Shown: in pieces, positions 1-45,168 of the stretch
Layout of the letters: every line of letters starts with the position of its first letter
How positions within the stretch are numbered: position 1 is the first letter of the stretch
Assembly (NCBI GenBank): GCA_026397755.1
Contig: JAPLUF010000283.1
Span: 1 to 45,168 of the forward strand
Length of the DNA stretch: 45,168 nucleotides
Source of the DNA: Verrucomicrobiota bacterium
Lineage (GTDB): Bacteria > Verrucomicrobiota > Verrucomicrobiia > Limisphaerales > UBA9464
Direction: 5' to 3'
Notes under the pieces: generated by a model
The model's input: only the letters and a program-made list of their open reading frames with translations
The model's database searches: none
What the model was told of the DNA's origin: nothing
Translations under genes and position numbers: made by a program

Positions 1-690
1 GATCGCGGGGTGGTGTTCCAGAATTACAGCCTGCTTCCCTGGATGACTGTGGCCGAGAACATCCGGTTGGCCGTGGACTCGGTCTTTCCGGATTGGAGCG
101 AAACCCGCCGCTCCGAGCAGGTGGATCGGTATATCCACTTGGTCAATCTGACTCATGCCCGGGATCGGCGTCCGAGCGAGTTGTCCGGAGGTATGCGCCA
201 GCGGGTCTCCGTGGCCCGGGCTCTGGCTATGGATCCTCAAATCCTCCTGCTCGATGAGCCGCTGGGCGCCCTCGATGCGCTGACGCGCGGAACCCTTCAG
301 GATGAAATTTCCGGCATTTGCCGCGCCTCCGGAAAGACCGTCGTGCTCATCACCAACGATCCCGATGAGGGGATCTTAATGGCCGACCGGATCATCCCGC
401 TGAGTGCCGGCCCAGGAGCAATTCTGGGGCCTTCGTTCTCGGTCGCTCTCGACCCCACGCGGGATCGCCGCGCCCTCAACCATGATCCTCGCTTTAAGGC
501 GCTCCGGGCCGAGGTTGTCGCCTGGCTCTTGGGCCCAGGGGCCCGTCCGGCAATTTCCGTTTCCCGAAAGCTGATCCTGCCGGATTTAGAGCCGGAGGAT
601 CTCGAAATTCCAAGACCTCTCATCGGGGGGCGTCGTCGGTCGCGTCGGCGATCCGAGGAGCGGCGGGAAACAGTGGATCTCACTCCCTAG
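1..690 (+). CDS. Nitrate/sulfonate-type ABC transporter ATPase, 5' truncated by window
   Basis: The frame is open from base 1, so the true start and the Walker A motif lie outside the window; the GTG at 10 is internal. What remains shows a Q-loop (VFQNYSLLPWMT), the signature LSGGMRQRVSVARA and Walker B LLLDEP followed by a D-loop. These are typical of the NrtD/SsuB/TauB ATPase family, which energises uptake of nitrate, sulfonates or bicarbonate. Position in a nitrate reductase operon points to nitrate/nitrite. The H-loop histidine expected in VTHDxDEA is replaced by Asn (ITNDPDEG, codon 355-357), so ATP hydrolysis at this site may be impaired. The C-terminus is a short Arg-rich tail (RRRSRRRSEERR) instead of the NrtA-like domain of cyanobacterial NrtC. 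The next ATPase gene starts 6 bp downstream, so the pair probably forms a heterodimer. Confidence 0.88.
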   Translation, partial: DRGVVFQNYSLLPWMTVAENIRLAVDSVFPDWSETRRSEQVDRYIHLVNLTHARDRRPSELSGGMRQRVSVARALAMDPQILLLDEPLGALDALTRGTLQDEISGICRASGKTVVLITNDPDEGILMADRIIPLSAGPGAILGPSFSVALDPTRDRRALNHDPRFKALRAEVVAWLLGPGARPAISVSRKLILPDLEPEDLEIPRPLIGGRRRSRRRSEERRETVDLTP

Positions 691-696
691 GAACCC

Positions 697-1578
697 ATGT
701 CTGATCACGTCGAAATCTCCCACCTGAGCAAGGTGTTCCCGACGCCCAAGGGCCCGCTACGGGTGGTGAAGGACTTCAATCTCCGCATCCGGCAGGGGGA
801 GTTTGTTACCCTCATCGGCCACTCGGGATGCGGCAAGAGCACCGTGCTCTCTATTCTGGCTGGTCTGAGCGAGGCCTCGGCCGGGGGGATCGTGCTTGCG
901 GGTCGGGAGCTCACCGGGCCCGGGCCCGATCGGGGTGTGGTGTTCCAGTCCCCTAATCTTCTCCCATGGATGACCGCGCTGGAGAATGTGATGCTCGGGG
1001 TCGACCAAGTCTTCTACACCGCCTCGCGCGAAGAGCGCCGCCAAATCGCCGAGTACTATCTCACGGTAGTTGGCCTGGGCGAGGCCCTGCATCAGAGACC
1101 CTCCGAATTGAGTCAGGGCATGCGCCAGCGGGTAGGAATCGCCCGAGCGTTCGCGCTGTCGCCGAAGATGCTGCTGCTCGACGAACCCTTCGGGATGCTT
1201 GATTCGCTCACTCGGTTCGAGCTCCAGCAAGTGCTGCTCGACCTATGGAATCGCACCTGCCTAACGGCACTCATGGTTACGCACGATGTCGATGAAGCGC
1301 TCTTCCTATCCGACCGCATTGTGATGATGACCAATGGCCCAGAGGCTGAGGTTGGGGAGATACTCCAGGTGCCGTTTCCTCGACCTCGCCGCCGCCAGGA
1401 ATTGCTGGAGAATCCGGAATACTACCGGCTCCGCGAGCAACTTATCGAGTTCCTCCATGTGCGAGCCTACACCCTCAAGGGACAGACACCCAAGGGGGCG
1501 GCCTCGGGGGGGACTCAAGGTCTATCATCGACAGCTTCCGTCTTCCCGACCGCCTCGCCCGTGACCGTGGGCGCATGA
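697..1578 (+). CDS. Nitrate-type ABC transporter ATPase (NrtD-like)
   Basis: This is a complete 293-aa ATPase. It has Walker [10 protein letters not shown] near residue 42, a Q-loop ([12 protein letters not shown]), signature [14 protein letters not shown], Walker [13 protein letters not shown] and an intact H-loop [14 protein letters not shown]. The segment after it ([12 protein letters not shown]) is typical of nitrate/cyanate/bicarbonate ATPases. The ATG at 697 follows the preceding stop by 6 bp. It is homologous to the truncated ATPase before it and keeps all catalytic motifs, so it is probably the active partner of an asymmetric dimer. The last 40 or so residues beyond the ATPase core are a low-complexity Gly/Ser/Thr/Pro tail. 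The substrate is inferred from the operon (nitrate and nitrite reductases downstream); sequence alone does not exclude sulfonate. Confidence 0.9.
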
Positions 1579-1639
1579 ACCCCGGGACAACTCTCCACTC
1601 TCCGCATCACCAACCCTGACCCAGACACCGAAAACAGCC

Positions 1640-3220
1640 ATGAAACCCTACGCAGCCGTCTCCTGCCTTGCCGGACTCATTGTGTCCCACGGTGCCGCCT
1701 TTGCCGCGGCCCCCAATCTCGACTGGGGTGTGACCACCCCTGTGGCCCCCTCGCCGGCCGGCTTCATTAATGACTGGCTCCGGCAGGACAATCCCTATCT
1801 GTCATCCTGGAACCTGGGGGCCTTGTACTGGAGCCGGTACGAGATGAAGCAGAATGGCGGATTCACCGGCCCGGGCTCACTGGCCGACTTCCGGACAGAC
1901 ACCGACAACGACAATAGCTACCTCCTCCAGCGAGTGCTCCTGCGCGGGGGCTACACCGGACGCTGGTTCGAGGTGTTCGCTCAGGGACGCTCGAGTACTG
2001 TTACCGGAGACGACCGCTCCAGCACGGGCAACAGCGTGACACGGGCTGCGACCCTCAATGGTGTGACGGTTCCGGCCTACCCAGCGGGACCTTCTGGCGG
2101 CGGCAGCAGCCCGGAGTCGGACGGTCCGATGGATTTGCAGCAGGCCTACCTCTTTCTCGGAAACCACAAGGAGTTCCCCGTCTCGCTCAAGGTGGGTCGC
2201 CAAGAACTGCTCCTGGGTGATCAGCGCATCGTGGGCCCGTTGGCCTGGAACAATATCGGGCGCCAATGGGATGCGGCGAAGGTGCGCTGGCAGAACCCCT
2301 ATTTCGCCCTAGAGGGTTGGAGTTCGATGGTGGTGATGCCTGATGACAATGGATTCAACCGGTCTAACCCAGATGAGATCTTCTCGGGCCTTCACCTGAC
2401 CACCAAGGCTGTCCCCAAGACGTGGACTGAGTTCTACCTCTTAAGCCGCAATGTGGGTCGCGATGCCAATGCGGGTAATAAGGGGTTGGTCCCGGCACCG
2501 TTTCGTCCGCCGGAGGCCCAGGACATCTACACCGCAGGAACCTATTTCCGCAGTTCCACCAACGATTGGGTGAATGTCGATTGGGGTGCCCAAGCCTACT
2601 ACCAGTTCGGCAACTTTGCCGACGCACGGGAGGCCGCCGGAATGGGGCCACGCCGAGAGCATCGGGCCTGGGCGGGGGTGCTTTCGGGTGGCTACACCTG
2701 GAAAGAATCGGAGCTCCAGCCGCGCCTGGGTCTCGAATACAGCATGGCCAGTGGTGACAACAATCCCAACGACGGCACGCACAACACCTTCGTTCACCTT
2801 TATCCCACCGGGCATCTTTTCTATGGCTATGCCGATTTCGCCTCGTTCCAGAATTTGCACAACGTGCGCCTCCGGAGCTCGCTGCTGGCCACGCCGCGGG
2901 TTCGGGTGCAACTCGAGGGACACATGAAGTGGTTGGCCACGGCCAATGACAATTTTTACAACGTTGCCGGCCTCCCGCGGGGTGGGATGACCTACCAGGG
3001 GGCTGCAGCCCGCGGAACCGGTTACGGAATCAATCCCGATGCTGGAACCTTCGTGGGCTCCGAGATCGACCTTGTGGCCACGTGGCAGGCCAACAAGTAC
3101 CTAGTGCTTGAGGCTGCTTATTGCCGATTCCTGCGGGGTGACTACATCCAGGATTCGCTGTCCAAGGTGGGTTCGCAAGACGCCGACTATGTCTACGTTC
3201 AGGCACAGTTGAACTTCTGA
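1640..3220 (+). CDS. Alginate-export-family outer membrane porin
   Basis: This 526-aa protein begins with a clear signal peptide (hydrophobic stretch to about residue 24, with an AFAAA cleavage region). The mature part is rich in alternating aromatic strands and Gly/Asn turns, and it ends in YVYVQAQLNF; a C-terminal Phe is usual for beta-barrels inserted by BamA. Segments such as LGDQRIVGPLAWNNIGRQWDA and the late YRFLRGDYI-like strand resemble the alginate_exp family of outer-membrane barrels. The gene sits between the nitrate ABC ATPases and the nitrite reductase genes with short gaps (61 and 21 bp). It is therefore probably the outer-membrane channel for nitrate or nitrite, and alginate is an unlikely substrate. 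That substrate is an inference; the barrel assignment is more certain. Confidence 0.8.
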   Translation: MKPYAAVSCLAGLIVSHGAAFAAAPNLDWGVTTPVAPSPAGFINDWLRQDNPYLSSWNLGALYWSRYEMKQNGGFTGPGSLADFRTDTDNDNSYLLQRVLLRGGYTGRWFEVFAQGRSSTVTGDDRSSTGNSVTRAATLNGVTVPAYPAGPSGGGSSPESDGPMDLQQAYLFLGNHKEFPVSLKVGRQELLLGDQRIVGPLAWNNIGRQWDAAKVRWQNPYFALEGWSSMVVMPDDNGFNRSNPDEIFSGLHLTTKAVPKTWTEFYLLSRNVGRDANAGNKGLVPAPFRPPEAQDIYTAGTYFRSSTNDWVNVDWGAQAYYQFGNFADAREAAGMGPRREHRAWAGVLSGGYTWKESELQPRLGLEYSMASGDNNPNDGTHNTFVHLYPTGHLFYGYADFASFQNLHNVRLRSSLLATPRVRVQLEGHMKWLATANDNFYNVAGLPRGGMTYQGAAARGTGYGINPDAGTFVGSEIDLVATWQANKYLVLEAAYCRFLRGDYIQDSLSKVGSQDADYVYVQAQLNF

Positions 3221-3241
3221 GCCGGTGTCCGGCTTCCTTCC

Positions 3242-5062
3242 ATGAACATCGTGCCGGAGACCGCTCCCTTCAGCCGAGAGCAGCGCGCATGGCTCAATGG
3301 GTTCCTGGCCGCATCGCTCTTTGATCGGTTGGGGGCCTTGCCGTCAAAGGTCGCACCCTCCGGGTCGCAGCCGCCCGCTCCGCCCCGCTGTTTGTGGGTT
3401 GGATACGGGTCCCAGTCGGGTTCGGCGTCGGGGTTGGCCAGAAAACTGGCTAAGTCGGCCGAATCCAAGGGGTTCGTGGTCACCGTCCGTGAACTCAACC
3501 AGATCACCCAAGAGGAACTGGCCGCACAGGAGCGTCTGCTGGTGGTGACATCCACCTGGGGCGATGGTGAACCCCCGGACAATGCCAGCGCGTTCTGGTC
3601 CCGGCTTTCGGAGGAGTCGGCTCCTCGGCTCGAATCTCTTCGGTATTCGGTGCTCGGTCTCGGGGATCGGAACTACGCCGATTTCTGCGGTGCCGCTCGC
3701 CGCATCGATGAGCGTCTGGCGGCACTGGGAGCCGGGTGTCTGGTGGCACGTGCCGAATGCGATGGGGGGGATCAGACACCCTTCGCGGCCTGGGCCGATG
3801 CTGTGTGGCTATCACTCGCCACGAAATCAGCGGCATCCGCAACGGAGGTCTCAGTCATCCCGGTCCCTGGGCCGGTCACCGCTTGGGTCACGGCTCAAGA
3901 ATCGGAGGTGGCACCCCCAGCCTGCCTCTGGACCCGTCGCAATCCCTACCCAGCCCGGTTGCGGATGGCCCGTCGCCTGAATGGCGCTGGCTCGGCCAAG
4001 GACACTCGGCACATCGAACTCGTGCTGGGGGATTCATCCCTCGCCTACGAGGTGGGAGATGCCTTGGGGGTGCAGCCCTCGAACGATCCCGCGTTGGTGG
4101 CCGAGGTGGTGGACGCGCTCGGTTTGGGTTCGATGGGTTCTGAGTCGCTCGGCACGCCGGTCTTGGAGGATTCCGTGAGTCTCCAAGAGGCCCTGATGAC
4201 CCGTTGGATCCTGACCCAGCCCTCGCCAGCCCTTCTGAAACGGTTGGCGGAGCGAGCCCCAGGCTCGCTCCTAGCCGGTTTGTTGGAATCTTCGCGGCGG
4301 TCAGATCTCGAGTCCTGGTTAATGGGGCGCGATGTGGTCGATGCCCTAAAGGCGGCCCCGGGCGCCCGTATCGAGGTCGCGGAGTTGGGTTCATTAATGC
4401 GTCCGCTTTCGCCGCGATTGTATTCCATCGCCTCCTCGCTGAAGGCCTATCCCGGTGAGGTGCACCTCACGGTGGGAACGGTCCGTTACGAGGCCCACGG
4501 TCGATCGCGCCACGGAGTCGCCTCGTGCTGGTTGGCTGACCGTGTGGTTCCTGGGGAAACCCCGGTGCCGGTGTTTGTTCAGGTCAGCCGCCATTTCCGA
4601 CCGCCGACCGATTCGTCACGACCCATAATCATGGTGGGTCCGGGCACGGGGATTGCCCCGTTCCGCGCCTTCCTGCAGGAGCGCCGTGCCATCGGAGCTC
4701 CCGGAAAGAATTGGCTCTTCTTTGGCGATCAGCGCCATTCCTCCGACTACTTGTATGCATCGGAATTAGATCCCCTGCATCGCGATGGATTCCTCACCCG
4801 GTTGGACCTGGCATTCAGCCGCGATCAGGAGTCCAAAGTGTATGTCCAGGACCGCATGCGGGAGCAATCCCAGGCTCTGTGGCAGTGGCTAGAGGAGGGG
4901 GCTCATTTCTACGTGTGTGGCGATGCCCGACGCATGGCCAAGGATGTCGAGGAGGCCCTCCGGACAGTGATCCAGACCGCGGGCGGCCGCAGTGAGGATC
5001 AGGCCTTGGAATACCTCGAAACACTCCAGTCTGAAGGACGCTACCAGAAAGATGTGTATTGA
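3242..5062 (+). CDS. NADPH-dependent diflavin reductase (sulfite reductase flavoprotein-like)
   Basis: This 606-aa cytoplasmic diflavin enzyme is close to CysJ in length. An N-terminal flavodoxin domain (about residues 48-190) shows the FMN loops YGSQSGSASGLA, TSTWGDGEPPDN and LGLGDRNYADFC. A FAD domain follows (about 215-440) with the flavin motif RLYSIASS and a GVASCWL segment. The NADPH domain (about 455-606) has GPGTGIAPFRAFLQER, the FFGDQRHSSDYLY segment, the YVCGDARRMAKDV motif and the CysJ-like ending GRYQKDVY. It would pass electrons from NADPH through FAD and FMN to a partner. No sulfite reductase hemoprotein of CysI type is next to it; the partners in reach are NirA (overlapping by 11 bp) and NasA. 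It is therefore probably the electron donor of assimilatory nitrate and/or nitrite reduction. Use in sulfite reduction cannot be excluded. Confidence 0.88.
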   Translation: MNIVPETAPFSREQRAWLNGFLAASLFDRLGALPSKVAPSGSQPPAPPRCLWVGYGSQSGSASGLARKLAKSAESKGFVVTVRELNQITQEELAAQERLLVVTSTWGDGEPPDNASAFWSRLSEESAPRLESLRYSVLGLGDRNYADFCGAARRIDERLAALGAGCLVARAECDGGDQTPFAAWADAVWLSLATKSAASATEVSVIPVPGPVTAWVTAQESEVAPPACLWTRRNPYPARLRMARRLNGAGSAKDTRHIELVLGDSSLAYEVGDALGVQPSNDPALVAEVVDALGLGSMGSESLGTPVLEDSVSLQEALMTRWILTQPSPALLKRLAERAPGSLLAGLLESSRRSDLESWLMGRDVVDALKAAPGARIEVAELGSLMRPLSPRLYSIASSLKAYPGEVHLTVGTVRYEAHGRSRHGVASCWLADRVVPGETPVPVFVQVSRHFRPPTDSSRPIIMVGPGTGIAPFRAFLQERRAIGAPGKNWLFFGDQRHSSDYLYASELDPLHRDGFLTRLDLAFSRDQESKVYVQDRMREQSQALWQWLEEGAHFYVCGDARRMAKDVEEALRTVIQTAGGRSEDQALEYLETLQSEGRYQKDVY

Positions 5063-6896
5063 AGCGGACGACACCACCACTCCCATGCCCCTGCCTTTCC
5101 AGCAAATCTCCGGACAGCCAATCAACGCCGAACAAACCGCTTACCTCGAGGGTCTCTTCGCTGGACTCCACAATCGAGGCCTCGGTTTCGGGGACCTGGC
5201 CCCGACCGCGCTCCCGACCCTAGCGTCGCCCGACCTCTCCGACCTGACCGACCAAGAGCGCATTAAACGCGAACTCCATCCGCTGGATGCCTACTCGTTG
5301 CTCCTGCAGCATGCGGCCTCCGATCAGGCACCCGATCCGGACAACGCGTTCCGCTTCAAATGGCAGGGGCTCTTCTATATGAGCCCCATGAAGGAGGGCT
5401 ACATGGCGCGCCTGCGGATTCCCGGCGGCCAGTTGACTTCAGCCCAGTTGCGGGAGATCGCCGCCATCACCGAGGGACTGACCACGGGCTACCTCCAAAT
5501 CACCACTCGGTCCAACTTGCAGGTCCGGCATATTCGTTTTCAGGACGCGCCGGAATTCCTGCGGCGCATCCAGGCCATCGGGCTTCACACCCGTGGGGCC
5601 GGTGCCGACAATATTCGCAACCTCACCTGCGATCCGACCAGCGGCATCGATCCGATGGAGCGAGTGGAAACACTGCCGCTGACGTTGCAATTGGGTCAGG
5701 TGATTTTGAACCACCGGGAGTTCTATGACCTGCCACGGAAGTTTAACATCGCCCTCCATGGGGGAGGGTCGATACCCATCGTTGAAGACACCAACGACAT
5801 TGGTTGGAAGGCTGTCCGGGTTTGTTCTCTCGCTGAGTTCAAAACCCAGGGTCCCTGTGATTTCCGGTCTGGAGATCTACTGACGGATTCCGTGCCCCCG
5901 GGGCTGTATTTCCGCTGCCTGCTGGGTGGGGCCACCGGTCACAAATCCTTTGCGCGCGATCTGGGTGTTTTGGTGCCGCCTGCAGAGGTGGTCTCGATGA
6001 GTGCGGCGATGCTTCGGGTTTATCTCGCCCATGGAAACCGGACCGACCGCAAGCGGGCCCGACTCAAGCACTTGCTAGAGAATTGGACGTTGGACCGTTT
6101 CCGAACTGAGACGGAAACGCTTTTGGGTCGGTCCTTGATGGGCATACCTGAGGGCTCCGAGACGGCGGTGCCCTCTAGTGGGCCGGTCACCAGCGGCATG
6201 CATTCGCACCTAGGGGTGCACCCGCAACGGCAAGCCGGCCTTCACTGGATTGGCGTCGCAGTTCCAGTGGGGCAGATCACCTCAAAGCAACTGCGACGCC
6301 TGGCCGAACTGGCCGAACTGTACGGGAGCGGCGAGGTACGATTGACCGTTTGGCAGAACCTGATTTTACCGAACATCTCCGAGGCCTATGTCGAGACAGT
6401 CAAGAAGGCGCTGGTCAAGGCTGGGCTCGATTGGAAGTCGAGCGCCCTCCGGGGGGGATTCATTGCCTGCACCGGCAACCGTCATTGCCGCTTCGCCGCC
6501 TCGGACACCAAGCGTCATGCGTTGGAGTTAATCCAGTGGCTCGATTCCCGGGTCACCCTGGATCAGCCGGTGAACATCCATCTGACCGGCTGTCCGAATT
6601 CGTGTGCTCAACATTACATGGGGGACATCGGGCTCTTGGGGACTCAGGTCAAGCGGGGTGGCTCATCCCAGGAGGCCTATCACGTTTTTGTCGGGGGCGG
6701 ATTTGGTGGGCGGCAGGCGATTGGGCGAGCGGTCTTTCAAGGTGTGATCCTGGAGGAACTGGGGCCTCTCTTGGAGCGCATGCTCAAGGTCTATCTCCAG
6801 ATCCGGCATTCCGATGAGAACTTCCAGGCCTTCACGGCCCGTCATGACCTGGGGCGACTCCAGGAACTGTTCTCGGAGAACTTAATTCTCTCCTGA
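5052..6896 (+). CDS. nirA: Assimilatory nitrite reductase, siroheme/[4Fe-4S] (NirA type)
   Basis: This 614-aa protein would reduce nitrite to ammonium with six electrons. The N-terminal half has the nitrite/sulfite reductase ferredoxin-like repeat (FKWQGLFYMSPMKEGYMARL, then RIPGGQLTSAQL and TTRSNLQVRHI), and the second repeat begins near GVHPQRQAGLHW. The cluster cysteines fit the family exactly: C473 and C479 (CX5C, in ACTGNRHC) and C514 and C518 (CX3C, in TGCPNSC), which bind [4Fe-4S] bridged to siroheme. I chose the ATG at 5052, overlapping the diflavin gene by 11 bp, with an AAGGA stretch about 15 nt upstream. The more upstream in-frame ATG at 4992 lies deep inside that gene, and the ATG at 5085 is an alternative. 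Sulfite reductase is possible, but the nitrate operon favours nitrite. Confidence 0.9.
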   Translation: MCIEADDTTTPMPLPFQQISGQPINAEQTAYLEGLFAGLHNRGLGFGDLAPTALPTLASPDLSDLTDQERIKRELHPLDAYSLLLQHAASDQAPDPDNAFRFKWQGLFYMSPMKEGYMARLRIPGGQLTSAQLREIAAITEGLTTGYLQITTRSNLQVRHIRFQDAPEFLRRIQAIGLHTRGAGADNIRNLTCDPTSGIDPMERVETLPLTLQLGQVILNHREFYDLPRKFNIALHGGGSIPIVEDTNDIGWKAVRVCSLAEFKTQGPCDFRSGDLLTDSVPPGLYFRCLLGGATGHKSFARDLGVLVPPAEVVSMSAAMLRVYLAHGNRTDRKRARLKHLLENWTLDRFRTETETLLGRSLMGIPEGSETAVPSSGPVTSGMHSHLGVHPQRQAGLHWIGVAVPVGQITSKQLRRLAELAELYGSGEVRLTVWQNLILPNISEAYVETVKKALVKAGLDWKSSALRGGFIACTGNRHCRFAASDTKRHALELIQWLDSRVTLDQPVNIHLTGCPNSCAQHYMGDIGLLGTQVKRGGSSQEAYHVFVGGGFGGRQAIGRAVFQGVILEELGPLLERMLKVYLQIRHSDENFQAFTARHDLGRLQELFSENLILS

Positions 6897-6913
6897 GCCT
6901 GCATTTCCCCCCT

Positions 6914-8383
6914 GTGAAAACTATCTCTGTATCGCCCATCGGCACTCAGGATGAGGAACGTCTCGAGACCCTGGTGGATGCCTTTATCGACGAGCAGCGC
7001 CAACTGAGTGCCGTGGAGCGTTTCAGTCAACGCCATGCCGATGTCAGCCACCCGTTGTTGGAGACGCACTACCGGGCCTTGATGCCAGCCTCGCCCCCAG
7101 GTCCGGGTGAGCAGTACGCCTTCGAGGTAGACCTCGACCAGTGCTCCTCCTGCAAGGCTTGTGTCGTGGCTTGCCATTCTCTCAACGGCCTCGATTCCGG
7201 TGAGTCGTGGCGCGAGATTCGGCTGCTAGTGGGTTCGCGCCCTAGAATCTCCTTGGGCGCGCGCGCAGAATCAGTGGCCTTGGCGGTCACCTCCGCCTGT
7301 CACCATTGCGTGGATCCGGGTTGCCTCAAGGGGTGCCCGGTCCTGGCCTATGACAAGGATCCAATCACCGGCATCGTTCGCCATCTCGATGACCAATGCA
7401 TCGGGTGCAGTTACTGCATCTTCACCTGTCCGTACGAGGTGCCCAAGTTCTCGAAGTCCCGGGGCATTGTCCGCAAATGCGACCTGTGCCATGGGCGACT
7501 CGAGGTGGGTGAGGCGCCGGCCTGCGTGCAGGCTTGTCCCAATGAAGCGATCCGAATCACTCGAGTCTCGGTGACTGCGACGACGGAGCGATGCCGTAGC
7601 GAGGCGTCCGGCAGTGACCACAGCGAGGCTGGCTGTGCCTTGCCCGGAATGCCCTCGGCGGCCATCACCGTCCCGACCACGGTGTATCGTTCGCGGCACA
7701 CACTGGCGGGTTTGGAGTCCCGGCCCGTCTCGGGCTCTGAGAGACCTCGGGAGGCTCACTGGCCACTCATCGCGATGCTGGTGTTGACCCAATGGGGCGG
7801 GGGAACACTCGCCGCGGTCGCCCTGAGGGTGGGGCTGGGTGATGGATTCCTGACAGTGCGGGATGCCGTGGTGGCCGCGCTGGGATGCCTGGGTGTTCAG
7901 GGAGGGTTGATCGCGTCGGTGTTCCACTTGGGGCGCCCGCTCCAAGCCTGGCGGATTGGCTTGGGTTGGCGGACCAGTTGGTTGAGTCGCGAGGCCATCG
8001 CTCTCGGGATCTTCTCTGCGGTCTCCATAATCTTCACGGGGTTGATCGCCCTGGATGTCTGGCTTTCGGCATGGCCTGTTCCGAGCCGTGTTCTCGCTGG
8101 AACGGCCGCAGCACTGCTTTTGCTGCTGCTCCTGGCGACGTTGGCGCAGGTTCAGGTGTATGCCATCACCGGTCGGGTTCCGTGGCGTTTGAGGCGTACC
8201 GTACCTCGGTTCGCTGGCACTGTCCTGATGGCGGTTGGCGTGGGTTGTGGTTTTTTGGTAGGCACAAATTGGGCTCCGCTTCTGGGCCTTCTTTTGATGG
8301 GTTTTTCGGTGGCGGAGCGCTGGCAATTCTTCACGGGAAGATCGGTGGTGGACGCCGTGTCCCGAGATGGAGGCAGGCAATGA
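6914..8383 (+). CDS. Fused DmsB-like [4Fe-4S] protein and DmsC-like membrane anchor
   Basis: This 489-aa protein joins two modules. Residues about 70-220 hold four cysteine groups of the DmsB/NrfC type (CSSCKACVVAC, CHHCVDPGCLKGC, CIGCSYCIFTC and CDLC...CVQAC), enough for four [4Fe-4S] clusters. After a Ser/Thr-rich linker, residues about 280-489 contain five or six hydrophobic helices, with the DmsC-like phrases FHLGRPLQAW and SWLSREA. No twin-arginine signal is visible, so the clusters should face the cytoplasm. It would carry electrons between the quinone pool and a molybdoenzyme. The following gene, a Tat-less nitrate reductase, overlaps it by 4 nt (ATGA), making that enzyme the obvious partner. 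The GTG start at 6914 is the only reasonable start before the first cluster, but it has no strong ribosome binding site. Confidence 0.87.
   Translation: MKTISVSPIGTQDEERLETLVDAFIDEQRQLSAVERFSQRHADVSHPLLETHYRALMPASPPGPGEQYAFEVDLDQCSSCKACVVACHSLNGLDSGESWREIRLLVGSRPRISLGARAESVALAVTSACHHCVDPGCLKGCPVLAYDKDPITGIVRHLDDQCIGCSYCIFTCPYEVPKFSKSRGIVRKCDLCHGRLEVGEAPACVQACPNEAIRITRVSVTATTERCRSEASGSDHSEAGCALPGMPSAAITVPTTVYRSRHTLAGLESRPVSGSERPREAHWPLIAMLVLTQWGGGTLAAVALRVGLGDGFLTVRDAVVAALGCLGVQGGLIASVFHLGRPLQAWRIGLGWRTSWLSREAIALGIFSAVSIIFTGLIALDVWLSAWPVPSRVLAGTAAALLLLLLLATLAQVQVYAITGRVPWRLRRTVPRFAGTVLMAVGVGCGFLVGTNWAPLLGLLLMGFSVAERWQFFTGRSVVDAVSRDGGRQ
8369..8373 (+). promoter_or_regulatory. Ribosome binding site fixing the nitrate reductase start
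   Basis: GGAGG lies 6 nt before the ATG at 8380. It supports that start over the 495-nt upstream extension of the same open frame, which would run through the membrane-anchor gene. Confidence 0.7.
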
Positions 8384-10641
8384 CATTTCCCGAGATACCA
8401 TGGAGGTCCTGGAACGGGCCGCTCACCGCCGACCTGGCTCGGGAGTCCGGAGGGTTTGGATTAGGCCAGGTGCCCGCCCGCCTGAAGCCCGATGCGACCA
8501 CGGGTCTGATTTGCGGTTTTTGCGCCACTGGTTGCGGATTGACGGCCCATTTGGTGGATGGGGAGGCGGTGAACCTGACTCCGGATCCCGCGTTTCCAGT
8601 TAATTTGGGCATGGCCTGCCCCAAGGGTTGGGAAGCGTTGGTTCCTCTAGATGCACCCGATCGGGCCACGACCCCTTGGTTGCGAAATCCTCTCACGGGC
8701 GTCATGGAACCGGTGCCGTGGACCCGTGCGTTGGAGGTGTTCGTTTCGCGAATGAAATCGGTGCAGCAGAAGCATGGGCCCCATTCCATCGCGTTCCTCA
8801 GCACCGGCCAGATTTGCACCGAGGAGATGGCCCTGCTGGGGGCTCTCTTCAAATTCGGAATGGGTGGCTTGCATTGCGATTCCAATACGCGTCAGTGCAT
8901 GGCCACGGCGCATGCCGCCTACAAGCAGAGCTTGGGCTTCGATGCCCCGCCCTATACGTATGCCGATTTTGAAGAGTCGGACTGCCTGGTGTTTGTGGGG
9001 TCGAATCCCGCGGTAGCCCACCCCATTCTGTGGCAACGGGTCCTGCGTAACCGGAGGCAGCCGGAGATCCTTGTGCTCGATCCCCGTCGGACGGAGACAG
9101 CGATGGCCGCCACCTTGCATGTGCCGCTGGCTCCGAAGTCTGACCTTGTTCTCCTCTACGGATTGGCCGCGGCCTTAATCCATAGAGGTGCGGTCGATCG
9201 CGCGTTCATCGAGGCCCACACACGGGGTTTCGCGGAGTTCGAAGTCTTTGTGCAGGAGTTTACCCCGGAGCGCGTGTGCGCCGAGGCAAAGATATCCGGC
9301 GAGCTCTTTAAGACACTCGTGGAGCGCATCGCGACCCGGGCCCGAGTCTCCTACTGGTGGACCATGGGCGTGAACCAGGGCCATGAGGCGACCCGCACCG
9401 CGCAGGCGATCATCAATTTGGCGTTGATGACCGGGCAGATCGGTAAACCCGGGACGGGTGCCAATTCCATCACCGGCCAGTGCAATGCCATGGGGTCGAG
9501 GATCTTCTCCAATGTGACCAATCTTTTCGGGGGTCGCGACTTCGGGAATCCGGCCGATCGGGCTGAGGTGGAGTCCTTGTTGCGGCTGCCTGCCGGCATT
9601 GTGCCTACGGAGAATTCCTGGGCCTATGACCAGATCGTGGACGGCATTGAGTCGGGTGCGATCCGCGGCCTTTGGGTCATTGCTACCAACTCATCGCACT
9701 CTTGGATCCAACAGAGCCGGTTCAATGACCTTCTGGGGCGTCTGGAGTTTCTGGTGGTCCAGGATCTCTACACCACGACCGAGACCGCGCAGCGTGCGGA
9801 TCTGCTGTTGCCGGCGGCCGGTTGGGCCGAGAAGGAGGGAACCTTTATCAACAGCGAACGCCGTCTGGGGTTAGTGAAGCGCATTCGTCGGGCCCCCGGA
9901 CAGGCTCTTTCCGATTTCCACATCTTCCGCTTGGTGGCGGAGGCTTGGGGATGTTCGGATCTTTTGGAGGCCTGGCGCACGCCTGAAGCGGTCTTCGAGT
10001 TGTTGAAGCGCTTGAGCCGCGGCCGGCCGTGCGACATCACGGGGATCGACGGATATCGGGCTATTGATGCACTGGGCGGGATTCAATGGCCGTTTTCGCA
10101 AGCGATGAGGGAGGGTGTCTTGGATTCTGCCTCCGGCGCTTTGCTGGAAACGTTACCCGAGACTCGGGTGGCTGAAATTCGGGAGCGGCGACTCTTCGCC
10201 GATGGTCGTTTCTATACCGCTGATGGGAGGGCTGTTTTCCACTGCTCGACCCCGCAGCCAGTTCCTGAGCCCACTGATGGTCACTACCCGTGGGTCTTGC
10301 TGACCGGTCGCGGAACGAGTTCCCAGTGGCACACCAATACGCGAACTTCCAAATCAGCGGTGCTGCGTCCGCTCTATCCGGAAAACTGTTATGTGGAGAT
10401 CCACCCGGAGGACGCCGCCCGAATCGGATTGCTCCCGGGGGGGCGGGTTCTTGTGCGTTCGCGCCGTGCGGAGTTGGTGGCCGACGCCTGCATCACACCC
10501 ATCGTCCAGCCAGGTCAGGTGTTCATTCCCATGCACTACCGTGAGGTGAACCCCCTCATAAAGTCCGTGGTGGATCCCCTTTCGCGGCAACCGAGCTACA
10601 AGTTCTGTGCTGTCACCCTCGAGGCGCTGCCGCCCTCTTGA
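8380..10641 (+). CDS. nasA: Assimilatory nitrate reductase catalytic subunit (molybdopterin)
   Basis: This 753-aa molybdopterin oxidoreductase is of the NasA/NarB kind and reduces nitrate to nitrite in the cytoplasm. The N-terminal [4Fe-4S] ligands are C45, C48, C52 and C80 (CGFCATGC ... ACPKG). The probable molybdenum ligand is C173 (DSNTRQCMATAHAAY), which fits nitrate reductases; formate dehydrogenases normally use selenocysteine or Cys in a different context. Further cofactor motifs are GSNPAVAHP, LDPRRTET, WTMGVNQGHEATR and the C-terminal molybdopterin dinucleotide domain (LLTGRGTSSQWHTNTRT). There is no Tat signal and no C-terminal [2Fe-2S] or flavin domain, so electrons must come from separate proteins. 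The start overlaps the stop of the DmsBC-like gene (ATGA) and has a GGAGG site. It is the last gene of the operon. Confidence 0.92.
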   Translation: MTFPEIPWRSWNGPLTADLARESGGFGLGQVPARLKPDATTGLICGFCATGCGLTAHLVDGEAVNLTPDPAFPVNLGMACPKGWEALVPLDAPDRATTPWLRNPLTGVMEPVPWTRALEVFVSRMKSVQQKHGPHSIAFLSTGQICTEEMALLGALFKFGMGGLHCDSNTRQCMATAHAAYKQSLGFDAPPYTYADFEESDCLVFVGSNPAVAHPILWQRVLRNRRQPEILVLDPRRTETAMAATLHVPLAPKSDLVLLYGLAAALIHRGAVDRAFIEAHTRGFAEFEVFVQEFTPERVCAEAKISGELFKTLVERIATRARVSYWWTMGVNQGHEATRTAQAIINLALMTGQIGKPGTGANSITGQCNAMGSRIFSNVTNLFGGRDFGNPADRAEVESLLRLPAGIVPTENSWAYDQIVDGIESGAIRGLWVIATNSSHSWIQQSRFNDLLGRLEFLVVQDLYTTTETAQRADLLLPAAGWAEKEGTFINSERRLGLVKRIRRAPGQALSDFHIFRLVAEAWGCSDLLEAWRTPEAVFELLKRLSRGRPCDITGIDGYRAIDALGGIQWPFSQAMREGVLDSASGALLETLPETRVAEIRERRLFADGRFYTADGRAVFHCSTPQPVPEPTDGHYPWVLLTGRGTSSQWHTNTRTSKSAVLRPLYPENCYVEIHPEDAARIGLLPGGRVLVRSRRAELVADACITPIVQPGQVFIPMHYREVNPLIKSVVDPLSRQPSYKFCAVTLEALPPS

Positions 10642-10687
10642 GTCGAATGGGCCGCGGGCGTGTTCCCGCAGGGGGCTGCCTATTGTT

Positions 10688-10703
10688 ACCTTTTGGCAAA
10701 GGT
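10688..10703 (+). promoter_or_regulatory. Inverted repeat upstream of promoter (candidate operator), copy 1
   Basis: ACCTTT-TGGC-AAAGGT is a perfect 6-bp inverted repeat with a 4-nt spacer, 18 nt before the -35 candidate. It is conserved at 19822-19837. No T-run follows, so it looks like a protein binding site and not a terminator. Confidence 0.45.
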
Positions 10704-10721
10704 CTCAAGCAGTATTGGGGG

Positions 10722-10749
10722 TTGACGCGGTTGGAATTCCAGATTCAAT
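10722..10749 (+). promoter_or_regulatory. Candidate sigma-70-type promoter with internal palindrome, copy 1
   Basis: TTGACG (10722-10727) and TTCAAT (10744-10749) are separated by 16 bp. The spacer contains the perfect palindrome TGGAATTCCA (10732-10741), which could be an operator. The leader to the ATG at 10910 would be about 150 nt long. The same arrangement is found at 19856-19883. Confidence 0.5.
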
Positions 10750-10784
10750 CGCCCTCGAACACCCACCGTTTAGTTAACCGTTTT

Positions 10785-10814
10785 AGCGCTGCGAAGCGCT
10801 GACCTCTTGGAGGT
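10785..10814 (+). other. Two consecutive small stem-loops in the 5' leader
   Basis: AGCGCT-GCGA-AGCGCT (10785-10800) can form a 6-bp stem closed by a GNRA tetraloop. It is followed directly by ACCTC-TTG-GAGGT (10802-10814). Both would lie in the untranslated leader of the gene at 10910. The other copy's leader has a different hairpin (AACGA-GCT-TCGTT, 19928-19940) at a similar place. A role in RNA stability or translation is possible but unproven. The rest of 10815-10909 is AT-richer and has no Shine-Dalgarno sequence before the ATG. Confidence 0.4.
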
Positions 10815-10909
10815 TGGTTTCGCACATAGAATTTTTGTAACCAGGTAACTTGCCTTGTTGCATTTGTGTCGATTAAGCGGCGGTTCCATAACAAAAAAAC
10901 TCCTACCCA

Positions 10910-13900
10910 ATGAGAAACACACTGAATCGGGCCTTTTTAGTTGGCCTAGTATCGTTTCTGCCAACAGCAGCGTTCTTCACCGCAAGCCAAGCACAAGCGC
11001 AGACCAAATTGGTCGCGTGGTGGGACTTCGAAAAGGTTGAATCCGACGGAGTCTCAGTCAAATCAGTCGTCGGCGGTTATGCCGGACAAATCAACGAAGC
11101 TGCTGTTTTGACGGCTGCCGGCGGCGGACGCCCCGGTGGCGGCAAGGGCTTCGACGTGTCGATCGCCAACAAGGGCTACCTGCTGCACGAGTCTTCCGGG
11201 ACCGACAATCCGCTGAATGTCGCCGCGGCCGACGACAACATCACCATCACCCTGTGGCAGAAGAACTACTCGAATCCGAACTCCAGCACGTTCTGGGCCG
11301 TTGCTGATGACGCGGGTCGCAGCACCCAGGCGCACTTGCCTTGGTCCGACGGCACCATTTATTGGGACTCCGGTGGATGCTGCGGTGGCGATACTCGCCT
11401 CAACCAGAACCCAGGTGCGGCTCACGATTGGAATTCCTGGCACTTGTATTCCTTCGTCAAGCGCGGAACCACCAAGGAAATTTGGATCGATGGCACTCTG
11501 CTCAAGACCGCCGACGGCTTCAAGGCGCACAGCGTCTTGAACACCAAGCTCTTCATCGGTGGTGAGAACGGCGGCAATCCGCCTGACGCCGTCGTCGACG
11601 ACTTCGTCATCTGGCAGGGCGCCCTCAGCAAGGAGCAAATTGCCAAGCTCGCCGCCGGCGCCAAGCCGACCGATCTGGTGATCGATACTGACAAGGACGG
11701 CATCTCTGACGACTGGGAAAAGCAGTACGGCTTCAACCCGAACGACCCTGCCGACGCCAAGAGCGACTTCGACAAGGACGGGTTTGACAACCTGGCTGAG
11801 TACAATGCCGGCACCGATCCGAAGGATCTGACCCCGCCGACTTTGGTGGGCGCTGCTGCCTCCGCCTCGGGCACCACCCTGACGATCACCTTCAGCGAGA
11901 AGGTGGATCCGGTGACCGCAGGCGCCATGGCCAACTACAGCATCACCCCAGCTCTGGCGGTGACCGCTGTGGCCGTTAAGGGCAACACGGTGACCCTCAC
12001 CACAGCCAAACAGACCCTCGACGGCACCGAGTACACCGTCTCGGTCAGCAACGTTCAGGATCTCTCCAAAAAGACGATCGTGGCCGCCTCCAAGGTGAGC
12101 GCTTACGCCTTCGTTACCCTGCGCAACGGCATCGCTAAGTTCTCGGCTTGGTTGGGCATCAGCGGCGGGCTCCAGAACCTGTTGGATGATCCCCGTTACC
12201 AGGCTGGCACACCGGATGTGGTTGGAGCCATGTTTGGTATGAATAGCCGCGATGTGTTTCCTACCGATGCGAATGACAACTATGGTGCGACGATGGAGGC
12301 CATCCTGACCCCGGTTGAGAGCGGCAGCTACCGGTTCTTCATCTACAGCGACGATGCATCTCAGCTCTTCCTGAGCACCGACGACAAGGTAGCCAACTTG
12401 GCGCAGATCGCCGAAGAAACCGGATGCTGCAACTTCTTCACTGAGCCCGAAAGCCCCCGGACCTCTGATCCTATCGCGTTGACCGCGGGCAAGAAGTACT
12501 TCATCCGCCTGATCTATAAAGAGGGCGGTGGTGGTGACTACGGCCAAGTCGCTTGGCGTAAGGAAGGCGATGCAACCCCGGCGTCGGCTCTCAAGCCCAT
12601 CGACGGCAAGTTCCTGAGCGCCGAGGCCGTGGCCTCGCCCGCCGGCTTCATTAAGAGCGTCGCTCCGACGCCCAAAACGGTTCAGGCCGGCAACAACATG
12701 GAGATCGTCCACGTGGACGGCCGCACGGTGCAGACCGCGGCGACCACCAGCCTTGAGGTCGATGGAGCCAAGGTGAATGCCACCATCGAGAAGTCGGGCA
12801 TCTTCCTGACCGTGAAGTACACCGCCAGCTTCGCGCCGAACACCAAGCACACCGCGAAGCTCAACTACCTCGACGTCGCCGGCAAGCCGACCTCTTACGA
12901 GTGGTCGTTCAGCACCAACCCGCTCAATGACGCGAACGCGCTGTTCATCGAGGCCGAAGACTTTGACTTCGACGGCGGTCAGACGATCAGCGATCAAAAG
13001 ATTGGTATGAACGGCAAGTATCCGGGTGACGCCTTCAAAGACAAGTCGGGCATCCCGGGTGTCGACTTCAACAACCCCGGTGGTAACGCCGGCCAGAACT
13101 ACCGGCCTGACACCGGCGTGGCGGCGGGCAAGAGCCCGAACGGCGGCGGTCGCAACCGCGGTTTGTTCGACGTCGATGTGAACTACACCGTCGGCTGGAA
13201 CGACGCGGGTGACTGGCAGAACTACACCCGCACCTTCCCGACCCCGGCCAAGAAGTATTCGGTGTACGGCTTCGCCTCCTCGGGTGGCGATCCGATCCAG
13301 TTCACCCTAGATCAGGTGACCGCCGGTGTGGGCACCGAGGCCCAGACCCTGAAGCGGCTGGCCGAGCTGAAGCCCGGCCGTGCGACCGCGGGTTGGGACA
13401 ATCTGGAGCTCTTCGCGTTCACCGATCCGACCACCAAGGCTCCGTCCGTGCTGGAACTGGGTGGCAAGATGACCCTGCGTCTGACCTTGCCGGCCGGCGC
13501 TGGTGACATGGACTTCATCGCCTTCATCCCGGCGCCCCTCCCGAACAATGTGCTCAGCAAGGACGACACCATCGTTCCGAGCTCCGCCAATCATCCAGCC
13601 GGCGAGGCTTCTCCGAAGGTTATCGACGGTCTCAGCTCCACGAAGTACCTGAACTTCGACAAGCTGAACACCGGCTTCACGGTGACCCCGAAGGCGGGTG
13701 CCTCGGTCATCTCCGCGATCACCATCACGACCGCGAATGACGCTCCTGAGCGTGATCCGGCCACTTGGCAGATCCTCGGATCCAACAACGGCACCGACTT
13801 CGAGGCCATCGCCTCGGGATCGCTCGCTGCCAACTCGACGCGGTTCAAAGTCACCACGCTGGAGTTCTCCAACACCAAGTCCTACACCAGCTACAAGGTG

Positions 13901-14182
13901 GTCTTCCCGACCGTCGTGGACGCTGTCAAGGCCAACTCGATGCAAGTCGCCGAAATCGCCCTGCTGGGCACGGCTTCCGGTGGCAGTGGTGGTGGTGGTG
14001 ATGCGCGCTTCACTGGCATCAAGGCCAATGCCGACGGTACGGTCACCATCACCTGGACGGGTGCTGGCAAGCTGCAGTCCGCTGTCTCGCTCAGCGGTCC
14101 TTGGACCGATGTGGCGGGTGCCGCCAGCCCGCTGACGGTGCCGGCCAATCAGGCCGCCCAGTTCGCGCGGATCGTTAAATAA
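10910..14182 (+). CDS. Large secreted multidomain lectin-like protein (LamG, PA14, CBM6-like, discoidin-like)
   Basis: This is a 1090-aa exported protein with a signal peptide (MRNTLNRAFLVGLVSFLPTA, then SQAQAQ). Domains in order: a LamG/concanavalin-like jelly roll (about 40-250, with LPWSDGTIYWD and GCCGGDTR); a Ca-binding thrombospondin-3-like stretch DTDKDGISDDWE ... DFDKDGFDNLAEY (about 258-305); an Ig-like domain (about 308-395); a PA14 domain (about 404-565, YRFFIYSDDASQLFLS); a second Ig-like domain; a CBM6-like domain (about 677-873, GWNDAGDWQNYTR); a discoidin-like domain (about 878-1023); and a short C-terminal module ending FARIVK. No catalytic domain is visible, so binding of glycans or surface attachment is the likely role. 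Codon use is strongly biased to C/G-ending codons, as in highly expressed genes. A strong terminator follows, so it is probably monocistronic. Confidence 0.85.
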   Translation: MRNTLNRAFLVGLVSFLPTAAFFTASQAQAQTKLVAWWDFEKVESDGVSVKSVVGGYAGQINEAAVLTAAGGGRPGGGKGFDVSIANKGYLLHESSGTDNPLNVAAADDNITITLWQKNYSNPNSSTFWAVADDAGRSTQAHLPWSDGTIYWDSGGCCGGDTRLNQNPGAAHDWNSWHLYSFVKRGTTKEIWIDGTLLKTADGFKAHSVLNTKLFIGGENGGNPPDAVVDDFVIWQGALSKEQIAKLAAGAKPTDLVIDTDKDGISDDWEKQYGFNPNDPADAKSDFDKDGFDNLAEYNAGTDPKDLTPPTLVGAAASASGTTLTITFSEKVDPVTAGAMANYSITPALAVTAVAVKGNTVTLTTAKQTLDGTEYTVSVSNVQDLSKKTIVAASKVSAYAFVTLRNGIAKFSAWLGISGGLQNLLDDPRYQAGTPDVVGAMFGMNSRDVFPTDANDNYGATMEAILTPVESGSYRFFIYSDDASQLFLSTDDKVANLAQIAEETGCCNFFTEPESPRTSDPIALTAGKKYFIRLIYKEGGGGDYGQVAWRKEGDATPASALKPIDGKFLSAEAVASPAGFIKSVAPTPKTVQAGNNMEIVHVDGRTVQTAATTSLEVDGAKVNATIEKSGIFLTVKYTASFAPNTKHTAKLNYLDVAGKPTSYEWSFSTNPLNDANALFIEAEDFDFDGGQTISDQKIGMNGKYPGDAFKDKSGIPGVDFNNPGGNAGQNYRPDTGVAAGKSPNGGGRNRGLFDVDVNYTVGWNDAGDWQNYTRTFPTPAKKYSVYGFASSGGDPIQFTLDQVTAGVGTEAQTLKRLAELKPGRATAGWDNLELFAFTDPTTKAPSVLELGGKMTLRLTLPAGAGDMDFIAFIPAPLPNNVLSKDDTIVPSSANHPAGEASPKVIDGLSSTKYLNFDKLNTGFTVTPKAGASVISAITITTANDAPERDPATWQILGSNNGTDFEAIASGSLAANSTRFKVTTLEFSNTKSYTSYKVVFPTVVDAVKANSMQVAEIALLGTASGGSGGGGDARFTGIKANADGTVTITWTGAGKLQSAVSLSGPWTDVAGAASPLTVPANQAAQFARIVK

Positions 14183-14206
14183 CGGTTAACACCCGTTCTT
14201 GAATCA

Positions 14207-14238
14207 GGGGGACCGAGGACAACCTCGGTCCCCTTTTT
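14207..14238 (+). terminator. Rho-independent terminator after the 1090-aa lectin-like gene
   Basis: GGGGACCGAGG (14208-14218) pairs perfectly with CCTCGGTCCCC (14223-14233) across an ACAA loop, followed by TTTTT. It lies 25 nt after the stop codon. Confidence 0.93.
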
Positions 14239-14298
14239 CAATTCGGGTCGGTGGTTGTCCAAGGAGCCGAAACGGATTCGGTGAAGAGAAACCCAGCC

Positions 14299-15921
14299 AT
14301 GGGATCACTGTTTTCGCATGGGATTTGGAAGAGCTTGAGACTTCCTGTCTCTCTCGTCGTCCTGCTCCTGGTGGCGGGCCTCAGTCATGCCGCGGACCAA
14401 CCGCAGGGGGCTGCAACAGCGCCGACGGCACCGCTTGTTGGGTCTGAATCTTCGCCCGAATTTTTGGTTCAGGGTCGTGAATTGGCCCGATTGCATTGTC
14501 AGGGATGCCACCTTCAGCCCGAGCCTGATCAACTCGACAAGGTCACTTGGTATGAACAGACCTTGCCTCGCATGTCCATCCGGCTGGGATTCATGCCCCA
14601 GTCCATCGATCGGCATCCTGAAGCAGATCTTCTGAAGGCTTCCGGCCGTTTTGCCACAACACCCTACATCCCTGTTTCCGACTGGAAGGCGATCACCAAT
14701 TACTACGTCTCCAGCGCGCCGGAGAAGCCGTTGCCGCAGGCGCGATCCCAGCCCATTCGGATGGGGTTAAAGTCCTTTCGGGTCGAGCCGGCCGCCGCCG
14801 CTGAGTCGGGTGGGCCGGAGACGACCCTCGTCCGGATCGATTCCCAGAATCGGCGTTTGTTTGTCGGCGACGCCCGGCGCAAGACCTTGGAATTGCGGGG
14901 TCCGGACGGATCTCTGCGCCAAACACAAACCATCGGAAATGTGCCGGTGGGTCTTTCCTTCGGATCGAGCATGGGCCTTCTCGCTTCGATCGGTAGTTTT
15001 ATGCCGTCCGACCGGCCTTTGGCGGATGTCCGGCGTTGGGACGGTACTTTGGGTTCACTAGCCACCGCCGCGCCGATCTTGACCAACCTTCCGCGGGTGA
15101 CCCAAGCGATCCTCGAAGACCTCAATGGAGACGGTCGGGAAGATTTGATCGTCTCTGCCTTTGGCAACGTGATGGGACGCTTCTCGTGGCATGAGAACCT
15201 GGGAGGCGGGAAATACACCGAACATGTGCTACTGGATCGTCCCGGAGCCATATGCGCCCAGGTTCTTGATTTTAACCAAGATGGTCGCCCGGATATCGGT
15301 GTGCTGGTGGCCCAGGAAACCGAATCCTTTTTCATTTTTCTTAACCGCGGAGCGGGGAAGTTCTCCATGCAGGTGGGATTTCAGCGATCTCCGCTCTTCG
15401 GTCATACCTCCTTTGATGTCGCCGACTTGGATGGCGATGGGCGTCCGGACCTAGTGGTCACCAATGGCGACAACGGGGAATATGCTTCGCCCATCAAACG
15501 CTATCACGGTATCCGGGTTTACATGGGTCGGCCGGATCTCACCTTCCGCGAGAGTTTTTTCTATCCGCTCAACGGGGCGTTCAAGGCTTTCGTCCGAGAT
15601 TTCGATCAAGATGGTCACCCTGAAATTGCCGCCATCTCGTATTTCCCCGACTACTCCAAGTCGCCGGAAGAAGGGTTCGTTTGCTTGGAGAACCGCGGCA
15701 ATTTCCGGTTCGCAGCTACCACCTTCAAGGAAAGCCTGGCGGGTCGATGGCTCACCCTCGACTGCGGCGACTTGGATGGCGACGGCGATGAAGACTTAGT
15801 CCTCGGATCCCACATTCATGGGCCAAGTCCGGTACCTGACAACCTCAAGGCCAATTGGGAGCGCGACCGCATCCCCTTCATGATCTTGCGCAACACCACC
15901 GTGGATCGAAAGGGGCCATGA
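14299..15921 (+). CDS. Secreted c-type heme-binding FG-GAP repeat protein
   Basis: From the ATG at 14299 the protein has 540 aa and a typical signal peptide (SLRLPVSLVVLLLVAGLSHA, then AD). In-frame GTG starts at 14251 and 14281 are alternatives. A single heme-c motif C67-Q-G-C70-H71 lies in a short cytochrome-like domain (about 50-135; LGFMP could supply the Met ligand). The rest is a beta-propeller of FG-GAP/VCBS repeats with Ca-binding loops, for example DLNGDGREDL, DFNQDGRPDI, DLDGDGRPDL, DFDQDGHPEI and DLDGDGDEDL. The stop overlaps the next start (ATGA), so the two products are made together. The function is unknown; the heme suggests redox or sensing at the cell surface. The substrate or partner cannot be read from the sequence. 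Confidence 0.8.
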   Translation: MGSLFSHGIWKSLRLPVSLVVLLLVAGLSHAADQPQGAATAPTAPLVGSESSPEFLVQGRELARLHCQGCHLQPEPDQLDKVTWYEQTLPRMSIRLGFMPQSIDRHPEADLLKASGRFATTPYIPVSDWKAITNYYVSSAPEKPLPQARSQPIRMGLKSFRVEPAAAAESGGPETTLVRIDSQNRRLFVGDARRKTLELRGPDGSLRQTQTIGNVPVGLSFGSSMGLLASIGSFMPSDRPLADVRRWDGTLGSLATAAPILTNLPRVTQAILEDLNGDGREDLIVSAFGNVMGRFSWHENLGGGKYTEHVLLDRPGAICAQVLDFNQDGRPDIGVLVAQETESFFIFLNRGAGKFSMQVGFQRSPLFGHTSFDVADLDGDGRPDLVVTNGDNGEYASPIKRYHGIRVYMGRPDLTFRESFFYPLNGAFKAFVRDFDQDGHPEIAAISYFPDYSKSPEEGFVCLENRGNFRFAATTFKESLAGRWLTLDCGDLDGDGDEDLVLGSHIHGPSPVPDNLKANWERDRIPFMILRNTTVDRKGP

Positions 15922-18900
15922 GGCGTACTTTGGCCACCGGTGCGTATGCCCTATTACTGGCAGCACCCCGGCTACTGTTTCTCGGGTTAGCGGACGTGCT
16001 CATCATCCCCTTGGTTTTTGCGGAAAAAGCGTCGGTTTCATCGAGTGCGGAAGCCGGCGAGCCGGGCCCAGGTTTTCTGAGATGGCGTCTACCAGTGCGA
16101 ACTCCTTCGGGTGGTGGAGTGGGTGCAGGTTTTCGCGCCGTAGATTCGAGTCGTTCGGGCATTCAGTTCACCAACCGCCTCGAGGAAGCTTCGGCGGCCC
16201 GGAACCGCATCCTCGAAAATGGCTCGGGCTTGGCGTTGGGCGATGTCAATGGCGACGGACTGCCGGACCTCTACTTGTGCAGTTTGGAGGGCACGAATGC
16301 GTTGTACCTCAACCGCGGTGGATGGCGCTTTGAGGAAGCGGCAAAAATAGCCGGAGTGGATTGCTCAGGTCAGCGATCCTCTGGGTGCCTTTTGGTGGAT
16401 GTGGATGGAGACCGCGATTTGGACTTGCTGGTGAATGCCTTGGGCGGCGGCACGCGGTTGTTTCTCAACGACGCGTTGGGCCGATTCACGGAGTCGACCA
16501 ATAGCGGTTTTGCCCGGCGTCTGGGGGCGACTTCCATGGCCGCGGCCGACATCACCGGGGACGGTCTCCCGGAAGTTTATGTGACCAATTACCGCACCAC
16601 GACTTATCGGGATGGATTCGATGGGGCCAAGCCGTCCCTGCGGGTCGTGGACGGAAAACCGGTGGCGGTTCCGTCTTCGCGGTTTGGAGCCACGCGGGTC
16701 CGTGGAGGTGGCGTCATGGTCAATGAGCGTGGGGAAGTGGATGTCCTTTATCGCAACAAGGGAGGAGGCGTCTTCGGCCCGATTTCTTGGACGGCGGGAG
16801 CGTTTCTGGATGCCCGCGGCCAAGCTCTGACGGAGGCTCCGCATGATTGGGGTCTCAGTGTGGCCTTCCGTGATCTCGATGGGGATTTGCAACCGGAGAT
16901 CTATGTTTGCAATGACTTCCTGCTCTCGCGGGATGCCTTCTGGCGCAACACCGGCAGCAAGGGTTTTCAGGCCGTCATGCCCGAGGCCATCCGGCAAATT
17001 TCCATGTCCTCCATGGGGGTGGATTTCGCCGACATCAACCGGGATGGCATCGACGACTTCGTGGTGGTGGACATGCTCTCGGCCGATCCGGCGGCCCGCC
17101 AGCGTCAGCGTGCCAATCACCTCACCGCTTTCGACTGGCCGACGCATGATCCCGCGTTTCGACCGGAGATGTCGCGCAACACCCTCTTCTTGGGCCGTGG
17201 CGATGGCACCTACGCGGAGATTGCGCAAATGGCGGGAATCAGCGCCACGGATTGGTCTTGGTGCCCGATCTTCGTGGACGTGGATTTAGATGGGTTCGAG
17301 GACCTCATCGTGGGTACAGGCAATGACCATGACGTCCTAGATGCCGACCTCCTCCGGGCGGTGCGCGGAGCCGACGGCCGGGACGCCTCGGGCGATGCCG
17401 TGGAAAACCTGCGTCGTTTCCCCCGTCTGGAAACACCCATGGCCGTGTTCCGCAATCGCGGTGATTTGACCTTCCAGAACATGGCGGGGGCCTGGGGATT
17501 GTCCCTACCGGCTATTCGGCACGGCATGGCTTTGGCCGATCTCGATCAGGATGGCGATTTCGATTTGGTGGTGAACCGGCTGCAAGGGCCGGCCGAGATC
17601 CATGAAAACATCAGCACTGCGCCTCGGATTGCAGTGCGGTTGCGTGGCCTTGCACCGAACACCGGGGGCATCGGCGCGCGAATCCGTTTGTTGGGCGGGC
17701 GAGTGCCACTGCAAAGCCAGGAGATGATGAGTGGCGGTCGCTATCTTTCGTGTGACCAAGGCCTGCGGGTTTTTGCAGCGGCCCCCACCGGATCCATGAC
17801 CCTCGAAGTGCACTGGCGCTCAGGAAGATTATCCCGCATCAAAGAGGTTTCAGCCAATTACCTCTATGAAGTCGATGAAGCGGCGGCGAGTGCGTCGGTC
17901 CCGACTCCCCAGCCGGAATCCATCCAAAGCCTCTTCACCGATGCCAGCGCCGTGTTGGCTCATGTCCATGAGGATCCTCCCTTCGACGATTTCCAGCTCC
18001 AGCCGCTCTTGTCGCGCAAGTTGAGCGAGTTGGGTCCGGCATTGGCCTGGTTCGATCTCAATGGCGACGGAGCTGAAGACTTGTTGGTGGGAAGTGGAGC
18101 CGGGGGAATGCCGGCCCTCTTCTACGGGGACGGTCGGGGTGGATTCACCCGGCAGGCGGATTCCGTTTTGGCATCGCCGTCGACTTTGGACACGACCGGC
18201 ATTCTCGGGCTCCACCTGGGTGGTGGTCGGCGGGAGGTGGTGGTCGGAATTGCTTCTCAGGAGGATCCGGGATCGCAGCGGCCCCGTGCCCGCGTGCGGG
18301 TCATCGGCGCCCCAGATTCGGAACCGCTCCTGCCAGAAGCGGTGGCATCATCAGGGCCCGTTGTCGCCGGTGCGGTGGGAGGAGTTGGGAGCCTCGTTCT
18401 CTTTGTCGGTGGACGGTCCATTCCGGGGCGTTATCCCGAGGCGGCGGACTCGGCGCTTTGGGTCCGTGAAGGTGACCGATGGAAAGCCCATCCGGCTGCC
18501 AACGAGGTGTTCCGTTCGGCGGGCTTGGTCAGCGGGGCCGTGTTCACGGATCTCGATGGGGATGGGAACTCGGAGTTGGTGCTGGCCTGCGATTGGGGCA
18601 GTCCAAAAGTGTACGCCTGGGTTCAAGGAGTTCCGGTGGATCGGACCCGCGAGTGGGGACTCGAGGATTTGACCGGTTGGTGGAATTCGGTTCAATCCGC
18701 TGACTGCGATGGGGATGGGCGCATGGATCTGGTGCTCGGCAATCTCGGGCGCAATTCCCGATGGCAAGACCACTTGGCCCGGCCCGCTCGGGTGTATTAT
18801 GGAGAGGCCGACGGCGACGGCCGGCTGGAACTGCTCGAGGCCTTTTGGCATGCAGGAAGTCAGAAATGGCTGCCATGGCGAGATGCCGAGACCGTGGGCC

Positions 18901-19682
18901 GATCGTTTCCGGGGCTCTCGGAGCGTTTGCCTACGTTTCGTGCCTATGGTCAGGCTTCCATCGATGACATTCTCGGCTCCCGGGCCGCAGATTTTCGCCG
19001 TCGCGAAGCAGCCACTGGCGACTCGATGGTGCTGTTGAACCGAGGAGGTCGCTTTGAGCGTCGGCCTCTGCCCATCGAAGCCCAGATGGCCCCGGTGTTC
19101 GGGGTCGCGGTGGCCGATTTCGATGGCGATGGTCGCGAAGATCTGGCCCTGGCCCAGAATTTCTTTGGCGTGGAGCCAGAGACCTCCCGGTTCGATGCGG
19201 GTCGAGGGTTGATCCTGACGGGCCATGGGGATGGGTCCTTCCGCCCCCTCGATGGGACTCGCTCGGGCGTGATCGTTTGGGGAGAACAACGAGCCGTCGC
19301 CGCCGCGGACTATGACGGCGATGGGCGGACCGATTTGGCTCTCAGTCAAAATCGGGGTACGACGCGCCTGTTTCGGAACACCGGAGGTCGGCCCGGATTG
19401 AAGGTGCGGTTGGAAGGTGGAGCGGACAATCCATCAGCCATCGGTGCCCAAGTGCGATGGGGTCGGGAAGGTTGTTTCGGCCCGGCCCGGGAAATCCATG
19501 CGGGTGGCGGCTATGGGTCGCAGGATTCGTCCGCACTGGTGCTGGCATCGACCGAAGCCCCAGCGATTCTGAAGGTCCTTTGGCCGGGAGGGGTTTCAAC
19601 CGAGAGTGCCGTGCCTCAGAATGCTCGTGAGATTCGGGTGCGGCGCGAGGGCACCTCGGCAGTGCTCACTGTAGTGCGCTGA
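15918..19682 (+). CDS. Giant FG-GAP/ASPIC-UnbV repeat protein (two tandem halves)
   Basis: This is a 1254-aa exported protein. The ATG at 15918 overlaps the previous stop by 4 nt; the open frame extends further upstream but only inside that gene. A hydrophobic N-terminus (about residues 9-35) is a signal peptide or anchor. The first half has at least seven FG-GAP loops (DVNGDGLPDLY, DVDGDRDLDLL, DINRDGIDDFV, DVDLDGFEDLI, DLDQDGDFDLV and others) and an ASPIC/UnbV domain (about 573-650, NTGGIGARIRLLGG). The second half repeats the plan: DLNGDGAEDLL, DLDGDGNSELV, DFDGDGREDLA, DYDGDGRTDLA, then another ASPIC-like end (SAIGAQVRWG). Similar long VCBS/ASPIC proteins are common near polysaccharide-use genes in Bacteroidetes. 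The role here is unknown, probably a binding protein at the cell surface working with the heme protein before it. Confidence 0.82.
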   Translation: MRRTLATGAYALLLAAPRLLFLGLADVLIIPLVFAEKASVSSSAEAGEPGPGFLRWRLPVRTPSGGGVGAGFRAVDSSRSGIQFTNRLEEASAARNRILENGSGLALGDVNGDGLPDLYLCSLEGTNALYLNRGGWRFEEAAKIAGVDCSGQRSSGCLLVDVDGDRDLDLLVNALGGGTRLFLNDALGRFTESTNSGFARRLGATSMAAADITGDGLPEVYVTNYRTTTYRDGFDGAKPSLRVVDGKPVAVPSSRFGATRVRGGGVMVNERGEVDVLYRNKGGGVFGPISWTAGAFLDARGQALTEAPHDWGLSVAFRDLDGDLQPEIYVCNDFLLSRDAFWRNTGSKGFQAVMPEAIRQISMSSMGVDFADINRDGIDDFVVVDMLSADPAARQRQRANHLTAFDWPTHDPAFRPEMSRNTLFLGRGDGTYAEIAQMAGISATDWSWCPIFVDVDLDGFEDLIVGTGNDHDVLDADLLRAVRGADGRDASGDAVENLRRFPRLETPMAVFRNRGDLTFQNMAGAWGLSLPAIRHGMALADLDQDGDFDLVVNRLQGPAEIHENISTAPRIAVRLRGLAPNTGGIGARIRLLGGRVPLQSQEMMSGGRYLSCDQGLRVFAAAPTGSMTLEVHWRSGRLSRIKEVSANYLYEVDEAAASASVPTPQPESIQSLFTDASAVLAHVHEDPPFDDFQLQPLLSRKLSELGPALAWFDLNGDGAEDLLVGSGAGGMPALFYGDGRGGFTRQADSVLASPSTLDTTGILGLHLGGGRREVVVGIASQEDPGSQRPRARVRVIGAPDSEPLLPEAVASSGPVVAGAVGGVGSLVLFVGGRSIPGRYPEAADSALWVREGDRWKAHPAANEVFRSAGLVSGAVFTDLDGDGNSELVLACDWGSPKVYAWVQGVPVDRTREWGLEDLTGWWNSVQSADCDGDGRMDLVLGNLGRNSRWQDHLARPARVYYGEADGDGRLELLEAFWHAGSQKWLPWRDAETVGRSFPGLSERLPTFRAYGQASIDDILGSRAADFRRREAATGDSMVLLNRGGRFERRPLPIEAQMAPVFGVAVADFDGDGREDLALAQNFFGVEPETSRFDAGRGLILTGHGDGSFRPLDGTRSGVIVWGEQRAVAAADYDGDGRTDLALSQNRGTTRLFRNTGGRPGLKVRLEGGADNPSAIGAQVRWGREGCFGPAREIHAGGGYGSQDSSALVLASTEAPAILKVLWPGGVSTESAVPQNAREIRVRREGTSAVLTVVR

Positions 19683-19821
19683 CAAGAAGACTCATGCTGT
19701 TAAAGGAGTCTCGAACCCAGCCGGGCGGGAACTCTTCAGCGCAGTCGGAGTCGCAGGCGGAAAGATCTCTGAGCGTCGGAGCTGCCTGTGAAGGTCCAGC
19801 GCAGGGGGGCTGCCTGTTGTT

Positions 19822-19837
19822 ACCTTTTGGCAAAGGT
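19822..19837 (+). promoter_or_regulatory. Inverted repeat upstream of promoter (candidate operator), copy 2
   Basis: ACCTTT-TGGC-AAAGGT is identical to 10688-10703 and has the same distance to the -35 candidate. Confidence 0.45.
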
Positions 19838-19855
19838 CTCAAGCAGTATTGGGGG

Positions 19856-19883
19856 TTGACGCGGTTGGAATTCCAGATTCAAT
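19856..19883 (+). promoter_or_regulatory. Candidate sigma-70-type promoter with internal palindrome, copy 2
   Basis: TTGACG (19856-19861) and TTCAAT (19878-19883) have a 16-bp spacer holding TGGAATTCCA (19866-19875), as in copy 1. It would drive the gene at 20044 with a leader of about 150 nt. Confidence 0.5.
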
Positions 19884-20043
19884 CGGTTTCGAATTCCCCT
19901 TTGCTGGATAGACCCTTTTGCCGACGTAACGAGCTTCGTTCTTGGAGCACAGTGGCGCGCGCAAAATTAGCAACAATGGCACTTTATTGTTACTTTTAGG
20001 CCGATTCAGTCGGGGGTACCGCAACATAATCACCTCCGACCCA

Positions 20044-23000
20044 ATGAGAAACACACTGAATCGGGCCTTTTTATTTGGCCTAGTCTCGTTCCTGCCAACA
20101 GCAGGCACGAATTTGTTGGCGCAAGCCATCGACCTAAAATCCGGCCTGAAGGCGTACTGGAATTTCGACGCCAAGAATTTCAAGGATTCCGCTGGAATAT
20201 TTGATGGCACGGAGAGCGGCAGCGCACCGATCGCCTTCACGGCGAGCAAGGCGGGACTCGGTCAAGCCCTTCAGCTCGACGGTGTCGACCAGATGGTTGA
20301 GATCACGGGTGGTGAACCTGATGACCTCGCCTTTCAGGGTGGGTCCATGACCGTCGCCGGTTGGTTCAAAGTGGGAGCATTCGACAAATCTTGGCAGGCG
20401 TTGGTTGCCAAGGGTGAGGGCAGCAGCTGGCGTATTCATCGCCGCGGCGGTGAGCCCGGCTTTGCTCATGCCGGTGGTACCGGTGAAGGCCCGGCCATGG
20501 CTGAGCCAGTCAATGACGAGAATTGGCATCATTTCGCAGCCATCTCCGATTTGAACGCCGCCAACTTCGGTACCGCGTTGTACATCGATGGTGTCCAAGC
20601 GACCTCCTTTGCCGGCGCGCCGAATCTTGCGGCCAATGGCAAGCGAATGATGATCGGTGATAATCCGGACGCCCGTGGCCGTTACTGGAATGGTTTGGTT
20701 GATGATATTGCCCTTTGGGACCGGCCGCTGACCGAAAAAGAAATCGGCGCGCTCTACAACAAGGGTGCGGGAGCTTCTTTGAGCAGCCTTTTGGGATCCG
20801 GTCCGGCGGACACGGACAAAGACGGCATGCCCGATGATTGGGAAACCGCGAATGGACTGAACCCCAATGACGCCAGCGATGCAGCCAAGGATCTGAACGT
20901 CAACGGGATCTCCAACCTCGACGAGTTCAAGGGCGGTTTTGACCCCCGTGATACGGTCAAGCCGACGATCGTCTCTGTATCCACAACGGGAACGTTTGAT
21001 AAGGTTACCATTACCCTTTCAAAGGCTCTGGATCCCGCAACCGCGACCAATGTGGCCAACTACGCCATTACTCCGGCGTTGGCGATCTCCAGCATCAGCC
21101 TCAAGGGCTCTGTGGTCACCCTCTCTGTGGCCAAGCAGACCCCCGGTGCTACTGGTTACACGGTGACGCTCAATGGCGTGAAGTCGGTGAACCAGCTCGC
21201 CATCGCGGCCAACAGCAAGACGATCTTCTACTCGTACTTGCTGAGCAAAGACGGCGTCCTGAAGTTCTCGTACTGGGGCGCCATCAATGGCACGCCCGTG
21301 GACAACCTCTATCAGGATCCCCGTTACCCCGCCGCCCCAGACCTCGTTGCTGCAGTCAGCTCATTCAGCAGCCGCGATGCGTTCCCGGATGATTCCCACG
21401 AGAACTACGGTGCCACCATGGAGGGTTATTTGACCCCGACGGAAACCGGGAGCTACCGCTTCTTCATCCATAGCGATGACGCCTCGCAGTTCTTCCTTAG
21501 CTCGGACGACAAGGAAGCCAACTTGGCTCAGGTCGCAGAAGAAGCCGGTTGCTGCAATAACTTCACCGAGCCCGACAGTGCCCGGACTTCCGAACCGGTC
21601 GCCCTGACCGCTGGCAAGAAGTACTTTGTCCGCCTCGTTTACAAAGAGGGTGGCGGTGGTGACTACGGCCGTATTGCTTGGCGTAAGGAAGGTGACAAAA
21701 CCGCTGCCGGTGCACTGCCAGTGATTCCGGGCAAGTTCCTGTCTGCTGCGGTGGATCTACCGGTTCCTTCCGAGGGCAGCTTCAAGACTCAATCTCCCGC
21801 TCCGGGAGCCAAGAATGTTGCAGCCAACGCTTCAGTGACCATTGCTCATGCTGACGGAAAGACTCCGTGGACTGCCGCTAATGTGACCTTGAAGTTCGAT
21901 GGCAAATTGATCACTCCGACGCCGCTGATCAAGGATGGCGCTCTCGCCACCATCAGCTATCAGCCCCAAGGGTTGCTCCCGAGCAAGACCAAGCACGTCA
22001 TCACCCTTGGGTACAAGGATGCCGGCAACAAAGATCAGGTGTTAGAATGGACCTTTGAAGTCGGGCCCTACAGCGGATCAACGGCGGATAAAGTGGGTGG
22101 ATACCCCGGTCTGCTGTTGGGTTCTTCGGTGTTTACCGCCGACGGCGCAGGCGCCACTGGCAAGGCGGGTGACCGTGCTATTAACACGACCATGAAGGGT
22201 GGCCCCGTGGTCAGCTTCAACAGTGCATTCTTGGCCAAGGTCAACGCAGCCACAGCCAACGACGAGCTCACAGTTGCCTTCTGGCAGAAGAAGCTGGATA
22301 CCGCTGATAGTTCGGCGTTCACCATGAACTCCCCGGGAAGCGGCAACAACCGTGGTTTCCATGCGCATGCGCCGTGGAGCAATCAGCACATCTACTTTGA
22401 CACCGTGGGCTGCTGCGATGGCGCGACCCAGCGTATCGAAGCGGGAATCGACACCTTCTCCGGTTATTCCGGCGAGTCGTCCTGGTGGACCAATGCGTAC
22501 CATCTGTTCGTGTTCACCAAGAAGGGTGCATCCAAGAACATCTGGGTTGACGGTAAGCTGTTCTTGTCTGGTGAGAGCACCGCCAAGTTGCCGGTGGACA
22601 TCGACGCCTTCTACATGGGCTCCGGTGCCAACGGTGGTGAGCAGAGCCACGCCATCATCGATGACTTCTCTGTTTACGGTAAGGAGTTGGTCGAGGCCGA
22701 CATCGTCGCTTTGTCCAAGGGCACCTTGCCGACGGCTCTCCCAGCTGCCAAGGGCCTGATCGCTTACTGGGACTTCAATACCCCGAGCGGTGACACGACC
22801 TCCCTGACTCAGGGTCTGGTGGCTTACTGGAACTTCGACGGAACCTTGATGGATTCCGTGAAGGACTTCCACGGTACGGGTCGCGGCGCTACCCCGGTGG
22901 CTTTCGGAGAGGACCATGCGAACTTCGGCAAGGCCCTCCAGCTCAACGGTAAGGATCAATACGTTGAGATCACCGGTGGCAACGAGGATGAACTCGAGTT

Positions 23001-23664
23001 CCCGAATGGCAGCATGACCATCGCTGGATGGTTCAAGGTGGGTGCCTTCGACAAGAGCTGGCAGGCGCTGCTCTCCAAGGGTGAAGGCTCTAACTATCGC
23101 ATCGCCCGTCGCGGTGATGGCAATGCCGTTGGCTACGCCGGTGGTGTAGGTGAAGGTGCTGACGACGTGGGTTCTGTGAACGACGGCCAGTGGCACCATT
23201 TTGTCGCTGTCAGCGATGCGACCGGTGCCGCCTTCGGTACTGCGTTGTATATTGATGGTGTCCTCCACGGCATCAACGCGACGAAGCCCGTGCTCACCGC
23301 GACCACCAAGCGCCTGTTCATTGGAGAGAACCCGGATTCACTCGGCCGTCAGTGGAATGGTTCGATCGACGATTTGGCGATTTGGAAGCGTGTCCTGACT
23401 GGTGGCGAAGTCGCCACTCTCTGGAACTCAGGTGCGGGCCTGCCCTTGAGCACGCTCCCCAGCATCAAGCCGCCTTCTGAGCCGCTCAAGGTGGCCATCT
23501 CTGCGGCTGGTGGCAATGCAACCATCTCCTGGGCTCCTTCCGGGGGTACCCTCGAGTCCTCCCCGACGCTCGGCGCCGGTGCTGTGTGGACTGCAGTAGG
23601 AACAGCCAACCCCGCGACGATCACGGTTGGGAACGCCAACGTGTTCTACCGAGTTCGCAAGTAA
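20044..23664 (+). CDS. Large secreted multidomain lectin-like protein (three LamG, PA14)
   Basis: This 1206-aa exported protein starts at the ATG at 20044, where MRNTLNRAFLFGLVSFLPTA repeats the signal peptide of the gene at 10910; the open frame runs 102 nt further upstream, but that extension is not conserved. Domains in order: LamG-A (about 24-245), a thrombospondin-3-like Ca loop DTDKDGMPDDWE (about 255-300), an Ig-like domain, PA14 (about 395-565, YRFFIHSDDASQFFLS), a second Ig-like domain, LamG-B (about 683-899, APWSNQHIYFD and GCCDG), LamG-C (about 924-1138) and a C-terminal module ending FYRVRK. LamG-A and LamG-C are close duplicates (both contain AGWFKVGAFDKSWQAL). LamG-B is of the kind found in the 1090-aa protein. 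No catalytic residues are recognised; glycan or matrix binding is the likely role. Confidence 0.85.
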   Translation: MRNTLNRAFLFGLVSFLPTAGTNLLAQAIDLKSGLKAYWNFDAKNFKDSAGIFDGTESGSAPIAFTASKAGLGQALQLDGVDQMVEITGGEPDDLAFQGGSMTVAGWFKVGAFDKSWQALVAKGEGSSWRIHRRGGEPGFAHAGGTGEGPAMAEPVNDENWHHFAAISDLNAANFGTALYIDGVQATSFAGAPNLAANGKRMMIGDNPDARGRYWNGLVDDIALWDRPLTEKEIGALYNKGAGASLSSLLGSGPADTDKDGMPDDWETANGLNPNDASDAAKDLNVNGISNLDEFKGGFDPRDTVKPTIVSVSTTGTFDKVTITLSKALDPATATNVANYAITPALAISSISLKGSVVTLSVAKQTPGATGYTVTLNGVKSVNQLAIAANSKTIFYSYLLSKDGVLKFSYWGAINGTPVDNLYQDPRYPAAPDLVAAVSSFSSRDAFPDDSHENYGATMEGYLTPTETGSYRFFIHSDDASQFFLSSDDKEANLAQVAEEAGCCNNFTEPDSARTSEPVALTAGKKYFVRLVYKEGGGGDYGRIAWRKEGDKTAAGALPVIPGKFLSAAVDLPVPSEGSFKTQSPAPGAKNVAANASVTIAHADGKTPWTAANVTLKFDGKLITPTPLIKDGALATISYQPQGLLPSKTKHVITLGYKDAGNKDQVLEWTFEVGPYSGSTADKVGGYPGLLLGSSVFTADGAGATGKAGDRAINTTMKGGPVVSFNSAFLAKVNAATANDELTVAFWQKKLDTADSSAFTMNSPGSGNNRGFHAHAPWSNQHIYFDTVGCCDGATQRIEAGIDTFSGYSGESSWWTNAYHLFVFTKKGASKNIWVDGKLFLSGESTAKLPVDIDAFYMGSGANGGEQSHAIIDDFSVYGKELVEADIVALSKGTLPTALPAAKGLIAYWDFNTPSGDTTSLTQGLVAYWNFDGTLMDSVKDFHGTGRGATPVAFGEDHANFGKALQLNGKDQYVEITGGNEDELEFPNGSMTIAGWFKVGAFDKSWQALLSKGEGSNYRIARRGDGNAVGYAGGVGEGADDVGSVNDGQWHHFVAVSDATGAAFGTALYIDGVLHGINATKPVLTATTKRLFIGENPDSLGRQWNGSIDDLAIWKRVLTGGEVATLWNSGAGLPLSTLPSIKPPSEPLKVAISAAGGNATISWAPSGGTLESSPTLGAGAVWTAVGTANPATITVGNANVFYRVRK

Positions 23665-23685
23665 GACTCGCCTTACACTCTGCAC

Positions 23686-23723
23686 GGGCCGGACAGGAGA
23701 CATCCTCTTGTTCGGCCCTTTTT
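23686..23723 (+). terminator. Rho-independent terminator after the 1206-aa lectin-like gene
   Basis: GGGCCGGACA (23686-23695) pairs with TGTTCGGCCC (23709-23718; one G-U pair), followed by TTTTT. It is 21 nt after the stop, between convergent genes. The remainder of 23724-23936 shows no gene or clear structure. Confidence 0.85.
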
Positions 23724-23936
23724 GTGGGTCGAGTGGGTCTTGGGATGAGCGCTTTTGAGCAGCGTGGATCCAACGAGTGGGCTCGTTGTGCGCCCCTCCC
23801 TTCGTTGTCGGAGACCTCAGAGAGGGGTGAGACTCACGGGGCAACCGTTACTTGTCCGGAGCCAGCCAAAGTTGAGTAGCTGAAACCCGCTCGCGGACCC
23901 TTCAGCCAGGACCTGAGCGCATTGGGTTTTCTTGGA

Positions 23937-25649
23937 TCAGGGACGAGCGCTGGGCTCCGAGATCTCAAGGACTTGATCGGCCTGAACTCCTTGGATGGAT
24001 TGCAGTGTTCCGTCCGGCCAACGGACTTCGACCCGGTCCACTGAAGTGCGTTTTCCTAATCCAAAATTGGGGTGGAGACCAAAATGGCTCTGATAACCCC
24101 GTCCGCTATGCACCTCATCCATCCACTTGAGATCGCCTGCGAAGACGCGAATCGTCGCCCCAATCCCATCTCTGTTGTTCCGCTTGCCGCGAAGTCGGAC
24201 CCGAAGCCAATGGTTTTGAGGGGTGGAATCATTGCGTAGCAAGGTGGCTTCTCGCCGGGAATTGAGAACAACGACATCGATGTCGCCATCGTTGTCCAAG
24301 TTGTCAAAGGCGGCCCCGCGACTGCTCCGCTGAACCGCCAGGCCGTCTCCAGCAGACGCTGAGACGTCCGTGAATCGACCCTTTCCGTCATTAGCCAAGA
24401 GGAGGTTGCGCGCTTCATAGGGGCTGGTGTCATCCCATTGCCCGATGTTGTCCTGAAGATGACCGCAGGCGATGAACAAGTCCCTATGTCCGTCGTTATT
24501 GAAATCCACCAGGCCATTTCCCCATTCCACTTGATGATAGGTTCCAGTGCCCGCACCGGTTCTGGCCGTGACGTCTGTGAAGAGTCCTTTGCCGTCGTTT
24601 CGGTAGAGCAGCGCCCACTGCTTCTGGTAGGAGGTCATGTGAAAGTCCAGGAGGCCGTCATTGTCGAAATCGGCGCAGTCCACTCCCATGGTTCCTTGAC
24701 CCACACCATGAGAGTCATACGCCAACCCAGAGAGTAGGCTCACTTGTTTGAACTGACCTTTGCCGTTGTTCTCCCAGACAAAGTTCATCATCGCATCATT
24801 GCCGACGATAATGTCCGTATCCCCATCCTGGTCATAATCGGCGCAAACAACTCCCATGGCCGTTCCCGGGTGGGCAGCAATGCCCGATTCGATGCTCACA
24901 TCCGTGAACGTGCCGTTGCCATTGTTGCGGAACAAGGTGGATGCCACAGGGCCGAATACCATCGGGCCTTCATAGGCCGGGAATCCGTTGACCCTCCGTG
25001 ACTTGTGTTTTTCGAAGGAGAAATCGATGTAGTTGCCCACAAACAAATCCAAATCCCCGTCCGCATCCATATCCAGGAAACAGGTTCCGGCTCCGACATG
25101 CTTCCCGACGGCGACACCGGCTTCACGGGTGACATCGGTGAAGGTTCCATTGCCGTTGTTGCGGTACAGAATGTTGGGGCCGAAATTGTTCAGGTAGATG
25201 TCTAAGTCGCCATCCCCATCGTAATCTCCGACGCAGACCCCCAGATGGTAGGCGCTATCCATGAGGCCCGCAGCTTGGGTGACATCTTTAAATTTCCAGT
25301 TCCCCTCGTTTCGGTACAACGCATTGACGGGTGGCGGACCCTTTGAATTGGAACCCGGTAGCGGGGCTCCATTTAGAAACAAGATGTCGGTTTTACCGTC
25401 CCCATCGAAGTCGAAGGTCGCCAACCCAGACGCCACCGTCTCAACGATATACCGTTGACCGGAACTGCCATCGGTATGAAGAAATTGGATTCCGCTGTGG
25501 GCGGACATGTCTTTGAACCGGATACCCGAACCAGACGGTGACGGAGACTCCGCCCCCAACGCGACCCCGGTGAGCATGCTCATGAGGGGAAGCACGCAGG
25601 TTGGCGCAAAGAAACCGATGAGTCGGTCCGGCATGGGTGGAATCGTCAC
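23937..25649 (-). CDS. CRTAC1-type FG-GAP/ASPIC-UnbV protein, paralogue 2
   Basis: This 570-aa protein starts at a GTG (complement of 25647-25649) whose GTGA overlaps the stop of the preceding gene; the ATG at 25634 is an alternative. An N-terminal hydrophobic segment (about residues 8-28, IGFFAPTCVLPLMSMLTGVAL) is a signal peptide. The body is a chain of FG-GAP calcium loops (DFDGDGKTDIL, DYDGDGDLDIY, DMDADGDLDLF, DYDQDGDTDII, DFDNDGLLDF, DFNNDGHRDLF, DNDGDIDVVV) and ends with an ASPIC/UnbV domain (LRGKRNNRDGIGATIRVF ... HFGLG, VEVRWPDG). It closely resembles the next gene in order and architecture, so a tandem duplication is likely. Such proteins are usually exported and Ca-stabilised; the ligand is unknown. 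Confidence 0.85.
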   Translation of the reverse strand: MTIPPMPDRLIGFFAPTCVLPLMSMLTGVALGAESPSPSGSGIRFKDMSAHSGIQFLHTDGSSGQRYIVETVASGLATFDFDGDGKTDILFLNGAPLPGSNSKGPPPVNALYRNEGNWKFKDVTQAAGLMDSAYHLGVCVGDYDGDGDLDIYLNNFGPNILYRNNGNGTFTDVTREAGVAVGKHVGAGTCFLDMDADGDLDLFVGNYIDFSFEKHKSRRVNGFPAYEGPMVFGPVASTLFRNNGNGTFTDVSIESGIAAHPGTAMGVVCADYDQDGDTDIIVGNDAMMNFVWENNGKGQFKQVSLLSGLAYDSHGVGQGTMGVDCADFDNDGLLDFHMTSYQKQWALLYRNDGKGLFTDVTARTGAGTGTYHQVEWGNGLVDFNNDGHRDLFIACGHLQDNIGQWDDTSPYEARNLLLANDGKGRFTDVSASAGDGLAVQRSSRGAAFDNLDNDGDIDVVVLNSRREATLLRNDSTPQNHWLRVRLRGKRNNRDGIGATIRVFAGDLKWMDEVHSGRGYQSHFGLHPNFGLGKRTSVDRVEVRWPDGTLQSIQGVQADQVLEISEPSARP

Positions 25650-27382
25650 GGTGCGGTTGGTGGATGTTTGATCGGGGCGCTCGCTGAGGGCACGCGGTGG
25701 ACCCCTTCGGTGATGAGTATCCGTTGGTTCAACGCAGGGTTCAGAAGGACCTCATTGCCCCCGCCAACCCACTTCACTTCGATCCGGTCGATTTTTTTTA
25801 CACTTCCCAATCCAAAGTGAAGACGTCGTCCAAAATCGCTTTGGTAGCTGCGGCCGCTATGGACTTCATCGATCCATGTCATTGCCTCGGTGACGACTCG
25901 CACTCGGGCTCCGATCCCGTCCCGGTTGGTGCCGGTTCCCCGGAGTTCCACCTGAACCCAGGAGTTTTGGCTCTTGGAATCGTTCCGGAGCACAGTCGCT
26001 GCAGCCCTTGAATTGAGAATCACAGCGTCAACATCGCCATCATTATCGAGGTCATCAAAGGCCGATCCACGACTGCTCCAACGCGCTTGCATGCCGTCGC
26101 CGCCTTGAGCCGAGACATCCACAAATTTTCCCCGGCCGGTGTTCTGAAGGAGGATGTTTTTGGCGCGGTAGCTGGTGGTCGCGTCAAATTGGTCCACGGT
26201 ATCAATGAGATGCCCGCAGGCGACAAAGAGGTCTCGGTGTCCGTCATTGTTGAAGTCCACGATCCCAGCACCCCATTTGACGTGGGGGAAAGATCCCAAG
26301 CCAGCGCCGGTCGCTCGGGTCACATCGTCGAAGTACTTTCCGGACTGGTTCTGGTAGAGCGTGGACAACTGTCGTTGGTAGGTTGTGACGTAGAAATCGA
26401 GCCATCCGTCGTTGTTCCAGTCGGCGCAATCCACACCCATATTTCCTTGGGCATTGCCGAACGGGTCGTAGGCAATGCCGATGAGCGCTCCGATTTCTTT
26501 AAATCGTCCCTGACCGTCATTCACCCAAAGCGCATTGGCTCGGAGGTCGTTGGCGACGATGAGGTCTGAGTCGCCGTCGTTGTCGAAGTCGGCGGCGACG
26601 ACCCCCATTCCGGAGGATAAAAACTTAGCGATCCCCGACTCTTTGCTCACATCACTGAAGGTGCCATTCCCATTATTGCGGAAGAGGTGATTGGCAGTGG
26701 GTGGGTACTGCAACGGACCGACGTACGTCGTGAATCCATTCATGACGGAGGTCTTGTGGTTCTTCAGGTTGAAGTCGACGTAGCTCGCTGCAAATAAATC
26801 CAGGTCGCCATCGCCGTCCATGTCGAAGAAGCAGGCGCCGGCTCCAACATGTTCCCAACCCCCAACCCCGGCCACGGCTGTCACATCGGTGAACGTTCCG
26901 TTGCCGTTGTTCTTGTAGAGAATATTCCGTCCGTAATTGCTGAGGTAAATGTCGGTGTGGCCGTCGTTGTTGTAATCGGCGGTGCATACCCCGAGGTGGT
27001 AGGCCGAGTCGGTCAGTCCGGCTGAAACGGTGACGTCGGTGAATTTCCAACCGCCTTCATTTCGATAGAGGGCATTTCTTGAAACCGCACCCGGTTTCTC
27101 CGTGCCGGGAAGGGGGGCTCCATTCAACAGAAGAATGTCTATCTTCCCATCCTTGTCGAAATCGAACGTCGCCAAGCCTGAGGCCACTGTCTCGACGATG
27201 TAGTGCTTCCCTGAATTGCCATCGGTGTGGGTGAAGTGGATCCCGGTCTCCAGCGTGATGTCCTTCCACTGAATTGCTGAAGGTTGGGCGGTTTCTGCAA
27301 GCCCACTCAGGCTGAATCCCAAAGACAGGAGGAAGAGGCATCCCCGCATCCCTGCCCACCCACGGTGGCGTGAGGTTCTCAT
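25646..27382 (-). CDS. CRTAC1-type FG-GAP/ASPIC-UnbV protein, paralogue 1
   Basis: This 578-aa protein starts at the ATG (complement of 27380-27382), which overlaps the stop of the TPR gene by 4 nt. A signal peptide covers about residues 8-30 (LFLLSLGFSLSGLAE). It has FG-GAP loops DFDKDGKIDIL, DYNNDGHTDIY, DMDGDGDLDLF, DFDNDGDSDLI, DWNNDGWLDFY, DFNNDGHRDLF and DLDNDGDVDAV. A C-terminal ASPIC/UnbV domain follows (LRGTGTNRDGIGARVRV ... HFGLG, IEVKWVGG). It shares with its neighbour the phrases IVETVASGLATFDF and SAYHLGVC. The overlapping arrangement TPR-CRTAC1-CRTAC1 suggests that the three products act together at the cell envelope. No enzymatic motif is visible. Confidence 0.86.
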   Translation of the reverse strand: MRTSRHRGWAGMRGCLFLLSLGFSLSGLAETAQPSAIQWKDITLETGIHFTHTDGNSGKHYIVETVASGLATFDFDKDGKIDILLLNGAPLPGTEKPGAVSRNALYRNEGGWKFTDVTVSAGLTDSAYHLGVCTADYNNDGHTDIYLSNYGRNILYKNNGNGTFTDVTAVAGVGGWEHVGAGACFFDMDGDGDLDLFAASYVDFNLKNHKTSVMNGFTTYVGPLQYPPTANHLFRNNGNGTFSDVSKESGIAKFLSSGMGVVAADFDNDGDSDLIVANDLRANALWVNDGQGRFKEIGALIGIAYDPFGNAQGNMGVDCADWNNDGWLDFYVTTYQRQLSTLYQNQSGKYFDDVTRATGAGLGSFPHVKWGAGIVDFNNDGHRDLFVACGHLIDTVDQFDATTSYRAKNILLQNTGRGKFVDVSAQGGDGMQARWSSRGSAFDDLDNDGDVDAVILNSRAAATVLRNDSKSQNSWVQVELRGTGTNRDGIGARVRVVTEAMTWIDEVHSGRSYQSDFGRRLHFGLGSVKKIDRIEVKWVGGGNEVLLNPALNQRILITEGVHRVPSASAPIKHPPTAP

Positions 27383-28755
27383 TTTTTGGGCGCCTGGAGT
27401 AACTGTTCGCGAAGCTTCTGATAAGACGCCTCATTCGGCCTGAGTTTTATCGCCTGTTGAATGGCGTTGAGAGCTCCTTGAGGGTCGTTGTTTTTGGCAC
27501 AGGCGATCGACAGCAAGTAGAAATGAGGCGGAGAAGGGTCGAGCTCGACGCTAATACTCAGTTCAGCCAATGCCTCGGGCAGCTTGCGGTTGGCGCGCAA
27601 GTAGAGTTCACCCAAGGCTCGATGGCCCTCAGGTAGGCCCGGAACAAATTTTTGCACCGTGAGCAACGATTTCTCCGCGGGCTCAAACATCCCAGACTTC
27701 GATTGAAGGCGGCCCAGAAAGAGATGGTTGAGGTAGTTGGTGGGGTTGGCCGTTGTCAGTCCCTCGAAGAGCCGTATGCCTTCCATGGGCAGTTTGCGCT
27801 GAAGAAAGAGGGACTCCAGTGAGGCTCGATAACTGGGGGTTGAGCCATCGAGGAGTGCCGCTTTATGGAACTGCTCGGTCGCCTGCTCCAGCTTGCCGTG
27901 GGCTCGGTACAGTTGACCCGCCCCAGCGAAGGTTCGGGCCACCGTCTCCCGAACAAAGCCCACGCCGGAAAGGGAGTCGGGTTGAATGCTGCTGTCGGTC
28001 AGAGATTTTCGGTCGGATCCCTCCAAACGAACAAATTCTTTGCGATAGCGGTCCGCATCGTCGCTCAAACCCAGGCGCGTGGAGGCGGTGAAAAGTCCAA
28101 AAAACGCCTGGGTGTGGTCAGGGATTTGTTGGATGACCTCCTGGAAGCATTCGCGGGCCTTCGTAAAAGCTCCGGCCTGAAGGTAGGATTGTCCGAGCAG
28201 GAAACGGCTTTCACCCGGCGCATCCGGTCGTTGGACGGCCTGTTGAAGGGTGGCTTGAGCCTCCTCAGTTTTCCCAAGGTCGAGTTGGGCACGTCCCAGG
28301 CGATTCAATAAGTCGGCGTTGGGAGATCCTCTCTTCAATGCCTCCTGAAACAAACGGACGCACTCATCGATCTGACCTTTGTCGTAGGCAATCCGAGCTT
28401 GAATTTCGTAAACGTCTGCCTGATTGGGATTGAGTTCGATGCAATGCCGGAGATGCCGGAGCGCTTCATCGGCCTGACCGATATTGAAGTGAGCCGAGCC
28501 CAGGAGAGCGTAAACCAACGGATCGCCGGGATACTGGGTGGCCAAATCATTGGCGACCGCAACGGCGTCCCGTTTTAGAGTGGCTGTTTCTAATTCCGGC
28601 TCAGGCTTTCCAGTCGGTCCCTTGGCTGGGCTGTTGGTCGGGGCAGCGCCGAGGATGAGAGTTAAACCGATGCCCAGAATGGGTTTAATCCACGCTGAAA
28701 GCACCCAGGCCCTGAATGGTTTCCGCAAGTTAGGTCTGGCGAGCGCCAAGGGCAT
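27379..28755 (-). CDS. Exported or membrane-anchored TPR protein
   Basis: This 458-aa protein has an N-terminal hydrophobic stretch (about 20-37, IKPILGIGLTLILGAAP), probably a signal peptide or anchor, preceded by basic residues. From about residue 50 onward it consists of tetratricopeptide repeats, seen as repeated helix pairs such as YALLGSAHFNIGQADEALRH, LLNRLGRAQLDLGKTEEAQA, FLLGQSYLQAGAFTKARECF and LFLGRLQSKSGMFEPAEKSL. TPR superhelices bind other proteins. It is the first gene of a minus-strand unit, overlapping the first CRTAC1 gene by 4 nt. It may organise or secrete the two beta-propeller proteins, which is inference from order only. The upstream gap (28756-28927) holds a 13-bp tandem repeat. 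Confidence 0.83.
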   Translation of the reverse strand: MPLALARPNLRKPFRAWVLSAWIKPILGIGLTLILGAAPTNSPAKGPTGKPEPELETATLKRDAVAVANDLATQYPGDPLVYALLGSAHFNIGQADEALRHLRHCIELNPNQADVYEIQARIAYDKGQIDECVRLFQEALKRGSPNADLLNRLGRAQLDLGKTEEAQATLQQAVQRPDAPGESRFLLGQSYLQAGAFTKARECFQEVIQQIPDHTQAFFGLFTASTRLGLSDDADRYRKEFVRLEGSDRKSLTDSSIQPDSLSGVGFVRETVARTFAGAGQLYRAHGKLEQATEQFHKAALLDGSTPSYRASLESLFLQRKLPMEGIRLFEGLTTANPTNYLNHLFLGRLQSKSGMFEPAEKSLLTVQKFVPGLPEGHRALGELYLRANRKLPEALAELSISVELDPSPPHFYLLSIACAKNNDPQGALNAIQQAIKLRPNEASYQKLREQLLQAPKK

Positions 28756-28790
28756 TCAAGTGGCGTGTTAGAAGGGCGGTGGTAACCGTT

Positions 28791-28816
28791 TTAGCCTTCT
28801 GCGTTAGCCTTCTGCG
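28791..28816 (+). repeat. Tandem duplication of a 13-mer upstream of the TPR gene
   Basis: TTAGCCTTCTGCG occurs twice without gap (28791-28803, 28804-28816). It lies inside a wider inverted repeat GGTGGTA (28778-28784) / TACCACC (28823-28829). The preceding TAACCGTTTTAGC (28783-28795) also occurs at 10775-10787. Confidence 0.7.
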
Positions 28817-28927
28817 ACCGACTACCACCCGTCAAGGGAATTGCCTTCGCTCAGGCTACGACGCGGGCACTTCGGCCGGCTGATTTGAAAGTGCGTCGAT
28901 AGCAGACAAAGATACCAGGAGGGGTTC

Positions 28928-31900
28928 TCAGCGCAGACGGAGTCTCAGCCGGAAATATCCCTGAGCATCGGTGCTGACAGGGACCGTCCAGCGGAGCGTT
29001 TCGAGGCCATCGCCAAAAACCGGAATTCCCGAACCACTGGTCATCGGGATGGGCTGCCACTGTTCCAGATTGCTGGACTGTTCCCAAAAGGCGTCGGCCC
29101 GGTCGGCCGACAGGGGATGGGCGAGGGACAGACTGATAGCACCGTCGCTGTCCAATCGGAAGGAGGGTCGATGCAGGGTGGGTTGGTCTTGGGGGTCGGT
29201 GTCGCTGGTTCCTTGGAAGTATTCCTCCAGAGCATTCCATCCGTCACCGTCGCCGTCGGTCGTTGGGGAACCGAGGAAAGGCCGGGAATCCGAGGTACCG
29301 GGAGTGCCGCCGGTGACCGTGCTGGGGCGCCATTGGGTAGCTTGGGCGGGGTCGCGGCCTTCGGTGGAGGTTCGCAGAGTGAGCGATGAGCCACGTCCGT
29401 CCGCTTCGGTGGGCCACGGCGGCGAATCGTCGTAGGGGATGCGTACAATCAATCGGCCTGAGGGGGCCAGCAGACGCACGGTTCCGCCGCCGTGGCTCAG
29501 GCTTCCGGAGAAGGGGGCGAGGACTCGAGGGAGTCGACCGTAGCGTGCCTGGAATGCCACGGGGTCGGCGATGAACACGGCCCGCTCGCCGGGTCTGAGG
29601 ATCGCGCCATTCGGGACCACGGCGTCGATGTCGCCCGACAAGCGGCTCCCGCCGATCAGGGCCCAACGGTTCGTGCCCCGATGGCCAATTTCGACGAAGG
29701 ACTCGGCGTCGTTGGTGCTCGGGTGATAGTGGATCTCGCTGACCTCCAGGTCGGTCTCGGCCGCGACGGTTTCCGGGGTCAGAAAGAGTGCTTCGCTCCC
29801 AGCGGAGGCGCCTGAGCCGATGCGGCGTTGGGCTCGGATTCGCAAGGGATGTTCGAGGGGAATGGGTTCCGTGTAGGCAAGGGCGGTGGGGGTGAGTTCG
29901 CCGTTTGAGGTCAGCGGATCCGAGCCGTCGGTGGTGTAGAAAAGGTCGGAGCCTCCGCTCAGGATGATCCGGGTTCCGGTCGGCAACACACCGCCGGCAG
30001 GATTTAAGGTCACGGCCGGGGTTGGGATCGGTGTCTCGAGGCCGACCCGCCGGAAGCGGGCCAGGGCGATGGCGTGGATCCGGGGCCAATAGGTGGTCTT
30101 CATCCAGGCCATTTCGGTGATCCAGTCGCTGCGTTTGAGGGGCGTGGACTGTCGGCTGTCGCCCCAGCGGGCCGACTCGGCGACGATGCTGAGGTCGATT
30201 TCGGCCTGGCGACGCTCCCAACGAGCGCTGTTTTGTAATGGGGTCAGCAGACCGAAGCCTTGCGTGAGTTCGGAGACGCGCGCGGCGAATCGGGCGCGAA
30301 AACGGGCGTTCTCGCGGAGCTTGGAGTAGAGGAAGGCGGGGGAATCCTTGGGTCCGCTGACCGACTCAAAGGCTTCGCCAGTGTAGGTCTTGGTTTCGGT
30401 CAGGGAGAGGTTTGAGATTTCTTGGTCCCAGGTGAAGAAGCGGAATCCGCCGCGGGTACCGTCGCGACCGCGGGCGCTCCACCAGTTGTGGTTGGGCCAA
30501 TCAATGGCGCCCGAATAAATGTGCAGAATCATGTAGTCGATGAGGCTGTCCACATCCAGATGGACCGGCATGGCTGGGTCGCGAGTGCCGTCGATCCGTC
30601 GACCCTGAAGTTTCCAATAGGCCGCATCGGAGCTGAACCCGGATGTAGCCAAGGTCATCATGGCGTCCCACGCCGTGCGATGACCGCTCTCTACTTCACC
30701 GACATCCTTGATGATGTCGTAGTCGTCCGGACTTCCGCCGAAGTTTTCCGACAACCAGGCCGCCTCGGTCCGCTCGGCCAGATTGTATTGCCCCCAGTAA
30801 AGTCCGTTGAGGAACAGATGCACGTAGCGGCTGTGTCCGCATGGCCAACCCAGAGCCTGCTGGGTATCTTTCATCCAGACATCTCGGAGGTAGGTGGCCT
30901 TCTTGCGGTTCCAAGGTGTGGCATCTTCGACGGCCCAACTATCGGTGGATGAGGCACGCAAGGTGAGTTCGTCGGACGAGGTAACCCGGGTGTCGTCAAA
31001 CAGCGGGAATCGGAGTCGGGAGGGACCGTACTCGCGGGAGAAATTGAGGCGGAAGCTGTGTTTGCGTGCATGCCAGTGTTGTCGGCTCAGACCGCCGTGG
31101 ATCCGCAGTCCGGCGTCGATCTGGAAGCCGGGTCGTGGGCTCGACTCAGAGCCCGCGGGCTCGAGCCACTCGGCCGACGCGGGTCGAACCCACTGCGACC
31201 CTTGGCTCGCGCTGTTGGGATAAATCCCGGTGGCAGCGTCAAACAGGTCGTTCACGTCGGCGGTGATGCACACCGACGGCAAGGACCGAATCGCCTCGGT
31301 GATTCCGTAGCCCGGCGAGGTGGTCCGGATCACGTCTGGGTCCATTTCGTAATCGGCCGGGACCGGTTGGCCGGGCGAGGGACCATAGGCGCCGTAGACC
31401 CCCCAAGTAGTCGGGTAGCCGGGCGGTTGCGCCGATTGGCGTTCGACTTGGTCGGCGAACAAATAGGTGTGGGTTTGGACCGGAGAGGGTTCCTGGTCGG
31501 CTGCAAAGGCCATCGCTCGGACGGGGCCGCTGCGGGAAACCAGGATCTCGACGGAGGCCACGCCGGAGGCAGGATCCGGATCGACCCGGGTGCCATGGTT
31601 GGCGGTGGGTGTGCTGCCATCCAGGGTGTACTGCAGCCGAGCTCCCGGGGTGGGGCTAGTTAGGCCGATCCGGACGGGCCCGGCATAGAATCCGCGCCCC
31701 TTCGAGAAGGTTGGTGCGGCGGTGAAGCCGGAGATGCCAGCGCCGTTGGGTTCACTCGGGCTGGGAGTCGTGAAGAAACGATGACCCAGAGACTGGCCCA
31801 TGCGCAGTTCCGCCTGGATCAAGAAATCCGATCCCGCTGCGCGGTCGTTCAGCCCCTCGAGTGCCAAGAGATTAGGGCCGGTCTGTAGCGGCAATGGGGG

Positions 31901-33496
31901 TGATGCCGACAGGTGCCAGGTGACCCGTCGCAGTCCCTCGGCTTTCGAGCGGGACCGCTGGACCGGCACATTATCGCGAGCCACCTCGTGGCCATTGATC
32001 CATGCACGGATTCCGTCGTCGTATCGCAAGTTCAGTTGTAGCCAGTCAGGAAGCCCCCCGTCTGGGATCGTGAATGGGATGCGCAAGCGGGCTTGCGGGG
32101 TCACGCCTTGCATCGCTCTTGCCAGATCGGTTCGGATCCACGGGCGGTAACTGCCGATCGAGGTCGCCGGCAGGCCCGCGGCCAGGGCCTGGATGTCCGT
32201 GCCCGAAAGGGCTCCGGCCCAGATGGCCATCTCGTCGAGCTTGCCCGGGTAGGAACCACTGCCGTTGGCTCCACTACCCAACCACAGCGATCGGATGTTC
32301 TGGAGTGGGATCGCTCCCGCGCCGCTGTGCCATAGGGTTCCATTCTGCCAAATCTCCTTTCGAGGCCCGTCCTTGAGGAAGACATAATGGTTCCATTGGC
32401 CGCGCCAGCGGGAGGAGTCCAGTTCCTGGCGCGAGATGCGGGTATCGCCGGCACAGCATCCGGAGGTGTCGAAGTAGATGACGTTGTCGGACCAGGGCAG
32501 GTGGACTTGGATGCTGCGCGAATCGCTGGAACCAGTTCCGCTGTCGAACCAGAACACACTGTGGTTCATCGGGAGCTTCGGGCCCCCAAAGGTCCACAGG
32601 CTGATCGTCACGCGGTCTCGGGCTTGCAGCAGATCGAAGGCCCCTCGGGCCGCGGCGTCCACCCGGACGGAGGCTCCAGTGCCGCCCGAACCCAAGTCCA
32701 ATGCCCGGTCGCCAGGCTTACCGGATCGCCCGCCGCCCGAGGCGGTGAACCCGGCCGGGCCGATGAGTGTTCCGTGGGCCTTGCGCCCGCTGGAGTCGAA
32801 GGCGGTCCGCCCTTGCGAGATGTCGTTGAAAGTCCAGTACCCGAGCAAGGTCTCGCCAAGATCTTCAGACAAGTCGTCGTAGCCGACAGCGGCGGTGGTT
32901 GGTAACCAACCGGAGTCATCAAAGGGCTCTTGGATACCGTTCCAATCGACGTCGTTGGCGGGGGGCGATGGCAGGCTCAGGCGGGACGCTCTCGAATCCT
33001 CTAACCGCAGTGCCGCTGTTTCCCGAAGCCCGGTACCGAAAGAGACATCCGGACGCTGCGCTGGATAGCTGGGGGCAAAGGCCGTGGTAGGGGTATTACC
33101 TGTGGGCGGAAACAGGGCGAGGTATTCTCCACTGGCGTTGAGTTTGAAATTGGTGTGCAACGGGCGCCCGGCAACGACGCGGTTTTTGCCCGAGGCGAAG
33201 ACCACCAGACGCCCCCCACCCTGCAACACCACCCTTTCCGGAAAACGCCATTGTCCCGGGGTGTTCGCTCGATCGGTCAGACGCCAACCGGCGAGGTCCA
33301 AAGCCTCTGGCCTCGAGTTGCTGATCTCGATCCAGTCGGAGGTATCGCCGTCTTCGTCGCGCAGTCCGGTGTCGTTATCGGCCAAGAATTCTGAAAGAAC
33401 CGCCTGGGTGCGTGCAGTGAAGGCCCACCCGCTCACCAGGCCAGCCAAGACAATGCGGCCGAGTCGCGACAGAACTCCTGGGATAACCGGGCGCAT
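28928..33496 (-). CDS. Giant secreted CotH-kinase protein with LamG, lamin-tail and chitobiase-like domains
   Basis: This 1522-aa exported protein has a signal peptide within residues 1-32. In order: a lamin-tail domain (about 33-110, VLSEFLADNDTG, SDWIEISNS, LDLAGWRLTD); a LamG domain (about 220-440, VHLPWSDNVIYFD, GCCAGDTR); a beta-sandwich region with KAEGLRRVTWHL; a chitobiase-like domain (LQYTLDGSTPT); a CotH kinase-like domain (about 740-1060, INPUT-like segments such as RIHGGLSRQHWHARKHSFRL, YVHLFLNGLYWGQYNLAERT and FFTWDQEISNL); a second chitobiase-like domain (LFYTTDGSDPLTS); a second lamin-tail domain (LEVSEIHYHPSTNDAESFVE); a thrombospondin-3-like loop (DGDGDGWNALEEY); and a C-terminal module ending RLRLRLR. 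CotH domains of spore coats phosphorylate proteins; whether this copy is active is unknown. The shared modules tie it to the lectin-like proteins at 10910 and 20044. Confidence 0.84.
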   Translation of the reverse strand: MRPVIPGVLSRLGRIVLAGLVSGWAFTARTQAVLSEFLADNDTGLRDEDGDTSDWIEISNSRPEALDLAGWRLTDRANTPGQWRFPERVVLQGGGRLVVFASGKNRVVAGRPLHTNFKLNASGEYLALFPPTGNTPTTAFAPSYPAQRPDVSFGTGLRETAALRLEDSRASRLSLPSPPANDVDWNGIQEPFDDSGWLPTTAAVGYDDLSEDLGETLLGYWTFNDISQGRTAFDSSGRKAHGTLIGPAGFTASGGGRSGKPGDRALDLGSGGTGASVRVDAAARGAFDLLQARDRVTISLWTFGGPKLPMNHSVFWFDSGTGSSDSRSIQVHLPWSDNVIYFDTSGCCAGDTRISRQELDSSRWRGQWNHYVFLKDGPRKEIWQNGTLWHSGAGAIPLQNIRSLWLGSGANGSGSYPGKLDEMAIWAGALSGTDIQALAAGLPATSIGSYRPWIRTDLARAMQGVTPQARLRIPFTIPDGGLPDWLQLNLRYDDGIRAWINGHEVARDNVPVQRSRSKAEGLRRVTWHLSASPPLPLQTGPNLLALEGLNDRAAGSDFLIQAELRMGQSLGHRFFTTPSPSEPNGAGISGFTAAPTFSKGRGFYAGPVRIGLTSPTPGARLQYTLDGSTPTANHGTRVDPDPASGVASVEILVSRSGPVRAMAFAADQEPSPVQTHTYLFADQVERQSAQPPGYPTTWGVYGAYGPSPGQPVPADYEMDPDVIRTTSPGYGITEAIRSLPSVCITADVNDLFDAATGIYPNSASQGSQWVRPASAEWLEPAGSESSPRPGFQIDAGLRIHGGLSRQHWHARKHSFRLNFSREYGPSRLRFPLFDDTRVTSSDELTLRASSTDSWAVEDATPWNRKKATYLRDVWMKDTQQALGWPCGHSRYVHLFLNGLYWGQYNLAERTEAAWLSENFGGSPDDYDIIKDVGEVESGHRTAWDAMMTLATSGFSSDAAYWKLQGRRIDGTRDPAMPVHLDVDSLIDYMILHIYSGAIDWPNHNWWSARGRDGTRGGFRFFTWDQEISNLSLTETKTYTGEAFESVSGPKDSPAFLYSKLRENARFRARFAARVSELTQGFGLLTPLQNSARWERRQAEIDLSIVAESARWGDSRQSTPLKRSDWITEMAWMKTTYWPRIHAIALARFRRVGLETPIPTPAVTLNPAGGVLPTGTRIILSGGSDLFYTTDGSDPLTSNGELTPTALAYTEPIPLEHPLRIRAQRRIGSGASAGSEALFLTPETVAAETDLEVSEIHYHPSTNDAESFVEIGHRGTNRWALIGGSRLSGDIDAVVPNGAILRPGERAVFIADPVAFQARYGRLPRVLAPFSGSLSHGGGTVRLLAPSGRLIVRIPYDDSPPWPTEADGRGSSLTLRTSTEGRDPAQATQWRPSTVTGGTPGTSDSRPFLGSPTTDGDGDGWNALEEYFQGTSDTDPQDQPTLHRPSFRLDSDGAISLSLAHPLSADRADAFWEQSSNLEQWQPIPMTSGSGIPVFGDGLETLRWTVPVSTDAQGYFRLRLRLR

Positions 33497-33582
33497 GGCT
33501 ATGTCAGCTTTTTACCGAGAGCTCGGCATGATGTCTTGCCCCAACTGGGGTGAAGCGCCATGGACTGCGAATGAGCCCGTTA

Positions 33583-34356
33583 TTAGGCTGGCGGAAGAGC
33601 GGCCAGAATCGCATCCCAAAGCCGGATTCGTTCTTCGATGGCGGCTGTGGCTGCGGCTGCGGCCTCCTCCCACTTTTTGGAATCGTCTCCGCACAGCCGT
33701 TCCATCATCCGGCGAGCCAGTTGCCCGTGATGCCCTCCGTCGAGCGCGATGTGCCGCTCCAGGTAGTAGCGCAGTAGCCCGAACTGGGACTCACCGGAGC
33801 CGACCAGCGTGTTGACCAAGGGCAGAAACATTTCCGGGATCACATCCTCGCGTCCATAAGTGAACGCGGCGGCCGTCTCATGAATTTGGCCGGTGCAGGC
33901 CAGCGTTAAGGTGAACCCTGTGAATTCGCGGACTCCGGCCGGCAGACCGGGCTTTGCGAGGACGGACTCGGGTGATTCTCCGGCCTGGATGGACCCGAGA
34001 AATGCATCGATGGCCGAAGTGTCGGCACCCGCCTCCCGCATGGCCCGGTGATAGAGTTCGAAGTGGCTAGAACGGACACCCTCCGGTCCGAGGTCGGATT
34101 CTTCGCCACAGACAATTTCGTTGATGAGGAATCGCACTTCCGGATCTCCCACCGGCATCCAGGGAAGAGTCACGCAAGTCAGGTCTCGTTGCAGACGCTT
34201 GAGCAACGACATGAAATCCCAGACGGCGAAGACATGGGACTTGAGGAACGCGCGAATCGCAGCGGGTCGGTCCACACGTTGGTAGATGGGGTGCTGCAGC
34301 AAACGCAGGCGCACCGCTTCTGTGCGGGAGTGAATGAGGTCAGGATGAGTATCCAT
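33583..34356 (-). CDS. DUF3050 protein (heme-oxygenase-like helical fold)
   Basis: This 257-aa protein has no signal peptide and is mostly alpha-helical. I recognise the DUF3050 pattern: HVFAVWDFMSLLKRLQ, INEIVCGEESD, HFELYHRAM, EFTGFTLTLA, HETAAAFTYGREDVIPEMF and YYLERHIALDGGHHGQLA. The spread of conserved His and Glu residues (in SHVF, NEIV, SHFELY, YLERHI and DGGHHG) is what is seen in heme-oxygenase-like diiron proteins, so a metal site is conceivable; that is inference. It is separated from the CotH gene by 86 bp and from the next minus gene by 464 bp, so it appears to stand alone. No partner gene suggests a pathway. Confidence 0.75.
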   Translation of the reverse strand: MDTHPDLIHSRTEAVRLRLLQHPIYQRVDRPAAIRAFLKSHVFAVWDFMSLLKRLQRDLTCVTLPWMPVGDPEVRFLINEIVCGEESDLGPEGVRSSHFELYHRAMREAGADTSAIDAFLGSIQAGESPESVLAKPGLPAGVREFTGFTLTLACTGQIHETAAAFTYGREDVIPEMFLPLVNTLVGSGESQFGLLRYYLERHIALDGGHHGQLARRMMERLCGDDSKKWEEAAAAATAAIEERIRLWDAILAALPPA

Positions 34357-34450
34357 GGATGATGCGACGAACTAAACCAATGCCTCGAAAGTTCACCCGG
34401 GTCAATGCGGTCGAGAACTGCGGTCACCGACGGACCGTGTCTGCCGACGC

Positions 34451-34497
34451 GGCGCTTTCGGAGAAATCGCCCCACCAAGGAGGTGCTCGGGTAAGGT
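34451..34497 (+). repeat. Degenerate copy of the intergenic repeat
   Basis: The block around CTTTCGGAGAAATCGCCC and CACCAAGGAGGTGCTCGGG matches 34601-34647 at most positions, exactly 150 bp apart. The left arm of the palindrome is decayed here. Confidence 0.6.
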
Positions 34498-34559
34498 GGA
34501 GTTTGCAGCAGGAACCCGGCATGCAGCCCGATGAGCCTCCTAGTCCGATCCTGCTCCTA

Positions 34560-34626
34560 GGTAGGGACCGATCTCCGAGCGGTCCGGCACCGCAGACGTT
34601 GGTGTTTTCGGAGATATCGCCCTACC
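34560..34626 (+). repeat. Palindromic intergenic repeat (long stem-loop)
   Basis: The left arm GGTAGGG plus CGATCTCCGA (34560-34578) pairs with the right arm TCGGAGATATCG plus CCCTACC (34608-34626) with a small internal bulge. A loop of about 29 nt (34579-34607) is GC-rich and contains a further CGGTCCGG-type self-complementary block. This size and form fits bacterial interspersed palindromic elements. No T-run follows, so it is not a classical terminator. Confidence 0.65.
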
Positions 34627-34820
34627 ACGGAAGTGCTCAGGGAAAGCTCAGTCGGAACGTTTTTTAAAGATGGATCGGTCGTGCTGGCTGGGTCGTCTTC
34701 CGAAAGAGCAGGGTTGGTCGCTGGTTACGGGCCTCAGCCGGGCCCTCGCTCTCGCCTCGTCTGGCCAAAGAATCGGCTGCGTCGTCCCGTTTCCTCCCAA
34801 CAGAAATCGTTTCTGCTCAG

Positions 34821-36350
34821 TCAGCGGTGGCCTTGGATGGATGCACGGGGCGATCCTCCGAACCGCACCTGGGAGCGGGGAGTGAGTGTTAAATCCTGGT
34901 CGGTGAACTTTAGGGTGTAGGTCGTTTGGTAAGGGGTGCCGCGGGCACAGATCTTAACGGTCCACGTGTCGTCTGAGGTCCATGCAGCGCTGGCACCCAG
35001 GGCTTCGTCCCCGAAGGAGCCGATGGTCCCGCGCGGAGCGTCGCCCAAATGCCCATACCCGGTCATCCACCGGGCATGACCGCAGCGAAGCGACTCTGTC
35101 TTGCCAGAAAAAGTGCGGGTCAAGAGCCACCCCTCGGGCCCGGAGGTCTCCAGGGTGAGCGAATCAAGACCGCTGTCATTGGTCCCGAATCGGAAGGTCT
35201 TGCCCAGCACGGCCGCCGCGACGGGTGAGGTGGTGCCGCCCGAGGGCATGCGGACCTGAAGGCCGAGCAATCGCCGCTCGAGGCGTTCCCGGGCGGAGGC
35301 ATCGCTTTTAAGAGGGCCCTTGTGGAAGGCCGGCAGCAGGGTGTCCCAAAGTTGGTTGAGCAGGCCCGCCATGTCGCTGACGCCGCTGGTGACCGCGATG
35401 ACCGCGTCCTGTTCTGGCAAGACAATGCAGAACTGACCAAAAGCCCCGTCGCCGCGGAAGGCCCCGTGCCGACACCGCCAGAACTGGTAGCCGTAGCCTT
35501 GTTCCCAATCGCTCTCCGGGTTGCTGCCGTTGGACATTTGCCGAGACGTCGCGGTGCGGACCCACTGGGTGTCGATTCGTTGTCGGCCCTCCCACTTCCC
35601 GCCTTGCAAGTAAAGTTGCCCGAACTTGGCGATGTCTTCAGTGCGCAGGCGCAAGCCATAGCCGCCGAGGTTGATTCCCTGGGAATTAGTGTCCCAACGC
35701 GCCCCGGTGATGCCCAAGGGAGCAAAGAGGCGAGGTTGTAAGTATTCGAGCGTCGTCATCCCGCTGACCTTCTGGACCAGGGCTGACTGCATGAAGGTGG
35801 CCGGCGTATTGTATTTGAAATGGGTACCCGGCTTGTGGGGAACCGGTTGGGCTAGAAAAGACCGTGCCGAGAGCTGACCGGGAGCGATTGTAGGCTCGTC
35901 TTGATGACCCGTGCTCATGGTCAGGAGGTCCTGGACTCGCATGGCTTGGAGATTTCCGCTGGGTTTTTCCGGGCCCTCCGATCCCAAGTGCTTCAGCACG
36001 GGATCTTCTACCCGCAGCAATCCCTCTCCGACCGCCAGGCCGACTGCGGTCGAGGTGAAGCTCTTACTTAGCGAATACAACTCGTGCGGGGTTTCCGCGT
36101 CATACGGCCCCCACCAACCTTCGGCCACCACATGCCCGTGTCGGATAATCATGAGGCTGTGCACCTGTTCCACCTGGTCGAGGGTCTCGATGGCCGACAA
36201 CAGCGCGGCCGAAGAAACCCCCTGACGCTCCGGAGTGCTGCGCGGCAGGTGGGCTGTGGCCGCCTGAAGGCATGGGCCCGAGTGCAGAATCCAGGCGACC
36301 GTTGCGGCCGCCCAAGCCTGAAACAGCCTGCTGACCTGGGGGATTTTCAT
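34821..36350 (-). CDS. Exported serine hydrolase, beta-lactamase class C fold
   Basis: I chose the ATG at 36348-36350, which gives 509 aa beginning with a signal peptide (MKIPQVSRLFQAWAAATVAW, cleavage near CLQAATA); the open frame extends 93 nt further upstream without one. The nucleophile motif is S93-L-S-K96 in YSLSKSFTSTAVGLA. A Y180-N-T motif lies in KYNTPATFMQSALVQKVSG. The GQFCIVLPEQDAVIAVTSG segment belongs to the family core. Members act as esterases, peptidases or amidases of the periplasm and only rarely as true beta-lactamases. The C-terminal 130 residues (from about 380) form an additional beta-rich domain. The neighbouring genes give no clear substrate. The 240-bp upstream gap shows nothing I can interpret. 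Confidence 0.85.
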   Translation of the reverse strand: MKIPQVSRLFQAWAAATVAWILHSGPCLQAATAHLPRSTPERQGVSSAALLSAIETLDQVEQVHSLMIIRHGHVVAEGWWGPYDAETPHELYSLSKSFTSTAVGLAVGEGLLRVEDPVLKHLGSEGPEKPSGNLQAMRVQDLLTMSTGHQDEPTIAPGQLSARSFLAQPVPHKPGTHFKYNTPATFMQSALVQKVSGMTTLEYLQPRLFAPLGITGARWDTNSQGINLGGYGLRLRTEDIAKFGQLYLQGGKWEGRQRIDTQWVRTATSRQMSNGSNPESDWEQGYGYQFWRCRHGAFRGDGAFGQFCIVLPEQDAVIAVTSGVSDMAGLLNQLWDTLLPAFHKGPLKSDASARERLERRLLGLQVRMPSGGTTSPVAAAVLGKTFRFGTNDSGLDSLTLETSGPEGWLLTRTFSGKTESLRCGHARWMTGYGHLGDAPRGTIGSFGDEALGASAAWTSDDTWTVKICARGTPYQTTYTLKFTDQDLTLTPRSQVRFGGSPRASIQGHR

Positions 36351-36590
36351 GCTGAAGGGTGGCCGTAAACCGATTCCATCGACAAGAACATGAGCGCATT
36401 TGCCCGTCGCTCTAAGGGGTCCTTGAGCCTCGTGCGGCGTCAACCGCGAGGCATGAGCATCCGGCTCAGCATCCCGGTCACTCCTGGAAAAGAGGTTGCC
36501 GTTGTTTGTTCTGATTCTTCGGGCGACGTCGCTCAGTGAGAGTGGCTCCCCGGCCTTGGCGGCTGAAAGGGAGCTGAGAGCCTAGACCCT

Positions 36591-37813
36591 TTAATGCTGC
36601 TTCCAGACAATCCGCGCCACGCTGTCGTTGGTGGAACTCTTGGCGCCGCCACCATGAGTGATGAAGTAAACAGCGCCGTCCTTGCCGAGTTGCATGGCCA
36701 AGGGGCCCGCCGGCAGACCTTGCAAGAAGGCCTCGCCCGGACCGGTCTTTCCGGTCTTGGGATTCACTGAGGCTGTGCGTATCGATTTGCGGCTGAAATC
36801 GGCATAGAAGAGCGCTCCGCGGTACTTCTCAGGGAAGCCCTTGCCCGAGGCGCTGGCCCGGTAAATCAACGCCCCAACGCAGGAGGCTCCGGTGTTCCGC
36901 GGGTAATGGAACCAAGGGTCAGTGAAGCCGTCCACGTGGTTGGTACGGGTGAGGGTTTGCAAGCCGGGTCCAAAGACCTTCGGCCAGCCGAAGTTAGCTC
37001 CGGAACGATGCTGTTCACTTCATCGAAGTCATCGGTCAGGTCGCCGCCGTTCTCAGCCTCCAAAACAAGGCCGGTGGGTGCGTCGTAGGTCAGAGACCAC
37101 GGTTGACGGTGTCCGCGGGTGAAGACGCGCGGGTCGGCACCGGCGGTATGCACGTGCGGGTTGTCCTTGGGCACCGAGCCATCAAAACCGATGCGGAGGA
37201 CCTTCCCGCGCGGGTCGCCCAACGATTGAGCCTTGTTGTTCGGGTCGTCGCAGTACTTGCGGAGATTGGCGTTTTGGTTGTTCTCGCCGGTGGTGATGTA
37301 GAGCACCCGTTCCTTCGGATGGGCCAGCAACGCGCCGCCCACGTGCTGACCGGCTTGATCGCCTTCCCATTCCACCAGGGACTTCTCGCTGGCCGGGTCA
37401 ATCCGCGACGCGGCCCCGCTGCCGGTCACAGTCCAACGCGAAACCCGAGCCACGTATTTGTCCTTCGGGGCATTGGTGAGGTGGTAGGCCAGGAAAAGGT
37501 GAGGGGTGCGCGGGAAATCCGGATGGAACGCGATTCCGTGCAGTCCGCGATCGCCGCTGACTTCCGTTGCCACCGAGCCGACCGAGTGCGCGGCGCGCGT
37601 GGTGGTGTCGATGCGCCAGAGTTGGCCCGTGCGGCCGGTCACCCAGGCCGCACCGTCCGGGGCAAAGGCCATTTCCATCGGTTCGCTGACCACCTCAGGA
37701 CCGGCGACGGTTTCGATGCCGAAGCCGGCGGGAAGATTCACCTCGGCCAGGGCGGCAGAAGAGAACGTCAGGGCGGCGACGACAGCCGCGAGGATGTGAG
37801 TGCGGTAAGACAT
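36591..37813 (-). pseudogene. PQQ-type glucose/sorbosone dehydrogenase, broken by one frameshift
   Basis: Two overlapping open frames encode one protein of the soluble glucose/sorbosone dehydrogenase propeller family. The 5' part (37813 to about 36998) has a signal peptide (AVVAALTFSSAALA) and motifs GDRGLHGIAFHPDF, HVGGALLAHP, ITTGENNQNAN, DPRGKVLRI, RGHRQPWSL and ENGGDLTDDFDEVNSIVPE. The 3' part continues in another frame with ANFGWPKVFGPG, HYPRNTGASC, LFYADFSRKSI and GAVYFITHGGG to the stop at 36591. Adding one base near 36998 (GAGCT to GAGGCT on the minus strand) restores an unbroken 407-aa frame. Both halves keep family motifs, so this is either a very recent inactivation or a sequencing/assembly error. 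If intact, it would oxidise a sugar in the periplasm with PQQ. Confidence 0.8.
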
Positions 37814-37975
37814 AATGTTCGGGGAACTTCCAAATATTGGAGAGCCAATGGATCGGAAGCAACCCCCACAGTGGGCTCGTGATCAGGAAATTCGGACTCC
37901 GGACCGAGGGCCGCCGAGATTCCTTGGTTGAGGATTTTGCAAAAAATCACACCGCCATCGTTGACGAACCCATGT

Positions 37976-37991
37976 CGTGAGAGGCATCACG
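37976..37991 (+). promoter_or_regulatory. CRP/FNR-like palindrome upstream of the sugar operon
   Basis: CGTGA-GAGGCA-TCACG is a perfect 5-bp inverted repeat with a 6-nt spacer and contains the exact CRP core GTGA-N6-TCAC. It lies 61 nt before the ATG at 38053, in the 239-bp divergent region between the dehydrogenase and the sugar operon. A TTGACG hexamer (37961-37966) is just upstream, but no good -10 follows. A second small palindrome, TCCAA-ATA-TTGGA (37829-37841), lies 15 nt from the dehydrogenase start. Confidence 0.4.
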
Positions 37992-38052
37992 GTTTGAAGT
38001 TCTCCCCCGTGTCCTGTTGTTGCCTTCAATTTCGAGCCCTGATTCAGATTCT

Positions 38053-39285
38053 ATGAGACTTCCAACCTGGTCCCCACTTTCCCTGTTTCTGATCTCAGTT
38101 CCCACGGCTGCTCTGGCCGCCTCGGGCACGGTGATGCGCACGATTCATTCCCAACCCAGTTATGTCGTGGCCACCAAGCAGGTGGAGGTGGCGATCACCC
38201 GCCGCGGCGCTCACATGGCACCGGTCACGTTCTTCCGCGACAGCGACCGACCTGTGCGACCTTACCACATCACGCCGTGGCAGGATGAAAAGCCTTCGGC
38301 GATGCCCGCTCCCGTGCTTGTGACCCTGCGTGGTGATTTTTTCTGCCTACCCTTCGGAGGTAATTCGGAACTTGTCGCCGGTGAGAAGCACCCGCCCCAC
38401 GGAGAAATCGTTGGCGAACCGTGGAAGGTGTTGGGAACGCGGCGCACCGGAACGGTCACGACCTTGACCCTGGACATCGAGACCCATGTTCGTGCAGGGC
38501 GTGTGACGAAGGAGTTGTCATTGGTAGACGGTGAGAACGTGGTGTACACCCGGCATACCCTTCAAGGATTCGCCGGGCGGGCTCCGTTGGGACATCATGC
38601 CACGCTGGCCATGCCGGAGAAGGAAGAGTCGGTGCGCATTGCCACCAGCGCCTTCCGGTGGGGAATGACCTGTCCCTCCGTCTTCAGCGATCCGAAGCAG
38701 CGGGAATACCAATCGCTCCTTCCGGGTGCCCAGTGGACGGATTTGACGCGGGTTCCTGTCGCCTGGAAGGGGGCGCCCGATGCCGACCTGACCCGATTGC
38801 CCGCCCGATACGGCCACGCCGATCTCGTCCAACTCTTCAATGAACCGTGGGATAAGACCGGAGGCCCTGCCTGGACGACCGCGACCTTCACCGAACAGGG
38901 GTATTTGTGGTTCGCACTCAAGGATCCGGCGGTGCTCCACAGCACCGTCCTCTGGATAGAAAACCATGGGCGTCACGGGCATCCGTGGAAGGGTCGCAAC
39001 AACTGCCTGGGTCTGGAGGATGTGACGGCCTACTTCGCCGATGGCCTAGCCGCTTCAACTCAGGACAATTTATTGACCCGACAAGGCATACCGACCTCCC
39101 TCGCATTGAATCCGACCCAGCCGACCTTTGTGAATTACATCCAGGGGGTCGCGAGAATTCCGTCGGGATTCGACGTGGTTCAGAAGCTTGAATTTGCTCC
39201 CGGTGCTGTGACGTTCTTCTCGGCCTCCGGCCAGCGTGTCACCATTGCGGTGCATCATGAATTCGTGAGGACCGGAACGCTTTGA
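38053..39285 (+). CDS. Secreted protein of unknown function, mutarotase-like
   Basis: The chosen ATG at 38053 gives 410 aa with a signal peptide (LSLFLISVPTAALAASG); a TTG start 36 nt upstream is less likely. I do not recognise a named family with certainty. The protein is beta-rich, with conserved-looking segments GDFFCLPFGG, HPPHGEIVGEPW, LGHHATLAMP, GYLWFALKDP and ENHGRHGHPWKGRNNCLGLEDV. Their order, with paired His residues near a LPFGG turn and an ENHGR strand, resembles the galactose-mutarotase-like beta-sandwich (aldose 1-epimerases and related glycan-binding domains). It is the first gene of a sugar-uptake operon, 32 nt before the binding protein, so sugar epimerisation or binding in the periplasm would fit. 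This remains inference. Confidence 0.7.
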   Translation: MRLPTWSPLSLFLISVPTAALAASGTVMRTIHSQPSYVVATKQVEVAITRRGAHMAPVTFFRDSDRPVRPYHITPWQDEKPSAMPAPVLVTLRGDFFCLPFGGNSELVAGEKHPPHGEIVGEPWKVLGTRRTGTVTTLTLDIETHVRAGRVTKELSLVDGENVVYTRHTLQGFAGRAPLGHHATLAMPEKEESVRIATSAFRWGMTCPSVFSDPKQREYQSLLPGAQWTDLTRVPVAWKGAPDADLTRLPARYGHADLVQLFNEPWDKTGGPAWTTATFTEQGYLWFALKDPAVLHSTVLWIENHGRHGHPWKGRNNCLGLEDVTAYFADGLAASTQDNLLTRQGIPTSLALNPTQPTFVNYIQGVARIPSGFDVVQKLEFAPGAVTFFSASGQRVTIAVHHEFVRTGTL

Positions 39286-39317
39286 ATTCACTCTTCCATC
39301 CCGCACCACCCCCTCTC

Positions 39318-40292
39318 ATGAAGCACTTCCAACGCGTTCTCATTGCTTGCCTCCTCACACTCTTGGGCGGATGCGGAGACAAGGCGGCCGATTCTAGCCA
39401 CCCGGCCGCATCGACTTCAAAGGCACAGGGAGTTATTGGCGTCTCGCTGCTCACCCTCGACAACCCCTTCTTCAAGGTCATCGGCGACAGCATCACGGCC
39501 GAGGGTAAGAAATACGGCTACGAGACGGTCGTGGTCAGCGGTGACAAGGATGTCGCCAAGCAGGGGAATCAAATTAAGGACTTCATCGTCAAGAAGGTTA
39601 GCGCCATCGTGCTGAGCCCCTGCGATTCCAAGTCGATCATCCCGATCATTCAGGAGGCCAATGCGGCCGGCATTCCGGTGTTCACCGTGGACATCCCCTG
39701 CAATGAACCGGGCGTGAAGATCGTCACGCAAATCGCCACCGACAACGAAGGCGGCGGACGAGAGGCGGGGCAGGCCATGATCGAGGCTCTCGGCGAGGCC
39801 GGCGGCAAGATCGCGGTGCTGCATTTCAAGCAGGCCGAATCCTGCCAGTTGCGAGTGAAGGGGTTCATGGAGGTGATTCGTGCGCACAACGCGGGTGGCA
39901 AATCGAAGATCGATGTGGTCACCGAGTTAGAGAGCGGTGCGGCCAAAGATTTGGGATACAAGGCGGCCGAGGATGCTTTGCAGGCCCACCCGGATCTTCG
40001 CGGCATCTTTGCCATCAACGATCCCGCCGCACTCGGTGCCCGCGCAGCGTTGGAAAAGGCGGGCAAGACCCAAGTGATCATCATCGGTTTCGATGGTCAA
40101 CCCGAGGGCAAGCAGGCCATTAAGGACGGTAAGATCTACGCCGATCCGATCCAGTTTCCTGACCAGATGGGAGTCCGCATGGTCGATGCGATTCTGCGCC
40201 ATTCCAAGGGTGAGACGCTGCCGGCTCAAATGCTCATTCCGACGCGCCTCTACCGGAAGTCCGACGCCCAAAAAGACCCCACTTTGCACTAA
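39318..40292 (+). CDS. Sugar ABC transporter substrate-binding lipoprotein (ribose/fructose family)
   Basis: Start at the ATG at 39318 (324 aa); the TTG at 39282 overlaps the previous stop and lacks support. A lipoprotein signal ends in LLGGC with C19 as the lipidated residue. The mature protein is a periplasmic-binding type 1 fold of the RbsB/FrcB kind: GVSLLTLDNPFFKVIGDSI, AIVLSPCDSKSIIPIIQEAN, GIPVFTVDIPC, FAINDPAALGARAALEKAG, IIGFDGQPEGKQAIKDG and QFPDQMGVRMVDAI. It captures a monosaccharide outside the inner membrane and delivers it to the permease encoded at 42702. The GH32 fructan hydrolase at the end of the operon suggests fructose; ribose or another sugar is possible from sequence alone. 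Confidence 0.9.
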   Translation: MKHFQRVLIACLLTLLGGCGDKAADSSHPAASTSKAQGVIGVSLLTLDNPFFKVIGDSITAEGKKYGYETVVVSGDKDVAKQGNQIKDFIVKKVSAIVLSPCDSKSIIPIIQEANAAGIPVFTVDIPCNEPGVKIVTQIATDNEGGGREAGQAMIEALGEAGGKIAVLHFKQAESCQLRVKGFMEVIRAHNAGGKSKIDVVTELESGAAKDLGYKAAEDALQAHPDLRGIFAINDPAALGARAALEKAGKTQVIIIGFDGQPEGKQAIKDGKIYADPIQFPDQMGVRMVDAILRHSKGETLPAQMLIPTRLYRKSDAQKDPTLH

Positions 40293-40313
40293 TCCAAATC
40301 CCTCCATCGACCC

Positions 40314-41168
40314 ATGAGCCAATCCCAACATTTCCTGCACGAACTCGTCGGATCCATGTCCCAGGGGGCCGACGGTAATCCTACTGTGGCGATGGTCGAG
40401 GCGGCCTTCTGGCACCACGGGCTGCACTGGCGCTACATCAACATGGAGGTCTCGCCGGCGGACCTCGGAGCCGCCGTGAAGGGGGCCAGGGCCATGGGGT
40501 TCCGGGGCTTCAATTGCAGTCTCCCGCACAAGGTGAGTGTCATTGCTCACCTCGACGGCCTGGGGCAGTCCGCCGCGGTGATGGGTGCCGTGAATTGTGT
40601 GGTGCTGCGGGACGGTCGCCTCATTGGTGAGAACACCGACGGAAAGGGCTTCCTGAAATCTCTGCAGTCGATGATCGATCCTCAGGGCAAATCGGTGGTG
40701 CTGTTCGGGGCCGGTGGTGCCGCACGGGCCATCGCCGTGGAACTGGGTCTGGCGGGAGTGCGCCACATCACCATCGTTAACCGCTCCGAGCAGCGCGGGG
40801 CCGAATTGGTGAACGTGTTGCGCGAACAACTCCAACTCGATGCCCAACTCGTTGTCTGGGGTGGTGATTACACCGTGCCCGAAGGCACCGACGTGGTAAT
40901 TAACGGCACGTCCATTGGGCTCTATGACCCCGAGGCGCGACTGGCGATCGACCTCGGCTCGCTTCACCCGGGCATGATTGCAGCGGATGTGGTCTTTAAC
41001 CCGGTCCGCACACGATTCCTGACCGAGGCCGCCGCCCGGGGCTGCCGCCCGCTCGACGGGTTGGGTATGCTCGTCAACCAAGGCATCGTGGGCATCCAAT
41101 ATTGGACCGGCATCGATCCTCATCCCGAAGTGATGCGTCAGGCCCTGGAGTCCGCCATGGGCGTATGA
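40314..41168 (+). CDS. AroE-like NAD(P)-dependent dehydrogenase of unknown substrate
   Basis: This 284-aa protein has the shikimate dehydrogenase fold. The catalytic Lys is K73 in SLPHK and the Asp is D109 in ENTDGKGF. The nucleotide-binding loop is FGAGGAARAIAVEL, followed by NRSEQRG (an Arg after Asn favours NADP). The C-terminal LDGLGMLVNQGIVGIQYWTG is also typical. However, the N-terminal HSxSP motif, whose serines hold the shikimate carboxylate, is replaced by SMSQGADGNPTVAM. This argues for a substrate other than shikimate or quinate. It lies inside a sugar ABC operon, 21 bp after the binding protein and overlapping the ATPase start (ATGA), so oxidation of an imported sugar, polyol or sugar acid is the natural hypothesis. 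It is unlikely to be the housekeeping aroE. Confidence 0.83.
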   Translation: MSQSQHFLHELVGSMSQGADGNPTVAMVEAAFWHHGLHWRYINMEVSPADLGAAVKGARAMGFRGFNCSLPHKVSVIAHLDGLGQSAAVMGAVNCVVLRDGRLIGENTDGKGFLKSLQSMIDPQGKSVVLFGAGGAARAIAVELGLAGVRHITIVNRSEQRGAELVNVLREQLQLDAQLVVWGGDYTVPEGTDVVINGTSIGLYDPEARLAIDLGSLHPGMIAADVVFNPVRTRFLTEAAARGCRPLDGLGMLVNQGIVGIQYWTGIDPHPEVMRQALESAMGV

Positions 41169-42697
41169 GCCTGCCGAGTCCGTCCGTGCTACCGCTGAGT
41201 TCGACGAATCCGACGAACCCACCTCTGTTGTCACTGACCGGGATCGTGAAGTCCTTTCCCGGTGTGCGGGCCTTGCGTGGCGTAGACCTGCGACTCGATG
41301 CCGGAGAGGTCTTGGCCGTGCTCGGTGAAAACGGCGCGGGCAAGAGTACCCTAATGAAGATTATCGGAGGGGCCCACTCCGCCGACGCGGGCACGTTGGC
41401 GATCGAAGGTCAGGAGCAACGATTTCAATCCCCGCAAGAATCCCGCGCGGCCGGCGTGGCGGTCATTTATCAGGAGTTCAATCTCGTTCCGGCGCTCACA
41501 GCGGTGGAGAACATTTTCCTAGGCCAAGAAGTGACCACCGGTGGCTTCGTGGCCCGCCGCCGCGAACGGGAGCAGGTGGCGGCCCTCTTCCGACGGATGG
41601 GAGTCGAAGTGGACTTGGATGAGCCCTGCCGCCGGCTCAGCACCGCTCAGCAGCAGTTGGTCGAAATTGCCAAGGCCTTAATCCACAAGGCCCGGATCTT
41701 GGTCATGGACGAACCCACCGCCGCGCTGACATCGCACGAAGTGGAGAAGCTCTTCGCCCTCATGCGGGAATTGCGGCGTCAAGGCATGGGGATCCTCTAC
41801 ATCAGCCACCGGCTGGAGGAGGTCTTCACCATCGCCGACCGTGTGACCATTTTGCGCGACGGGGGCAATGTCTCCGACTGCCCCATCCATGCGATCACCC
41901 GCGATCAAATGATCGAACGCATGGTGGGACGACCGCTGGACCAGGAGTTTCCGTCCCGCAGTGCAAAACGGGGCGGTCCGCGGTTGGAGGTGTCGGGCTT
42001 GCGCCGGGGAAAGGCCGTCCAAGGTGTTTCATTTCAGGTTCACCGAGGTGAAATACTGGCGCTGACTGGATTAGTTGGGGCAGGTCGCACCGAGACAGTC
42101 CGGTTGGTGTTTGGGGCTGATCCCAGGGACGCTGGAGAAATTCGGCTCGATGGCCAGGTGCTCGATATCCGCTCGCCCCGCGACGCCATCGAGGCCGGAA
42201 TGGGTCTCCTGACCGAAGATCGCAAACTACAAGGCCTGGTGCTGAGGCATCCGGTCCGGGAAAATTTTAGCCTACCCAACTTGCGTCGGTGGTGCCGTCG
42301 GGGCTTTGTGCAGCGTCGGCGAGAGCGTTCCGAGTTGGATCGCTACATCGCGGCCCTCCGCATTCGATTGTCTGACCCGGAGGAGCGTGTCGGCAACCTC
42401 TCGGGCGGTAATCAGCAGAAGGTGGTGTTGGCCAAGTGGTTGGCCCGCGACTGCGAGGTGCTGATCTTCGACGAGCCGACCCGAGGGATCGATGTCGGCG
42501 CGAAGTACGAGATTTACCTGCTCATGAACGAACTGGTGGCCGCTGGAAAATCCATTCTCATGATTAGCTCCGAATTGCCGGAGGTGCTGGGGATGGCCGA
42601 CCGGATTTTGGTCCTGCACGAAGGCCGGATCACCGGTGAAATTACCGATGTGGCCCACGCGACCCAGCAGCAAATCCTCCAATTGGCCCATGCCTGA
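41165..42697 (+). CDS. Sugar ABC transporter double ATPase (RbsA family)
   Basis: This 510-aa protein starts at the ATG at 41165, overlapping the stop of the dehydrogenase by 4 nt. It has two ATPase domains. The first carries Walker A GENGAGKST, Q-loop IYQEFNLVP, a signature-region LSTAQQQLVEIAKAL, Walker B ILVMDEPTAAL and H-loop ISHRLEEVF. The second has the degenerate Walker A GLVGAGRTE usual for RbsA/FrcA/MglA, signature LSGGNQQKVVLAKWL, Walker B LIFDEPTRGIDVG and a C-terminal ISSELPEVLGMADRI. The protein powers import of a monosaccharide through the permease encoded downstream. The degenerate second site is normal for the family. Confidence 0.94.
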   Translation: MSLPSPSVLPLSSTNPTNPPLLSLTGIVKSFPGVRALRGVDLRLDAGEVLAVLGENGAGKSTLMKIIGGAHSADAGTLAIEGQEQRFQSPQESRAAGVAVIYQEFNLVPALTAVENIFLGQEVTTGGFVARRREREQVAALFRRMGVEVDLDEPCRRLSTAQQQLVEIAKALIHKARILVMDEPTAALTSHEVEKLFALMRELRRQGMGILYISHRLEEVFTIADRVTILRDGGNVSDCPIHAITRDQMIERMVGRPLDQEFPSRSAKRGGPRLEVSGLRRGKAVQGVSFQVHRGEILALTGLVGAGRTETVRLVFGADPRDAGEIRLDGQVLDIRSPRDAIEAGMGLLTEDRKLQGLVLRHPVRENFSLPNLRRWCRRGFVQRRRERSELDRYIAALRIRLSDPEERVGNLSGGNQQKVVLAKWLARDCEVLIFDEPTRGIDVGAKYEIYLLMNELVAAGKSILMISSELPEVLGMADRILVLHEGRITGEITDVAHATQQQILQLAHA

Positions 42698-42701
42698 ACC
42701 C

Positions 42702-44018
42702 ATGAAACCTGCACGATGGCTGGCCGACTACGGCATGATTTTGGTTCTGGTGCTGCTGTGCGCCTTTTTCAGCGCGGTGACTTACAGCGAGCAGTCGCCG
42801 ACCGGTGAGGCCGCCGCGCGTCAGGTGGTTGAGGCGGTGTTGAAGGCGGTGCCCAAAGGAGCCCGCGTTTTAGTTGTAGCCAGCGATCAACCCGGAGATG
42901 CGGTTTTCGCCGCCCGCGTTGAACGTGATCTCACGGCCGCCGGCGCGCGGGTTCTCGCGACCGTGACCGGTGAACCGCGCAACGCCCGCGAGGCCTTACA
43001 GAAAATTCAGTCAGCGGGTGGGTCGATGGATGCGATCGCTGCCACCCGTGTGGCCGGAGGTTGGCGGCTTATCACGGACCTCGCCTCCGATTTCTCGTCG
43101 CTGGGATCGCCCCGGGTCATCACACCGGCCAGCTACCGGTGGCCCAATTTTCTGAAGTCCGAAAACCTTCTCAATATCGCCAACCAAATTGCCGTGATCG
43201 CCATCGTGGCCATTGGCATGACTTTGGTCATTATCACCGGCGGCATCGATTTATCCGTGGGGAGCCTTATCGCGCTGTCGGCCGTGCTGGCGGCGGGATT
43301 TATTCGTGACCAGGCCGGGGGTATGAGCGCCTCCACCGGCGGCATGGTGCTCGGGTGTTTGTTGGCCATTGTGGTGTGCGGGGCGGTCGGAGGTTTCTCA
43401 GGCCTGATGATCACCCGATTTGCCATCCCACCCTTCATCGTGACGCTGGCCATGATGCTCGTTGGCAGTGGCTTGGCCTACATTTTGGCCCAGGGACAAT
43501 CGATTTATCAAATTCCCGATTCCTTTGTCTGGCTCGGGCGCGGTGCGGACCTCTTCGGGCTTCCCAATGCCGTGGTGCTCCTGCTGGTGCTGTACGCCCT
43601 GGCCCAGGTGCTCATGTCGCGCATGAAGCTCGGACGTTACTTGTACGCCGTCGGTGGCAATGCGGAGGCGGCGCGGCTTTCGGGCGTGCCGGTTCGGCGC
43701 GTGCTCCTCTTCGCTTATGTGGCCAGTGGGTTGCTTGCGGGACTGGGGGGCGTGATCATGGCTTCGCAGCTCAAGAGCGGATCACCCACGTATGGCAACA
43801 TGTACGAGTTGTACGTGATTGCCGCCGTCGTCGTGGGCGGTACGAGCCTGAGCGGAGGCGAGGGCCGGATGCTGGGGACGTTGACCGGAGCCTTCACCAT
43901 CGCCGTCATCCAGAATGGCATGAACCTCACCAATGTGGAGAGTTACACCCAGAAGGTGGTGCTCGGGTTGGTGATCTTGGGAGCGGTGCTCCTCGACAAG
44001 CTGCGCCAAGCCCGTTGA
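42702..44018 (+). CDS. Sugar ABC transporter permease (RbsC family) with inserted extracytoplasmic domain
   Basis: Start at 42702 gives 438 aa, 4 nt after the ATPase stop; the ATG at 42690 is an alternative. The core from about residue 145 is a standard RbsC-type permease: NFLKSENLLNIANQ, IGMTLVIITGGIDLSVGS, ITRFAIPPFIVTLAMM, YAVGGNAEAARLSGVPV, GLGGVIMASQLKSG and GGTSLSGGEGRMLGT. Between the first membrane helix (about 8-28) and this core is an unusual segment of about 115 residues (30-145) with beta-alpha-beta character (ARVLVVASDQPGDAVFAARV ... AGARVLATVTG). It should lie outside the inner membrane, where the binding protein docks. Usual family members have about 320 aa and a short loop here. 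Confidence 0.9.
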   Translation: MKPARWLADYGMILVLVLLCAFFSAVTYSEQSPTGEAAARQVVEAVLKAVPKGARVLVVASDQPGDAVFAARVERDLTAAGARVLATVTGEPRNAREALQKIQSAGGSMDAIAATRVAGGWRLITDLASDFSSLGSPRVITPASYRWPNFLKSENLLNIANQIAVIAIVAIGMTLVIITGGIDLSVGSLIALSAVLAAGFIRDQAGGMSASTGGMVLGCLLAIVVCGAVGGFSGLMITRFAIPPFIVTLAMMLVGSGLAYILAQGQSIYQIPDSFVWLGRGADLFGLPNAVVLLLVLYALAQVLMSRMKLGRYLYAVGGNAEAARLSGVPVRRVLLFAYVASGLLAGLGGVIMASQLKSGSPTYGNMYELYVIAAVVVGGTSLSGGEGRMLGTLTGAFTIAVIQNGMNLTNVESYTQKVVLGLVILGAVLLDKLRQAR

Positions 44019-44083
44019 GTGATCCGTCCGTCGTTCCTATGCCCGCGCCTCTTGATTTTCCGTCTCTATTCTCAGGCTCGAAC

Positions 44084-44100
44084 TGCGATCCCGAATCGCA
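44084..44100 (+). promoter_or_regulatory. Small inverted repeat before the GH32 gene
   Basis: TGCGAT-CCCGA-ATCGCA is a perfect 6-bp inverted repeat, 36 nt before the ATG at 44137. It could be an operator or an RNA hairpin that sets relative expression of the GH32 gene. No T-run follows. Confidence 0.3.
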
Positions 44101-44136
44101 TCCTATTCCGACTTCGATCTAGCCAATTCCTGTCCC

Positions 44137-45168
44137 ATGAAATCGATCATCCAGTCCGCTCTCCTTGCCGTGGTGCTCGCGACCGTCGCCGGTGCCCGCG
44201 CGGCCGACGACCTCCTCATCGCCGACTTTGAAGGCGTCGACTATGGCGCGTGGAAGGCCACCGGCGAGGCGTTTGGCAGCGCCCCAGCCCGCGGCGCACT
44301 AGCCGGGCAGATGCAGGTCGAGGGTTTTCTCGGGAAGGGGTTGGTCAACACGTTCCGCGGCGGCGATGACGCGACCGGTGCCTTGAGTTCACCGCCCTTC
44401 AAGATCGAGCGGCGCTTCCTCGCCTTCCTCATCGGCGGGGGCCACAACGAGCAGAAGCTCGCCCTGCAATTGCTGGTGGATGGCCAGGTGGTCCGTTCGG
44501 CGACGGGCCCGAATGACCGCAGTGGCGGCAGCGAGGCGTTGGCTCCTGACTCGTGGGACGTCTCCGAGTTGGCCGGTCAGACGGCCTCCATTCGCATTGT
44601 CGACGAGGCCAAGGGCGGTTGGGGACATCTTAATGTCGATCACCTCCGGCAAACCGACGCCCGACCGAAAGGCTTGCAGAAGAACGTCGAGCAATCCATC
44701 CCGGTGACGGCTCGTTATTTGCACCTGCCCATTCGCAACGGGGCCCCGAAGCGCGTGGTGACCTTGATGGTGGACGGGAAGCCCGTCGTTCGGAATGACA
44801 TCGAGTTGGCCGATGGCGCGGCCGATTGGTGGGCGCCCATGGACGTGTCGGCCTGGCGGGGAAAGACCGTCACCCTCCGTGTGGACGCATTGCCTGCCGA
44901 TTCCACGGCGTTGTCGGCGATCGAACAGGGCGACGGATTTAAGGACGAGGGATCGCTGTACCGCGAGCCGTTGCGCGGGCAGTTCCATTTTTCGCCAAAG
45001 CGCGGTTGGAACAACGATCCGAACGGCATGGTCTTCTACAACGGCGAGTACCACTTGTTCTTCCAGCACAATCCGTACGGTTGGGATTGGGGCAACATGC
45101 ACTGGGGTCATGCCGTCAGTCGCGATCTCGTCCACTGGGACGAGCTCGGAGACAAGCTCCTGCCCGAC
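44137..45168 (+). CDS. GH32 fructan hydrolase (levanase/inulinase type), 3' truncated by window
   Basis: The frame is open from the ATG at 44137 to the last base (344 codons). A signal peptide spans residues 1-23 (LLAVVLATVAGARA, then AD). An N-terminal beta-sandwich domain (about 24-170) has LIADFEGVDYGAWKATGEAF, FLIGGGHNEQKLALQLLVDG and WGHLNVDHL, as in many GH32 enzymes of this phylum. After a linker domain the catalytic propeller begins near residue 275: FHFSPKRGWNNDPNGMVFY contains the WxNDPNG motif with the nucleophile Asp, followed by YHLFFQHNPYGWDWGNMHWG and SRDLVHWDEL. It would release fructose from levan, inulin or sucrose outside the cell for the transporter upstream. The other catalytic residues (RDP, EC) lie beyond the window. 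Confidence 0.9.
   Translation, partial: MKSIIQSALLAVVLATVAGARAADDLLIADFEGVDYGAWKATGEAFGSAPARGALAGQMQVEGFLGKGLVNTFRGGDDATGALSSPPFKIERRFLAFLIGGGHNEQKLALQLLVDGQVVRSATGPNDRSGGSEALAPDSWDVSELAGQTASIRIVDEAKGGWGHLNVDHLRQTDARPKGLQKNVEQSIPVTARYLHLPIRNGAPKRVVTLMVDGKPVVRNDIELADGAADWWAPMDVSAWRGKTVTLRVDALPADSTALSAIEQGDGFKDEGSLYREPLRGQFHFSPKRGWNNDPNGMVFYNGEYHLFFQHNPYGWDWGNMHWGHAVSRDLVHWDELGDKLLPD

Follow-up and report, generated by a model that had tools for sequence, protein, structure and literature searches.

A 69-bp repeat before two paralogous secreted-protein genes of a Verrucomicrobiota bacterium: probable trace of two merged versions of one locus

In a stretch of 45,168 nucleotides from the genome of a Verrucomicrobiota bacterium (contig JAPLUF010000283.1, positions 1 to 45,168; hereafter the window), two genes for secreted proteins are preceded by the same short piece of DNA, which raises the question of whether this piece is a regulatory unit kept intact by selection or a trace of recombination. 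Direct alignment confirmed the identity claimed in a preliminary description: positions 10683–10751 and 19817–19885 share 69 identical bases 9.1 kb apart, bounded by an A/G mismatch on the left and CC/GG on the right, and similarity around the first copy spans approximately 10670 to 10761 once single mismatches are allowed. Identity over 69 bp at such a distance within 45 kb is not possible by chance. The near-identity of the first 20 codons of the two genes (57/60 nt, 19/20 amino acids) and the divergence of the leaders between cassette and start codon (61 differences over 155 aligned sites) also held. The earlier term "otherwise diverged giant genes" was only partly apt: "giant" is generous for proteins of 1090 (gene A) and 1206 (gene B) amino acids, and the two are indeed diverged, but as distant paralogues (41% amino acid identity over 706 residues, with LamG, PA14, and Big_5 domains) rather than as unrelated genes. 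LamG and PA14 are among the carbohydrate-binding modules listed for freshwater Verrucomicrobia MAGs (PMC5615132).

From the comparisons presented here, two alternative versions of a chromosomal locus have probably merged, which would explain why the cassette, the 5′ region of gene B, occurs twice. The features of the locus are as follows, w1 and w2 denoting the cassette copies before genes A and B, respectively.

7885–10641, plus strand: molybdopterin oxidoreductase, nitrate-reductase-like, left anchor (Pfam Molybdopterin 6.6e-50, Molydop_binding, Fe4S4).
10595–10761, plus strand: island of ~167 bp resembling G017 and G001 (sliding identity, alignment).
10683–10704, plus strand: left half of cassette 1, carrying ACCTTTTGGCAAAGGT, the inverted repeat; assigned to the 3′ flank of the oxidoreductase gene.
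10705–10751, plus strand: right half of cassette 1, conserved core TCAAGCAGTATTGGGnGTTGACGnGGTTGGAATTCCnGnTTnAAT; putative promoter with a weak −10; present in w1, w2, G017, G010, and G014.
10752–10909, plus strand: leader of gene A; 5′ half near-random relative to B leaders, 3′ half (from ~10855) homologous.
10910–14182, plus strand: gene A, a B-type start (codons 1–20) fused to an A-type LamG/Big_5/PA14 secreted protein.
14251–15921, plus strand: FG1, FG-GAP repeat protein of the A-type cluster (97% amino acid identity to G001 C105, 78% to G011).
15855–19682, plus strand: FG2, FG-GAP/ASPIC_UnbV protein of the A-type cluster (94% to G001 C105, 76% to G011).
19683–19804, no strand assigned: right flank of the A cluster, with a decayed CotH-type 3′ end on the minus strand (87% to G001 past FG2; 81% to 28928–28996).
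19817–19885, plus strand: cassette 2, identical to 10683–10751.
19886–20043, plus strand: leader of gene B, 84–95% identical to orthologues.
20044–23664, plus strand: gene B, encoding a secreted protein with LamG and PA14 domains; the cassette is native to it (orthologues, Pfam).
23937–28755, minus strand: FG3, FG4, and TPR genes of the B-type cluster (96–99% amino acid identity to G017; Pfam).
28928–33496, minus strand: CotH/LTD/LamG gene of full length, missing from this site in G017 and present as remnants in G001.
33583–36443, minus strand: DUF3050 and beta-lactamase-fold genes, right anchor (Pfam, gene order in relatives).

The preliminary description had proposed that the cassette defines a regulon of co-expressed surface proteins, to be checked by a genome-wide count of its copies and of the genes downstream. 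The window's own genome (a MAG of 3.79 Mb in 410 contigs, 80.6% complete with 4.69% contamination) contained two copies, both in this locus, and allowing two mismatches in a 20-bp core revealed no additional copy in that MAG. At 80.6% completeness an extra copy may be missing from it; the congeners G017, G010, and G014, which are 94–97% complete, have one true copy each with up to two mismatches allowed. Among 59 genomes (own included), cassette orthologues were those of G017 (95% identity), G010 (91%), and G014 (right half only, 89%), and G001 had the left half alone. Within 50 genomes of the family, neither the cassette nor the B 5′ region was found beyond the window MAG (two copies) and these relatives (one each). 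An exact-pattern scan of ~85,000 species genomes returned three contigs, all from Verrucomicrobia MAGs and all with the pattern before B orthologues, and viral contigs gave no match. Weak matches in G000 (C308) and in the same-order genomes G046, G050, and G058 (19–32 bp, E 0.05–0.2) were judged to be due to chance. In the relatives the orthologous cassettes precede B orthologues only, and in G017 and G010 they come immediately behind the nitrate-reductase-like gene. Copies at random positions, the outcome that had been named as contrary to the proposal, did not occur, the copies being orthologues plus one local duplicate; nor did any genome carry the cassette before several unlinked genes. 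With two copies in the MAG and one per relative, and with only B orthologues plus gene A downstream, a regulon defined by the cassette is not supported.

Identity of w1 and w2 could also be maintained by purifying selection if A and B must be co-expressed, and the core of ~45 bp is indeed recognizable in five of five copies, with little variation in its distance from an ATG, and with a TTGACG hexamer and a palindrome inside it. Orthologous cassettes, however, accept 2–6 changes per 47 bp, the same rate as the leader: compared with window B, differences in cassette and leader numbered 2/47 and 7/158 in G017, 4/47 and 16/158 in G010, and 6/47 and 24/158 in G014. Cassette and leader of B orthologues thus diverge equally (Fisher p about 0.8–1), and the cassette does not behave as a slower-evolving element. 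Between w1 and w2, by contrast, the cassette showed 0/69 differences vs. 61/155 in the leader (p 1.8e-12), and at four cassette positions w1 and w2 have a common base that is found in none of the three relatives. In the cassette, 4 sites unite w1 and w2 against G017 and 0 favor the alternative; in the leader 2 do so, and at 56 w2 sides with G017 instead of w1 (Fisher p 2.7e-5), a tract signal in conflict with its flanks, as looked for in gene conversion. The differing histories of cassette and leader indicate recombination or gene conversion, and the leader-like divergence of orthologous cassettes together with the bases private to w1 and w2 argues for such an exchange rather than for selection on a unit. 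Of "selection or gene conversion", as the matter had been put earlier, conversion or recombination is hence supported by the four private bases and selection on one unit is not. Since, moreover, no additional copies exist in the MAG or relatives and the inverted-repeat half is separable, selection for co-expression is a very unlikely explanation.

The leaders themselves are of uneven relatedness: the 3′ halves of the w1 and w2 leaders are clearly homologous (z 11.6 vs. shuffles), and the 5′ halves are barely above chance (z 2.3). When a donor for the w1 leader was sought in the 50 family genomes, only B leaders matched, and the w1 leader was not close to any sequence found; its donor may be unsampled, or it might have diverged in place. 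Upstream, the island at 10595–10761 comprises the 3′ end (~15 codons) and 3′ flank of the oxidoreductase gene together with cassette 1, and in a sliding comparison it was ~95% identical to G017, with 71–79% on its left and 57–61% on its right. G010 was 97–100% identical over 9942–10241 and 72–81% thereafter, and the surroundings are generally mosaic.

The cassette, moreover, falls into two pieces. G014 is without the left (inverted-repeat) half and retains TCAAGCAGTATTGGGnGTTGACGnGGTTGGAATTCCnGnTTnAAT; in G001 the left ~36 bp follow the nitrate-reductase-like gene, after which the sequence changes and the right half is absent. From these two complementary cases, the inverted repeat is best regarded as part of the 3′ flank of the nitrate-reductase-like gene, and only the right half (10705–10751, ~45 bp) appears to travel with gene B. 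A single, indivisible regulatory unit under selection does not agree with this separation.

Sequence motifs in the cassette had been listed as parts of a regulatory unit. The inverted repeat, palindrome, and hexamers are all present, but their weight is small. The right half is a plausible promoter, with TTGACG, a 16-bp spacer, and TTnAAT in five of five copies; a plain sigma-70 consensus scan does not accept TTGACG/TTCAAT because the second hexamer is without A at position 2. Within the window the palindrome TGGAATTCCA occurs at 10732 and 19866 only, yet it is shortened to TGGAATTCCG in G010 and G014 and is one of 68 perfect 10-bp palindromes in the window, which leaves its reading as an operator unsupported. 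Similarly, ACCTTT-N4-AAAGGT is one of 24 inverted repeats of the form 6-N4-6 in the window, and it was rejected as a terminator, since its stem (−3.9 kcal/mol) lacks a T-run and the w1 region holds nothing that looks like a terminator. An Rfam search of the window gave no match at gathering thresholds. The covariation term of the consensus RNA structure for cassette and leader, calculated from five sequences only, was unfavorable (+3.21 kcal/mol), and folding alone was somewhat good for the w1 leader (z −3.0) and not for the w2 leader (z −0.7), indicating that no RNA element is conserved here.

Relatives also carry gene A, and their copies bear on the origin of its start. The A orthologues in G009, G011, and G016 are 76–85% identical to window A at the amino acid level and are preceded by unrelated DNA and unrelated signal peptides, e.g., MKSQRVAFSALGAAAFF in G009; in G011 and G009 the ATG has a TTGACA hexamer 66 bp ahead of it. 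At the DNA level, window A resembles these orthologues from 10967 onward and B up to 10970, so that window A consists of a B-type promoter region, leader, and 20 codons on an A-type body. Judged from these alignments, gene A is a chimera: the same gene has non-homologous upstream regions in three relatives, and its own cassette, leader, and start are native to the B orthologues. As its leader and start are not identical to those of B, the donor may have been an unsampled B-type copy, or the fusion may predate homogenization of the cassette. That A and B are paralogues with 41% amino acid identity would also fit a tandem duplication of B in place, in which the first copy diverged faster while function preserved cassette and start. 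The A body is 83–85% identical, however, to A orthologues with other signal peptides and promoters, some of them beside the same nitrate-reductase-like gene, which means that A is not a recent copy of B. In-place duplication is therefore refuted for the gene body and survives for the 5′ region only; as a whole it is highly improbable, and a chimeric origin of A is preferred.

Gene order in the relatives places these observations in a wider frame. The left anchor, the nitrate-reductase-like oxidoreductase gene, follows Fer4/DmsC and nitrite-reductase (NIR_SIR) genes, with a flavodoxin/FAD reductase also among its neighbors. In G017 it is followed by the cassette, B, FG3, FG4, TPR, DUF3050, and beta-lactamase. 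In G009 and G016, a first contig has the nitrate-reductase-like gene, an unrelated large gene (DUF7133-cytochrome in G009), and A, inside which the contig ends, and a second contig has A, FG1, FG2, (in G009) CotH, DUF3050, and beta-lactamase. The order in G011 is DUF7133, A, FG1, FG2, and beta-lactamase, and in G001 FG1 and FG2 (amino acid identity to the window 97% and 94%) come before remnants of the two CotH ends and DUF3050. Contigs of G009, G016, G001, and G010 end inside the locus, and some of these arrangements were joined from separate contigs. In the window, 19683–19804 after FG2 matches G001, CotH remnant included, and leads directly into cassette 2 and from there into the B cluster, so that the right end of an A cluster continues into a B cluster and both lie in one interval. 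Thus, by gene order, relatives carry either the A or the B cluster between the same anchors and the window carries both in tandem, an arrangement known from one MAG contig.

Short-read assemblers can mis-join at repeats near typical k-mer sizes, and a 69-bp repeat is of that length; the linkage of A and B could accordingly be an assembly chimera, in which an A-cluster strain and a B-cluster strain were joined at the repeat, the tandem being unreal and the chimeric A real. The fragmentation and contamination of the MAG (410 contigs, 4.69%) and the occurrence of mostly one cluster or the other in relatives are in line with this. However, none of the B copies found matches the B-like leader and start of gene A, and to the left of w2 A-cluster sequence leads into the cassette through a junction of its own. 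The fusion point in A shares only ~10 bases, and the 5′ swap of A cannot be such a mis-join. Overall, a mis-joined tandem is unlikely. Direct repeats flanking a 9.1-kb block, and the different clusters found at the site in different species, would also be expected if the cassette were the end of a mobile element (MITE-like or an integration site) that imported the A cluster. Against this, the MAG has no additional copies, no integrase or transposase family was present among the scanned cluster proteins, the right half goes with gene B in genomes without the A cluster there, and the repeat is absent at other insertions in these genomes. We consider a mobile element to have almost no chance of being correct.

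Merging of two locus versions, our preferred reading, would have involved three changes, the order and mechanism of which (crossover, conversion, or illegitimate joining) we infer rather than observe. The B cluster with its cassette would have been joined behind the A cluster in the window's lineage. In gene A, the original promoter and most of the signal-peptide sequence would have given way to a cassette, a leader, and 20 initial codons of B type. The 69 bp would then have been homogenized between the copies by gene conversion, or would mark the site of a crossover; conversion, as opposed to crossover inside the cassette, is the presumed route. The core of ~45 bp may now serve as the promoter of A as well as of B. 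On a bolder interpretation, the interval from the nitrate-reductase-like gene to beta-lactamase would be a dedicated exchange site for swapping and stacking secreted-protein clusters, with cassette and signal-peptide start as short homologous handles that put incoming genes under the resident promoter; this we regard as quite unlikely.

Gene A would, by its sequence-readable features, be a case of the already known promoter capture or switched intergenic region. Promoter capture proceeds via tandem duplication, deletion, or other rearrangement (PMC11111574, which in its treatment of the subject cites Matus-Garcia et al. 2012 and others), and as here a coding region gains a neighbor's promoter by rearrangement with little homology at the join; unlike in that account, the captured DNA extends over the leader and most of the signal-peptide codons, and the case is known from sequence. 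Inclusion of the signal-peptide start would be its less usual trait. In horizontal regulatory transfer, or switching of intergenic regions (PMC5890482), an upstream region is likewise replaced by a non-homologous one whose history conflicts with that of the gene, but here a paralogue of the same locus supplied the replacement, and one genome carries the two versions in tandem. Gene conversion between tandem paralogues also leaves a short identical tract with genome-private bases and diverged flanks; here, in contrast, the tract is intergenic, at a putative promoter, and one genome cannot separate conversion from crossover. The locus offers a well-resolved natural exchange of promoter region, leader, and signal-peptide start with a paralogue, both parental arrangements being visible in sister genomes. 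It also carries a warning: a "promoter" perfectly conserved within one genome can be a conversion tract instead of a regulatory signal, and comparison of orthologues tells the two apart.

Several smaller observations were made at the locus. In G001 the right half of the cassette is replaced by a sequence (L014 5758–5878) that recurs at 87% in G014 (L013 10414–10532), ~0.8 kb upstream of gene B, a further rearrangement. Positions 22050–22750 of gene B are 50–70% identical to G017 between flanks of ~97%, resembling a domain-sized allele swap. FG3 and FG4 (23937–27382) are adjacent FG-GAP/ASPIC paralogues, 58–59% identical to each other at the amino acid level and 96–99% identical to G017 and G014. 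A repeated stretch (34421–34644; 34421–34494 vs. 34569–34644, 75%) lies in the intergenic space separating the DUF3050 and beta-lactamase genes, with related copies upstream of B in G014 (L013 10127–10353) and beside CotH in G002 (L077 35–245, ~88%); these may form a small family of intergenic repeats. The CotH gene of G009 (L071 = G009 C59, about 2681–7257) is matched in two overlapping pieces, one with two in-frame TGA codons. Taken with what is left of the two CotH ends in G001, this suggests that CotH has decayed repeatedly at the locus.
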